The notes under the pieces were generated by a model. The model was not told where the DNA came from, did not search any database, and saw nothing but the letters and a program-made list of their open reading frames with translations. Shown one piece after another: positions 1 to 45,780 of a stretch of 45,780 nt of DNA. How positions within the stretch are numbered: position 1 is the stretch's first letter; each line of letters begins with the position of its first letter. Position numbers and translations under genes: made by a program. The stretch covers positions 1-45,780 of the forward strand of contig JAHFRU010000011.1 of assembly GCA_023266115.1 (NCBI GenBank), in the 5' to 3' direction. Origin of the DNA: Gammaproteobacteria bacterium. Its GTDB lineage: Bacteria; Pseudomonadota; Gammaproteobacteria; VBWC01.

Positions 1-161
1 CCGCCGGCGAATACGAACTGCGCGTGCCCTACAGCGATCCGCGCGAACTCGCTGGCGACATCCTGCGCTACGGCCCGGAGGTCGAGGTTATCGGCCCCAA
101 AAGCCTGCGCGCCTGTGTCCGCGACCTTGCAGAGAAAACCGCAGCGATCTACGCAAAGTAA
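1..161 (+). CDS. WYL-domain transcriptional regulator, C-terminal fragment (5' end outside window)
   Basis: The frame that opens at base 3 gives 52 residues ending in TAA at 159-161. The peptide (start AGEYELRVPYSDPRELAGDI, then a LRYGPEVEVIGP stretch and a basic helical tail) matches the C-terminal extension of WYL/PafC-type regulators, which sense ligands or nucleic acid ends and act through an N-terminal winged helix that is not in the window. Such regulators often sit beside CRISPR-Cas or other defence loci. That fits the CRISPR-like repeats starting 108 bp downstream, but whether it controls them is inference. The family call rests on a short C-terminal piece. Confidence 0.7.
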   Translation, partial: AGEYELRVPYSDPRELAGDILRYGPEVEVIGPKSLRACVRDLAEKTAAIYAK

Positions 162-269
162 AAATCGGACAGCAAACAGTCACGTCCTGACCAAGCGCGT
201 GGTGAAAGAAACGCCTTACTGGGCGGAACGCCAAATAGCGCACATCGGCGTCTACCGGGTCCCTTCTCC

Positions 270-357
270 GTGTTCCCCACGCGCGTGGGGTGGACGTGAT
301 CTGCGCCCATGCGTTCGCGACGATTTCCCCGTGTTCCCCACGCGCGTGGGGTGGACT
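270..357 (+). CRISPR. Remnant type I-E-like CRISPR array: two repeats, one spacer
   Basis: The same 26 bases (start GTGTTCCCCACGCGCG, then TGGGGTGGAC) occur at 270-295 and 331-356. The period is 61 bp, which equals the 28-29-nt repeat plus 32-33-nt spacer of type I-E arrays. The repeat has the I-E hallmark GTGTTCCCC start and an internal CCCCACGCGCGTGGGG palindrome that would form the crRNA hairpin. The single spacer is about 299-330. No third repeat exists 61 bp to either side. The second repeat runs directly into the end of an IS3-like element at about 358, so the array was probably cut there. No cas gene is in the window. Confidence 0.65.
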
Positions 358-780
358 TGACCCGCTTTAGTGGACGGGTCATTACCTAAGCCGCCTCGTT
401 TTCAGTGGTCAATAGTTTCCTCTCGTAGTTGACGGGTGACAAGTAGCCGAGGGCCGAATGCCGACGATGCGGGTTATACCAGCCCTCGATCCATTCAAAG
501 ACCGCCATGCGGGCCTCGGCCTGGGTCTTGAAACGGCGCCGGTTCAGCACTTCGCGCTCCAGGGGGGGGGGGGCGAAAAAGCGTTCGGCCATCGCGTTGT
601 CGCAGGTATCGCTGACCGAGCCCATCGACGGCATCACGCCCGTCTCGCAGCATCGTTTGCCGAAGGCATAGCGGGTGTTACTTCCAACCCTGATCGGAAT
701 GATGGACCACCGCCCCGGGGCCGGCCGCAACGCCTGCAAGGCGTTGTTTTCACATGGCGGCGGTGCCGCCACGATGCCGT
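358..780 (-). mobile_element. Decayed IS3-family insertion sequence, transposase end only
   Basis: The left boundary is a TGACCCGCTTTAGTGGAC terminal sequence starting at about 358, directly abutting the second CRISPR repeat; IS3-family ends begin with TG. Only the C-terminal integrase-core part of the transposase remains, and no OrfA or second terminal repeat was found before the ndk promoter at 791. The right boundary is approximate. The element contains a run of 12 G (562-573). Confidence 0.65.
386..750 (-). pseudogene. IS3-family transposase OrfB, C-terminal remnant (frameshifted)
   Basis: Read on the minus strand, the C-terminal part is clear: CDNAMAERFF, NRRRFKTQAEARMAVFEWIE, WYNPHRRHSALGYLSPVNYE. 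This is the rve integrase core of IS3-family OrfB with the catalytic glutamate region kept. Upstream, HHSDQG (second catalytic aspartate) is readable only in another frame, so at least one frameshift lies near 685. A 12-G run at 562-573 replaces the usual FFASLE region with FFAPPPLE. The first catalytic Asp and all of OrfA are missing, so the element cannot transpose by itself. Confidence 0.75.
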
Positions 781-790
781 TGGCGCACGA

Positions 791-819
791 TTGTCAGAAC
801 CGGGCGGAAACATTACAAT
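791..819 (+). promoter_or_regulatory. Sigma-70 promoter for ndk
   Basis: TTGTCA at 791-796 and TACAAT at 814-819 are separated by 17 bp. These are 4/6 and 5/6 matches to the consensus hexamers at ideal spacing. The predicted start is near 826, giving a leader of about 68 nt before the ndk ATG. The leader holds an AACCC/GGGTT stem followed by TTTT (841-869), which could be a weak attenuator. The promoter sits just past the IS remnant. Confidence 0.6.
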
Positions 820-893
820 AGGCGCTCGCTAAGTTATTGTAACCCCGTGAGTTTTCTTCCGGGTTTTTTCATCGAATCTATATGGAGTCTGTA

Positions 894-1325
894 ATGGCGA
901 TTGAAACGACGTTGTCTATTGTGAAACCGGACGCGGTTGCGAAGAACGCCATCGGTGCGATCCTGGATCGCTTCGAAAAAGGCGGGCTGCGCATCGTTGC
1001 AGCAAAAATGCTGCGCCTCAGCAAGGCGCAGGCCGAAGGATTCTACGCGATGCACAAGGATCGTCCGTTCTACCACGAGCTGGTCAATTTCATGATTTCA
1101 GGTCCGGTGATGATCCAGGTGCTTGAGGGCGAAAATGCCATCGCCAAAAACCGCGAGCTCATGGGCGCGACCAATCCGGCCAACGCGATGCCCGGTACTA
1201 TTCGTGCAAATTTCGGCAGTGGCATCCAGGAAAACGCCGTGCACGGCTCCGATGGCCCGCTAAGCGCCAAGACCGAAATCGCCTTTTTCTTCAAGCCCGA
1301 CGAAATCTGCAAGCGCGTGCGCTAA
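894..1325 (+). CDS. ndk: Nucleoside diphosphate kinase
   Basis: Transfers the gamma-phosphate of ATP to nucleoside diphosphates through a phosphohistidine, balancing NTP and dNTP pools in the cytosol. The 143-residue product has the family's usual length. [15 protein letters not shown] is the conserved N-terminus, and the active-site NAVHGSDG places the catalytic histidine at residue 117, as in E. coli Ndk. The ATG at 894 is preferred over an in-frame ATG at 882 because GGAG at 884-887 lies 6 nt upstream of 894 and the conserved sequence starts there. In many gammaproteobacteria ndk is followed by rlmN, as here (20-bp gap). A sigma-70 promoter lies at 791-819. Confidence 0.97.
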
Positions 1326-1345
1326 CGCAGGCGAGCGAGCGTTCC

Positions 1346-2452
1346 ATGGAAGTCACGGTGAAAACCAATCTGCTCAACCGCGACCGGTCCGGGATGGAGG
1401 GCTTTTTTGCCGATCTCGGCGAGCAGCCTTTTCGCGCCGCGCAGCTGACGCGCTGGATACACCAGCGCGGTTGCAGCGAGATTGCGGCGATGACCGATCT
1501 CGGCAAGGGTCTGCGCGAGCGGCTCGACGCCGTCGCCGGCATCAGCGTGCCGGCGATCGTGCGTGAACAGGTGTCCGACGACGGTACCTGCAAATGGCTG
1601 CTGGAGCTCGATGGCGGCAATTGTGTCGAGACCGTCTTCATTCCCGAGAGCGGCCGGGGCACGCTGTGTATATCCTCGCAGGTGGGCTGCAAACTCGATT
1701 GCGCGTTCTGCGCCACCGGCAAGCAGGGCTTCAATCGTAACCTCACAACCGCGGAAATCATCGCGCAGCTGTGGGTCGCAAATCGCCAGCTCGGACGTGG
1801 CGCGGACGGTCGCTACCGGATCACCAACGTGGTCATGATGGGCATGGGCGAGCCGCTGTTAAATTTCGACAATGTCGTGCCGGCGCTGAACATCATGACG
1901 GACGATCTCGCCTACGGCCTGGCGAAACGGCGCGTCACTGTCAGCACGGCTGGCGTGGTCCCGGCGATAGATCGCCTGAAACAGGCCAGCGACGTCAGTC
2001 TCGCCGTTTCATTGCACGCCACCAACGATGAACTGCGCGACCGGCTGGTGCCGCTCAACCGCAAGTATCCGATCAGCGAGCTGCTCGCCGCGTGCCGCCG
2101 CTATGTCGCAGACGTGCCGCGGCGCAAGATCACGTTTGAATACGTTATGCTCGACCATGTCAATGACCAGCCCGCACATGCGCGTGAACTGATCAGACTG
2201 CTCAGCAACGTGCCGTCCAAGGTCAACCTGATTCCGTTCAATCCGTTTCCCGGCGCGGAATTTAAAACGTCGTCGCCCGACGCGCTGCGGCGTTTCCGCG
2301 ACATGCTGCAGCAGGCCGGCCTGATTACCGTCACCCGCAAGACGCGCGGCGACGATATCGACGCCGCCTGCGGCCAGCTCGCCGGCAAGGTCAACGATCG
2401 CACGCAACGCAGCCGCAAGTATCAGCTGAAGACGACGGGTGTCGCGGTATGA
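1346..2452 (+). CDS. rlmN: Dual-specificity 23S rRNA A2503 / tRNA A37 C2-methyltransferase
   Basis: Radical-SAM enzyme that methylates C2 of A2503 in 23S rRNA and of A37 in some tRNAs. The cluster-binding CxxxCxxC (C115, C119, C122 within [17 protein letters not shown]) is intact. The SAM-binding GMGEPLLN motif and the C-terminal catalytic cysteine (DIDAACGQL) are also visible. Length is 368 residues, close to the family's roughly 370-400. The ATG at 1346 has a poor ribosome site; an in-frame GTG at 1358 ([12 protein letters not shown]), preceded by GGAAG, is a reasonable alternative. The stop overlaps the pilW start as ATGA at 2449-2452, so the two are translationally coupled. Confidence 0.96.
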
Positions 2453-3204
2453 ATCGGCTGGTGAAAAGCGCCGCGATGCTGCTGGTGGTGTTCGCCGTCG
2501 CGGGGTGCGCCGGTACGTCGAAGCGCGACGGGCATGAGAGCGCCGCCGAGATCAACGCCAAACTGGGGCTGGCCTATCTCCAGCAGGGCAATGCCGAACT
2601 CGCGATAGAAAAGCTGAAAAAGGCGCTGGAGCAGGACAGCAAGCTGGCGTCCGCGCATCACTATCTCGCGGAGGCCTACCGCCAGACCGGCGAGTACGAC
2701 AATGCCCGCGAGCATTTCAAGCGTGCGTTGTCGCTGAGCTCCCACGATGGCGCCATGTATAACAACTACGGCGTGTTCCTTTGCGACGCCGGCGACTTCA
2801 AGGAAGCCGATCGGGCCTTTTTGCAGGCGGTCAAGGTGCATGCCTACAAGGAGCAGGCCGATGCGTACGAGAACGCCGGTCTGTGTGCGCTGCGCGAACC
2901 CGACCTGAAACGCGCCGAGCAGCGATTCCGCGCGGCGTTGAAGCTCAGGCCGCAGCAGGCGCGATCGCTTTTACAGATGACCGGGATCAGCCTGACGGAC
3001 AAGAACTACCTCGAGGCGCGGGCGTTTCTGCAGCGCTACGAGGCGGCGGCGCCGCATACGGCGCGCAGCCTCTGGCTCGGTGTGCAGATCGAGCGGGAAC
3101 TCGGCAACCGGGACGACGCGACGAAGTACGGCAATCTGCTCGGCGAGCAATACCCCGACGCCGAAGAAACCCGCCTGTACCGCAAGCTGGCGGAGAGTAA
3201 ATAG
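2449..3204 (+). CDS. pilW: Type IV pilus biogenesis/stability lipoprotein PilW (PilF)
   Basis: A TPR lipoprotein that acts as pilotin for the PilQ secretin, taking it to the outer membrane for type IV pilus assembly. The N-terminus is a lipoprotein signal with a VAGC lipobox, making Cys20 the lipidated residue. From about residue 36 the protein is a run of TPR helices ([40 protein letters not shown] and further units). The 251-residue length is typical. It overlaps rlmN by 4 nt and ends 4 nt before ispG. The rodZ gene usually found next is not present. Confidence 0.93.
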
Positions 3205-3208
3205 TCCG

Positions 3209-4330
3209 ATGAAAACCCACTCGCCAATCGTGCGCCGCAAGTCGCGCCAGATCATGGTCGGCAATGTGCCGGTCGGCGGCGACGCGCCGATCAGCGTGCA
3301 GAGCATGACGAATACCGATACCTGTAACGTCGACGCGACTGTCGCGCAGATCGAGGCGCTGCAAAAGGCTGGTGCCGATATCGTGCGTGTGTCGGTGCCG
3401 ACGATGGACGCCGCCGAGGCGTTCGGCACCATCAAGAAGCGCGTCGCCGTGCCGTTGATCGCGGACATCCATTTCAAATACGAAATCGCACTGCGCGTCG
3501 CGGAGCTCGGTGCCGATTGCCTGCGTATCAACCCGGGCAATATCGGCCGCGAGGAGCGCGTGCGCGCTGTGGTCAGCGCCGCGCGTGACCGTAACATTCC
3601 GATCCGCATCGGCGTGAATGCCGGCTCGCTGGAAAAGGATCTGCAGGAAAAATACCGCGAGCCGACGTCGGAGGCGTTGGTCGAATCCGCGCTGCGGCAT
3701 ATCGATATCCTCGACCGTCTGGACTTCCAGAACTACAAGGTCAGTCTCAAGGCGTCTGAAATATTCATGACCGTTGGTGCGTACCGCTTGTTGGCGAAAC
3801 AGATCGAACAACCGTTGCATCTCGGCATCACCGAGGCCGGGGCGCTGCGTTCCGGCACGGTGAAATCGTCGATCGGCCTCGGCATGCTGCTCGCCGACGG
3901 CATCGGCGATACGATACGCGTGTCGCTCGCCGCCGATCCGGTTGAGGAGGTGAAGGTCGGCTTCGACATGCTGAAGAGCCTGCATCTGCGCAGCCGTGGC
4001 GTTAATCTGGTGGCCTGTCCGTCCTGCTCGCGTCAGGAATTCGATGTCATCGCGACGGTGAATGCGCTGGAGCTGCGGCTGGAAGACATTACCGATCCGA
4101 TCGATATTGCGGTGATCGGTTGCATCGTCAACGGCCCCGGCGAGGCACGCGAGGCGGAGATCGGTCTCGTCGGCGGCAAGCGCAGTATGTTGTACACGGA
4201 TGGCCGGCCGGATTACAAGGTCGATAACGCGACGCTGCTGGATGAACTCGAAAGCGCGATACGCGAACGCCTGCGCCGGCGCCGTGAGGCCGGCGTAGCG
4301 GCCGATGCACCGCTGACTATTTCGGTATAA
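3209..4330 (+). CDS. ispG: 4-hydroxy-3-methylbut-2-en-1-yl diphosphate synthase
   Basis: Iron-sulfur enzyme of the MEP isoprenoid pathway that reduces MEcPP to HMBPP. The 373-residue protein has the length of the short bacterial form. Its three cluster ligands C270, C273 ([10 protein letters not shown]) and C305 ([10 protein letters not shown]) fall at the same positions as in E. coli IspG, followed by the conserved NGPGEA loop. The ATG at 3209 gives the conserved [15 protein letters not shown] start. GGAGAG inside the end of pilW (3192-3197) can serve as ribosome binding site. It lies 4 bp after the pilW stop in the same operon. Confidence 0.97.
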
Positions 4331-4396
4331 CACGGCGATCAGGCGCCGCCCGGCACCCGACCGATAACCTGGCCATCTCGTTCGAAGGACACGGCG

Positions 4397-5671
4397 TTGC
4401 TCAAAGGAATCCAGGCCGTACGCGGCATGAACGACATCCTGCCGGCGGAAACGCCGTACTGGCAGCAGGTCGAGGACGCCGTGCGCGAGGTCGTGCAGGC
4501 CTACGGCTATGAGGAACTCCGCCTGCCGTTGCTGGAAAAGACCGAGCTGTTCAAGCGCACCATCGGCGAGGTCACCGATATCGTCGAGAAGGAGATGTAC
4601 ACCTTCGACGACCGCAACGGCGACAGCCTGACGCTGCGTCCCGAAGGCACTGCCGGTTGTGTGCGCGCCGGTATCGAGCACGGGCTGCTCTACAATCAGG
4701 TACAACGGTTCTGGTACGGCGGCCCGATGTTCCGGCACGAGCGTCCGCAACAGGGGCGTTACCGCCAGTTCCACCAGATCGGCGTCGAGGCCTTTGGCAT
4801 GGCCGGCCCGGGCATCGATGTCGAACACCTGTTGATGACCGCCAGAATCTGGCGCCGTCTCGGTCTCGACGGGCTGTCGCTGCAGATCAACTCGCTGGGT
4901 TCGACAACTGCGCGGCGGGCGCACCGGGAGCGCCTCGTCAACTATCTGCGCGGCCGCAGTGACGAACTGGATGATGACAGCCGGCGGCGGCTGGAAACCA
5001 ACCCGCTGCGGATACTCGACAGCAAGAACCCGGCGATGCGCGCGCTGATCGACGGCGCGCCATTGTTCAGCGAGTACCTCGAGGAGCAGTCACTGAATGA
5101 TTTCGCCGCGATCAAGTCCGCGCTGACAGACGCGGGTGTTGCGTATAGCGAAAACCCACGGCTGGTGCGCGGTCTCGACTACTATAACGAGACGGTCTAC
5201 GAATGGGTGACGGATCAGCTCGGCGCGCAGGGCACGGTGTGCGCCGGCGGCCGTTATGACGGGCTGGTCGAGCAACTCGGTGGCAAACCGACGCCGGGCG
5301 CCGGTTTTGCGCTGGGACTGGACCGCATTGTCACCTTGCTGCAGCAGGCGGGTGACAGTCTCCTGCTGCGCGGGCCACGCGCTTATCTGGCGCTGGTGGG
5401 TCTGCAGGCCGAGCAGTACAGCCTGTTATTCGCCGAACGCCTGCGCAACCGGCTGCCGGGACTGCGCCTCACCGTCAATTGCGGCGGCGGCAGTATCAAA
5501 AGCCAGATGAAGCGCGCGGACAAGAGCGGCGCCGACATCGCGCTGGTGCTGGGTGACGAGGAGATGCAGAACAAACAGATCGGTGTAAAATTCCTGCGCC
5601 TCGATCGCCAGCAGGAGCGGGTCGACCAGGACGAGATCGACCGATATCTGAAACAGGAATTGACGTTTTGA
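4397..5671 (+). CDS. hisS: Histidyl-tRNA synthetase
   Basis: Class II aminoacyl-tRNA synthetase that charges tRNA-His. The 424 residues equal the E. coli length. Visible landmarks are motif 2 ([21 protein letters not shown] region), the histidine-A loop [13 protein letters not shown], motif 3 GFALGLDR, and a C-terminal anticodon-binding domain from about residue 330. Initiation is at TTG (4397), giving [21 protein letters not shown] at 4383-4388 lies 8 nt upstream and no ATG fits the conserved N-terminus. The 66-bp gap after ispG shows no obvious terminator, so read-through from ispG is likely. Confidence 0.97.
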
Positions 5672-5687
5672 ATAACTGGAGCGGCAA

Positions 5688-6347
5688 GTGACCGAATACG
5701 AACACGAAAAGGAACAGATCGAAGAGATCAAGAAGTGGTGGCGGGATAACGGCAAGTCCATCCTTGTCGGCGCGGTGTTCGGCATCGCCGGCCTGATCGG
5801 CTGGCAGAGCTGGACGCAGTACCAGAACAGCATCACCGAAGCGGCGTCGGAGGAATTCGCGCTGTTGATGAAAGAGCTGAAGCGCGGCGATAACGCGGCG
5901 ATCCACAGCCGCGGCGGGCATATCGTCAGCCAGCTTGGCGGCAACGGCTATGCCGACGCGGCCGCGCTGGCGCTGGCGAAAACCGCGTATCAGGAAGGTG
6001 ACCTGGCGGCGGCAAAGACGCAATTGCAGCGCGTCATCGATACCGCCGGGGTTCCCGAGATCGGCCACATCGCCCGCCTGCGCCTCGCCCGTTTGTTGCT
6101 CGACCAGCAACAGTACGATGAAGCGCTCAAGGTTGTGGAGATCGTCGCGCCGGACACCTATGCCTCGTTTTACGAGGAGCTCAAGGGGGATGTGTTTCTC
6201 GCCCGCGGCGAGAACGACCTGGCGCGCACCGCCTATACCCAAGCGCGGACGCTCGCCAACCCGGAGATTCCGCGCAGTCAACTGCAGATCAAGCTCGACG
6301 ATCTCGGCGCCGCGGCAGCGCCTGCCAGCGCGCCGGGCGACAATTGA
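5688..6347 (+). CDS. yfgM: YfgM-like membrane-anchored TPR protein (ancillary SecYEG translocon subunit)
   Basis: YfgM is an inner-membrane protein with a periplasmic TPR domain that links SecYEG to periplasmic chaperones. Here a charged cytoplasmic N-terminus (EHEKEQIEEIKKWW) is followed by one membrane segment (about residues 23-42, SILVGAVFGIAGLIG). A periplasmic TPR_21-type domain runs to residue 219. The GTG start at 5688 has GGAG 6 nt upstream. The position between hisS and bamB is the canonical one. It overlaps bamB by one base (TGATG at 6345-6349). Confidence 0.9.
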   Translation: MTEYEHEKEQIEEIKKWWRDNGKSILVGAVFGIAGLIGWQSWTQYQNSITEAASEEFALLMKELKRGDNAAIHSRGGHIVSQLGGNGYADAAALALAKTAYQEGDLAAAKTQLQRVIDTAGVPEIGHIARLRLARLLLDQQQYDEALKVVEIVAPDTYASFYEELKGDVFLARGENDLARTAYTQARTLANPEIPRSQLQIKLDDLGAAAAPASAPGDN

Positions 6348-7525
6348 TGCGTGCCATGCGCTGGTCGGCCGCCGGTCTGCTGGTGTTGCTGCTGGCGGCG
6401 TGCGGGTCGACGCCCGAGCTCGATCCGCCGGCCGGGCTGGCGGACTTCACCGCCGAACGCTACGTCAAGAAACTGTGGACACAAAAACTGCGGATACGCG
6501 ACAGGAAAACCGCAGTGCCAATAGTGCCGGTCGTCGAGAGCGATGTCGTCTACATGGCAAGCGACCGCGGGCGCATGGTCGCGTTCAGCGCGGCCAAGGG
6601 CAGGGAGCGCTGGAAGAGCCGCATCGAGGCCAATGTCACCGGCGGCCTGGGCAGTGCCGGCGAACTGCTGCTGCTGGGCACCAGCAAGGCCGAGGTCGTC
6701 GCCATCAGCAAACGAAACGGCAAGATTGTCTGGCGTCACCGGCTGACCAGCGAAGTGCTCGCGCCGCCGGTCGAGGCGGGCGGCGTGATCGTGGCGCGCA
6801 CTGTCGATGGCCGACTGTTTGGTATCAGCGCGGTCAGCGGCGAGCGGCTGTGGATGTATGAAAAGTCGGTACCCTCGCTGACACTGCGCGGTCTCGGCAC
6901 GCCGGTGATCGTGGAGCGGCGCGTCTACGTCGGCGCTGCCGACGGCAGCATTGTGGCGCTGTCGCTCACCAGCGGCGAAGTGGTCTGGGAAAAGAGCATC
7001 GCGACGCCGAAAGGACGTTCCGAGCTCGACCGGCTGGTCGACGTCGACGGTGACCTGGTCGTGAGCGACGGAGTCATCTACGCCGCGGCCTACCAGGGTA
7101 ACATCGTCGCACTGGCGGCCGAGTCCGGACGGCTGCTGTGGCAGCGCGAGATGTCGTCGTATTCCGGTCTGACGTTCGATGAACGGAATATCTATCTGGC
7201 CGATGACCGCAGCATTATCCGCGCGCTCGATCGCAAGAGCGGCGAAACAGTATGGACGCAGGACGCCTTGCGCATGCGCTCGGTCACGCGGCCGGTCGAT
7301 CACGGCGACTTTGTCGTGACCGGCGACTACGAAGGCTATCTGCACTGGCTGGCCAAGAGCGACGGCCGGCTGATCGCGCGCCGGCGCATCGACGAGAGCG
7401 GCATCCACGTCACGCCCGTGATCGCTGACGACGTCCTCTACGCGGCCGGACAGGGCGGCACGATCACCGCGCTGAAACTGATGTCGCCGATAAAACCACT
7501 GGCGCCGAAACGTAAGGCGGGATAA
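6347..7525 (+). CDS. bamB: Outer membrane protein assembly factor BamB (lipoprotein)
   Basis: A PQQ-like beta-propeller lipoprotein of the BAM complex that helps insert beta-barrel proteins into the outer membrane. The signal peptide ends in LLAAC, making Cys19 the lipidated residue. The rest (about 370 residues) shows repeated blades with AxS/TG-x-xxW turns such as KGRERWKSRIEA, NGKIVWRHRLTS and SGEVVWEKSIA. The ATG at 6347 overlaps the yfgM stop; an ATG at 6356 would shorten the signal by three residues. In related genomes der normally follows directly; here about 5.2 kb separates them. Confidence 0.95.
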   Translation: MRAMRWSAAGLLVLLLAACGSTPELDPPAGLADFTAERYVKKLWTQKLRIRDRKTAVPIVPVVESDVVYMASDRGRMVAFSAAKGRERWKSRIEANVTGGLGSAGELLLLGTSKAEVVAISKRNGKIVWRHRLTSEVLAPPVEAGGVIVARTVDGRLFGISAVSGERLWMYEKSVPSLTLRGLGTPVIVERRVYVGAADGSIVALSLTSGEVVWEKSIATPKGRSELDRLVDVDGDLVVSDGVIYAAAYQGNIVALAAESGRLLWQREMSSYSGLTFDERNIYLADDRSIIRALDRKSGETVWTQDALRMRSVTRPVDHGDFVVTGDYEGYLHWLAKSDGRLIARRRIDESGIHVTPVIADDVLYAAGQGGTITALKLMSPIKPLAPKRKAG

Positions 7526-7531
7526 GCGCCG

Positions 7532-7597
7532 ATGCGACGCTATCTGGCGGAGTTTTGTTGCCGTTGCCCGCGCGAGAATTGCTGCAAAGGAGATTGA
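7532..7597 (+). CDS. Cys-rich 21-residue micro-ORF upstream of the phosphatase gene
   Basis: ATG at 7532 to TGA at 7595 encodes MRRYLAEFCCRCPRENCCKG plus a final Asp: 21 residues with five cysteines in two clusters. It starts 7 bp after bamB. AAGGCGG lies about 11 nt upstream, a weak ribosome site. Its last codons cover the strong AGGAG that serves the next gene, and it ends one base before that gene's probable CTG start, so it could act as a coupling or leader peptide. I recognise no family. It may be fortuitous. Confidence 0.3.
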   Translation: MRRYLAEFCCRCPRENCCKGD

Positions 7598-7598
7598 G

Positions 7599-7991
7599 CT
7601 GAAGAGCGTGCTGTTCGTCTGCGTGGAAAATTCCTGTCGCAGCCAGATGGCCGAGGCCTTCGGCAAAATGCTTGGCGCGGCGGTCTTTGATTCATACAGC
7701 AGCGGCTCGAACCCCTCCGGCGTAGTGAATCCAAAAGCCATCGCGGCGATGCAGGAACTCGGTTACGACCTGACGCAGCATAATTCAAAATCCCTCGATG
7801 AAATACCGGATATCGAATACGACCTCGTCGTCACAATGGGCTGCGGCGACCGCTGCCCGACCGTGCGTGGCAAGCAACGTGAAGACTGGGCGATTCCGGA
7901 CCCGAAACAGATGCCGCCGGTCGAGTTCCGCAAGGTCTGCGATCTGATCCGCGATCAGGTCACCGTCGTGGTAACGCGGCTGCGTGCCTGA
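7599..7991 (+). CDS. Low-molecular-weight phosphatase family / ArsC-type arsenate reductase homologue
   Basis: The fold's P-loop C-X5-R is present as CVENSCR (C8 to R14), followed by SQMAEAFGK. GCGDRCP gives the extra cysteine pair seen in thioredoxin-coupled arsenate reductases, and IPDPKQMP carries the general-acid aspartate. It may reduce arsenate or dephosphorylate a small substrate or protein tyrosine; there are no ars neighbours. The start is probably CTG at 7599 (reading MKSVLFVCVENS), because AGGAG at 7588-7592 is 6 nt upstream and the family's first beta strand begins there. The GTG at 7608 would remove that strand's lead residues. Length from CTG is 130 residues. Confidence 0.82.
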   Translation: MKSVLFVCVENSCRSQMAEAFGKMLGAAVFDSYSSGSNPSGVVNPKAIAAMQELGYDLTQHNSKSLDEIPDIEYDLVVTMGCGDRCPTVRGKQREDWAIPDPKQMPPVEFRKVCDLIRDQVTVVVTRLRA

Positions 7992-8117
7992 GTCAGTGGC
8001 CGATCATCGTGCCGCGTGACGTGGTGACGGCGCAGCGGTTGGAGCACGACGTCTTGTGCAGTGCGGCGAATACTCATTACAATCCGTTAAACGGCGTGTC
8101 CAGGTCTGATCCGGAAT

Positions 8118-9254
8118 GTGAACACGATCACTCACAGCAGTTTCGAGCGCACGGATGCCCTTGATCAGGACGCCGCGCTGCGCTCGATATGTGACGGTAC
8201 GGCGGTCACGCCCGGCCGACCATTTCTCCCGGTTCTGATCTCCGGTCTTATCGATACCTTGCATGCCCACGGTGCCTGGGTGGCCGAGTACAGTGCTGAG
8301 CGGGAAACGCTATGTACGCTGGCGTTTCATGCGGGCGGCACGTGGCGTGACAATTTTGTCTACGCTATCGCCGGTACGCCGTGCGAGCAGGCGATCCGGC
8401 TTGGTGGCCCGGTTCATTTTGCGGAAAACATCCGCGGGCTTTACCCGGGCGACAGCGAGTTCATGTCCGATGCCGGCGCGGTGAGCTATATCGGCGCGCT
8501 GTTACACGATGTCGATGGCGCGACGCTCGGCCTGCTGGCGGTCATGGACACGCGCTCGATGCCGGCGGCGCCGCGCGTCGAAACAATCTTTCGCATATTT
8601 GCCGCGCGTGCGGCAGCCGAGCTGCAGCGTCTGCGCGCCGAGACACAGATCCGGCAGGGCGAGCAGCGGCTGGCAAACCTGGTCAATGGTGCGATTGATG
8701 CCGTCATCGAGCTCGACGCCGGGCTGACGGTGACCGCCGTCAATGCGGCCGGCCAGCGCATACTCCGCTGTGCCGCCTCGGAACTGATCGATCGCCACGT
8801 CAGACAGATTTTATCGGGTGACGGCGTGGAAAAACTGCAGCGCTTTGTCGCCGAGCTGGGTCGCCGGCCGGTTGGGGAGCGATATGCGTCGATTCCGGGA
8901 GGGCTGGAAGCCGTTCGCGCCGGCGGTGCGGCGTTCGCCGCCGAGGCGACGCTGGCCGGTTACGAACATCGCGGTGGCATATCCTGTACGCTGTTGCTGC
9001 GCGAGATCGATGCGTACCGCAATCGAATGATAACGGCGCCGCTGTTCGTCAACGAGCCAATCCAGGATGCGGCACGTATATACACCGTGCAGGAATTGCA
9101 GGAAATCGAGCGCAACAACATCGTCCGCGCGCTTGAATCGACCGGCTGGCGTGTGTCCGGCGACGACGGCGCCGCGCAACTGCTCGGCATGAATTCGTCC
9201 ACCCTGAGCTCACGCATCAAGACCCTCGGCATCGATCGCCGCGAGCAGCCCTGA
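8118..9254 (+). CDS. GAF-PAS regulator with Fis-type HTH, lacking an AAA+ domain
   Basis: Residues about 30-170 resemble a GAF domain (ADTAHG-like, ISGLIDTLHAHGAWVAEYS; IGALLHDVDGATLGLLAVMD). Residues about 175-300 are PAS-like (EQRLANLVNGAIDAVIELDA). The last 50 residues are a Fis-family HTH_8 of the FhlA/NtrC type (ELQEIERNNIVRALESTGWR, AAQLLGMNSSTLSSRIKTLG). The sigma-54 AAA+ ATPase module normally between sensor and HTH is absent, so it probably binds DNA without activating sigma-54 itself. The GTG start at 8118 has a weak ribosome site. TTGTGC-18-TACAAT at 8054-8083 is a possible promoter. Its ligand is unknown. Confidence 0.8.
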   Translation: MNTITHSSFERTDALDQDAALRSICDGTAVTPGRPFLPVLISGLIDTLHAHGAWVAEYSAERETLCTLAFHAGGTWRDNFVYAIAGTPCEQAIRLGGPVHFAENIRGLYPGDSEFMSDAGAVSYIGALLHDVDGATLGLLAVMDTRSMPAAPRVETIFRIFAARAAAELQRLRAETQIRQGEQRLANLVNGAIDAVIELDAGLTVTAVNAAGQRILRCAASELIDRHVRQILSGDGVEKLQRFVAELGRRPVGERYASIPGGLEAVRAGGAAFAAEATLAGYEHRGGISCTLLLREIDAYRNRMITAPLFVNEPIQDAARIYTVQELQEIERNNIVRALESTGWRVSGDDGAAQLLGMNSSTLSSRIKTLGIDRREQP

Positions 9255-9286
9255 CCGCGCGAAACAAACGTCTCAATTGCCCGGAT

Positions 9287-10594
9287 TTACAGCAATCCCG
9301 CCAGCAGCGTGGCGATACCGAGGAAACTGAAGAAACCGGCGACGTCGGTGACGGTTGTCAGGATGATCGACGCGGATTGCGCCGGGTCCTGGCCGATCTT
9401 CTTCAGCGTTATCGGGATGACAACGCCGACAAATCCCGCGATCACCATCGACAGCACCATTGCGATCGCGATCACCAGCGCCAGTCCCCAGGAGTCGCTC
9501 CACGCCGCAACGCCGAGCGATGTCGTCAGCGCCACGGCGGTACCGTTGAAAAATCCCGCGCCGAGTTCCTTGCGCGCCACACGCCACCAGTGACTGGTGC
9601 TGATTTCGCGCAGCGCCAGCGCACGCATCGTTACTGCCAATGCCTGCGCGCCGGTGTTGCCGGACTGGCCGGCGACGACCGGCAGCAACACGGCCAGCGC
9701 CGTGAACTGTGCGATGGTGTTTTCGAAAATGCCGACGACCGAGGCGGCCAGAAACGCGGTCAGCAGATTGATCTGCAACCATGGCAGGCGTTTGCGCACA
9801 ACGAAGCCAATCCGTGACAGCGCGCGCTCCTCGGTGCTGACGCCGACCATGGTCAGTAAATCCTCGCTGGTCTCCTCGCGCACCGCGCGCACCAGCGCGT
9901 CGTGATGGATCACGCCGACGATCTCGCCATCGACATCGATCACCGGCAGGTCGGTCAGCTTGTGTTTCTCGATCAACTCGACCACCTCCTCGCGCGACGC
10001 GGTCGCGAGCACCGCGGTGCGGGCGGGCCGCGCAATCGTGTCGACCGGTAGCAACGGGTCGGCGAGCGCCAGATCCTGGATATCGACGACCTGGGCGAGT
10101 CTGCCGGCATCGTCGCGCAGGAACACCTGGCGTGTCTGGTCGAGGCGCTGGCGGCGCAACGCGAGCAGCGCGCTACGCACCGGGATGGACGCCGGAAACA
10201 CGGCGAAGTGCACGTTCATCAGGGCGCCGGCGCTGTCGTATGGGTACTGCATCAGCGCGAGCAGCTCGTCACGGCGCGCTACGTTCAGGGGCGCGAGCAG
10301 ATGATGGCGTTGTTCATCATCGAGTCTGGCCAGACACTGCGCAATCCGGACCGCGTCCGCCTTGCGCACCAGTTGCACGGCCAGCGGAAACTGCATATGC
10401 ACCAGCACGGCCGCGGCGATATCGATCGGCAGCTGCTGCCACAGCTGGATCGCGACCTGCACCGAGCGCGTTTCGAGCAGCTCGGTGATGTCCGCCACGC
10501 GCATCTGGCCGATGGTACGCACGGCCTCGGTGTTGAAGCGCCGGATGTAGTCCTCGTTGAGCGCGTCGATCGCGTGTGCCAGCGGCGTTTTCAT
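9287..10594 (-). CDS. mgtE: Magnesium transporter MgtE
   Basis: A Mg2+-gated Mg2+ channel of the inner membrane. Residues about 1-130 are the MgtE_N helical superdomain. Residues about 130-250 form two CBS domains (YPYDSAGALMNVHFAVFP; KLTDLPVIDVDGEIVGVIHH). From about residue 265 five membrane helices carry the conserved pore segment LLPVVAGQSGNTGAQALAV. The 435-residue length is typical. It is the last gene of a leftward cluster, 16 bp after the soluble MgtE-N/CBS gene. It converges with the GAF-PAS regulator across 32 bp without an evident terminator. Confidence 0.95.
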   Translation of the reverse strand: MKTPLAHAIDALNEDYIRRFNTEAVRTIGQMRVADITELLETRSVQVAIQLWQQLPIDIAAAVLVHMQFPLAVQLVRKADAVRIAQCLARLDDEQRHHLLAPLNVARRDELLALMQYPYDSAGALMNVHFAVFPASIPVRSALLALRRQRLDQTRQVFLRDDAGRLAQVVDIQDLALADPLLPVDTIARPARTAVLATASREEVVELIEKHKLTDLPVIDVDGEIVGVIHHDALVRAVREETSEDLLTMVGVSTEERALSRIGFVVRKRLPWLQINLLTAFLAASVVGIFENTIAQFTALAVLLPVVAGQSGNTGAQALAVTMRALALREISTSHWWRVARKELGAGFFNGTAVALTTSLGVAAWSDSWGLALVIAIAMVLSMVIAGFVGVVIPITLKKIGQDPAQSASIILTTVTDVAGFFSFLGIATLLAGLL

Positions 10595-10610
10595 CGTGGC
10601 GTACCGGTCT

Positions 10611-11441
10611 TCATGTCTTGCGCTGCGTGCGCGTTACTGACAGCGATTCCAGCAGGGCGACGGCCGACGTCCAGTACAGACGCGCGAGGTCCATGGCGAT
10701 CGAGAATGGATCGCTCACCTCCGGTTGATAGCGCTCGCCGCTGGACTCGGTTAGCAAGGTCCCATAGTCCATGGTGCCGACCAGCAGGTTGTCGCCTTCG
10801 ATTACCGGCAGCATGCGGTACTGGCGCCACGCCGGCGAGGCGGCGGCTGCGGCGATGCGCGTGCGGGCATGCAGCGACGGTGGCCACAGGCGCATCAGGC
10901 GGCGTACCGCGCTGGCGGGATCGGCCTTCAGCAGCGCGCCGACCGGCAACAGGCCGACCAGTCGCTGGCCGTCGTCGACAATGCAGATATCGCAGATCAC
11001 CTGCAGGTGGTGACGCTTGATGCGTCGCAGCGCCTCGTTTGCCGTCAGGTTGTCCGGCAGCACGAAATGCGGCGCCTCCATCAGCGTGCCGACGGTATAG
11101 GACGGATATTTCAGCATGCGCCGCACCGGAAATTTCTTGCGCGCCGGCAACAGCTCGGTCAGCTCTCGGGCGACGCCGTTGTCCAGCGTCTGCACCAGTC
11201 GCGCGATACGCGTCACCGACATATGTTCGAGGATCTTGCCGCCCGGGCGTCGCGGCATCTTCACCAGCGTGGCGGCGGCGTGCGCGGGCAACATCTCGTC
11301 AAGCACCTGCGCGGCGACCGGCGCGGCGACTTCCTCCATCAATTGCCCGACCAGGTCGGGCAGCAGCCGTTCCAGCGTGCGCGCCGCGTCACGCGGATGC
11401 GACTTCAGATAGGCGAGCGTCAGACGGTTATTGGCGTCCAT
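10611..11441 (-). CDS. Soluble MgtE-N/CBS-domain protein (MgtE paralogue without membrane domain)
   Basis: The 276-residue protein has an MgtE_N-like helical repeat region in its first 110 residues (LLPDLVGQLMEEVAAPVAAQ, LDEMLPAHAAATLVKMP). CBS-like sequence follows (YTVGTLMEAPHFVLPDNLTA, ICDICIVDDGQRLVGLLPVG; RMLPVIEGDNLLVGTMDYG). No membrane segment follows. Family knowledge assigns these parts to Mg2+ sensing in MgtE. As a separate protein beside a complete mgtE it may regulate that transporter or form hetero-oligomers, which is inference. Its start overlaps the end of the MscS-like gene by 14 nt, so the three genes are likely one operon. Confidence 0.8.
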   Translation of the reverse strand: MDANNRLTLAYLKSHPRDAARTLERLLPDLVGQLMEEVAAPVAAQVLDEMLPAHAAATLVKMPRRPGGKILEHMSVTRIARLVQTLDNGVARELTELLPARKKFPVRRMLKYPSYTVGTLMEAPHFVLPDNLTANEALRRIKRHHLQVICDICIVDDGQRLVGLLPVGALLKADPASAVRRLMRLWPPSLHARTRIAAAAASPAWRQYRMLPVIEGDNLLVGTMDYGTLLTESSGERYQPEVSDPFSIAMDLARLYWTSAVALLESLSVTRTQRKT

Positions 11442-12270
11442 CGTCGCCCGCGCGGTCGATCACCGCCGAGATGGTTTCCTCGAACCGGCTGGCCGGGACG
11501 ATCACGCGCCCTTCATCGGTATCGAGGATGGCCCGCGTCGCCGTGAATTCGATAATCGTGCCGGTCACTTCGCCGATGCGCAGCCGGTCGCCGATGCGGT
11601 AATGCAGACGCAGTTGATGGCCGGCAATGATGTTGGCCATGTGCGCACGTGCGCCGATGCCGAAGGCCAGCGCGACGCCGCCGAAGGTAACCGCCAGCAG
11701 CACGCCGACGACGATGGACAGGAACGTGACGTCGATGCCGATCTGGTTGACGCCGATGATAATTGCGGTCAGCAGTACCGCGGTCTGCGCGATGCGTCCG
11801 AGCAGATCGCTTTGCGGCACGCCGGCGGACGAGGCGGCGGACGTGATCACATCACGCAGCAGCGAGCTGATAACGACGCCGGCGAGGATAATCAGCAGAC
11901 CGGTCAACAGTATCGGGATGTAGGTGGTGACCGCGGACAGCCACTTGACGAAGATATCCAGCCCGAGCACCGATGCCGCGGCGGCGATAAACAGCAGGAT
12001 CGCAAACCAGAACAGGATCTCGCCGGCGATCCTCGCCGGGCCGTGGTGCGGTTGCAGTTGCGCCAGACCTTTCTGGGCGATCACCTTGTGCCACAGCCGG
12101 TCCAGGCCGATCAGCAGCCGGACGCTGATCACGCGCAGCAGTCTGGCGACCACCCAGCCGATCAACAGCAACATGATCGCCACCAGCAGCCGCGGCACAT
12201 ACGCCGCGACCTGATTGATGATGTTCGCCAGCTCGGTCTTGAGGGTCGTGATCCAGGCCGTGTAATCCAT
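11428..12270 (-). CDS. MscS-family small-conductance mechanosensitive channel
   Basis: Releases solutes on hypo-osmotic shock. The 280-residue protein has an N-terminal helix, three to four membrane segments (AYVPRLLVAIMLLLIGWVVA; ILFWFAILLFIAAAASVLG; IPILLTGLLIILAGVVI; TAVLLTAIIIGVNQIGI), and a pore helix and beta domain (VTFGGVALAFGIGARAHMAN, HQLRLHYRIGDRLRIGEVTG). It lacks the long C-terminal alpha-beta domain of E. coli MscS, so it is a short conserved-TM/MscS type. The ATG at 12270 follows AGGAAAAGG. It heads the operon with the MgtE-N protein and mgtE, suggesting joint ion and osmotic homeostasis. Confidence 0.88.
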   Translation of the reverse strand: MDYTAWITTLKTELANIINQVAAYVPRLLVAIMLLLIGWVVARLLRVISVRLLIGLDRLWHKVIAQKGLAQLQPHHGPARIAGEILFWFAILLFIAAAASVLGLDIFVKWLSAVTTYIPILLTGLLIILAGVVISSLLRDVITSAASSAGVPQSDLLGRIAQTAVLLTAIIIGVNQIGIDVTFLSIVVGVLLAVTFGGVALAFGIGARAHMANIIAGHQLRLHYRIGDRLRIGEVTGTIIEFTATRAILDTDEGRVIVPASRFEETISAVIDRAGDDGRQ

Positions 12271-12430
12271 GCCTTTTCCTTTTTGCGCCGGCGTTACCGT
12301 ACAGAATGGATGAAACCAGGACGATTCGAGCACATTCGTTCCGGGTCTGCAACCGCTGCGCCGGCGCGGCATTTTTCAATCGTGCCGGGTTCCGGTAGAA
12401 TTCGCGCTCTGAAAACTCGTACGCCCTAAC

Positions 12431-12652
12431 CGGCCGGCCCGGCTGATCGTCGACAACGTCGAAATACGGGGTGTCGACGCGTTCGCCGATTCCGCGGTGA
12501 TGATCAAGGGCCGTATCAAGACCAAACCGATCAAGCCATGGGACGTCGGCCGCGAGTACCGGCGACGCGAGCAGGCCGTTCATGATGCAGCTGATGAAAA
12601 CCGGGGAGACGCCAGAGCCCGGCAAGAGTCTGTGACTCCGGGAGTCGCCTGA
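12431..12652 (+). pseudogene. MscS-type channel gene remnant (C-terminal fragment)
   Basis: An open frame without a proper start reads VDNVEIRGVDAFADSAVMIK then GRIKTKPIKPWDVGREYRRR at 12449-12568. This resembles the conserved C-terminal alpha-beta segment of larger MscS-family channels (typical pattern GRIKTKPIKQWxVGREYxRR). After that the frame drifts to unrelated residues until TGA at 12650. No upstream part of the gene is present, so it is a broken relic. It lies opposite to, and just upstream of, the intact mscS-like operon. Confidence 0.65.
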
Positions 12653-12660
12653 CCGGTTTT

Positions 12661-12731
12661 GTCATGCCGGCCTTGAGTCGGCATCCAGAATAATCAAAAT
12701 TCTTCTGGATTCCCGCCTGCGCGGGACTGAC
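12661..12731. repeat. Dispersed palindromic intergenic repeat (TGGATTCCCGC family), copy 1
   Basis: GTCATGCCGGCC...GGCATCCAG is followed by CTGGATTCCCGCCTGCGCGG GACTGAC, forming two facing arms with GTCA/TGAC ends. Elements of this type are widespread non-coding repeats in gammaproteobacteria. Related sequences occur at 20036-20108 and 23396-23475. It occupies most of the gap between the MscS remnant and der. Confidence 0.5.
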
Positions 12732-12769
12732 AATACCGGCATCAATCCGAGCCCTTGTAACGATATCCC

Positions 12770-14158
12770 ATGAAACCTGTCATCGCGCTCGTCGGCCGTC
12801 CCAATGTCGGCAAGTCATCGTTGTTTAACCGCCTGACGCGCACGCGCAACGCGCTGGTCGCTGATCGGCCGGGGCTGACGCGCGATCGTATCTACGGTAA
12901 CGCCGAACACGATGGCCGCGGCTTCATCGTGGTCGACACCGGCGGCCTCACCGGGGAGCAGACCGGCATCGGCGGCCTGATGGCAGCACAGGCGGCCGCC
13001 GCGCTGGCCGAGGCGACCCGGATCTTTTTTCTGGTCGACGGCCGTGGCGGCCTGAACCCCGACGACCAGGAGATCGCGCGCGACCTGCGCAAGTACGGCA
13101 AGCCGGTGTTGCTGGTCGTCAACAAGACCGAAGGGTTGGATGAAGCGACCGCCGTCACCGAGTTTCATGCGATCGGCATAGGCAAACCGTATGCGGTGTC
13201 GGCGGAGCATGGCGACGGCGTTGCGCAATTAATGGATGCCGCGCTGGCCGGTGTTGCGGATGACGCCGCTGCGGAGTCAGACGAGGTGGCAGGGGCGATC
13301 CGGGTCGCGGTGGTCGGCCGGCCGAACGCGGGGAAGTCGACATTGATCAACCGGTGTCTCGGTGAAGAGCGCGTGCTCACGTTCGATGAGCCGGGCACGA
13401 CGCGCGACAGCGTGTTTATTCCGTTCGAGCGCGACGGCGTGCCGTATACCCTGATCGATACCGCCGGCGTGCGCCGCCGCGCGCGCGTCGAGGATGTGAT
13501 CGAAAAATTCAGCGTCATAAAAACCATGCAGGCGATCGACGCGGCGCACGTGGTGATCGCGGTGCTCGATGCGCATACCGAGGTCGCCGAGCAGGATCTG
13601 CGGCTGCTCGGCGAGGCGCTGGACAGTGGCCGCGCACTGATCGTCGCCGTCAACAAGTGGGACAATCTCGATCCCGACAAGCGCGACTACATCAAGAAGG
13701 AACTCGACCGGCGGCTGGTCTTCGTGTCTTACGCCGAGGTGCATTTCATTTCGGCGTTGCATGGCACCGGTGTCGGCGATTTGTTCGATGCGATCCAGCG
13801 CGCCTACGCGTCGGTCACGAAGGAATTGCCGACACCGGATTTGACAGAGGTGCTCGAGCGTGCGGTCGACAGACACCAGCCTCCGCTGGTTCGGGGACGG
13901 CGCATCAAGCTCCGCTACGCGCATCAGGGCGGCAGCAACCCGCCGACGATCGTGATCCACGGCAATCAGACCCAGTACGTGCCGGATGCCTACCGGCGCT
14001 ATCTCGAAAACTGTTTTCGCAACGCGTTTCAGCTGATCGGCGCGCCGGTACGGCTGGTCTTCAAGAGCGGCACCAATCCGTACGCCGGAAAAAAGAACTC
14101 GCTGACCGAACGCCAGCAGGAAAAGCGCCGGCGTCTGATGCGTCACGCGAAGCGCTAG
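12770..14158 (+). CDS. der: Ribosome-assembly GTPase Der (EngA)
   Basis: Essential double-GTPase needed for 50S subunit maturation. GTPase domain 1 begins with [15 protein letters not shown] (residues 6-20) and has DTGG and NKTE. Domain 2 begins at [15 protein letters not shown] (about residue 184) with DTAG and NKWD. A C-terminal KH-like domain ends in a Lys/Arg-rich tail. The 462-residue length is normal. The last 160 bp are duplicated at 19421-19580 with six base differences. The gene would normally follow bamB directly. Confidence 0.97.
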
Positions 14159-14579
14159 CGACAGCTGCTTTGCTGTCCGTTGGCAAACGGTCGCGGCGAG
14201 CCATTCCGCCACGATCAAAAATTACCAGCACTACCTGGTGGTCGAAACGGTGGCGTTGAGCGAGACCCTGCAATTTCGCGCGTTTCGGCGGCAGCAACCA
14301 GGCAAGGGGTATTGCCGATATCCGCAATACATTATTTTGCGTGTGCCCATGTTTGCGTGCCGCGAATCATCTTGCGCGTCACGTGCAACGGTCTGACGCG
14401 ACATCGCTCCGCTGTTCCAGAACCGGTTGGTCACACTATTATGTCGCTAAATTTTACAATTCACCTTCTTTTGCAATGCATTGGTTTACATTTTCGCTGC
14501 GGCTAAATTAGACTGGCTGTCGCCAAGGATGGGCGGTAGCTTTCCGTATAAAAAAATCAGCCGGATCGAGTCCAAAACC
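14159..14579. other. Intergenic leader between der and the sulfatase gene
   Basis: 421 bp with no gene I can support. It contains GCAATACATTATT at 14324-14336, repeated exactly at 19659-19671 beyond the second der 3' end. The last 150 bp (from about 14430) are more AT-rich than their surroundings and include TTTACA at 14485 and TAAATT at 14504, but the 13-bp spacing is too short for a standard promoter, so the sulfatase promoter is not resolved. Confidence 0.4.
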
Positions 14580-17500
14580 ATGGCACAACTCAACACCTTC
14601 CCGATGACATCACGGCCCTGCACCCTTATACGACCGGGACTGTGTCTGGTCTTCAGTTACACATTTATTTTGCTTCTGGCGTTTTTATTGCCGGGTCGAC
14701 AGGCCGCGGCCGCTGCGCTCACGGGCAGCGCGGCAGCGTCGCCAGCGAGCATCAACCTGACGGCCACGGGAACGGCGGACTGGGTGCACTGGGGATTGAA
14801 CAATACGAACGTCAACACAATCAGTACGTCGGCCGGCGACAGCCGATGCCAGTTCGGGAACATCACTAGTACGCAAAAAAAGCCCAAAACTGCCCCCGTG
14901 GCCGTTAACCGCAAGGCCGGGGTCAGCCCGGGGATCGCGAACTATGCGTACCTCGGGTCGGCACCGTGTAGTTATGAAGCACCGATCGGGACGCGTGCGG
15001 CTTATATCTGGAGCGACGGCACGCCGACGGCGAGCGGCAACACCACAGCGGGAGCGTTTTTCAACGGCGCAGGAAACGGCTTCACACTGAGTCTGCCGGC
15101 CGATACGACGACGCGGACGTTACAGCTGTATGTCGGCGGCTGGTTGGCTAGGGGCGAACTGCGCGCGACACTGAGCGACGGCAGCGCGGCGCCGTATGTC
15201 ACGGTGATCGATAACCCGAAAAAAAGCTTGACCGACCGGCTGGTCACGATCACCTACAGTGCTGCGAAAGCAGGCCAGACGCTGACGGTGCGTTATGTTC
15301 TGCTGCGCGACTATGGCTCGGGCTATGTCATGTTGTCAGCTGCCGCTCTGTCCAAGGTGCCATTGCCCAATCAACCGCCGGTCGCTGTCGACGACGCCGT
15401 CAGCGGCGACGAAGACACGGTGCTGACCGGCAACGTACTGACCAACGACCGCGATCCCGACAACGGCCCGGCCCCGCTCAGTGTCCAGAGCAACACGACA
15501 CCGACCCAGGGTCGCGTCAGCCTGAATGCCGATGGCCGCTTCAGCTACACGCCGAATGCGGATTACAACGGCATCGACAGCTTCAGCTACACCATCACCG
15601 ACGGTGCGGCGACCGCCAGCGCCACGGTCAAACTCACGATCGGCCCGGTCAACGACGCGCCGATCGCCGTCAACGGCACGCTCACGACCGCGCAGGGCAC
15701 TGCCGCGAGCGGCACGCTAGGCGCGAGCGACATCGATGGCGACAGCCTGAGTATCCGCATCACGACCAACGGCGCCAAGGGCACGGCGCGGATCACCGAC
15801 ACGCGCACCGGTGCCTACACCTATACGCCGGCATCGGGAGCGGCCGGCGAGGATACCTTCACCTTCAAGGCCAACGACGGCGTGGTCGATTCCAATGCCG
15901 CGACGGTCACCGTTACGAATATCCGCTCCCCCATTGGCGCGCTGACCGGCAGCGCGACCGCGTCACCGGGGACGGTCAACCTGACAACGACGGGAACGGC
16001 GGACTGGATACACTGGGGACTGAGCGGTGCATCGAGCATCAACCGCAAGGTCGGTGTAAACCCGGGCATCGGCAATTACACGTCACTCGGGGCGGCACCG
16101 GCGCGCTTCGAGGCGCCGAGCGGCGCGCGGGTGGGTTACAGCTGGAGTGATGGCGCACCGAACGCCAGCGGCAACACGAGGGCAGGGCTGTTTTTCAACG
16201 GGATCGGCAACGGCGCCACGCTGGAACTGCCGGCCGACACGACGACGCGGACGTTACAGCTGTATGTCGGCGGATGGACAGCCAGGGCCGAGCTGCGCGC
16301 GACATTGAGCGACGGCAGCGCAGCGCCGTATGTGGCAGTAATCGACAGCCCGAACGGCGTGATCGACCGGCAAGTGACGATCACCTACAGTGCCGCGACC
16401 GCCGGCCAGACGCTGACGGTGCGCTATGTGCTGCTGGACAACTATGGCATCGGCAATGTCACCTTGTCCGCCGCGGCGCTGGTCGGCGAGCCTGGTTCGC
16501 CGAACGGCGCGCTGACCGGCAGCGCGACCGCGTCACCGGGGACGGTCAACCTGACAACGACGGGAACGGCGGACTGGATACACTGGGGACTGAGCGGTGC
16601 ATCGAGCATCAACCGCAAGGTCGGTGTAAACCCGGGCATCGGCAATTACACGTCACTCGGGGCGGCACCGGCGCGCTTCGAGGCGCCGAGCGGCGCGCGG
16701 GTGGGTTACAGCTGGAGTGATGGCGCACCGAACGCCAGCGGCAACACGAGGGCAGGGCTGTTTTTCAACGGGATCGGCAACGGCGCCACGCTGGAACTGC
16801 CGGCCGACACGACGACGCGGACGTTACAGCTGTATGTCGGCGGATGGACAGCCAGGGCCGAGCTGCGCGCGACATTGAGCGACGGCAGCGCAGCGCCGTA
16901 TGTGGCAGTAATCGACAGCCCGAACGGCGTGATCGACCGGCAAGTGACGATCACCTACAGTGCCGCGACCGCCGGCCAGACGCTGACGGTGCGCTATGTG
17001 CTGCTGGACAACTATGGCATCGGCAATGTCACCTTGTCCGCCGCGGCGCTGGTCGTCTACGGAAATTCACCGCCGTTCGCCAGACCCGACAGTTTTACGC
17101 TGCGGGCGAACAGCACAAATAGTTATTTTGATGTGTTGACCAATGACCGTGATCCCGATCCGGCCGACCGGTTCTCCATTATCGTGGCGAATGCGCCCGA
17201 CCAGGGCGGTACCGCTCATATCGTCAATGGCGGCAGCGCGATCAGTTACACGCCGCCCGCGGGATTCACGGGTCTGGAACGGTTTTCCTATGTTGTCGCC
17301 GACGGTGCCGGAGCGCGCGCGATGGCGTTGGTTTCAGTCACCGTCGTGCCGCAAATGGTGCCGAACATCATCGTTATTCTGGCGGATGATCTGGGATATC
17401 AGGATATCGGCGCATTCGGGGCGCCCGATATAGCGACGCCAAATCTGGATCGCATGGCGCAAGAAGGCGTACGTTTCACGGCTTTCTATGCCCATGTGAC

Positions 17501-19337
17501 CTGCGGGCCGTCCCGCGCTGCGTTGATGACAGGTTCCTATGCACCGCGCGCGAACCTTTCTTGCACGCAGGTCACCAACTCTTCAACAGGCATCAGCCCG
17601 AATGAAATTACCGTGGCCGAGCTGCTACGTGACAGCGGCTATGCGACCAAGATTATCGGCAAATGGCATCTGGGCGATCATCCGCAATTCCTGCCTACAA
17701 AGCAGGGGTTCACGGAGTTCTACGGTTTTCCGTATTCGCACGACATGTGGCCGTTTCATCCGTTGACTTGTCCGTCGGCCAATGAAGACCCGCGCCTGGT
17801 CGCCGCCAGGCAGCGGGCGGCCATCACCGGTACCGAGATTTACGCCCCCGGGTTCTGCCTGGCGCTGGGAGAATTTCCCGACCTGCCGCTGTATTCCAAT
17901 CAGAATATTGTCGCGGTCAATCCGGACCCGGGTTCGCTCACCCAGCGGTTCACCCAGAGCGCGGTCCAGTTTATTGAACAGAATCGCAACGGTCCGTTCT
18001 TCCTTTACTTGCCTTATACGGCACCGCACGTCCCGCTCAAGGCGTCAGCGGCGTTCCGCGGTACGTCATCGCGCGGGCTGTACGGCGATGTGGTGCAGGA
18101 ACTCGACTGGGGCGTCGGGCAGGTGCTCGACAGCCTGAAACGGCTGGGAATCGACCAGAATACGCTGGTGATTTTCACTTCGGACAATGGCCCTTGGCGA
18201 GAGTACGGCATCGACGGCGGTTCCGCAGGACCGTTACGTGGCGGCAAAAAGACGGCATGGGAAGGCGGCGTGCGGGTGCCGACGATCATGCGGTGGCCGG
18301 GGTCGATACCTGCGGGAACGGCGACGTCCAGGGTCGGACATCTGGCGGACCTGCTGCCCACGTTGTCGGGCTTTGGCGGTGCGGCATTACCGACCGATCG
18401 TGTACTCGATGGCGCGAATATCTGGCCGCTCATGATCGGGCAGTCTGGCGTCAATTCTCCGCACGAGTTCCTGATGTACTACCTCGATGATCCCGCGTTG
18501 AAATTCGGTGACCAGTCGAAGAATCTCCGCGCAATCCGCTGGGGGAAATGGAAGCTGTTTGTGACCATGAACGGGGTGGACGTCGTTGCGGAGGCGCTAT
18601 ACGATCTTGAAACGGATATCGGTGAAACGACAAACGTCATGAGCGCGAATCCCGGTGTCAGCGCCGTGATGGTCGCTATGGCGCAAAATAATAATGACGA
18701 GTTGCGGGCGCACAACCGGCCGCTCGGTGTGCTGAACAAGACTATTCCGGAGCTATTCGGATCAACCCATGTACCGGCGGAAGGGCCCGTTACCCTCAGC
18801 TCTGCATCCGTGCTGGATTGGGCGCATTGGGGGTATTCCTCGACGTCGGTTTTCAATCACAAGGCCAACGTGTCGCAACCCATCAGTGACGTCTCGGCCA
18901 TCGGTCAGGCGCAGATTACCGTTGCCAGTGCGGCAACGGATGTGACGCGGGGTATGTATTCCTGGTCGGACGGTACGCCGTTATCGACGGTGACCAATAC
19001 CGACGGTTATATACAGACGACTGGCACGCCCGGCGCCGGTTTCGAAATACGGTTGCCTGCCGATGCGGATAGCCGGACATTGAGAATATATCTGGGAGTA
19101 TCCAGGGCAAGAGGCAGGCTGGAAGCGAGTTTGAGCGATAACAGCGCGCCTCCGTTTGTGACCTTTGTCGACAATCCGGGTGCTGCCGACAATCGCATCG
19201 CCAGGTTCAACTACCGGGCCGCAGCCAATGGTGCCCAGTTGATTATTCGCTATGTGATCGATGACAACTACGCGTCTACCAACGGGACGCCAGGTGGAAT
19301 ATCCCTGTCTGCGATGACGGTGACAAGGAATCCCTGA
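14580..19337 (+). CDS. Secreted multidomain sulfatase with four copies of an adjoining beta-type module
   Basis: Hydrolyses sulfate esters, probably of a polysaccharide outside the cell. The sulfatase domain (about residues 926-1397) begins PNIIVILADDLGYQDIGAFG. It has the formylglycine signature CGPSRAALMTG (C975, to be matured by FGE or an anaerobic enzyme), GKWHLGD (about 1027) and the metal-site FTSDNGP (D1202, N1203). A signal peptide precedes residue 43. The layout is: module A (44-254), two cadherin/VCBS-like Ig domains (263-450), modules B and C (452-635, 642-825, identical), a third Ig-like domain (826-925), the sulfatase, and module D (1402-1585). Modules share TADWxHWG, YSWSDG, LPADxxxRTLxxYxG and LxxSDGSAxPxV. 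Start choice: ATG 14580 fits the signal peptide. No maturase is nearby. Confidence 0.88.
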   Translation: MAQLNTFPMTSRPCTLIRPGLCLVFSYTFILLLAFLLPGRQAAAAALTGSAAASPASINLTATGTADWVHWGLNNTNVNTISTSAGDSRCQFGNITSTQKKPKTAPVAVNRKAGVSPGIANYAYLGSAPCSYEAPIGTRAAYIWSDGTPTASGNTTAGAFFNGAGNGFTLSLPADTTTRTLQLYVGGWLARGELRATLSDGSAAPYVTVIDNPKKSLTDRLVTITYSAAKAGQTLTVRYVLLRDYGSGYVMLSAAALSKVPLPNQPPVAVDDAVSGDEDTVLTGNVLTNDRDPDNGPAPLSVQSNTTPTQGRVSLNADGRFSYTPNADYNGIDSFSYTITDGAATASATVKLTIGPVNDAPIAVNGTLTTAQGTAASGTLGASDIDGDSLSIRITTNGAKGTARITDTRTGAYTYTPASGAAGEDTFTFKANDGVVDSNAATVTVTNIRSPIGALTGSATASPGTVNLTTTGTADWIHWGLSGASSINRKVGVNPGIGNYTSLGAAPARFEAPSGARVGYSWSDGAPNASGNTRAGLFFNGIGNGATLELPADTTTRTLQLYVGGWTARAELRATLSDGSAAPYVAVIDSPNGVIDRQVTITYSAATAGQTLTVRYVLLDNYGIGNVTLSAAALVGEPGSPNGALTGSATASPGTVNLTTTGTADWIHWGLSGASSINRKVGVNPGIGNYTSLGAAPARFEAPSGARVGYSWSDGAPNASGNTRAGLFFNGIGNGATLELPADTTTRTLQLYVGGWTARAELRATLSDGSAAPYVAVIDSPNGVIDRQVTITYSAATAGQTLTVRYVLLDNYGIGNVTLSAAALVVYGNSPPFARPDSFTLRANSTNSYFDVLTNDRDPDPADRFSIIVANAPDQGGTAHIVNGGSAISYTPPAGFTGLERFSYVVADGAGARAMALVSVTVVPQMVPNIIVILADDLGYQDIGAFGAPDIATPNLDRMAQEGVRFTAFYAHVTCGPSRAALMTGSYAPRANLSCTQVTNSSTGISPNEITVAELLRDSGYATKIIGKWHLGDHPQFLPTKQGFTEFYGFPYSHDMWPFHPLTCPSANEDPRLVAARQRAAITGTEIYAPGFCLALGEFPDLPLYSNQNIVAVNPDPGSLTQRFTQSAVQFIEQNRNGPFFLYLPYTAPHVPLKASAAFRGTSSRGLYGDVVQELDWGVGQVLDSLKRLGIDQNTLVIFTSDNGPWREYGIDGGSAGPLRGGKKTAWEGGVRVPTIMRWPGSIPAGTATSRVGHLADLLPTLSGFGGAALPTDRVLDGANIWPLMIGQSGVNSPHEFLMYYLDDPALKFGDQSKNLRAIRWGKWKLFVTMNGVDVVAEALYDLETDIGETTNVMSANPGVSAVMVAMAQNNNDELRAHNRPLGVLNKTIPELFGSTHVPAEGPVTLSSASVLDWAHWGYSSTSVFNHKANVSQPISDVSAIGQAQITVASAATDVTRGMYSWSDGTPLSTVTNTDGYIQTTGTPGAGFEIRLPADADSRTLRIYLGVSRARGRLEASLSDNSAPPFVTFVDNPGAADNRIARFNYRAAANGAQLIIRYVIDDNYASTNGTPGGISLSAMTVTRNP
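15936..16485 (+). repeat. 550-bp direct repeat inside the sulfatase gene, copy 1
   Basis: Bases 15936-16485 are identical to 16506-17055 at every position I compared; the offset is 570 bp. Each copy encodes one complete beta-type module. Twenty unique bases (16486-16505) lie between them. The perfect identity, including third codon positions, means a recent duplication or ongoing gene conversion. Confidence 0.95.
16506..17055 (+). repeat. 550-bp direct repeat inside the sulfatase gene, copy 2
   Basis: Second member of the perfect tandem pair, encoding residues about 642-825. Recombination between the copies would delete or add exactly 570 bp (190 codons), leaving the frame intact. Confidence 0.95.
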
Positions 19338-19420
19338 AGCAAGTCATAGCCAGGCGCCGGTGGTGACCAGCAGTGCTGCCGTGGAATATCGACGCCGTAA
19401 CGGAATCCCCGGTGCACGGG

Positions 19421-19580
19421 CTATCTCGAAAACTGTTTTCGCAACGCGTTTCAGCTGATCGGCGCGCCGGTACGGCTGGTCTTCAAGAGCGGCAGCAATC
19501 CGTACGCCGGGAAAAAGAACTCGCTGACCGAACGCCAGCAGGAAAAGCGACGGCGTCTGATGCGCCACGCAAAGCGCTAA
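19421..19580 (+). pseudogene. Duplicated 3' end of der
   Basis: 160 bp match 13999-14158 (end of der through its stop) with six substitutions: five are synonymous, counting TAG to TAA, and one gives Thr to Ser (GTNPYAG to GSNPYAG). It has no start and only 52 codons, so it is not a gene. The mostly synonymous differences show that the two copies diverged while each was part of a working der, so one copy came from another lineage. Together they bracket the sulfatase segment as direct repeats. Confidence 0.93.
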
Positions 19581-19597
19581 CGGCCTGCTGAAAACCT

Positions 19598-19651
19598 CCC
19601 TCTCCTCCAGGAATTTATGCTCGGAGGGTAGAGGGTTGGGGCGAGGGGATC
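19598..19651. repeat. Palindromic intergenic repeat (CCCTCTCC...GGAGAGGGTTGGGGTGAGGGG family), copy 1
   Basis: CCCTCTCCTCCAGG, then AATTTATGCTC, then GGAGGGTAGAGGGTTGGGG CGAGGGG: an inverted-repeat element related to those at 20696-20735, 21731-21822 and 25121-25186. Likely a mobile or structural non-coding repeat. Confidence 0.5.
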
Positions 19652-19705
19652 AATAAAAGCAATACATTATTGCAAGCGCCTCTTCACACCCCAAAGGGAA
19701 CTACG

Positions 19706-19873
19706 ATGCTCAATCCCTTACTGCAGGTGCGTGAAGAGGCGAGTCGCTTCGATTATGCAGGGGCGCGCGTACGAAATGCCAGCCGTATTTTGTGCCGGTG
19801 GTTGCGGAAATGCGCGGGGGGGGGGTATATTCCGGTGACAGAACGCATGATGTTGGGGGGATATTTGCGATGA
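19706..19873 (+). CDS. Hypothetical 55-residue small protein, coupled to the next ORF
   Basis: ATG at 19706 follows AAAGGGAA at 19693-19700, a good ribosome site. The product starts MLNPLLQVREEASRFDYAGA and is basic, with no recognisable domain. It ends in TGA overlapping the ATG of the next small ORF (ATGA at 19870-19873), the arrangement seen in coupled genes. A run of 10 G (19816-19825) lies in the middle, so a one-base slip there would change the C-terminal half. Existence as a real gene is uncertain. Confidence 0.4.
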   Translation: MLNPLLQVREEASRFDYAGARVRNASRILCRWLRKCAGGGYIPVTERMMLGGYLR

Positions 19874-19983
19874 TAAAAATACTTCTGTTATTCGCGGCGT
19901 GTTATCTGGTGTACGCCGTTATTTCCACGGTGCTTACGTACAGACGTCTCACCAGGCCGGCCGCCTATCGCGACATTACTTAG
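19870..19983 (+). CDS. Hypothetical 37-residue single-span membrane protein
   Basis: ATG at 19870 follows GGGGGGA at 19855-19861 (8-nt gap). The product starts MIKILLLFAACYLVYAVIST, one hydrophobic span, followed by a basic tail (YRRLTRPAAYRD). Such positively charged C-terminal tails predict an N-out, C-in small membrane protein. The same frame is open upstream to 19792, giving a 63-residue alternative. I know no family for it. Confidence 0.4.
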   Translation: MIKILLLFAACYLVYAVISTVLTYRRLTRPAAYRDIT

Positions 19984-20035
19984 GGAAGCGCTGACAAATT
20001 TCCTGTTCGTTATTCCCGTACCCTCCGGGTATAAC

Positions 20036-20108
20036 CATCGCGGGGATCCAGTAACCTTGTGATTTGGAACAACTGGATTCCGGGTCTGCGCTGCGCCCGG
20101 AATGACGA
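20036..20108. repeat. Dispersed palindromic repeat (TGGATTCC family), copy 2
   Basis: GATCCAGTAACC, a short spacer, then ACTGGATTCCGGGTCTGCGC and GCCCGGAATGACGACA. It shares the CTGGATTCC...GGAATGAC arm with the copies at 12661-12731 and 23396-23475. Confidence 0.45.
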
Positions 20109-20123
20109 CACATAAGAGGCACG

Positions 20124-20417
20124 CTAGAGCTTCAGCTCCATCGCATCGAGATGCGCGTTGACCTGTTTCATCGCGCTGACGAAGGTGTATCCCCCCGCAA
20201 AGACCAGCCCGCCGATGATGATCGGTGTCCATGACGCCAGCCCGACACCCATGCCGACCTTGAACGCGGTGGTTTTCCAGAATGCCGCCGCGGTGCCGAC
20301 CGCCGCACCCTTCGCCGTCGCCACGCCCTTGGTAATGATCAATCCCTTGCCGGACGCGCCGTATAACGTACCAATGACTTCGGATTCGATTTCAGTCTCA
20401 ATTCCCATTGGCGTCAC
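20124..20417 (-). CDS. Hypothetical small membrane-associated protein
   Basis: 97 residues from GTG at 20417, or 94 from ATG at 20408 (MGIETEIESEVIG). A short acidic N-terminus is followed by Gly/Ala-rich, moderately hydrophobic segments (KGVATAKGAAVGTAAAFW) and one likely membrane helix (WTPIIIGGLVFAGGYTFV). It ends in a charged amphipathic stretch (NAHLDAMELKL). No catalytic motif or family is recognised. It is transcribed away from the small ORFs and stands alone between repeats. Confidence 0.5.
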   Translation of the reverse strand: MTPMGIETEIESEVIGTLYGASGKGLIITKGVATAKGAAVGTAAAFWKTTAFKVGMGVGLASWTPIIIGGLVFAGGYTFVSAMKQVNAHLDAMELKL

Positions 20418-20650
20418 CCGTTTCCGTGGGTACGGAATCCTGGTTATTTGAATCGTTGTTCGGGTACCGCTTGAGCATCTGCGAGACGGTTCGACAAGTC
20501 AAGCGCGAACCGCAAATGGCCCGGAAAGCGAAATGTTTCCTCAAACATTTGGCGCCGGATGCGATCCATATGCATTTACCCGACGCGGCGCGTCAGGAAA
20601 CGGACGGAGCGCGCCGAAGATGGGGCAGCGCAAGGGCGCGATAAACGCAG

Positions 20651-20760
20651 AGACCGTGAAAGTATTCACCGAAACTTGAAAGAAACACCGCGTTCCTTCT
20701 CCCTCCGGGCATAAATCCCTGTGGAAGAGGGAGCAAAAGCCGAAAATACTTTCACAGTCT
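20651..20760. repeat. 110-bp MITE-like element with 16-bp terminal inverted repeats
   Basis: AGACCGTGAAAGTATT at 20651-20666 faces AATACTTTCACAGTCT at 20745-20760; 15 of 16 positions pair. Inside it, at 20696-20735, is a CCTTCTCCCTCCGGG...GGAAGAGGGAG unit of the other intergenic repeat family. There is no coding capacity. Together with 20418-20650, where I support no gene, it fills the gap upstream of the M23 peptidase stop. Confidence 0.5.
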
Positions 20761-20781
20761 CGCAGCGCATTGCGCCGGATG

Positions 20782-21645
20782 TTAGTTCTCGACGCCGTTC
20801 AGGAATAACCTCGGATCGACCCGCGCATTATTCAAACTCACGCTCCAGTGCAGATGCGCGCCGGTGACGCGGCCGGTCGCGCCGACGCCGCCGATGGCAT
20901 CGCCGCGCTTGATGGTCTGGCCTTTCTTCACGCCAATGCTGTCCATATGGCAGTACATCGTCACCAGCCCCTGGCCGTGGTCGATGAGCACGGTGTTGCC
21001 GTTGAAGAAGAAATTACCGGTGTCGATGACGACGCCGCTGGCCGGCGCGTGTATCGGCGTGCCTGTAGTTGCGGCGATGTCGAGGCCGCTGTGAGGCTGA
21101 CGCGGCTGCTCGTTATAAAAGCGTCGCAGGCCGAACGGGCTACTGAATTCGCCGTTGACCGGCAGGGCGAATGACAGATCGTCGGCTAGCGTGTCGCTCC
21201 ATCGGGCAAACGCCGCGTTGATGCGTGCGGTTTCGCTTTCGATACGCTTCATGTCCTGCGCCAGCGGGTTGACCTTGCGTTTGTCCTGGATAGTGATGTG
21301 CTGGGTCTCGTATTGCTTGTTGGTGACGGTGAACGCGACGCGCAGTTTTTTGTTGTCCGCGCCGGTGATATCCAGACGATGCGTGCCGATGTCGGCGCCA
21401 AGTGCAATGCCGACGATGGCAAACCACTGTTGATGGTTCTCGACGACCATGACCCGCTTGCCGTTGTAGCGGGCCGTCGGCGGGCGCGGGTTGCCCGTGA
21501 CGTCGAGCGGCACGACGGCGACGCCACCGGGCACGGCGGCGGATTGGGGGAGAGTGACTGCCTCGGCGGTGAGCGCGTATAGCAGACAGGGTATCAGCAG
21601 CATTACTGCTGGTAAGAGCTTGGCTTTATTCAAAGACGGCCTCAT
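20782..21645 (-). CDS. M23-family peptidoglycan metalloendopeptidase (periplasmic)
   Basis: A zinc-dependent LytM-type hydrolase or regulator acting on peptidoglycan cross-links. It has 287 residues with a cleavable signal peptide (LLPAVMLLIPCLLYALTAEA). An all-beta N-terminal domain (about 30-110) and a helical linker precede the M23 domain (about 160-280). Zinc ligands are visible in HSGLDIAA and HLHWSV, with a YCHMD motif between, so the enzyme should be active. It lies downstream of xseA on the same strand, 231 bp away, a common neighbour pair in gammaproteobacteria. The gap holds a palindromic repeat. Confidence 0.9.
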   Translation of the reverse strand: MRPSLNKAKLLPAVMLLIPCLLYALTAEAVTLPQSAAVPGGVAVVPLDVTGNPRPPTARYNGKRVMVVENHQQWFAIVGIALGADIGTHRLDITGADNKKLRVAFTVTNKQYETQHITIQDKRKVNPLAQDMKRIESETARINAAFARWSDTLADDLSFALPVNGEFSSPFGLRRFYNEQPRQPHSGLDIAATTGTPIHAPASGVVIDTGNFFFNGNTVLIDHGQGLVTMYCHMDSIGVKKGQTIKRGDAIGGVGATGRVTGAHLHWSVSLNNARVDPRLFLNGVEN

Positions 21646-21730
21646 GGTTGATTGGCTGGTTGGTTCGACAATGATAGCGCCGTTACGTTTGCGCCGTGTT
21701 TCCGGTTGGTTCGCGGGTCGGGCTCGATGT

Positions 21731-21822
21731 TTCGTTCCTTCTCCCTTCGGGAGAAGGTTAGGATGAGGGGGTATATAGTTTATCCCCTCACCCTCGACCC
21801 TCTCCCGGAGGGAGAGGGTGTC
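21731..21822. repeat. Palindromic intergenic repeat (CCCTCTCC family), two-hairpin copy
   Basis: CCTTCTCCCTTCGGGAGAAG GTTAGGATGAGGGG, a short AT spacer, then CCCCTCACCCTCGACCCTCT CCCGGAGGGAGAGGG. Each half is a hairpin and the halves are also inverted copies of each other. It lies between xseA and the M23 peptidase and may also act as a terminator or mRNA-stabilising structure. Confidence 0.6.
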
Positions 21823-21876
21823 AAAGCAGGTATCCTCGGCCTAAGCCGCTATCGCCCGGACTTTTAGCCGCGCGTA

Positions 21877-23253
21877 TCAGTCCTTATGGGTTTCCCTGAC
21901 CTCGCAGATCAACCGCCCCTCGCCGAGTTTCGCCTGCACCTGTTCGCCAACCTGAACATCTGCCGCGCGGCGCACAACCCCGCCATCGGGATAGTCGGTG
22001 ACGATGGCGTAACCGCGGCGCAGGGTCGCGAGCGGGCTGACGGTGTCGAGGGCGCGCATCAGCGATTCGAGTTGCGTGCGCTGGCGTTCGAGTTTGAGGC
22101 GCATCGCGGCCCTGAGCCGTTGCATCAGCTGGTAACGATGCGCCTCTGACCGTGCGACGCGGTGCGACGGACTATATTGACGCAGGCGCGCGCGCAGTTC
22201 CGCCAGTGTCGCAAGCCGGTCGCGCAGCAGCGAGCGTTGTGCGCGCGTCAGGCGCTGTTCGAGTTCGTCGAGGCGTTGACCCTGTTGTTGCAGCCGCCGG
22301 CCGGGGTGTTGCTGCACCAGCCGGCCGTTCAGCCATTTGAGTGTCTGAATCTGCTGGCGCAGCCGGTTACGCGTCAGCGTGAGCAGGCGCGCATCCAGTC
22401 GCTTGATTTTCTGCAGCCATTCCGCGCCGTCGGGGCTGACGAGTTCGGCGGCGGCCGATGGCGTTGGCGCGCGTTGGTCGGCGACGAAATCGGCGATGGT
22501 AAAATCGATCTCGTGGCCGATGCCGGTGACGATCGGTATCGCGCAGTTGTAGATGGCGCGTGCGACAATTTCCTCATTGAACGACCACAGGTCTTCGAGC
22601 GAGCCGCCGCCACGGGCGAGTATCAATACATCGCATTCCTTGCGTTGCGACGCCAGCCGGATCATGCGCGCGATGTCGCCGGCGGCGCTCTTGCCCTGTA
22701 CCGGCACCGGATAGATGATCACGGGAATCGCCGCAAAGCGGCGCTCCAATACATGCAGGATGTCGCGCAGCGCCGCGCCGGTCGGTGACGTGATCACGCC
22801 GATTTGTCGCGGCAGCGCAGGCATTGCCTGTTTGTGTTCGGGCGCGAACAGGCCCTCGGCGGCGAGGCGGTTTTTTAGTTGCTCGAACGCGCGGCGCAAC
22901 GCGCCTTCGCCGGACTCTTCCATGCCCTCGACAATCAGCTGATATTCGCCACGGCCCTCATACAGACCGACCCGGGCGCGCGCCAGCACCTGCATGCCAT
23001 TGGCCGGGGTGAAACCCAGCGCACGGTTGGCGCCCTTGAACATCGCGCAGCGCACCTGGGCGTTCGGGTCTTTCAGTGAAAAGTAGAGGTGGCCGGACGA
23101 CGGCCGGGCGAGATTGGATATCTCGCCCTCGACCCACAGCAGCGGGAAGCTGCCTTCCAGCAACGCGCGGACCTCGCTGTTGAGCCGCGAGACGGTGTAG
23201 ACGTCACGCTCGGTGGCGGTGGCGGGATAACGGTCGGCGAGGTCGTTTTGCAT
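21877..23253 (-). CDS. xseA: Exodeoxyribonuclease VII large subunit
   Basis: The large catalytic subunit of ExoVII, which degrades single-stranded DNA in mismatch repair and recombination. It has an N-terminal OB-fold (VYTVSRLNSEVRALLEGSFP; SGHLYFSLKDPNAQVRCAMF), the conserved core (PRQIGVITSPTGAALRDIL, RGGGSLEDLWSFNEE, GIGHEIDFTIADFVAD, RAPTPSAAAEL) and a long C-terminal coiled coil. Starting at the ATG at 23253 gives 458 residues, matching the family. The frame extends 60 codons further upstream into repeat sequence, which I do not accept as coding. The small subunit xseB is not adjacent. Confidence 0.96.
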   Translation of the reverse strand: MQNDLADRYPATATERDVYTVSRLNSEVRALLEGSFPLLWVEGEISNLARPSSGHLYFSLKDPNAQVRCAMFKGANRALGFTPANGMQVLARARVGLYEGRGEYQLIVEGMEESGEGALRRAFEQLKNRLAAEGLFAPEHKQAMPALPRQIGVITSPTGAALRDILHVLERRFAAIPVIIYPVPVQGKSAAGDIARMIRLASQRKECDVLILARGGGSLEDLWSFNEEIVARAIYNCAIPIVTGIGHEIDFTIADFVADQRAPTPSAAAELVSPDGAEWLQKIKRLDARLLTLTRNRLRQQIQTLKWLNGRLVQQHPGRRLQQQGQRLDELEQRLTRAQRSLLRDRLATLAELRARLRQYSPSHRVARSEAHRYQLMQRLRAAMRLKLERQRTQLESLMRALDTVSPLATLRRGYAIVTDYPDGGVVRRAADVQVGEQVQAKLGEGRLICEVRETHKD

Positions 23254-23395
23254 GCAATTCGATAGTAGCGTGTACGGCGGCGCGAAAGAACCGGCTTCGG
23301 CGGGTGTTTTGCCCGGAAACAGCGGATTCGTTCCATCATTGCGGGCTGGCGGGTGTCCGGTGACAGGCGGGCACCCGGAAAATCGTCGGATGTTT

Positions 23396-23475
23396 CTCTG
23401 GATTCCCGCTTGCACCGGGAATTGCTCCTGCATTTCCGGTACTTCCGCCTTCCTATGGTGGTCGCGTGGGAATGA
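23396..23475. repeat. Dispersed palindromic repeat (TGGATTCCCGC family), copy 3
   Basis: CTCTGGATTCCCGCTTGCAC CGGGAATTGC, a spacer, and GTCGCGTGGGAATGACG. It lies in the 331-bp divergent gap between xseA and guaB; the xseA-proximal part (23254-23395) has GC-rich inverted sequence but no gene. Confidence 0.5.
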
Positions 23476-23523
23476 CGCTTCGGTAATTGCGCAGCCGCTC
23501 CGTGGTATTTAGCACGGTAACGG

Positions 23524-23552
23524 TTTACCGCAAGCCGTGTTAACCGTAAAAT
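23524..23552 (+). promoter_or_regulatory. Sigma-70 promoter for guaB with overlapping inverted repeat
   Basis: TTTACC at 23524-23529 and TAAAAT at 23547-23552 have a 17-bp spacer. CGGTAA-CGGT-TTACCG forms a 6-bp inverted repeat over the -35 element, and GTTAAC lies in the spacer, so a repressor may act here. The start would be near 23559, 26 bp before the guaB ATG. Confidence 0.5.
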
Positions 23553-23584
23553 GCACCGCTATTCTTGAACCTGCGGAAGCCCGT

Positions 23585-25045
23585 ATGCATATCGAACAGG
23601 AAGCGCTCACCTTTGACGACGTGATGCTGGTGCCGGCGCACTCCCGCGTGCTGCCGAGAGAGGTCAATCTCGCCACGCGGTTGACGCGCGAAATCCAGCT
23701 CAATATCCCGTTGCTGTCCGCCGCGATGGACACCGTGACCGAGGCGCGGCTCGCGATCAGCATGGCCCAGGAAGGCGGCATGGGCATCATCCACAAGAAC
23801 ATGACCATCGACGAGCAGGCGGCCAACGTGCGCAAGGTCAAGAAGTTCGAGGCGGGTGTGATCAAGGACCCGATCACGGTCGGGCCGCAGACGACCATCG
23901 CCGAGGTGCGCGAGATTACCCGCCGTAACAATATTTCCGGTGTGCCGGTAGTCGATGGCGAGGACCTGGTCGGCATCGTCACCAATCGCGACCTGCGTTT
24001 CGAGACGCGCAACGATCATCCGGTATCCAGTGTCATGACGCCGAAAGAGCGGCTGGTGACGGTCAAGGAGGGTGCGTCGCGTGAAGAGATCCAGGCCTTG
24101 CTGCATCAGCACCGTATTGAAAAGGTGCTGGTGGTGAACGGCAAATTCCAGTTGCGCGGACTGGTCACGGTAAAAGATATCCAGAAGGCCAAGGAAAACC
24201 CGAACGCCTGCAAGGATCAGCACGCGCGCCTGCGCGTTGGTGCGGCGATAGGCACCAGCGACGAGAGCATGGACCGTGCCGTGGCGCTGGCGGAGGCGGG
24301 CGTCGATGTGATTATCGTCGATACGGCCCATGGCCATTCGCAGCGCGTGATCGATCGCGTGAAATGGGTCAAGCAGACCATCAAGGACGTGGCGATCATC
24401 GGCGGCAACATCGCCACCGCGGAGGCGGCCAAGGCGCTGCTCAAGGTTGGCGCGGATGGCGTCAAGGTCGGTATCGGGCCGGGGTCGATCTGCACGACGC
24501 GTATCGTCACCGGTGTCGGCGTGCCGCAGATGACCGCGATACACGATGTATCCAGGGCGCTGGAGGGTAGCGGCGTGCCGCTGATCGCGGACGGCGGCAT
24601 ACGCTTCTCCGGCGATCTGGCGAAGGCGATCGCGGCGGGCGCCCATTCGGTGATGATCGGCAGCATGTTCGCCGGTACCGAGGAATCGCCGGGCGAGGTC
24701 GAGCTCTATCAGGGCCGGTCATACAAGTCCTACCGCGGCATGGGGTCCATCGGCGCGATGCAGAAGGGTTCCAGCGACCGTTACTTCCAGGAACTGGCAG
24801 GCGAGGTCGACAAGCTGGTGCCGGAAGGCATCGAAGGGCGAGTACCGTACAAGGGTTCGGTACTCGCGATCATTCATCAAATGATCGGCGGACTGCGCAG
24901 CTCGATGGGTTATACCGGCTGCGGCAACATCGAGGAAATGCGCACGCGGCCGAAGTTCGTGCGCGTCACCAGCGCCGGCATGCGCGAGAGTCACGTGCAT
25001 GACGTCTCGATCACACGCGAGGCGCCGAATTACCGGATTGATTAG
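23585..25045 (+). CDS. guaB: Inosine-5'-monophosphate dehydrogenase
   Basis: Oxidises IMP to XMP, the first step of GMP synthesis. The 486-residue protein has the TIM-barrel start [15 protein letters not shown] pair of CBS domains lies between about residues 93 and 203 ([20 protein letters not shown]; MLPxH-like [18 protein letters not shown]). The catalytic loop is [15 protein letters not shown] with the active cysteine, followed by the [10 protein letters not shown] flap. ATG at 23585 with GGAAG 5 nt upstream gives the conserved start [12 protein letters not shown]. guaA follows after a 230-bp gap that contains a palindromic repeat, wider than in most guaBA operons. Confidence 0.97.
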
Positions 25046-25120
25046 ATCGAAGTCAGGGCTTTTAACATTTGATGCAGAGGTCTTGTCAGTTTGAGATACC
25101 CGGCCGCGCTCCGCGTGAGC

Positions 25121-25186
25121 TTCCCCTCTCCCATAGGCATTTATGCCCTTCTCCCTTCGGGAGAAGTGATGGGATGAGGGGGTAAT
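25121..25186. repeat. Palindromic intergenic repeat (CCCTCTCC family) between guaB and guaA
   Basis: CTTCCCCTCTCCCATAGGC, then CCTTCTCCCTTCGGGAGAAG, then GATGAGGGGG. The central CTTCTCCCTTCGGGAGAAG is a perfect hairpin. It separates guaB from guaA and may weaken read-through, so guaA may partly need its own promoter. Confidence 0.55.
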
Positions 25187-25275
25187 TACCATTATGAGCA
25201 GATCAAGCTGACGGATTTTTCAGCGCGATGATTCCAATGCCTAACTTTGAATTTTAAACTGTAGACCATTATTAC

Positions 25276-26865
25276 GTGACTCCCGAAACCTCCCAACACA
25301 TCCATGCGCACCGGATTCTGATCCTCGATTTCGGTTCGCAGTATTCGCAGTTGATCGCACGGCGCGTGCGCGAGGCCGGTGTGTATTGCGAACTGCATCC
25401 GTATGACATGGCCGATGATGCGATCCGCGCTTTTCAGCCCAAGGGCATCATTCTGTCGGGCGGGCCAGAGTCGGTGACACCGGAGTCCACTGTGCGCGCA
25501 CCGGATGCCGTGTTCACGCTCGGCGTGCCGGTCCTCGGCATCTGTTACGGCATGCAGACGATGGCCGCCCAACTGGGCGGCAAAGTCGCCGCTGCCGATC
25601 ATCGTGAATTCGGTTATGCGCAGGTGCGTGCGCGCGGCCACACCACTTTGCTGCGCGACATTGAAGATCACACGACGCCGGAAGGCTACGGCATGCTGGA
25701 TGTCTGGATGAGTCACGGCGATCATGTCACCGAACTGCCGCCGGGCTTCAAGCTGATGGCGAGCACTGCCAACGCGCCGCTGGCAGGCATGGCGGACGAG
25801 ACGCGTAAATTTTTCGGTCTGCAATTTCACCCCGAAGTCACGCATACCAAGCAGGGCGGCCGTATCCTGAAGCGCTTCGTACTGGATGTCTGCGGCTGCG
25901 AGGTGCTGTGGACGTCGGAAAACATTATCGACGCGAGTATCGAGGACATCCGTCGCCAGGTTGGCAATGATGACGTGCTGCTCGGGCTGTCGGGCGGTGT
26001 CGATTCCTCCGTGGTTGCGGCGCTGCTGCACAAGGCGATCGGCGATCGGTTGACCTGCGTGTTCGTCGATAACGGTCTGCTGCGCCTGGATGAGGGCGAT
26101 CAGGTCATGACGACCTTCGCGCAGCACATGGGCATACGCGTGATCCGCGTCAATGCGCAGGACAGGTTTCTCGGGCGGCTTGCCGGCATCACGGATCCTG
26201 AGGAGAAGCGCAAGATCATCGGCGGTCTGTTCATCGAGGTATTCGAGGAAGAGGCCGCCAAACTGAAGAACGCGAAGTGGTTGGCGCAGGGTACGATCTA
26301 TCCGGACGTGATCGAATCGGCCGGCGCCAAATCCGGCAAGGCGCACGTCATCAAGTCGCATCACAACGTCGGCGGCCTGCCAGCGGCGATGCGTATGAAA
26401 CTGGTCGAGCCGCTGCGCGAGCTGTTCAAGGACGAAGTACGCCGGCTCGGCATCGAGCTCGGCCTGCCGGGCGACATGGTCTACCGGCATCCATTCCCGG
26501 GACCGGGGCTGGGCGTGCGTATCATCGGCGAAGTGAAGCGCGAATACGCCGATCTGCTGCGCCGTGCCGATGCGATCTTTATCGAGGAACTGCGCAACGC
26601 CGGGTTGTACGACAAGGTCAGTCAGGCGTTCGTCGTGTTCCTGCCGGTGAAATCCGTCGGTGTGATGGGCGATGGACGGCGGCATGATTATGTCGTCGCG
26701 TTGCGTGCGGTCGAGACCGTGGATTTTATGACCGCACACTGGGCGCACCTGCCCTACGAATTTCTCGGTCGCGTCTCCAATCGTATTATCAACGAGATCC
26801 CCGGGATTTCGCGTGTCACCTACGACATCTCCGGCAAGCCGCCCGCGACCATTGAGTGGGAGTAG
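25276..26865 (+). CDS. guaA: GMP synthase (glutamine-hydrolysing)
   Basis: Amidates XMP to GMP with ATP and glutamine. It has an N-terminal class I glutamine amidotransferase domain ([20 protein letters not shown]; catalytic Cys in [16 protein letters not shown]). An ATP pyrophosphatase domain follows with the P-loop [14 protein letters not shown], and the C-terminal dimerisation domain ends PPATIEWE. Length is 529 residues. Initiation is at GTG 25276 with no clear Shine-Dalgarno sequence. The 3' end contains the 12-bp att core GAGTGGGAGTAG, and the gene's coding end is intact despite the island inserted there. Confidence 0.97.
26854..26865 (+). other. attL core of the guaA island
   Basis: GAGTGGGAGTAG encodes the last three residues (EWE reading TIEWE-stop) of GuaA and its stop codon. 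The identical 12 bases occur at 42135-42146. Confidence 0.8.
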
Positions 26866-26899
26866 GGGTTATTTAAGTGCTTGTTCATTAATCAGTTAA

Positions 26900-26938
26900 A
26901 TATGCTCGTTGAGCATATGAATCACGTGATCAACGAGC
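26900..26938. promoter_or_regulatory. Nested palindromes beside attL
   Basis: Three overlapping perfect inverted repeats: ATATGCTC-GTT-GAGCATAT (26900-26918); GCTCGTTGA (26904-26912) with TCAACGAGC (26930-26938); and the palindrome ATCACGTGAT (26921-26930). They start 35 bp inside the island edge. They could be recombinase or directionality-factor sites left after integrase loss, operators, or a terminator-like fold for guaA mRNA. Confidence 0.45.
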
Positions 26939-26979
26939 TGGCGAACCTTGAATACCAACCTTGCTTTGGCTGAGCCTGA

Positions 26980-27275
26980 TCAGGTAGTTCTCATTTCCGA
27001 GTCATAACGTCTTTGTGATCCGCCAGTGGAAGGCGTTGCCCACCCACGCAGCGTTATGCTGACCTCCAGCCCCAGGGTGCGCAGCGCCTTCAGGACCTTG
27101 TCGACCTCGGCCGTCTCCGTGCCCGTTCGAACGCCGACAAAAAGCGTGTGCTCAGGTTGCCGAGCCCGGAGACCGTCTCCAGCGTCAGGCACCGTTGTTT
27201 GCGGTGTGTGCGCGTCAGGCGGCCGAGTTCTTCGACGGTCTGGACCGTTCCGTAAGGGATATCATCCTGCGCCAT
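26980..27275 (-). pseudogene. HipB-like Xre-family antitoxin, frameshifted
   Basis: On the minus strand ATG at 27275 begins MAQDDIPYGTVQTVEELGRL and continues as an Xre helix-turn-helix (TRTHRKQRCLTLETVSGLGN, LSTRFLSAFERA). The family's usual ERG-ETAEIGKVLKALRTLGLE continuation is found only in another frame (GTETAEVDKVLKALRTLGLE), so one base has been lost near 27130. The protein would end in nonsense residues. No HipA kinase toxin is present. It is the relic of a toxin-antitoxin module at the island's left edge. Confidence 0.75.
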
Positions 27276-27295
27276 GGCTGCGTCTTCAAAATAGA

Positions 27296-27307
27296 TACCG
27301 TACGGTA
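27296..27307. promoter_or_regulatory. Palindromic operator-like site upstream of the hipB-like gene
   Basis: TACCGTACGGTA is a perfect 12-bp palindrome 21 bp upstream of the antitoxin ATG. A second partial site, TACCGTAGGT, lies 50 bp further at 27346-27355. HipB-type antitoxins repress their own promoters through paired palindromes, so this is a plausible autoregulatory operator left behind. The remaining sequence to 27523 shows no gene I can support. Confidence 0.4.
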
Positions 27308-27523
27308 AAAAATAGCTCCTTGATCAGCAGATAGTAATGAAAACATACCGTAGGTGATAAATTCGCCGCGATGATTTTGGTGGCCCTCGCATCCCAGTTG
27401 AGGTGCAGAACAATGCAACAGCGATTGTCGCGGGTGGTGAGTATCCATATGGACTTCAGATTTCCATAGCGGCAAGCTCTGAAGGCTAGCGACGATATTC
27501 TCTTCGGAGTAGACTTCCGAGCT

Positions 27524-28876
27524 ATGGATCTGATCGACCTGCTAAAGCGCCCCGAAGGCAAGACGCTGGAATTCAAGCGCGATCTCTCGTCCCCGGAGGG
27601 TACATTGCGCGCCATCGTGGCGTTCGCCAATACGGCGGGTGGCGTGCTGCTCCTCGGCGTGGAGGACACCACGCGGCATGTGCGCGGTGTGGCGAAGCCA
27701 CTGGCCATGGAAGAACGTCTGGCGAACCTGATCAGCGATAGCATTCTTCCGCGGCTGATGCCGGATATCGAGATATTGCCATGGCGCCGCACCCATGTAC
27801 TGGCGGTGCAGGTGTATCCAAGCCCTGGCCGACCCCACTACCTCAGGCGTGCCGGTCTGGATGGCGGCGTCTATGTGCGCGTCGGTTCCACCAATCGCCG
27901 CGCCGACCGCGAATTGATCGACGAGCTGCGACGATTTGCGCGCGGTGAGCCATACGATGAGCAGGCGATGCCCGAGTGCGACTCTGAAGCGCTCGACTTC
28001 CGAGCTGCTTCCGAGTCGTTCGCACCCATCCGCAAGCTCAATCGCGCTGACCTGGAGACGCTGCGCTTGATGACGAGGCACCAGGGGCGCAAGGTGCCCA
28101 CGGTCGGCGGCATGCTGCTTTTCGGCAAGGAACGCGAACGCCATTTTCCGGATGCATGGATTCAGGCCGGCCGTTTTCGCGGCACAGATAAGACCCATAT
28201 TACCGACACCCTGAAAATCAAAAGTCTTCCCCTGCGCGCCGTGGAAGAGACGGTTGCCTTTGTCCAGAAGCATGCCTTGCACGGCATGGAAATCGGCGCT
28301 GTGCATCGCAAGGAACGCTGGAATCTCCCGCCGGTGGCGGTGCGCGAGGCGATCGTCAATGCCGTGGTGCACACCGATTACTCTCAACTTGGAGCCCCCA
28401 TCCGGGTTTCCATTTTCGACGACCGACTGGAAGTAGAAAACCCCGGCCTGTTGCCTTTTGGCCTGACGGTGGATGATCTGCGCTACGGTGTGTCCAAACT
28501 GCGCAATCGGGTCATCGGTCGCGTGTTCCATGAGATTGGATTGATCGAGCAGTGGGGGAGCGGCATCCAACGCATGATGGCGGCTTGCCGCGATGCGGGT
28601 CTGGCGCCGCCCGTGCTGGAAGAAATCGGCACGCGTTTCCGTGTCACTATCCACACGACCAGCACCGGTGCCTCCAGCGTCGATAAAACCGACCAGGCCA
28701 TTCTGGATGCGTTGGCCGCTGGAAATGGTCTATCGACCCAAGAGATTGCCACCGTGATTGGCTTGACCGCGCGCGCTACCCGTAGCCGTCTGCTCAAGCT
28801 GGTTGAGCACGGTCTGGTGAGAGAAATTGGAACGAGTCGGCAGGATCCGAAGCGGCGGTATTTCAGGACGGGATAG
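27524..28876 (+). CDS. AlbA_2 (Schlafen-type) domain protein with GHKL-like ATP-binding and winged-helix domains
   Basis: The N-terminal AlbA_2 domain (about residues 5-130) starts LLKRPEGKTLEFKRDL and has AFANTAGGVLLLGVEDTTR and YVRVGSTNRRAD. A middle region (about 160-370) matches the HATPase_c_4 group often labelled RecG-like regulator: NLPPVAVREAIVNAVVHTDY, FDDRLEVENPGLLPFGLTVD, EQWGSGIQRM. The last 60 residues form a winged helix (LSTQEIATVIGLTARATRSR). Members are usually called transcriptional regulators or predicted nucleic-acid-binding proteins and are frequent in defence islands. A role next to hsdM is inference. Length is 450 residues. Confidence 0.85.
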   Translation: MDLIDLLKRPEGKTLEFKRDLSSPEGTLRAIVAFANTAGGVLLLGVEDTTRHVRGVAKPLAMEERLANLISDSILPRLMPDIEILPWRRTHVLAVQVYPSPGRPHYLRRAGLDGGVYVRVGSTNRRADRELIDELRRFARGEPYDEQAMPECDSEALDFRAASESFAPIRKLNRADLETLRLMTRHQGRKVPTVGGMLLFGKERERHFPDAWIQAGRFRGTDKTHITDTLKIKSLPLRAVEETVAFVQKHALHGMEIGAVHRKERWNLPPVAVREAIVNAVVHTDYSQLGAPIRVSIFDDRLEVENPGLLPFGLTVDDLRYGVSKLRNRVIGRVFHEIGLIEQWGSGIQRMMAACRDAGLAPPVLEEIGTRFRVTIHTTSTGASSVDKTDQAILDALAAGNGLSTQEIATVIGLTARATRSRLLKLVEHGLVREIGTSRQDPKRRYFRTG

Positions 28877-28884
28877 GGGGAACG

Positions 28885-29079
28885 ATGTTGATGCTGAGTG
28901 ATTTTCCGATATACACCGTCATCATTGGCGGAATCCTGGTGTTCTTCGTTCTCCTGTTCGTCATTCGTTTCCTTATTCCGGCCATCTACCAGAACTGGAA
29001 GCTCGGTCATTACACGAAAAAAGTAGAGGGGCCACTAACCCAAAGGCCTTTTGGTACAGTCTTAGCAGTAACTTTGTAG
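28885..29079 (+). CDS. Hypothetical 64-residue single-span membrane protein
   Basis: ATG at 28885 follows GGGGGAA, 8 bp after the AlbA_2 gene, with 9 bp to hsdM. The product has one strong hydrophobic span (YTVIIGGILVFFVLLFVIRF) and a polar tail. The tail after KLGHYTKK looks unlike the first half and ends abruptly, so a frameshift or truncation is possible. I do not recognise a family. The spacing suggests it belongs to the same transcript as hsdM. Confidence 0.45.
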   Translation: MLMLSDFPIYTVIIGGILVFFVLLFVIRFLIPAIYQNWKLGHYTKKVEGPLTQRPFGTVLAVTL

Positions 29080-29088
29080 GATTCATCA

Positions 29089-31752
29089 GTGGCAAAGCAA
29101 AAACAGTCCGCAAAACAGTCAAAACAGCGTGGTGAATTAGCCGCAGCAGCGATCCAACCGGCACGCACCGCCACGCGTCCAAAAACGAAGCTCACTTTAT
29201 CGAGCCTCGAAACCCTACTGTTGCGCGCCTGCGATGACCTGCGCGGCAACATGGATGCCAGCGAGTACAAGGAATACATCTTCGGCATGTTGTTCCTCAA
29301 GCGCGCGAGCGATCTGTTCGATCAGCGCCGCGAGGAGTTGGAGAAGGAGTTCAAAGCCAAGGGCATGACGCCGGCGGCAATGCGCAAGCTACTCGATGAT
29401 CCAGATCAGTATTCGGGCAAGTACTTCTACGTCCCGGAAGTCGCGCATTGGTCCAAGGTAAAGCATCTCAAGGTAAATGTTGGCACTGGCCTGAACAAAG
29501 CATTGGAGGCAATCGAAGACGCCAGCATCGACGCGCTGCAGGACGTACTCAAGGGCATCAACTTCAACAAAAAGATCGGACAGCGCACGCTGGACGACGA
29601 CACGCTGTCTGATTTCATCCAGAACTTCGAAAAGATTCCCCTACGCGATAAGGACTTCGAGTTCCCGGATCTGCTTGGAGCGGCCTACGAATGGTTGATC
29701 AAATACTTCGCCGATTCCGCCGGCAAAAAGGCGGGCGAGTTCTACACCCCGGCTGAGGTCGTGCGCGTCTGCGTCGAGATCGTCGATCCGCAGCCCAACA
29801 TGACCGTGTATGACCCCACGGTCGGCTCCGGCGGCATGTTGATCCAGTCCCGCGATTACCTGCGCGAGTGCGGACACGACCCGCGCCACCTGTCTCTGTA
29901 CGGCCAGGAAAAGATGGGCACCACCTAGTCCATCTGCAAAATGAACATGCTGCTGCACGGCATCGCCCATGCCGACATCCGCCAGGAAGACACCATCAAG
30001 AACCCGGCGCACATGGACGAGGGCAACGAGCTGCGCCGCTATGACCGGGTGCTCGCCAATCCCCCGTTCAGCCAGAATTACAGCAAGAAAGACCTCAAAT
30101 TCCCCGGCCGCTTCCCGGTAATGATGCCCGAAAAGGGCAAGAAGGCCGATCTCATGTTCGTCCAGCACATGCTGTCGGTGCTGAAGAGCAACGGCAAGCT
30201 CGCCACCATCATGCCGCACGGCGTGCTGTTCCGCGGCGGCGAGGAGCGCGAGGCGCGCAAATACTTCATCGACAAAGGCTACCTGGAAGCGGTCATCGGC
30301 CTGCCCAGCAATCTCTTCTATGGCACCGGTATCCCCGCCTGCATCCTGGTGATGAACAAGGCCGGTGCCAGGGATCGCAAGCATGTGCTGTTCATCAACG
30401 CCGACCGCGAATACCGCGAAGGCAAGGCGCAGAACTTCCTGCGCCCGGAAGACATCGACAAGATCGTCCACGCCTACCGCCAAGGCGCGGATATCCCCGC
30501 TTATGCGCGGCGCGTGCCGGTGGAAGAGATCGCCGCCGAAGACTACAACTGCAACATCCGCCGCTATGTGGATAACGCCCCGCCGCCGGAGCCGCACGAC
30601 GTGCGCGCCCATCTGCATGGCGGCGTTCCAATGGTTGAAATCGAAACTATGGGGCATTGTTGGAGCAACTACGCGAAGCTGAAAGAAAGCTGCTTCGTCC
30701 CGCGTGGAAATGTAGGTTGGGTTAGCCCGCAGGGCGTAACCCAACAGGTTCGAGAGGAAACGTTGGGTTACTCTGCGCTAACCCAACCTACGGATTTTTC
30801 GTATGCAGATTTTGCCGACACGCTGAAACACAAACGCACCATCGCCGAAAACGTCGCCAACCACCCCGGCGTAATCGAGAGGCACGGCGCCTTCCTTACC
30901 CAACTGCAAGCCTGGTGGCAGAAAAGCCTGCCGCTGGTGGAAGCCCTTGCCCCGGACACCCACAACAAAAGCGGCCACGCCGGCAACGTCTACGCACTGC
31001 GCCGCAGCCTGCTCGCCAGCATCGCCGAGACCTTCAAGGGTCAGAACCTGCTCAGCCCCTACCAGGTGCGCGGCGCCTTCGCCAACTACATCAACCAGCT
31101 CAAGGCCGACCTCAAATCCATCGCGGCCAGCGGCTGGGGTCCGGAACTGATCCCGGATCAGGAGATCCTCGCCAGCCAGTTCCCGGAAGTGCTGGAAGAG
31201 CTGGAGCAATCCCGCGCCCGCCTCGCGGAACTGCAAGCCCTGTTTGCCGCGGCGGATGAAGAAGACTTCGAAGACACCGACGAAACCGGCGTGCTACCGA
31301 GCGACGAGGTGAAAAAGCTCAAGGCCGAACTCAAGGAGCTCAACACCCGCGCCAAACTCGCCAAGAAGGAAGGCGAAAAGAGCGAATGGACGGCGTACCT
31401 GGCCGAAGTCGAAGCAATCGAGAAACGCCTCGCCGCCCACAAGGCGCTGGAGCAGGAAGCCAAGACACTCAAGGCCGGCATCCGCACCACCGAGAAAAAA
31501 CAGGACGAATTGGTGGAAGCCGCCCGTGCCAAGATCAGCCGCGACGAAGCGCGCCAGGTCATCGTCGAACGCCTTGGTCGTTTGTTAATGGAAAGCTACC
31601 GCGCCTATTTGCGTGCCGATCAACGCGCCTGCGTCGCCGCCATTGAAAACCTCTGGAACAAGTACGCAGTCACGGCCAAGGAGATTGAAGCAGAACGCGA
31701 TGCCGCCAGCACCCAATTGCGGGAATTCCTGGAGGCGTTGGGATATGAGTGA
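29089..31752 (+). pseudogene. hsdM: Type I restriction-modification DNA methyltransferase subunit, interrupted by an amber codon
   Basis: Adenine-N6 methyltransferase subunit of a type I system. GTG at 29089 (AGGA 7 nt upstream) opens an HsdM N-terminal helical domain ([20 protein letters not shown]) and SAM motif [17 protein letters not shown] at 29926 replaces the tryptophan expected in [15 protein letters not shown]. The same frame continues through the catalytic VLANPPFSQNYSKKD, GVLFRGGEEREARKYFID, and a long coiled coil to TGA at 31750. Unless suppressed, two pieces of 279 and 603 residues (restart ATG 29941) result, splitting motif I from NPPF. An 80-bp palindromic element (30712-30791) adds an in-frame insert. 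It overlaps hsdS by 8 nt. Confidence 0.85.
30712..30791. mobile_element. 80-bp palindromic MITE/REP-like element inside hsdM
   Basis: Perfect 15-bp terminal inverted repeats: GTAGGTTGGGTTAGC at 30712-30726 and GCTAACCCAACCTAC at 30777-30791. Each half is also a hairpin: GTTGGGTTA 30716-30724 with TAACCCAAC 30737-30745, and GTTGGGTTA 30762-30770 with TAACCCAAC 30779-30787. Elements of this kind (GTAGGTTGGGTTA) are abundant non-coding repeats in beta- and gammaproteobacteria. Here it is read through in frame as VGWVSPQGVTQQ... and so on. No target duplication is obvious. Confidence 0.85.
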
Positions 31753-32998
31753 GTGGCTCGAAAAGCCTCTCGGCCAACTTGCCAAATTCCAAAAGGGCCG
31801 GAAGGTTGAGACTTCAGAGTACGAACAAGATGGCTATGATGGCTACCTTGGTGCGTCAGCGCTCGAAGGCGAAGTTGAAGGCTACGCGTCGACGAAATTG
31901 GCAGTTCGGGCCAATCCAAGCGATGTTCTTATGCTTTGGGACGGTGAGCGTAGCGGGTTGGTGGGACACAATCTTTCGGGTGTTGTTTCTTCAACGGTGT
32001 CGCGTATCACCCCTAGCAACGAAATTACCAGCTCATACCTTTACTACCACCTATTGTCACGATTTGAGTGGATACAGGGTAGGCGAACTGGAACTGGAGT
32101 CCCACATGTACCAAAAGACCTCTCGCGGATTCTGAAGGTCTATTACCCGAGGAAGCTGTCCGAGCAGAATGCAATTGTTGCCGTTCTAGCTTCCATCGAT
32201 GCCGCCATCAAGAGGACCGAAACCCTCATCGCCAAATACCAGCAAATCAAAGCGGGCCTGATGCACGACCTGTTCACCCGCGGTGTCACCGCCGACGGCA
32301 AACTGCGCCCGCCCCGCGAACAAGCGCCGGAGCTTTACCACGAAACACCGATTGGTTGGATGCCAAAGGAATGGGGTTGTAAATCGGTAGAGCAATTGTT
32401 GGCGCCTGTCGGCAACAATCTGCGAAGCGGCCCATTTGGAAGTGCGCTGCTGAAATCAGAACTCGTAGAAGAAGGTATTCCGTTTCTTGGCATCGATAAC
32501 ATCCATACCGAGCATTTTGAGGCCACATTTACACGACGCGTTTCTCGACAGAAATATTTAGAGTTGAATCGCTATTCCGTTAGGCCAAGAGATGTAGTGA
32601 TAACTATCATGGGTACAGTTGGACGCTGTTGCGTGTTGCCGGCCGACATTGGCGAAGCGCTGTCATCAAAACATTTATGGACAATGACGTTTGATAAAAC
32701 ACAAGTAATATTTGAGCTGGTTTGCTGGCAATTGAATTACGCCCCGTGGGTATTGTCATGGTTTAGGCGCGAGTCACAGGGAGCCGTTATGGACGCTATT
32801 CAATCGTCCACATTGCGCTCATTGATGTTGCCAGTTCCTTCGATTTCGGAACAGCAGGAGATTTTCAAGAAGTTTTCTGCGTGCCATACAATGGTCGAGT
32901 CTGAACAGGGCTCTCTAGCTAAATTAGTGCAAGAGAAGTTGGGGCTTATGCACGACCTCCTCACAGGTCGTGTTCGGGTGAAGGTCAAAAAAATCTGA
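31745..32998 (+). CDS. hsdS: Type I restriction-modification specificity subunit
   Basis: Determines the DNA target of the HsdMS and HsdRMS complexes. ATG at 31745 (MSEWLEKPLGQLAKFQKGRK) overlaps the end of hsdM by 8 nt, so translation is coupled. The 417 residues hold two target-recognition domains (about 1-150 and 215-375). Each is followed by a conserved helical spacer: LSEQNAIVAVLASIDAAIKR...GLMHDLFTRGV and ISEQQEIFKKFSAC...LGLMHDLLTGRV. The DNA of both TRDs is more AT-rich than hsdM or hsdR, as expected for exchangeable specificity modules. It can only work if HsdM is made. Confidence 0.92.
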   Translation: MSEWLEKPLGQLAKFQKGRKVETSEYEQDGYDGYLGASALEGEVEGYASTKLAVRANPSDVLMLWDGERSGLVGHNLSGVVSSTVSRITPSNEITSSYLYYHLLSRFEWIQGRRTGTGVPHVPKDLSRILKVYYPRKLSEQNAIVAVLASIDAAIKRTETLIAKYQQIKAGLMHDLFTRGVTADGKLRPPREQAPELYHETPIGWMPKEWGCKSVEQLLAPVGNNLRSGPFGSALLKSELVEEGIPFLGIDNIHTEHFEATFTRRVSRQKYLELNRYSVRPRDVVITIMGTVGRCCVLPADIGEALSSKHLWTMTFDKTQVIFELVCWQLNYAPWVLSWFRRESQGAVMDAIQSSTLRSLMLPVPSISEQQEIFKKFSACHTMVESEQGSLAKLVQEKLGLMHDLLTGRVRVKVKKI

Positions 32999-33056
32999 AG
33001 TCCATTCGGAATCGATATGATCCACTTTATAACAACAAGACAATGACGAGCAAGCT

Positions 33057-35078
33057 ATGACTAAAGTTCATGTAACCGCGAAACGAGATTTTCTCGAAAC
33101 ATTGACCGTCGCCAGACCATTGGCGGCGTTAGCGGAGCTTGTTTGGAATGGATTTGATACGGATACCAATCAAGTTCAAATCTTTCTCGAATTAAATGAC
33201 ATGGATGGAATACAGGCGATTCGTGTCCGTGATCACGGTTATGGAATCGATTACTCAAAGGTAGAAAATTTGTTCGGAAGCCTCGGCGATTCGTGGAAAA
33301 AAACGCGCGATCGTCAAAATGGGCGGGCGCTCCATGGTAAGAATGGCAAGGGTAGGTTCAAGGCGTTCGCGCTTGGGGAGCGCGTGGAATGGAACACTAC
33401 CTACCGACTCAATGGAAAAACGTATTCCTACAAAATTATGGGAAGTGCACAAAGTCTCGATGATTTTGACACGACCGATCCCGTCGAAGTAAGCGGTGCC
33501 CTGGTCGGAACCGAGGTGATTGTCTACAATCTTCAACACGACTTTCGCTCTCTGCAAGAGGATTCGACGCCGCTTGAACTGGCGAAAATGTTCGCGGCCT
33601 ATCTAACTGAATATCCGGATCTACGCCTCGAATACAACGGAATTGCCGTTGATCCCAAGAGCGTGCAAAGTCACCGTGGTGAGTATCACTTGGGGGATGT
33701 GGAGCTTGGCGACGGGAGTAAAGCCGCTGTAGCAGTGTCCATTATCGAGTGGAGTATTCCAGCCGATCGCGTTCTTCACCTGTGTGATGCAGGCGGAATT
33801 GCTCTGCATGAACTCCAAGTTGGCCCACAAATCCGCGCACCCGGTTTTCATTTCACCGGCTATATCAAGTCTGATCACTTCCGGGAACTGGACAAGCTGA
33901 ATCAACTCAGTCTTGCAGAATTGCATCCGGACGTGCAAACCATAGTCAAGTTAGCGAAGAACAAGATCAAAGAGCACTTCCGACGTCGCCTAGTCGAGGA
34001 TCAAAGCAAGATCATCGAACGTTGGAAGGAAGAACAAATTTATCCCTACGATGACAAGCTGAATCTTGATCCTGTTGAAACAGTCGAGCGACAGGTGTTT
34101 GATATCTTGGCCGTCAACGTCCAGAGCTACTTGCCGTCATTCGACGACGCCGATGTCAAATCCAAGAAGTTTACTTTCCGGCTTCTCGCGCAAGCGATTC
34201 GAGAAAACCCGGAGTCGGTGCAAAAAATTATTGGTGAAGTTCTCGGACTGAAAAAAGATGAACAGGATGAACTTGCCGAATTGCTCTATAAGACGCCGCT
34301 CTCTTCGATTATTAGCTCGGCAAAGATCGTCGCAAACCGTCTCGATTTTCTGAATGGGTTGGAGAATTTGCTTTTCGATAAGGAAAGCAAAAAGAAGCTA
34401 CTCGAACGAGATCAGTTGCATAAAATATTGGAAAACGAGGCGTGGCTATTCGACGAAGAATTTTCTCTTGCTGGTAGTGAAAGGCGGCTGGAAGAGGTGT
34501 TGAATATCCATCTTGATAAACTCGGAGCGCGTGAGGATGATCCCCATCCTGTTGAGATGGGCGAGGGTAAGGCTGGACGTGTCGATCTTATGCTGCACAA
34601 GGTCGTTCAGCCGCGCGTGGGCGAATACGATTACTTGATTATCGAATTAAAACGTCCGTCCAAGAAAATTGACGATGAGGTTCTTACTCAAATCAAGAAA
34701 TATGCTGCTGCCGTCGCCAAAGACGAACGGTTCCGGGATATTAAGACACGTTGGACGTTCGTGGCGATATCGAATGATCTTGATGATTTTGCAAAGAGTG
34801 AGGCGAACCAGAGAAATCGCCCGAGGGGGATGGTTTCAGATACCGCCGAACTCAACATTACGGTATGGGTAAAGTCGTGGGCAGATGTGATCAACGATGC
34901 TCGTGCTCGCTTGCACTTCGTAAATAGGCAACTCGCATATGAGGCAGATCGTGATAGCGCGAAAGCGTACTTGAAGAAGACTCACGCCAAGTTTATCCCG
35001 GACACCGCTCAGACGCGTGATGGCGATGATGAAGTTAAAGCTGAAGTCGACGGCGAGTCCAAGGGCACCTCTGTATGA
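33057..35078 (+). CDS. GHKL ATPase fused to a Shedu-like PD-(D/E)XK nuclease (putative defence protein)
   Basis: The 673-residue N-terminal region is a Bergerat-fold ATPase: N-box ELVWNGFD (E27, N31), Mg/ATP motif DHGYGID (D59), and lid HGKNGKGRF (93-101). This is like MORC, Hsp90 and MutL ATPases. The middle (about 200-440) is predicted helical with no call. The C-terminal 200 residues resemble the DUF4263/Shedu nuclease group: NEAWLFDEEFSLAGSERRLE, then D510 in GRVDLML, and E530-L-K532 in DYLIIELKRPSKK, a complete PD-(D/E)XK site. It is placed between hsdS and hsdR, is AT-rich, and overlaps the next gene as ATGA (35075-35078). I infer an anti-phage effector whose nuclease is gated by ATP. 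Confidence 0.75.
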   Translation: MTKVHVTAKRDFLETLTVARPLAALAELVWNGFDTDTNQVQIFLELNDMDGIQAIRVRDHGYGIDYSKVENLFGSLGDSWKKTRDRQNGRALHGKNGKGRFKAFALGERVEWNTTYRLNGKTYSYKIMGSAQSLDDFDTTDPVEVSGALVGTEVIVYNLQHDFRSLQEDSTPLELAKMFAAYLTEYPDLRLEYNGIAVDPKSVQSHRGEYHLGDVELGDGSKAAVAVSIIEWSIPADRVLHLCDAGGIALHELQVGPQIRAPGFHFTGYIKSDHFRELDKLNQLSLAELHPDVQTIVKLAKNKIKEHFRRRLVEDQSKIIERWKEEQIYPYDDKLNLDPVETVERQVFDILAVNVQSYLPSFDDADVKSKKFTFRLLAQAIRENPESVQKIIGEVLGLKKDEQDELAELLYKTPLSSIISSAKIVANRLDFLNGLENLLFDKESKKKLLERDQLHKILENEAWLFDEEFSLAGSERRLEEVLNIHLDKLGAREDDPHPVEMGEGKAGRVDLMLHKVVQPRVGEYDYLIIELKRPSKKIDDEVLTQIKKYAAAVAKDERFRDIKTRWTFVAISNDLDDFAKSEANQRNRPRGMVSDTAELNITVWVKSWADVINDARARLHFVNRQLAYEADRDSAKAYLKKTHAKFIPDTAQTRDGDDEVKAEVDGESKGTSV

Positions 35079-36787
35079 CGCCCACCGAACTACAGAAGAA
35101 GCTCGGCGAACTGCTTGCCCTGCCCGCCGAGACGGAGTGGGTGGAGTTCAAGCGCAACAACGACAAGCCGGACGAGATCGGTGAATACCTGTCGGCTATC
35201 GCCAACGGAGCGGCCCTGCATGGCAAGCAGACGGGTTACATCGTCTGGGGCATCAAGGATGGCGCGCACGAGGTGATTGGCACCTCGTTTGTGCCCAAGC
35301 GCGCGAAGGTCGGCAACGAGGCGCTGGAAAACTGGCTGCTCCGCCTGCTGAATCCCCGGATCGATTTTACGATTCACGAATTCAAATACGGCGAATTTCC
35401 GGTGGTGCTGTTTGAGGTGCAGGCCGCCAACTCGACGCCGGTGCGTTTCAGCGGAGAAGCGTTCATCCGCGTCGGCAGCTACAAAAAGAAGCTCAAGGAT
35501 TTCCCCGAGAAGGAACGCAAGCTGTGGCAGATGCTTTCCAGCACGCACGAGGACTGGTCGGCACAAATTGTTGAAGCCGCCAGCCTGGATGACCTTGACT
35601 CCACGGCGCTGCAATTTGCGCGTGCCCAATATAGGATCAAACATCCGCAACGTGCCGATGAAATGGATTCCTGGGATGACGTTACATTTTTGAACAAGGC
35701 GAAGGTGTGCATTGGCGGTAAGGTCACCCATGCCGCGCTTGTTCTGCTGGGCAAGGAGGAATCCGCGCATCTATTGGCGCCTGCGGCCGCCCAACTGACA
35801 TGGGTTCTGCGCAACGAGGCCAGAGTGGATCAGGACTATGAGCATTTTGGCTTGCCGTTAATTTTGTCCAGTGATCGCATTCTGAAAAAGGTGCGCAACT
35901 TAACGATTCGGCATTTGCCCAGCAGGACGCTGTTTCCGCACGAGGTCTCGCAATATGACCCATGGGTGATGCGCGAAACGCTACACAACTGCATTGCGCA
36001 TCAGGATTACACGTTGCGTGGCCGTACCAGCTTGGTGGAAACGCCGGATTCGCTGCTGTTCACGAACATGGGAACATTCATCCCCGGCACTGTGGAAGAC
36101 ATGATTCGCAGTGACGCGCCGCCAGCGGTGTACCGAAACAAGTTTCTGGCGGATGGCATGGTGAACCTGAATATGATTGACACCATCGGCAGTGGCATCA
36201 AAAAAATGTTCATGGCGCAGCGTCTGCGCAATTTCCCGATGCCGGATTTTGACTTGAGTAAAACGAATGAAGTAAGCGTCAGGCTCACGGGACAAATTCT
36301 TGATGAGAAATATACCCAGATGCTCATGGCGCGAGGCGAACTTGATTTGATGGATGTCATCGCTCTGGATAAAGTGCAAAAGCGTCGCGCTATCAGCGAC
36401 AATGAATTCAAAAGGCTCAAGGTGCAACATCTGATTGAAGGGAGGCGGCCGAATCTCTTCGTGTCGGCGGAGGTTGCATTGGCCACAGGTGCCAAGGCGG
36501 CATACATCAAGCATCGTGGCTTGGATAAGGCGCATTACAAAGCCTTGGTTATTTCTTATTTTGAACAATTCGGACAATCCAAACGAGCCGATATTGCTGC
36601 GTTTCTTCTGGAAAAAATCTCGGATGCACTTTCGACAGAACAAAAAGAAAATCGTATCAAGAATCTTCTTCAGGAAATGCGACGTGAGGGCACCCTGAAG
36701 AGCGAAGGCCAGGGTCCTGGTGCTCTATGGAAATTGGCTAAAACTGCGACTGACTCGAAGAATTTAGACCATTCAGATCAGGGATGA
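35075..36787 (+). CDS. AlbA_2 (Schlafen-type) domain protein coupled to the GHKL-nuclease
   Basis: The 570-residue protein begins with an AlbA_2 domain (about 10-140: ETEWVEFKRNNDKPDEIGEY, NGAALHGKQTGYIVWGIKDG, FIRVGSYKKKLKDFPEKERK). A HATPase_c_4/RecG-like middle follows (MRETLHNCIAHQDYTLRGRT, ETPDSLLFTNMGTFIPGTVE, LNMIDTIGSGIKKMFMAQRL). The C-terminus has winged-helix-like segments. Its ATG lies inside the TGA of the GHKL-nuclease gene (4-nt overlap), so the two are made together. It may be a nucleic-acid sensor or regulator for the partner nuclease, which is inference. It differs clearly from the other AlbA_2 protein at 27524. Its higher GC than the partner suggests separate origins. Confidence 0.8.
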   Translation: MTPTELQKKLGELLALPAETEWVEFKRNNDKPDEIGEYLSAIANGAALHGKQTGYIVWGIKDGAHEVIGTSFVPKRAKVGNEALENWLLRLLNPRIDFTIHEFKYGEFPVVLFEVQAANSTPVRFSGEAFIRVGSYKKKLKDFPEKERKLWQMLSSTHEDWSAQIVEAASLDDLDSTALQFARAQYRIKHPQRADEMDSWDDVTFLNKAKVCIGGKVTHAALVLLGKEESAHLLAPAAAQLTWVLRNEARVDQDYEHFGLPLILSSDRILKKVRNLTIRHLPSRTLFPHEVSQYDPWVMRETLHNCIAHQDYTLRGRTSLVETPDSLLFTNMGTFIPGTVEDMIRSDAPPAVYRNKFLADGMVNLNMIDTIGSGIKKMFMAQRLRNFPMPDFDLSKTNEVSVRLTGQILDEKYTQMLMARGELDLMDVIALDKVQKRRAISDNEFKRLKVQHLIEGRRPNLFVSAEVALATGAKAAYIKHRGLDKAHYKALVISYFEQFGQSKRADIAAFLLEKISDALSTEQKENRIKNLLQEMRREGTLKSEGQGPGALWKLAKTATDSKNLDHSDQG

Positions 36788-36892
36788 GAGACCGTGACCA
36801 TGTCAAGATATATAGAATTTCAACGAGTTAAGTGACCGTCAAATCGTCTAAATCGTTGACGCCTTGCTACGCTTTAGCTATTTAACTAGCCC

Positions 36893-39800
36893 ATGTCCGA
36901 ATATCTGCACGTCGAAAAACCCTTCCTAACCCAGCTCTCAGAACTGGGCTGGACGGTGATCGACCAGGGTGTGGGTGTGATACCGAGCGACCCGGCCAAG
37001 AGCTTGCGCACTTCGTTTCGCGAGTGGTTGTTGCTTGAGATATTCAGTACCGCCGTGCGCGCCATCAACACCACCGACGACGGCAAGGCGTGGCTCACGG
37101 ATCGGCAACTGGACGAGTTGCTCGACCAGATTTTGCGCCAGCCGAATCGTACGCTGCTGGAGGCCAGCGAGGCTATCCAGTCGCTGCTCTTTAAAACCCA
37201 GGTCGACACCAACGAAATCACAGGTGAGCAGGATCCGGTGGTGAAGCTGATCGACTTAGCCAATCCCGCCAATAACCAATTTCACGCCATCAACCAGTTT
37301 CGCATCGATACGCCGGGCTGCGTGAAGCAGTTCATCATCCCGGACATCGTCCTGTTCGTGAACGGTATCCCGCTGGCGGTGGTGGAGTGCAAGCTTGGCG
37401 GACCCACCTGTGCCAACCCGATGCACGAGGCTTTCGTGCAGTTGCAGCGTTACCGGAATGCCCGCCAGGCGACACAGGATATAGGCCTGAAAGAAGGCGA
37501 GCCACGCCTATTTCACACCAATCAGTTGTTGATCCGCACCAGTGGCGCGGAAGCGGACTATGGCACCCTGACCTCTGGCGAGGAACACTTCTATGCCTGG
37601 AAGACGCTGTGGCCAGAAAGTGATGAGAATCTCGCACAGAAGAATCCGCAGCAGCGGCTGATTCAAGGCATGTTGAGCAAAGACAATCTGCTGCGCATCC
37701 TGCGCACCTGCTCGGTGTTCATGGATACCGATGCGGGCAAGCGCATCAAGGTGGTGGCCCGTTATCAGCAATTCCGCGCTGCGGGCAAGATTATCGAGCG
37801 ACTGCGCAGTGGTGCAACACCCATGGAGCGCAGCGGTGTGGTATGGCACACCCAAGGCTCGGGCAAGTCGCTCACCATGGTGTTTGTTGCGCGCATGTTG
37901 CGCGCCTCACGCGACCTTAACGATTTCAAAATTCTGCTGGTCAATGATCGCGTTGATCTGGAAGAACAGCTCGGCCAGACCGCCGCGCTCATCGGCGGCA
38001 AGGTGAACGTGATCGAAAACACGCAGGCGCTGCGCCGCCATCTGGCGACGGATAACTCCGATATCAATATGGTGATGGTGCACAAATTTCAGGAACGCCA
38101 GGAAACGCTGACGCCGCACGTGGCCGAGGCGCTAGGCACGTATCTGGCCATACCATCCGCCAATACCTTCGGGGTGGTGAATCCCTCCGAGCGCATCCTC
38201 CTGATTATCGACGAGGCGCACCGTAGCCAGGGTTCAGACTTCGGCGACAATCTGTTCGAGGCTTTCCCCAATGCCACTCGTATTGCCTTCACAGGCACGC
38301 CGCTGATTACCGAACGACACGGCGAGAAGAAAACCGTAAAGCGCTTCGGCGAATACATCGATACCTATAAGCTGATGGATTCCGTGCATGACGGTGCGAC
38401 GCTGCAAATTCTGTACGAGGGGAAGACTGCCGACACCGCGCTGAATGAGAAACACCAGTTCGATACGAAGTTCGAAGACCTGTTTCGAGATCGCAGCGAA
38501 GCAGATTTGCTGGCGATCAAGAAGAAGTACGGCGCCACTGGCGACATCCTGGAGGCTGAGCAACGCATTGCGGCCATCGCACGGGATATGGTTGGCCACT
38601 ATATCGATAACATCTTGCCCAACGGCTTCAAGGCACAAGTGGTGTGCCACTCCAAGCTCGCTGCGGTGCGCTACCAGCGGGCCATTGAGGACGCCTTGGC
38701 CGAACGGCTGGAACGGGAAAAGCTCAAGGCGACACCAGACCAGGACCTGATCGACCAAATCACCTTTCTCAAGGCCGTGGTAGTGATTTCCTCTGATGGC
38801 ACCAACGAGGCGGCGTATGTCACCCAGGCGCGCAAACAGGCCAAGGCCTGGAATGCCGTCGAAAACTTCTGCAAACCCTTTGACCGCCAAGACCCGGACA
38901 AAGAGCTGACTGGCATCGCATTCCTTATTGTCTGCGACATGCTGATCACCGGCTTTGACGCGCCGGTGGAGCAGGTGATGTATATCGACAAGAAGATTCG
39001 TGAACACACCTTGTTGCAGGCCATCGCCCGTGTGAACCGGGTAGCCAAGGGCAAGAAGCGCGGCTATGTGGTGGACTATATCGGACTGGCCAACCACCTT
39101 ACCGAAGCGTTGACCATCTACGCCGCGACCGATGAGCAGGAAGAGCTGCGGGACGGGCTCAAGAACATTACCTCGGAATTGCCTGTCTTGGAGGAGCGCT
39201 ACCAACGCCTGGTTCAGTTCTTCAAGGCAGCCGGGGTGAGGGGCGTTGAAGATTTCGTGCAGGGCCGGCTCGCGGGCATCGAGGCCGATGCAGCGGTGGT
39301 GCATGCCGCAGTGACCGCATTAAAAGATGAAAAGCTGCGTGCGGATTTCGAGGTGTACTTGAAGAAATTCCTCATGAGCATGGACATCATATTGCCGCAC
39401 GAGGGCGCGCAACCCTATCGGGTACCCGCCAAGCGCTTCGGTTATATCCTGAGCGTGACCAAAGAGCGCTATAAGGATGAGAGCCTGGACCTGGGCGACG
39501 CAGGCGACAAGGTCAAACGCTTGATCAACGAGCACTTGGTGAGCCTGGGTATTAATCCAAAGGTGCCGCCGGTGGAACTGCTGGCGGAGGATTTTCTCGA
39601 CCAGCTCAACCGCCACGCGGGCGGCAACGACGAGGCCAAGGCCAGCGAGATGGAGCACGCCATCCGCAAGCATTGCACCGTGAAGTTCGATGAAGATCCC
39701 CAGTTCTATAAGACCCTGTCGGAAAAGCTGGAACACTTGATCGACAAGTATCAGGACCAGTGGGATTTGCTGGCAGAGGAGCTTGAGAAACTGCGGGCCG

Positions 39801-40141
39801 AGGCCGCCGCTGGCCGAACCGAGAACATTGAGGGGCTGGATAAAGAAGCGACTACCTTCTATGCCCATGTGGCCGAATTAGCCTTCGGCAAAGAGGGGGT
39901 TCCCGCTGGCCAGGCTACCAAGATGAAGGCGTTGATGAAGAACATTGTCGAGTTGCTGCAAGGGACGATCGGGATCATCGACTTCTGGAACAATCCGGCC
40001 GAACAAAAGCGACTGCGCGGTGAGCTGAACAAGGTGCTCTTGATGGCGGATATTCCCGAGTTCACCGCGAATTTTGAACGGCTGGCAGTGGAAATCATGA
40101 AGTTGGCGAAGAACCGCCATGACGAATTGTTGAAAGGCTAA
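36893..40141 (+). CDS. hsdR: Type I restriction-modification endonuclease/translocase subunit
   Basis: ATP-driven DNA translocase and nuclease. The 1082-residue protein has the N-terminal PD-(D/E)XK nuclease (PDIVLFVNGIPLAVVECK: D151, E165, K167). A SF2 helicase motor follows, with Walker A HTQGSGKSLTM (about 320-328), the DEAH box IIDEAHRSQG (440-443) and motif VI-like LLQAIARVNRVAKGKKRGY. A C-terminal HsdM-contact region completes it. All catalytic residues are present, so the subunit looks intact although its partner hsdM is not. The ATG at 36893 lies 105 bp after the AlbA_2 gene with a weak ribosome site; a separate promoter may lie in that AT-rich gap. The stop is 4 bp from the next gene. 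Confidence 0.95.
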   Translation: MSEYLHVEKPFLTQLSELGWTVIDQGVGVIPSDPAKSLRTSFREWLLLEIFSTAVRAINTTDDGKAWLTDRQLDELLDQILRQPNRTLLEASEAIQSLLFKTQVDTNEITGEQDPVVKLIDLANPANNQFHAINQFRIDTPGCVKQFIIPDIVLFVNGIPLAVVECKLGGPTCANPMHEAFVQLQRYRNARQATQDIGLKEGEPRLFHTNQLLIRTSGAEADYGTLTSGEEHFYAWKTLWPESDENLAQKNPQQRLIQGMLSKDNLLRILRTCSVFMDTDAGKRIKVVARYQQFRAAGKIIERLRSGATPMERSGVVWHTQGSGKSLTMVFVARMLRASRDLNDFKILLVNDRVDLEEQLGQTAALIGGKVNVIENTQALRRHLATDNSDINMVMVHKFQERQETLTPHVAEALGTYLAIPSANTFGVVNPSERILLIIDEAHRSQGSDFGDNLFEAFPNATRIAFTGTPLITERHGEKKTVKRFGEYIDTYKLMDSVHDGATLQILYEGKTADTALNEKHQFDTKFEDLFRDRSEADLLAIKKKYGATGDILEAEQRIAAIARDMVGHYIDNILPNGFKAQVVCHSKLAAVRYQRAIEDALAERLEREKLKATPDQDLIDQITFLKAVVVISSDGTNEAAYVTQARKQAKAWNAVENFCKPFDRQDPDKELTGIAFLIVCDMLITGFDAPVEQVMYIDKKIREHTLLQAIARVNRVAKGKKRGYVVDYIGLANHLTEALTIYAATDEQEELRDGLKNITSELPVLEERYQRLVQFFKAAGVRGVEDFVQGRLAGIEADAAVVHAAVTALKDEKLRADFEVYLKKFLMSMDIILPHEGAQPYRVPAKRFGYILSVTKERYKDESLDLGDAGDKVKRLINEHLVSLGINPKVPPVELLAEDFLDQLNRHAGGNDEAKASEMEHAIRKHCTVKFDEDPQFYKTLSEKLEHLIDKYQDQWDLLAEELEKLRAEAAAGRTENIEGLDKEATTFYAHVAELAFGKEGVPAGQATKMKALMKNIVELLQGTIGIIDFWNNPAEQKRLRGELNKVLLMADIPEFTANFERLAVEIMKLAKNRHDELLKG

Positions 40142-40145
40142 GACC

Positions 40146-40853
40146 ATGTCAGCACGACGTGTAAGAGACATTGAATACCAATTGCTGCGTAGCGGCGAAC
40201 GCAGGACCGCCGACGTGGTAATCGAGCGCGACGGCAATATTTCTGTCCGTGTACCAGAGCATCTCACCGAGGAACAGGCCGATGCAGTCGTAGAGAGTAA
40301 GCGCCTATGGATCTACCGCAATCTGGCTGAGTGGCGTGATCTGAATGCAACCAAAGTGGTGCGCGAGTGGGTTAATGGCGAGGCGTTTCTATATCTTGGT
40401 TCTTCGTACCGTCTTCTATTTGTACAGGAACAGGATGAGCCGCTAAAACTGAAGGATGGGCGGTTCTGTTTATTGCGGCAGATCGTCGAGACGGGCGGTG
40501 AATCAGCGGCTAAGCGTGAGTTCGAAAGATTCTATATTGGGAAGGGGCTGGAGCGGCTAAGAAAGCGAGTAGAGTATTTCGCACCGAGGGTGGGCGTTGC
40601 CCTTACCTTTATCGATGTGAAAGACATTGGGTACCGTTGGGCTACTTGTGCTGTGGATGGCCGCTTGAGTTTTCACTGGAAGTGCATGATGGCTACGCCG
40701 AAAGTGATCGACTACATCGTGGTTCACGAGCTTTGCCACTTCCATTATCGCGACCATACCGAAGCGTTCTGGAACGAGGTGGACAAGGTGATGCCGGACT
40801 ATCGCGAGCGCAATGAATGGCTGCGCCGCAATGGTGCCGGTATGGATCTGTAG
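40146..40853 (+). CDS. YgjP/M48-like zinc metalloprotease domain protein
   Basis: The 235-residue protein of the DUF45 (YgjP-like) group has a zinc HExxH motif in VVHELCHFHYRDHTEAFWNE (H194, E195, H198) with a downstream acidic helix. The N-terminal half is a beta domain (TADVVIERDGNISVRVPEHL). Genes of this family are regularly found directly after hsdR in type I loci, as here (4-bp gap), but their role in restriction is not established. The region RWATCAVDGRLSFHWKCM before the motif is also typical. Confidence 0.88.
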   Translation: MSARRVRDIEYQLLRSGERRTADVVIERDGNISVRVPEHLTEEQADAVVESKRLWIYRNLAEWRDLNATKVVREWVNGEAFLYLGSSYRLLFVQEQDEPLKLKDGRFCLLRQIVETGGESAAKREFERFYIGKGLERLRKRVEYFAPRVGVALTFIDVKDIGYRWATCAVDGRLSFHWKCMMATPKVIDYIVVHELCHFHYRDHTEAFWNEVDKVMPDYRERNEWLRRNGAGMDL

Positions 40854-40858
40854 GTTTG

Positions 40859-42013
40859 GTGATTAAGTCGCGGGGACACCCCAACACGAACAGCCCCTTC
40901 AAGAATCATCTTGGATTGCTGCATTTTCTTCGTAAGCTGTGTATCGCGCCCGAACCTGAAATGAAATCCTCCACGGGCGAGCCCCTGTCCAGTTACCGGA
41001 AGAAAAATCCAAAGATTGACTGGCTTATCAACACACTTCGACAGATCGAGACGAAGGGAGAGAAGGCCATCGTGTTCTGTGAGTTTCGCGATACTCAGAC
41101 CCTGCTCGCGTACTACATCGAACAGGAATTCCGGTTCCGCCCTGACATCATCAATGGCGATACGGAGGCTGCCGCATCGGCGGCCGATAGCCGGCAGAAG
41201 CGCATCAAGCGCTTCCAGGCGCAGGATGGTTTTGGCGTCATCATCTTGTCGCCCATCGCCGTAGGCTTCGGTGTGAACATACAAGCGGCAAACCACGTTA
41301 TTCATTTCTCGCGCACGTGGAACCCGGCGAAGGAAGATCAAGCCACGGACCGGGCGTATCGCATCGGCCAGACCAAGCCAGTGTACGTCTACTACCCCGT
41401 GGTTTGCGCGGACGACTTCACGACCTTTGACGTGAAGCTGGATCGCCTGCTGGAGCGCAAACGGTCACTGTCTGACGATATGCTCAACGGCTGCGGTGAT
41501 CTGAACCCCTCGGATTTCGCCGACATAGTGCAGATCGACAGCCGGGTATTCGACGAGCGGATCACACTGGATGATGCCATAAGGCTGGATCCCCTGGAAT
41601 TCGAGGCGTTGATCGCGGCGCTTTGGAAGAAACAGGGGTTTCGTACCGTGGAATTGAAAGGGGGCGCGGGCGATGGTGGCATCGATGTGATAGCCAAAAC
41701 AGTCAACGTCGGCACGCTGATTCAATGCAAGAGTTCACGAACTGAAGGTACGAATTTGGGCTGGGAGGCGATCAAGGACGTCGTGACGGGGGAAGCCAAG
41801 TACAAGTTCGAGCATCCGGGCGTCGTATTCACCAAGGTCGCCGTAACGAACCAATTCTTCAATGACAACGCTCGTTTTCATGCCGAACTGAATAAGGTGA
41901 GGTTGGTGGACCAGACCACTTTGGCAAAGCTTCTCGACACGCATTGTGTCGTCAGGGGCGATATTGAGACACTGTTGTCATCGCGGTTGCATGTTCGGAT
42001 TGACCAGAATTAG
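40859..42013 (+). CDS. 5'-truncated SNF2-family helicase C-terminal domain fused to Mrr-type nuclease
   Basis: From about 40890 the frame reads as the second RecA-like domain of a SNF2 helicase (EKAIVFCEFRDTQTLLAYYI, ILSPIAVGFGVNIQAANHVI, motif VI QATDRAYRIGQTKPVYVYY). A Mrr-like restriction endonuclease domain follows (LDPLEFEALIAALWKKQGFR; GDGGIDVIAKT...LIQCKSS, with D and QxK). The entire N-terminal ATP-binding half with Walker A and DEAH is missing; the join lies just after the metalloprotease stop. A GTG at 40859 could start translation, and the frame is open back to 40817 inside the upstream gene. Without motor motifs it cannot hydrolyse ATP, but the nuclease domain appears complete. 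Confidence 0.75.
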   Translation: MIKSRGHPNTNSPFKNHLGLLHFLRKLCIAPEPEMKSSTGEPLSSYRKKNPKIDWLINTLRQIETKGEKAIVFCEFRDTQTLLAYYIEQEFRFRPDIINGDTEAAASAADSRQKRIKRFQAQDGFGVIILSPIAVGFGVNIQAANHVIHFSRTWNPAKEDQATDRAYRIGQTKPVYVYYPVVCADDFTTFDVKLDRLLERKRSLSDDMLNGCGDLNPSDFADIVQIDSRVFDERITLDDAIRLDPLEFEALIAALWKKQGFRTVELKGGAGDGGIDVIAKTVNVGTLIQCKSSRTEGTNLGWEAIKDVVTGEAKYKFEHPGVVFTKVAVTNQFFNDNARFHAELNKVRLVDQTTLAKLLDTHCVVRGDIETLLSSRLHVRIDQN

Positions 42014-42094
42014 GTCGCGACAAGTTATTAGATATGCGTAAGGATTTTTTGATTATGGTATTTTTCAGGGTATCGACGCTATGACTGAATGTAA

Positions 42095-42664
<570 letters not shown>

Positions 42665-42668
42665 AAAG

Positions 42669-42715
42669 TAGCGAACATTCCCTGCTGCGTGTTCAGTCTC
42701 AGGGAATGCCCGCTA
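42669..42715 (-). terminator. Hairpin terminator between tadA and the adhesin gene
   Basis: CATTCCCTG (42676-42684) pairs with CAGGGAATG (42700-42708). An outer TAGCG/CGCTA adds five more pairs across a two-base internal bulge, with a 15-nt loop. On the minus strand the hairpin is followed by ACTTTTTAC, so it is a rho-independent terminator for the adhesin gene. In the plus direction there is no T-run, so it would work less well for tadA. Confidence 0.75.
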
Positions 42716-42725
42716 TCGTGACTGG

Positions 42726-45700
42726 TTAAATAATGGTGACGGTTACCTCGGTGCCGAGGTGGTCGACGATCAGCTTCACTTCGTTACCCGCACTGATTCC
42801 GTTCAGCTTCGCGATCTGCGTGCCGCCGCCATGTCCGGTCGGGTCCACGGTGACCGAGCCGTTACCGGCATTGACCTTGACGAAGTTGGCGATATTATTC
42901 TGGGCCGCGCCGGTGCCTTCAAGAATATCGGCGATGTTGAGCACGTCTTTTTCGCCGGAGTTGTTCTTGTAGTCGGTGATCGTGTCGATACCTTCGCTGG
43001 TCGAGCGGAACACGAACACGTCATTGCCGCCTCCACCAGTCAGTATGTCGTTACCGCCGGCCCCGATCAGCACGTCGTGGCCGGAGCCGCCGGACAAGGT
43101 GTTCGTATAGCTGTTGCCGATCAGAATCTTGTTGCCGGTGGCGATGTCCACGTCAACGACGGTGTTGGTGACCGAGATATTGTTGCTGGCGAGTTCGCCG
43201 GTCTTGGGCGTTGTCTCGTTGACCTCCTGCGCGACGGCATGGACCGGGAACGAAACGGCCTGGTAGCCGGCCGTGGAACTGCCTGGCGCCTTGAGAGTGA
43301 CATCGACGTTCGCGACGCCGGTAGTCGGGTTGATCAGGCCGTCGGCATTGATCTTGACGTAGATTCCGGCGGGGACGCCATCCGGATTGTTGACCACCGT
43401 GCTGCCGGTGGACGCCCACGACGCGTCCGGCACCTTGACGAGGAAGAAGTGCTTTTCCGATCCATCCAGGTAGTCGCCGAACGTGGCGGATAACTTCAGG
43501 CCGAAATTGGTACCGCCCACGACGATGGAGCCATCGTTCGCTGGTGGCTTGGTGTGATCGTCATCGTCATCTGACTTGCTCGAGCTTGTGATGGACACGG
43601 TCGGGTTCGGCGTGGCGCTGACAGACGTCGGTTTGTCGGCAATCGCATCGACAACCACGTTGATATTGCCAGTGACCGTGCCGGTGCGACCGCTGTCGGG
43701 ATCGGTCAAATTCATCGTCAGTTTTAGCGAGAAGTCGGTATCGCTGTTAGCGGGTGGGATGACCGTCAGTGCTGTACCGCCTATCCATGCCGCGAGCTGC
43801 GCCGCGGAAAGCGGTGTGCCGTTGGTCACCGTTACGCCGCCGATCATGACGGTGGCGCCGCTGGGGATTCCGCCGACCGTGACGCCAGTAACGGCCTCGT
43901 TGTCGCCGGCCGTAAACGCATTCTGGAACGATACCGTGGCCGGTTGTGCGGCAGGCAGCGATCCCGGCGCGACGAGGTGCTGGGTCGCCTGGCCGTCCTC
44001 GGCCACGGTTGTCGTTGTGCCGACCGTGCCGCTGGCGCCGTCCGGATGTTCGGTCTTGATGATGACTGGCACCGCCGGGCTGTCGCTGCCGTCCGCGTCG
44101 GTGACCTTGTAGTTGAACGTCACCGATTCCGGCGGCGTTACCGCATCGGTGTAGGTGATCTTGGCCAGGTAATAATCGCTGCTGTCCGTGCCGCTGCCCT
44201 GCGAGACGTATTGTTTCGCGCTGAACACCAGCTTGTCGTAGGTGACATCGCCGGGCAGCGAGAATGTGCCCTGGCCGGGGATACCGTTCACGGTGCCGAC
44301 ATTGAACGTGATATCGGCGCCGCTGCTTGGCGAGCCGGTGCGACTGAACGTCCAGCTGCCAACCTGCACGCCGTTCAGCATGGCGGTGACGACGCCGACC
44401 TCGCCACCGCCCTCGTCCGGGATCAGATGGGTGACCGTGATGGCGGCCGATTTGACCGCGTGGCCGAAGTCGACGACGAACTTTTCCGTGGTTTTCGTCG
44501 CAATGTCGTAATTGATCTGGCCTGCCGAGCCGGCGACGCCGCCCGCGACGCCGGCACCGTCGGCATCGAACACCAGCGTGCCGGCTGTGCCATTCAGCTT
44601 GACCGCGCTGATCTTGACACCGAACTGTTCCCACGCGGCCTGGTTGGCACCGATGCCGCCGATCGTGTGGGTCACGCCAGTGCCGCCACCGGGGATCGGA
44701 TCGGCGCTGGTCGCCACCCAGTAAATCTTGTCCGCGGTTGTGAACGTCTGGCTGGCGATATTCGCCGACGTGACCTTGACCCAGTCGCCGCCGGTCGGGC
44801 TGTTATTCGCGTAATCGATATAGACCGAGCCGTAGTTCGGCAGTGACGTCAGCGTAAACACCAAACCGCTTTCCGGCGTCTGCGCATCCTGGCCGCCCAG
44901 ATCGGCCGGATTGGGTTCAAATACGTTAATGTCGCCATCGAGTCCGCCGCCGACATCCAGCGCCTTGAAGAACACGACATTGCCGAGCCTGCTCGCCAGG
45001 CCGGCGGGTGTCGGATCAATCGCGGTCAAGACCGGGTCAGCAACCGGCGGTGTGTTGAAGTCGTTATCGATGATCGTACCGGTGGCAGCCGTCGCATTGA
45101 CGAAGATCGTGCCGACGGTATTGCTCGCGGAGACGATCTGTGCGGAGAATGTTTCGTTGCCCTCGATCAGGGTGTCATTGACCGTTGCGACCGTAAACGA
45201 GCCGGTCGTCTGGCCGGCGGGAATAACGACGGTATAGGTACCGTTGGCGTAGTCGGCACCGGCAGTAGCGGTATTGCCGGGTTTGCTTGATACCAGCACC
45301 TCGATCGTCGTAGCGACCGTGCTGGCCTTGTCGAGCGACACATTAAACGTGACCGGCGCGCCCTCGATCGCGGCACCGCCGCCGGCGCCGGTATTCGCGC
45401 CGGAGATCGTGACGGTCGGCGGTGACGTACCATCGAGAATCGTCCCGGTGGCGGGCGTCGCATTCACATTGACCGTACCGGCGGTATTGGTCGCCCCGGT
45501 GACGATCGCCGTAAAGGTCTCGGTCCCCTCGACCAGCGCATCGGCCGCGGTATTGACGGTAAACTGCGCCGTCGTCTGACCGGCGGGAATCGTCACGGTA
45601 TACGTGGCTGCGGCGTAATCCGCGCCGGGTGTCGCGGTATCGCCGGGCTGACCATTGACGTTGATGGTGACCACCGTATCGACCGTACTCGGCTTGTCCA

Positions 45701-45780
45701 GGCTGACGGCAAACGTCACCGGATTACCCTCGATCGCGGTACCGCCGCCGAGGCCGGTATTGACCGGGGTGACGGAGACG
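42726..45780 (-). CDS. Large Calx-beta/RTX adhesin with type I secretion signal (5' end outside window)
   Basis: A surface or secreted adhesin of the LapA-like type. The visible C-terminal ~1018 residues begin inside Calx-beta domains (DALVEGTETFTAIVTG, NDTLIEGNETFSAQIVSA). A beta-rich region then resembles T1SS-143-type repeats, and an Asp-rich linker (SSSKSDDDDDH) follows. RTX nonapeptides come near the end (GGSGHDVLIGAGGNDILTGG) with the VFVF...GIDTITDYKN block typical of the C-terminal type I secretion target domain. It needs an ABC exporter/TolC system not in the window. The frame is open to the right edge, so the true length is unknown. It converges on tadA and ends at a hairpin terminator. 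Confidence 0.9.
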   Translation of the reverse strand, partial: VSVTPVNTGLGGGTAIEGNPVTFAVSLDKPSTVDTVVTINVNGQPGDTATPGADYAAATYTVTIPAGQTTAQFTVNTAADALVEGTETFTAIVTGATNTAGTVNVNATPATGTILDGTSPPTVTISGANTGAGGGAAIEGAPVTFNVSLDKASTVATTIEVLVSSKPGNTATAGADYANGTYTVVIPAGQTTGSFTVATVNDTLIEGNETFSAQIVSASNTVGTIFVNATAATGTIIDNDFNTPPVADPVLTAIDPTPAGLASRLGNVVFFKALDVGGGLDGDINVFEPNPADLGGQDAQTPESGLVFTLTSLPNYGSVYIDYANNSPTGGDWVKVTSANIASQTFTTADKIYWVATSADPIPGGGTGVTHTIGGIGANQAAWEQFGVKISAVKLNGTAGTLVFDADGAGVAGGVAGSAGQINYDIATKTTEKFVVDFGHAVKSAAITVTHLIPDEGGGEVGVVTAMLNGVQVGSWTFSRTGSPSSGADITFNVGTVNGIPGQGTFSLPGDVTYDKLVFSAKQYVSQGSGTDSSDYYLAKITYTDAVTPPESVTFNYKVTDADGSDSPAVPVIIKTEHPDGASGTVGTTTTVAEDGQATQHLVAPGSLPAAQPATVSFQNAFTAGDNEAVTGVTVGGIPSGATVMIGGVTVTNGTPLSAAQLAAWIGGTALTVIPPANSDTDFSLKLTMNLTDPDSGRTGTVTGNINVVVDAIADKPTSVSATPNPTVSITSSSKSDDDDDHTKPPANDGSIVVGGTNFGLKLSATFGDYLDGSEKHFFLVKVPDASWASTGSTVVNNPDGVPAGIYVKINADGLINPTTGVANVDVTLKAPGSSTAGYQAVSFPVHAVAQEVNETTPKTGELASNNISVTNTVVDVDIATGNKILIGNSYTNTLSGGSGHDVLIGAGGNDILTGGGGNDVFVFRSTSEGIDTITDYKNNSGEKDVLNIADILEGTGAAQNNIANFVKVNAGNGSVTVDPTGHGGGTQIAKLNGISAGNEVKLIVDHLGTEVTVTII

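Follow-up and report, generated by a model that had tools for sequence, protein, structure and literature searches.

A REPIN read in frame in the linker of a gammaproteobacterial hsdM gene, and other repeats at the same site in HsdM homologues

Translated REPs are known from uvrA and recB. The closest described system is that of the REPINs, RAYT-associated REP doublets in which two REP units in inverse orientation, separated by a spacer, form a hairpin of about 80 bp with a GTAG head (PMC3116915). REPINs are mostly extragenic, although this is a trend rather than a defining rule, and in SBW25 only 14 of 1,067 REP 16-mers overlap genes (PMC3116915). According to the main-text section on intragenic REPs in PMC3733652, dimers of GTAG/CGTC REPs in ORFs add 20–30 residues to the protein, and different REPs occupy about the same recB site in two Xanthomonas species; hsdM is not mentioned in that section (Additional file 3 apart). 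The classic translated palindromes are the Rickettsia palindromic elements, which lie in frame inside conserved proteins (PMC2229807).

The locus described here was found in a window of 45,780 nucleotides, the whole stretch of DNA that was analyzed, from contig JAHFRU010000011.1 of a gammaproteobacterium. It carries an element with the anatomy of the REPINs in PMC3116915 and, where the family is dispersed (Gallionella), a RAYT with flanking REPs as in that system. It differs in being intragenic and translated, in having one full copy in its own genome and in that the RAYT inspected there stands beside another REP. With the intragenic GTAG/CGTC REPs, as presented in the section cited above, it shares the dimers in ORFs and the different REPs at about one site; unlike these, it involves further repeat families in one HsdM linker, and a transfer tract could be traced between lineages. 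It resembles the Rickettsia elements as a palindromic repeat in frame in a conserved protein, and is set apart from them by description, since those measure 105–146 bp and have Rickettsia hosts, whereas the other REPIN-bearing HsdM genes belong to Gallionella and a zetaproteobacterium. An earlier note on this DNA had stated that such repeats are nearly always intergenic, which is fair, but intragenic REPs are documented (PMC3733652). The REP sequence itself was not found in the literature searched.

Anatomy of the element and state of the hsdM gene

The segment at 30712–30791 is a REPIN, i.e., a doublet of GTAG-headed REP units in inverse orientation (Table 1). The two-hairpin palindrome with perfect 15-bp ends described in the earlier note was confirmed with exact coordinates: the arms 30712–30726 and 30777–30791 are 100% complementary over 15 nt, and both hairpins were recovered. 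Folded as single-stranded DNA (106 nt), the element reaches -32.7 kcal/mol compared to -13.2 +/- 2.3 kcal/mol in 200 shuffles (z -8.4), none of which was as good (0/200). The tetranucleotide heads are found at the outer ends of this element as well as of the dispersed copies. Frame 0 of the element translates as VGWVSPQGVTQQVREETLGYSALTQP, and the remaining two forward frames contain stops. No convincing direct repeat indicating a target-site duplication was seen at the junctions when the flanks were judged by eye.

Table 1. Features of the hsd locus and of the element inside hsdM (positions in the window).
Feature	Position	Strand	Basis or remark
hsdM, type I restriction-modification methyltransferase subunit, internal TAG	29089..31752	+	Pfam HsdM_N, N6_Mtase; stops at codons 280, 888
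Premature TAG at nearly invariant Trp (GTT*SICKMNM)	29926..29928	+	W247 in 30-sequence alignment A1
REPIN, two REP hairpins inversely oriented, in frame within hsdM	30712..30791	+	Folding, inverted-repeat anatomy, related copies dispersed over other genomes
Left REP unit, GTAG head, hairpin 30716-30745	30712..30746	+	Identical in four HsdM copies and one dispersed Gallionella copy
Spacer separating the REP units	30747..30761	+	Resembles spacers in the other three HsdM copies
Right REP unit, inverse orientation, hairpin 30762-30787	30762..30791	-	Hairpin anatomy
hsdS specificity subunit, open	31745..32998	+	Methylase_S
hsdR, open, 1082 aa	36893..40141	+	TIGR00348, 429 bits

Within the window, no other inverted repeat has perfect 15-bp arms lying no more than 100 bp apart, a CRISPR-like pair at 275/337 excepted. 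In this part of the window GTGTTCCCCACGCGCGTGGGGTGGAC occurs twice (271–296 and 332–357), 61 bp apart, and these two repeats look like what is left of a type I-E-like CRISPR array. Behind this pair, the DNA reads like an IS3-type transposase and contains a run of at least 10 G. Additionally, two genes were observed between hsdS and hsdR (33057–36787), one encoding a GHKL-type ATPase domain and the other a Schlafen/AlbA domain.

The hsdM gene shows HsdM_N and N6_Mtase matches (Pfam) on the part before the TAG and an N6_Mtase match on the part after it. The earlier statement that the frame stays open to the normal C-terminus holds from 29929 to the stop at 31750–31752, but the whole hsdM frame is interrupted upstream. 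This amber codon is separate from the insertion and is the real sign that this hsdM copy may be broken. Replacing a nearly invariant tryptophan upstream of the NPPF motif, it raises the possibility that hsdM is a dying pseudogene here and the insert tolerated junk, a reading that concerns the present state of the gene and is compatible with the main account given below. It is considered possible but rather doubtful, as the 888-codon frame contains no further stop beyond this TAG, hsdS and hsdR are open, the same REPIN occurs in uninterrupted HsdM frames elsewhere (see below), and the stop, a single substitution away from TGG, could be an error in the sequence. Furthermore, dN/dS against the nearest relative, L018, is about 0.08 both upstream and downstream of the insert, so that the interruption would be either a recent mutation or a sequence error. 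Against close relatives the flanks of the element give values of about 0.08–0.16, which indicates purifying selection on both. The suggestion that the insertion itself marks a loss of selection is not supported, in view of these values and of the uninterrupted relatives that carry the REPIN.

Dispersal of the REPIN family and its probable arrival with restriction-modification genes

The family is dispersed in the genome of Gallionella C24 (G377), the source of the HsdM homologue L042, where 20 matches to the element were found at E <= 0.01. The loci read there are mostly full doublets with GTAGGTYGGGTTAGC ends, and their spacers are unrelated. On contig C17 of this genome, a RAYT (NF047646, 190.9 bits, cut-off 80) is located between two REP units of the family. 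The 15-mer GTAGGTYGGGTTAGC is present in 37 of the 369 genomes of the window's class, and its reversed control in only a few genomes. In two signalling proteins of Gallionella C24 (L122 and L125), other REPINs are translated in frame in the stretch that separates the receiver domain from the HPt domain, which fits a general tolerance of interdomain linkers.

A search of the window's own genome for other copies, as proposed in the earlier note, returned the single full copy in hsdM and otherwise partial matches, the best of them 31–37 bp long at 81–90% identity. Its contig 9 encodes a RAYT (NF047646, 194 bits, above the cut-off) which adjoins a different REP, AGGGCGGAAGCCCGCAGGGCGTTCCGCC; four further Y1_Tnp matches are present in this genome, and the inspection of REP flanks covered the contig 9 RAYT. 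One other genome of the window's order was matched by neither the hsdM query nor the REP 15-mer. These observations make it likely that the element arrived in this genome together with the restriction-modification genes. The left REP unit was absent from the viral contigs searched, in which one HsdM relative was matched, and plasmids and phages gave no HsdM relative at the limits used.

Inserts at the HsdM linker in homologues

An alignment of 51 HsdM sequences, window included (921 columns), shows that a linker of three residues (FVPRDxxYxDF) usually connects the methyltransferase domain to the C-terminal helices. Inserts of at least 8 residues were found at this position in 11 of the 51 sequences, the window's among them, while 40 have none. 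The same REPIN lies at the linker in the same frame in L019 and L042 of Gallionella and in L022 of a zetaproteobacterium, and is carried there in uninterrupted HsdM frames. Three homologues thus have the segment, but most lack an insert, so that it is an insertion common to these genes; the refuting case named in the earlier note, close homologues with the segment as ancestral coding sequence, is not what was found. The earlier note's picture of a palindromic mini-element inserted in frame is borne out, the element being a mobile one; the uninterrupted frames agree with its idea of a repeat turned into a protein linker, and its estimate of about 27 added residues between the catalytic and coiled-coil regions comes close to the roughly 27–29 determined here, which separate the methyltransferase domain from the helical C-terminal part. 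For the HsdM of L042, an AlphaFold model gives residues 509–541, where the insert lies, a pLDDT below 50; the model is poor overall (mean 62.6, pTM 0.44) and counts for little as evidence.

Inserts of at least 15 residues were found in eight sequences within 17 of the 921 columns at the linker, compared to two elsewhere. Counted by family, five of seven lie at the linker (binomial p = 4e-8), where the p-value serves as a guide only, since the region was defined after seeing the data. Apart from the REPIN, inserts at the linker are carried by L041, L018, L021, L020, L025, and L047. In L041 it is a doublet of another family, TTCGACAAGCTCAGGACGAACGG (TTCGACA), with 20 matches in the host genome and none for the reversed control. 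A G-rich element is present at the linker in L018, L021, and L019; it recurs in both Gallionella genomes at counts similar to those of the control, the pattern being self-similar, and occurs once each in the host genomes of L018 and L021. In L019 the REPIN is followed by the G-rich element with an extra segment inside. The L041 doublet and the G-rich element come from dispersed repeat families other than that of the REPIN, the G-rich one less clearly because of its control. The L020 insert was rejected as a dispersed repeat, being single-copy in its host, and so was that of L047, whose pattern matches its host once, in hsdM itself; the L047 pattern has no match in the host of L025.

Several side observations concern methyltransferase genes of this kind. 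In Gallionella, a related composite repeat lies in frame in an MmeI-like methyltransferase gene (L154, around 1014) and another in an N6_Mtase gene that looks frameshifted (L155, around 1040). In a Granulosicoccus hsdM (L070, 6798–8054), an insertion containing transposase-like ORFs breaks up the gene close to this linker. Finally, hsdM-like pieces of Thiohalocapsa stop or start at contig ends near the linker (end of L064, start of L067).

A selected role of the inserted peptide or of the hairpin, e.g., in tuning HsdM assembly or the hsdM mRNA, might be read from the arms being more conserved than the flanks, synonymous positions included. Recent transfer explains the arm identity equally well, most homologues have the three-residue linker, the linker inserts are unrelated in sequence and the spacer diverges, so that such a role is regarded as very improbable. 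The most suitable reading of the insert is that of a translated linker which the protein tolerates.

Probable origin and exchange of the loop

On the HsdM tree, the presence of the REPIN requires four separate changes, and therefore a single insertion followed by vertical descent is insufficient alone. The linker could be a preferred landing site of RAYT-driven REPINs at which the four HsdM genes were hit separately. The four changes would agree with this, as would the other inserts sharing the linker and the REP arms, which are 97–98% identical between the window and L022 or L042 while the flanks are 66–80% identical. Near-identical arms within diverged flanks would, taken alone, suit recent independent insertions, but the spacers and junctions argue for the opposite. 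Dispersed REPIN spacers vary from copy to copy, whereas those of the HsdM copies are similar to one another (shuffle p for the window = 0.0025 against L022 and L042, 0.03 against L019). The junctions agree at codon level: the Arg codon before the element is equally far away in the window, L019, and L042, as is the Tyr codon after it in the window, L042, and L022. In addition, L022 carries L042-type flanks along with the REPIN. Independent insertions are therefore considered unlikely, with some probability left for the window's own copy.

The tract of L022 extends over about 77 codons at the loop, REPIN included, and 44 of its 50 informative sites are L042-like (0/2000 permutations). Outside this Gallionella-type tract, the backbone of the zetaproteobacterial gene is L035-like (Nitrosomonas-like). 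It thus seems that local recombination is what moves the loop. For the window, its best L022-like run against L018 spans the loop (9/11, p = 0.01), and the best L038-like run of L018 against the window spans it as well (p = 0.002). Nine recombination tests were made, of which several peaked elsewhere in the gene, and for the window's own lineage p was no better than 0.01–0.07 over several tests, which counts against the account; recombination would be the presumed route into this lineage. As a single account, local recombination that takes the loop along fits best.

Taken as a whole, the account considered likely is as follows. A REPIN, presumably mobilised by a RAYT-type enzyme, would have entered an hsdM ancestor in the only forward frame that can be read through, at the flexible linker that joins the methyltransferase domain to the helical C-terminal region. 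Its presence in this genome would be due to restriction-modification genes that moved horizontally and not to a jump within the genome. The linker would tolerate added residues, so that frame-keeping inserts survive at this site, and short homologous recombination would exchange the loop, insert included, among hsdM alleles. The inserted peptide would be a passive, probably neutral, translated linker. A wider version, in which the HsdM linker serves generally as a place of exchange, with mobile repeats of several families entering in frame and loop and insert then being swapped between alleles and across phyla by short recombination, is put forward tentatively and held to be unlikely as yet.

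Translated REPs and palindromes are already known, and the part worth following is the HsdM linker as a hotspot together with the exchange of its loop. At this locus one can follow how a mobile palindrome was turned into part of a protein and afterwards spread along with the gene that carries it. For annotation it gives a warning, as peptides like VGWVSPQGVTQ..., LPSP..GAGGEG, and ..RGEPVEP are translated repeats and not domains. The HsdM linker, accumulating unrelated repeats, is a natural series for testing insert tolerance and exchange in a conserved enzyme. If the linker is a general exchange site, selfish repeats would be a continuing source of new linker peptides for restriction-modification enzymes, and this might have selected effects.

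Follow-up and report, generated by a model that had tools for sequence, protein, structure and literature searches.

A GHKL-type nuclease gene and a Schlafen-type gene as probable anti-phage cargo between hsdS and hsdR of a type I restriction-modification locus

The window, a stretch of 45,780 nucleotides analysed at its full length, includes a genomic island of 15,267 bp (26867..42133) at the 3' end of guaA. The island lies between two copies of a 12-bp direct repeat (26854-26865 and 42135-42146) and is absent from the guaA site of the same-genus genome G398, and no integrase was seen among the profile matches along its length. A type I restriction-modification (RM) operon is encoded on its forward strand, with hsdM (29089..31752), hsdS (31745..32998) and hsdR (36893..40141), followed by a gene for a YgjP-like metallopeptidase (40146..40853), which comes after hsdR in 12/13 related loci as well. 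The hsdM gene contains an in-frame TAG (29926-29928), which is absent from an earlier note on this DNA, while in the relatives L120, L121 and L123 it forms one uninterrupted ORF of 909-910 amino acids. Between hsdS and hsdR lie two further forward-strand genes, ORF1 (33057..35078; 673 amino acids) and ORF2 (35075..36787; 570 amino acids). Both are intact and they overlap by 4 bp (ATGA), and their coordinates, lengths, overlap and placement are as given in the earlier note. The interruption of hsdM means that the locus may be decaying. It could be argued that the type I system no longer functions and that the cargo is a passive remnant, as the hsdM nonsense codon is accompanied by a truncated SNF2-Mrr gene, corresponding to the C-terminal part only of ZorD-like proteins, and by the lack of a visible integrase. 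However, ORF1, ORF2 and hsdR each form a long ORF without interruption, and most catalytic residues are retained in the first two, making this explanation highly improbable.

On the basis of profile matches, a family alignment (n = 17, ORF1 included) and a structure model, ORF1 is a paraMORC3-type protein comprising a GHKL ATPase, an S5/transducer region (to about residue 318), a helical linker and a PD-(D/E)XK nuclease. The Pfam profile HATPase_c_3 matches residues 23-123 (E = 1.4e-12), as well as all seventeen family members. The ATP site (E27, N31, D59, G61, G63 and, in the lid of residues 93-100, H93, G94, G97, G99 and R100) and the nuclease site (D510, E530, K532, Q545 and Y549) are invariant in 17/17 aligned proteins, and thus neither represents a chance motif match. 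The GHKL-type PD-(D/E)XK nuclease of the earlier note, with a complete Bergerat ATP site and a complete nuclease site, is thereby borne out. The equally invariant E450 (17/17) is taken as the putative first E of the E-D-ExK motif. Residues 504-555 produced weak PDDEXK_9 and HSDR_N_2 matches, under Pfam's cut-offs. In the model (mean pLDDT 73.6) strands 512-520 and 523-531 are followed by a helix (540-555), and motif and predicted secondary structure together point to a C-terminal RE-fold domain with E-D-ExK. Confidence is moderate in the nuclease region (block means of 54-85 for 501-610; 54-60 near D510) and is 53-67 in the ATP lid. Residues 7-318 of the model align with TRAP1 (Z 17.6, rmsd 6.7, 259 aligned) and MORC3 (Z 16.1, rmsd 6.3, 277 aligned), with listed Z values of 15.5-17.6 and rmsd mostly 6-7 against MORC2/3 and Hsp90-type N+middle regions, which at the level of the fold argues for an S5-type domain after the GHKL domain. 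Sequence searches of the PDB matched ORF1 only to MORC3/4, MutL and PMS1 (E 0.03-0.9), and its nuclease profile A4 had no match there at E<=10. No Shedu or other nuclease structure occurs among the best fifty matches of either ORF1 fold list, but this does not count against a nuclease, since the ATPase part filled the lists. Furthermore, an IMG/VR scan with ORF1 yielded eight stretches fitting a pattern, with no relatives among them.

The earlier note described the nuclease as Shedu-like (DUF4263). The Pfam SduA_C/DUF4263 profile (PF14082) matches 0/17 family members at E<=1 and has no match anywhere in the genome of the window, and the PADLOC SduA model is matched by a single member (E = 0.0014), which is not ORF1, while two PADLOC REase_II models match 12/17 and 9/17 members. 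By contrast, hhalign comparison of the ORF1 nuclease profile with SduA_C gave E = 9.2e-5 (probability 59) with D510, E530 and K532 in register, and that of the whole-protein profile gave E = 5.6e-4 (probability 30), against control values of 0.41 for an Mrr profile (three sequences) and 0.18 for the non-nuclease ORF2 profile. The possible link to Shedu is thus visible only from profile to profile.

Profile matches, an alignment and a structure model distinguish ORF2 as a Schlafen-type protein, with an AlbA_2 domain (E19, E24, D62), a HATPase_c_4 GHKL domain (E301, N305) and, in the model, a C-terminal winged helix (483-557). Both domains named in the earlier note were recovered (SLFN_AlbA_2, PF04326, E = 2.2e-20; HATPase_c_4, PF13749, E = 1.7e-10), but the GHKL site is not fully canonical, as E301 and N305 are kept while N331 occupies the position of the DxGxG Asp. 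When aligned to SLFN structures, E19, E24 and D62 fall at the catalytic positions reported for SLFN13 (PMC5862951), a correspondence counted by hand with an assumed 13-residue offset for chain 5yd0, and the AlbA_2 domain would accordingly carry the SLFN13 catalytic acids. Among eleven aligned proteins E19 and E24 are present in 11/11, with Asp at position 62 in eight and Asn in three. Given the latter substitution and the Asn in DxGxG, neither ATP binding nor catalysis is assured. The modelled N-terminus resembles SLFN domains as well as the SAMD9 tRNase (Z 9.2, rmsd 3.6, 138 aligned). The winged helix matches at Z 8-10 over about 60-76 residues, middling for a common fold, and with the HATPase_c_4 match it points to a minimal histidine-kinase ATPase domain joined to a predicted winged helix. 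NCBIfam provided no ORF2 match, nor did the PDB by sequence at E<=0.1, while its PADLOC-DB matches are confined to sections of two Aga_SIR2 models and PDC-S50 (E 4e-6 to 0.002).

The earlier note considered ORF1 and ORF2 a coupled pair and proposed a co-occurrence search. Thirty-one loci were scanned for AlbA_2 neighbours, of which twenty-five have an ORF1 match at E<1e-20 (strong loci), while in the other six (L050-L053, L055 and L056) the match is weaker, partial or none at 1e-4. A hsdM-like stretch lies about 7 kb off in L053. The search did return one adjacency, in L032, but this represents 1/25 strong loci and a different AlbA_2 subfamily. L032 is the closest ORF1 relative found (81 % identical in the best segment) and its ORF1 homologue shares an ATGA junction with an AlbA_2/HATPase_c_4 gene; both genes are broken and no hsd gene was detected on the 5.7 kb contig. 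No AlbA_2 neighbour occurs in L033, L031, L109 or L041 (72, 68, 58 and 56 % identity to ORF1), with the proviso that L031-L033, L045 and L056 end at or near contig edges, where neighbours could be missed. As AlbA_2 is common (5/14 control genomes), the single neighbour could be due to chance. Conversely, ORF1 is absent from 11/11 ORF2-type loci examined. Four other genomes match both queries on different contigs, with weak or partial ORF1 matches. Homologues of ORF1 are found without ORF2 in the transfer region of a plasmid, in a phage tail region and next to RM genes of type II, type ISP and type III-like systems, and ORF2-type genes occur without ORF1 in type III RM, Wadjet, YhcG and type I loci. 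Plasmid matches for ORF1 (40 of 46 records listed) and for ORF2 (25 of 69 listed) have no accession in common among the matches listed, and a search of forty-two genomes in the order of G665 brought no further ORF1 locus at E<=1e-50.

Recurrent adjacency, as expected of a named two-gene system, was thus not found in these samples, and a conserved two-part system is unlikely. The earlier note knew of no named system with this exact pair. No name for it was found among the literature listings and passages covered, and no PADLOC-DB 2.0 model matches ORF1 at E<=1. A true module, in which two GHKL proteins, a DNA nuclease and an RNase, act jointly and ORF2 senses or guards ORF1 or serves as a built-in suicide back-up, would fit the ATGA overlap, which suggests translational coupling and favours joint function over separate cargo. 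L032 also counts against separate cargo, though with its other subfamily and broken genes, and HEPN-fused paraMORCs of RM loci were put forward as analogues of PrrC/RloC (PMC3710099). Considering the distribution of both genes and their differing GC3, such a module is nevertheless unlikely. Unlikely, too, is a loosely conserved version in which the failure of a GHKL-clamp DNA nuclease, or its capture by a phage inhibitor, frees a coupled Schlafen tRNase, the partner being exchangeable between subfamilies, with the window and L032 as two versions. If coupled, the genes would constitute a system that cuts DNA and has RNA cutting as a fallback of its own.

The stretch between hsdS (left wall) and hsdR (right wall) is a cargo slot. 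Among thirteen related hsdR loci it is empty in four, while other genes precede hsdR in nine (DarTG, PIN, Fic, TIR/RT and others), none of them ORF1 or ORF2. The contention of the earlier note that genes placed inside type I loci often act in defence on their own is supported. ORF1 and/or ORF2 might instead be type I accessory subunits modulating HsdR or regulating the hsd operon. They share its strand with short gaps, a terminator scan found no terminator-like site on the forward strand from hsdS to hsdR, ORF2 has a modelled winged helix, and ORF2-like genes precede hsdR in L101 and L102. However, as the slot may be empty or otherwise filled, the type I enzyme seems not to need either gene, and homologues of both also turn up in loci where no hsd gene was detected, so that an accessory role is improbable. 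The promoter and terminator scans gave fewer sites than shuffled sequences (4 versus 7.5 and 9 versus 14.2, respectively). No convincing direct repeats marking insertion of ORF1 or ORF2 into the slot were observed among the repeat families listed (20 of 26). The GC3 values (hsdM 0.75-0.78; hsdR 0.74; ORF2 0.64; hsdS 0.54; ORF1 0.52) are consistent with separate arrivals. Composition, the sole hint as to order, suggests that ORF1 may have arrived after ORF2, but does not in itself mark ORF1 as a late arrival, since the native hsdS is nearly as low.

It is therefore considered probable (roughly 0.7) that ORF1 and ORF2 are anti-phage cargo genes separate from each other, lodged one behind the other in the slot between hsdS and hsdR of a type I locus on a guaA-site island. 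ORF1 looks like an ATPase that cuts DNA and ORF2 like a Schlafen-type protein that cuts RNA, both of known kinds. ORF1 would most likely function as a VcSduA-like protein, with ATP binding causing the GHKL heads to dimerise, the S5/middle region closing on DNA as a clamp, and the C-terminal PD-(D/E)XK domains cutting invading DNA. ORF2 would most likely be a back-up effector, whose AlbA_2 domain would cut RNA (tRNA or another kind) once released by a signal through the GHKL domain, for example phage inhibition of DNA-cutting systems; its winged helix may regulate the operon as well. The placement of two such proteins in this slot supports the view that anti-phage genes in general dock in this interval, and slot scanning offers a cheap route to further ones.

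The pair was termed a candidate undescribed module in the earlier note, but both architectures are already published. That of ORF1 was described in 2008 as paraMORC3 (GHKL + S5 + PD-(D/E)XK; Iyer, Abhiman and Aravind; PMC2292703), which shares its C-terminal RE-fold domain and is sporadically distributed, in RM neighbourhoods and standalone; no difference from ORF1 was found, the comparison being with the published description rather than by a tree of the 2008 members. VcSduA, encoded on VSP-II of V. cholerae, was shown experimentally in 2025 to be anti-phage, was classed as Shedu type I-D, and loses defence upon either E27A or K557A substitution (PMC12137116). As described there it is likewise a single protein, in which a C-terminal PD-(D/E)XK nuclease comes after an N-terminal GHKL ATPase with motifs I-IV, and its catalytic-site Glu is number 27, as in ORF1. 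VcSduA is reported with DUF4263 (SduA_C), whereas ORF1 and its sixteen aligned relatives lack a Pfam match, VcSduA being compared by description, and it adjoins GrwAB rather than lying in a hsd locus. For the BbrUII/HgiDII restriction enzymes (NCBIfam NF050001), the N-terminal part of the model matches ORF1 23-198 (E = 7e-16), the score being 57.9 bits (cut-off 550) and this best stretch spanning the ATPase part alone. DIP2311 (PDB 3lmm, listed as an uncharacterised protein) resembles ORF2 3-474 (Foldseek E = 2e-20; VIA Z 22.7, rmsd 9.9, 411 aligned) at 15-18 % identity. ORF2 shares its architecture with back-up effectors published from BREX loci, which combine a Schlafen RNase, a minimal histidine kinase and a wHTH in the same order and, by that account, likewise lie in or next to defence operons (PMC12839542), while ORF2 lies in a type I RM locus and its RNase activity is predicted. 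Similarly, DarTG2 has been reported between hsdS and hsdR, where its authors suggest a recombination hotspot for defence genes (PMC12255303). The RptR-RMS-DarTG2-M48 island they describe shares with the window the order hsdS-[defence cargo]-hsdR and a predicted metallopeptidase gene, but its reported cargo consists of either DarTG2 or a pair made up of a putative RNA-binding protein and an AAA-like ATPase, rather than of ORF1 and ORF2.

ORF1 (33057-35078, + strand; 673 aa) and ORF2 (35075-36787, + strand; 570 aa) are both complete and are located between hsdS (31745-32998) and hsdR (36893-40141) of a type I restriction locus, separated from the former by 58 bp and from the latter by 105 bp, with an ATGA overlap joining the end of ORF1 to the start of ORF2. 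The coordinates and motifs reported for both in the earlier note on this DNA were borne out, while a point absent from it is an in-frame TAG (29926-29928) in hsdM (29089-31752). In the related loci L120, L121 and L123, hsdM is a single ORF of 909-910 aa. The codon would mean that the methylase is dead, or else it is a fault of the assembly. A YgjP-like metallopeptidase gene starts 4 bp past hsdR. An SNF2-Mrr ORF, which aligns with just the C-terminal portion of ZorD-like proteins, is probably truncated. The GC3 values of ORF1 (0.52) and ORF2 (0.64) are unlike each other and unlike those of hsdM and hsdR (0.74-0.78), with hsdS also low (0.54). Relative to a genome of the same genus (G398), where guaA directly adjoins sequence matching window position 42134 onward, 15,267 bp (26867-42133) are inserted after guaA. 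The 12-bp guaA end is repeated at both island ends (26854-26865 and 42135-42146), and the island GC content is 0.546, compared to 0.596 for the whole window. No integrase was seen in the large ORFs scanned or in the translated island ends; guaA is named in published genomic-island papers. A 997-aa Calx-beta/RTX-repeat protein (42726-45719, - strand) is encoded adjoining the island.

ORF1, a candidate GHKL ATPase and PD-(D/E)XK nuclease, was aligned with sixteen homologues from genomes, GTDB contigs, plasmids and one phage (35-72 % identical to ORF1). The ATP-site residues E27, N31, D59, G61, G63, H93, G94, G97, G99 and R100, and the nuclease-part residues E450, D510, E530, K532, Q545 and Y549, are invariant in 17/17. 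At a Pfam cut-off of E<=1, HATPase_c_3 and HSDR_N_2 are matched by 17/17 and SduA_C by 0/17, while two PADLOC REase_II models match 12/17 and 9/17 family members, the SduA model matches 1/17, and no PADLOC model matches ORF1 itself. In an AlphaFold prediction that used 10 sequences (mean pLDDT 73.6), residues 7-318, which superpose on Hsp90/TRAP1 and MORC2/3 (7-205 on SMCHD1), are predicted to comprise a GHKL plus S5/transducer unit. The C-terminal part is modelled, with moderate confidence, as two strands (512-520 and 523-531, E530 within the second) followed by a helix, with D510 just ahead of the strands and K532 just past them. The profile of residues 440-640 aligned with that of five SduA_C domains with the catalytic residues in register (E=9.2e-5, probability 59; whole protein, E=5.6e-4, probability 30), while control comparisons with an Mrr profile (three sequences) and the ORF2 profile gave 0.41 and 0.18, respectively. 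The nuclease is thus probably related, at a distance, to the core of Shedu, though it fails the Shedu family's own model. Adams and colleagues showed that VcSduA, which they assigned to Shedu type I-D, protects against phage, with E27A and K557A each abolishing protection, and read its growth curves as direct restriction (PMC12137116). By analogy with GHKL relatives and these mutants, ATP-driven head dimerisation of ORF1 would most likely close a clamp on DNA and so license the paired nuclease domains.

ORF2 shows clear Pfam matches to AlbA_2 (E=2.2e-20) and HATPase_c_4 (E=1.7e-10). Its structural model (mean pLDDT 82.3) is matched at residues 3-474 by DIP2311 (3lmm; Z 22.7, rmsd 9.9, 411 aligned), at the N-terminus by the SAMD9 tRNase (Z 9.2) and SLFN5 (Z 8.4) domains, and at 483-557 by winged helices, with Z values of 8-10 that are only middling given how common this fold is. 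When ORF2 and ten other proteins are combined in a profile, it reaches Schlafen structures by sequence, including SLFN11 (E=6.5e-8), SLFN14, 5yd0 and SLFN5. By hand count on the 5yd0 alignment, assuming a 13-residue chain offset, E19, E24 and D62 correspond to SLFN13 E205, E210 and D248, whose mutation diminishes cleavage (PMC5862951), and in both proteins these residues are spaced by 5 and 38. E19 and E24 are invariant in 11/11 aligned sequences, with position 62 being Asp in 8/11 and Asn in 3/11. N331 occupies the place of the Asp in the GHKL DxGxG motif, which counts against full function. ORF2 would most likely act as a Schlafen RNase restrained by its own GHKL domain, to be freed by a signal and serve as a fallback. 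A second AlbA_2/HATPase_c_4 protein (27524-28876; 450 aa), encoded in the same island upstream of hsdM, is 21 % identical to ORF2 and keeps the E-E-D positions, and a third AlbA_2 match is on a different contig.

Thirteen related hsdR loci were found in other genomes among 369 of the class (HsdR at E<=1e-100; four at 70-73 % identity), with hsdM upstream in 11/13 and the YgjP gene downstream in 12/13 (all but L130). hsdS was undetected in L124, L131 and L132 (the L124 and L132 stretches end nearby); L123 has a broken copy, and those of L122 and L128 are short. The hsdS-hsdR slot is empty in four loci (L120, L127, L128 and L129), while nine loci have other genes ahead of hsdR. These are DarT, DarT and DarG (L121), PIN (L122), an ORF weakly resembling a transposase (L123), Fic (L124, and L125, where a second ORF without family is present), an AAA_21/AAA_15 ATPase (L126), DUF4917, RT and ThsB-TIR between hsdS and hsdR (L130; 7235-11616), Mrr, a RhuM fragment, Gp49 and SecB-like genes (L131), and an HTH-M78 gene together with a PIN that scores below the cut-off (L132). 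None of these thirteen stretches contains a match to ORF1 or ORF2 (E<=1e-4). AlbA_2 genes precede hsdR in L101 (interrupted) and L102, which were picked via ORF2 and are thus not an unbiased sample of the slot. In L121, a degenerate copy of approximately the first 127 hsdR codons, with two stops (9758-10135), lies between hsdS and the DarT-DarT-DarG cargo, after which the full hsdR is present; it is possibly a scar of cargo entry. DarTG2, or an AAA-like ATPase paired with a putative RNA-binding protein, has been reported in the hsdS-hsdR position, for which a recombination hotspot was suggested (PMC12255303). Given the varied genes held in related slots, ORF1 and ORF2 look like two more cargo genes.

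The earlier note put the two genes forward as a candidate coupled defence module. Among 398 phylum genomes, any ORF1 match is found in 28 (nine at E<1e-20, the window's own counted) and any ORF2 match in 58, with both in four besides the window's own, on separate contigs and with weak or partial ORF1 matches; in the 369 class genomes, ORF1 is matched at E<=1e-20 in eight, the window's own counted. Profile scanning of 31 ORF1-homologue loci (25 with an ORF1 match at E<1e-20) revealed an AlbA_2/HATPase_c_4 neighbour in one, L032 (81 % identical, best segment). Its AlbA_2 gene overlaps the ORF1 homologue by ATGA, as in the window, and matches the 27524-28876 protein (26 %) with no ORF2 match at E<=1e-4; both genes are broken. 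Such a neighbour is absent from the stretches examined of L033 (72 %), L031 (68 %), L109 (58 %) and L041 (56 %). ORF1 homologues occur elsewhere in a plasmid transfer region, in the tail region of Pasteurella phage Pmp14, beside a type II RM pair, and sharing 4 bp with a type ISP enzyme gene. In L110 (181-11077), the homologue follows AIPR, SMC-like ATPase, and mod- and res-like genes in a single gene run (SMC, mod and res named by eye). The homologue in Pmp14 (L040; 8001-9959; 41 %) is possibly a phage-carried defence gene. In L041, a canonical Shedu gene (7032-8285; SduA_C E=1e-27) lies ~0.7 kb from the homologue (8975-11065) and runs in the opposite direction, an HNH gene being found on the far side. 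ORF1 is found in 0/11 ORF2-type loci, within the stretches examined. There, ORF2-type genes lie between mod and type III res (L095), before type III res (L096, where mod was assigned solely from its length and position), adjacent to Wadjet JetD and an SMC-like gene and not far from one for a NACHT-domain protein (L097; 2446-14713), beside YhcG (L098), in type I loci (L099, L101 and L102), close to a gene for an AAA_21 ATPase (L100), beside a SNF2 helicase (L103) or an integrase (L104), and among glyoxalase and amidase genes (L094). The proposed coupling is thus not upheld by these counts. A joint system of ORF1 and ORF2, in favour of which the ATGA junctions in the window and L032 speak, is improbable, and as the genes assort separately we prefer the reading that ORF1 and ORF2 are independent of each other (probability of roughly 0.7).

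ORF1, ORF2 and their docking site all belong to known kinds, while no name for this stack was found within the scope of the search, and it is probably a chance combination of cargo. What the earlier note observed is confirmed, and its interpretation is supported in part. ORF1 is not undescribed, its architecture being already in print. Its domain organisation is like that of VcSduA, as judged from the published description (PMC12137116), and that of paraMORC3, which Iyer and colleagues described as combining GHKL, S5 and an RE-fold domain that bears E-D-ExK, and as occurring in RM neighbourhoods, with a subset standalone (PMC2292703). Similarly, the ORF2 domain order is that of the Schlafen RNase, minimal histidine kinase and wHTH proteins. 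These are reported from at least 1017 taxa in association with BREX and related loci, and are classed among back-up suicidal effectors (PMC12839542). The slot itself resembles the island reported in PMC12255303, with defence cargo between hsdS and hsdR.
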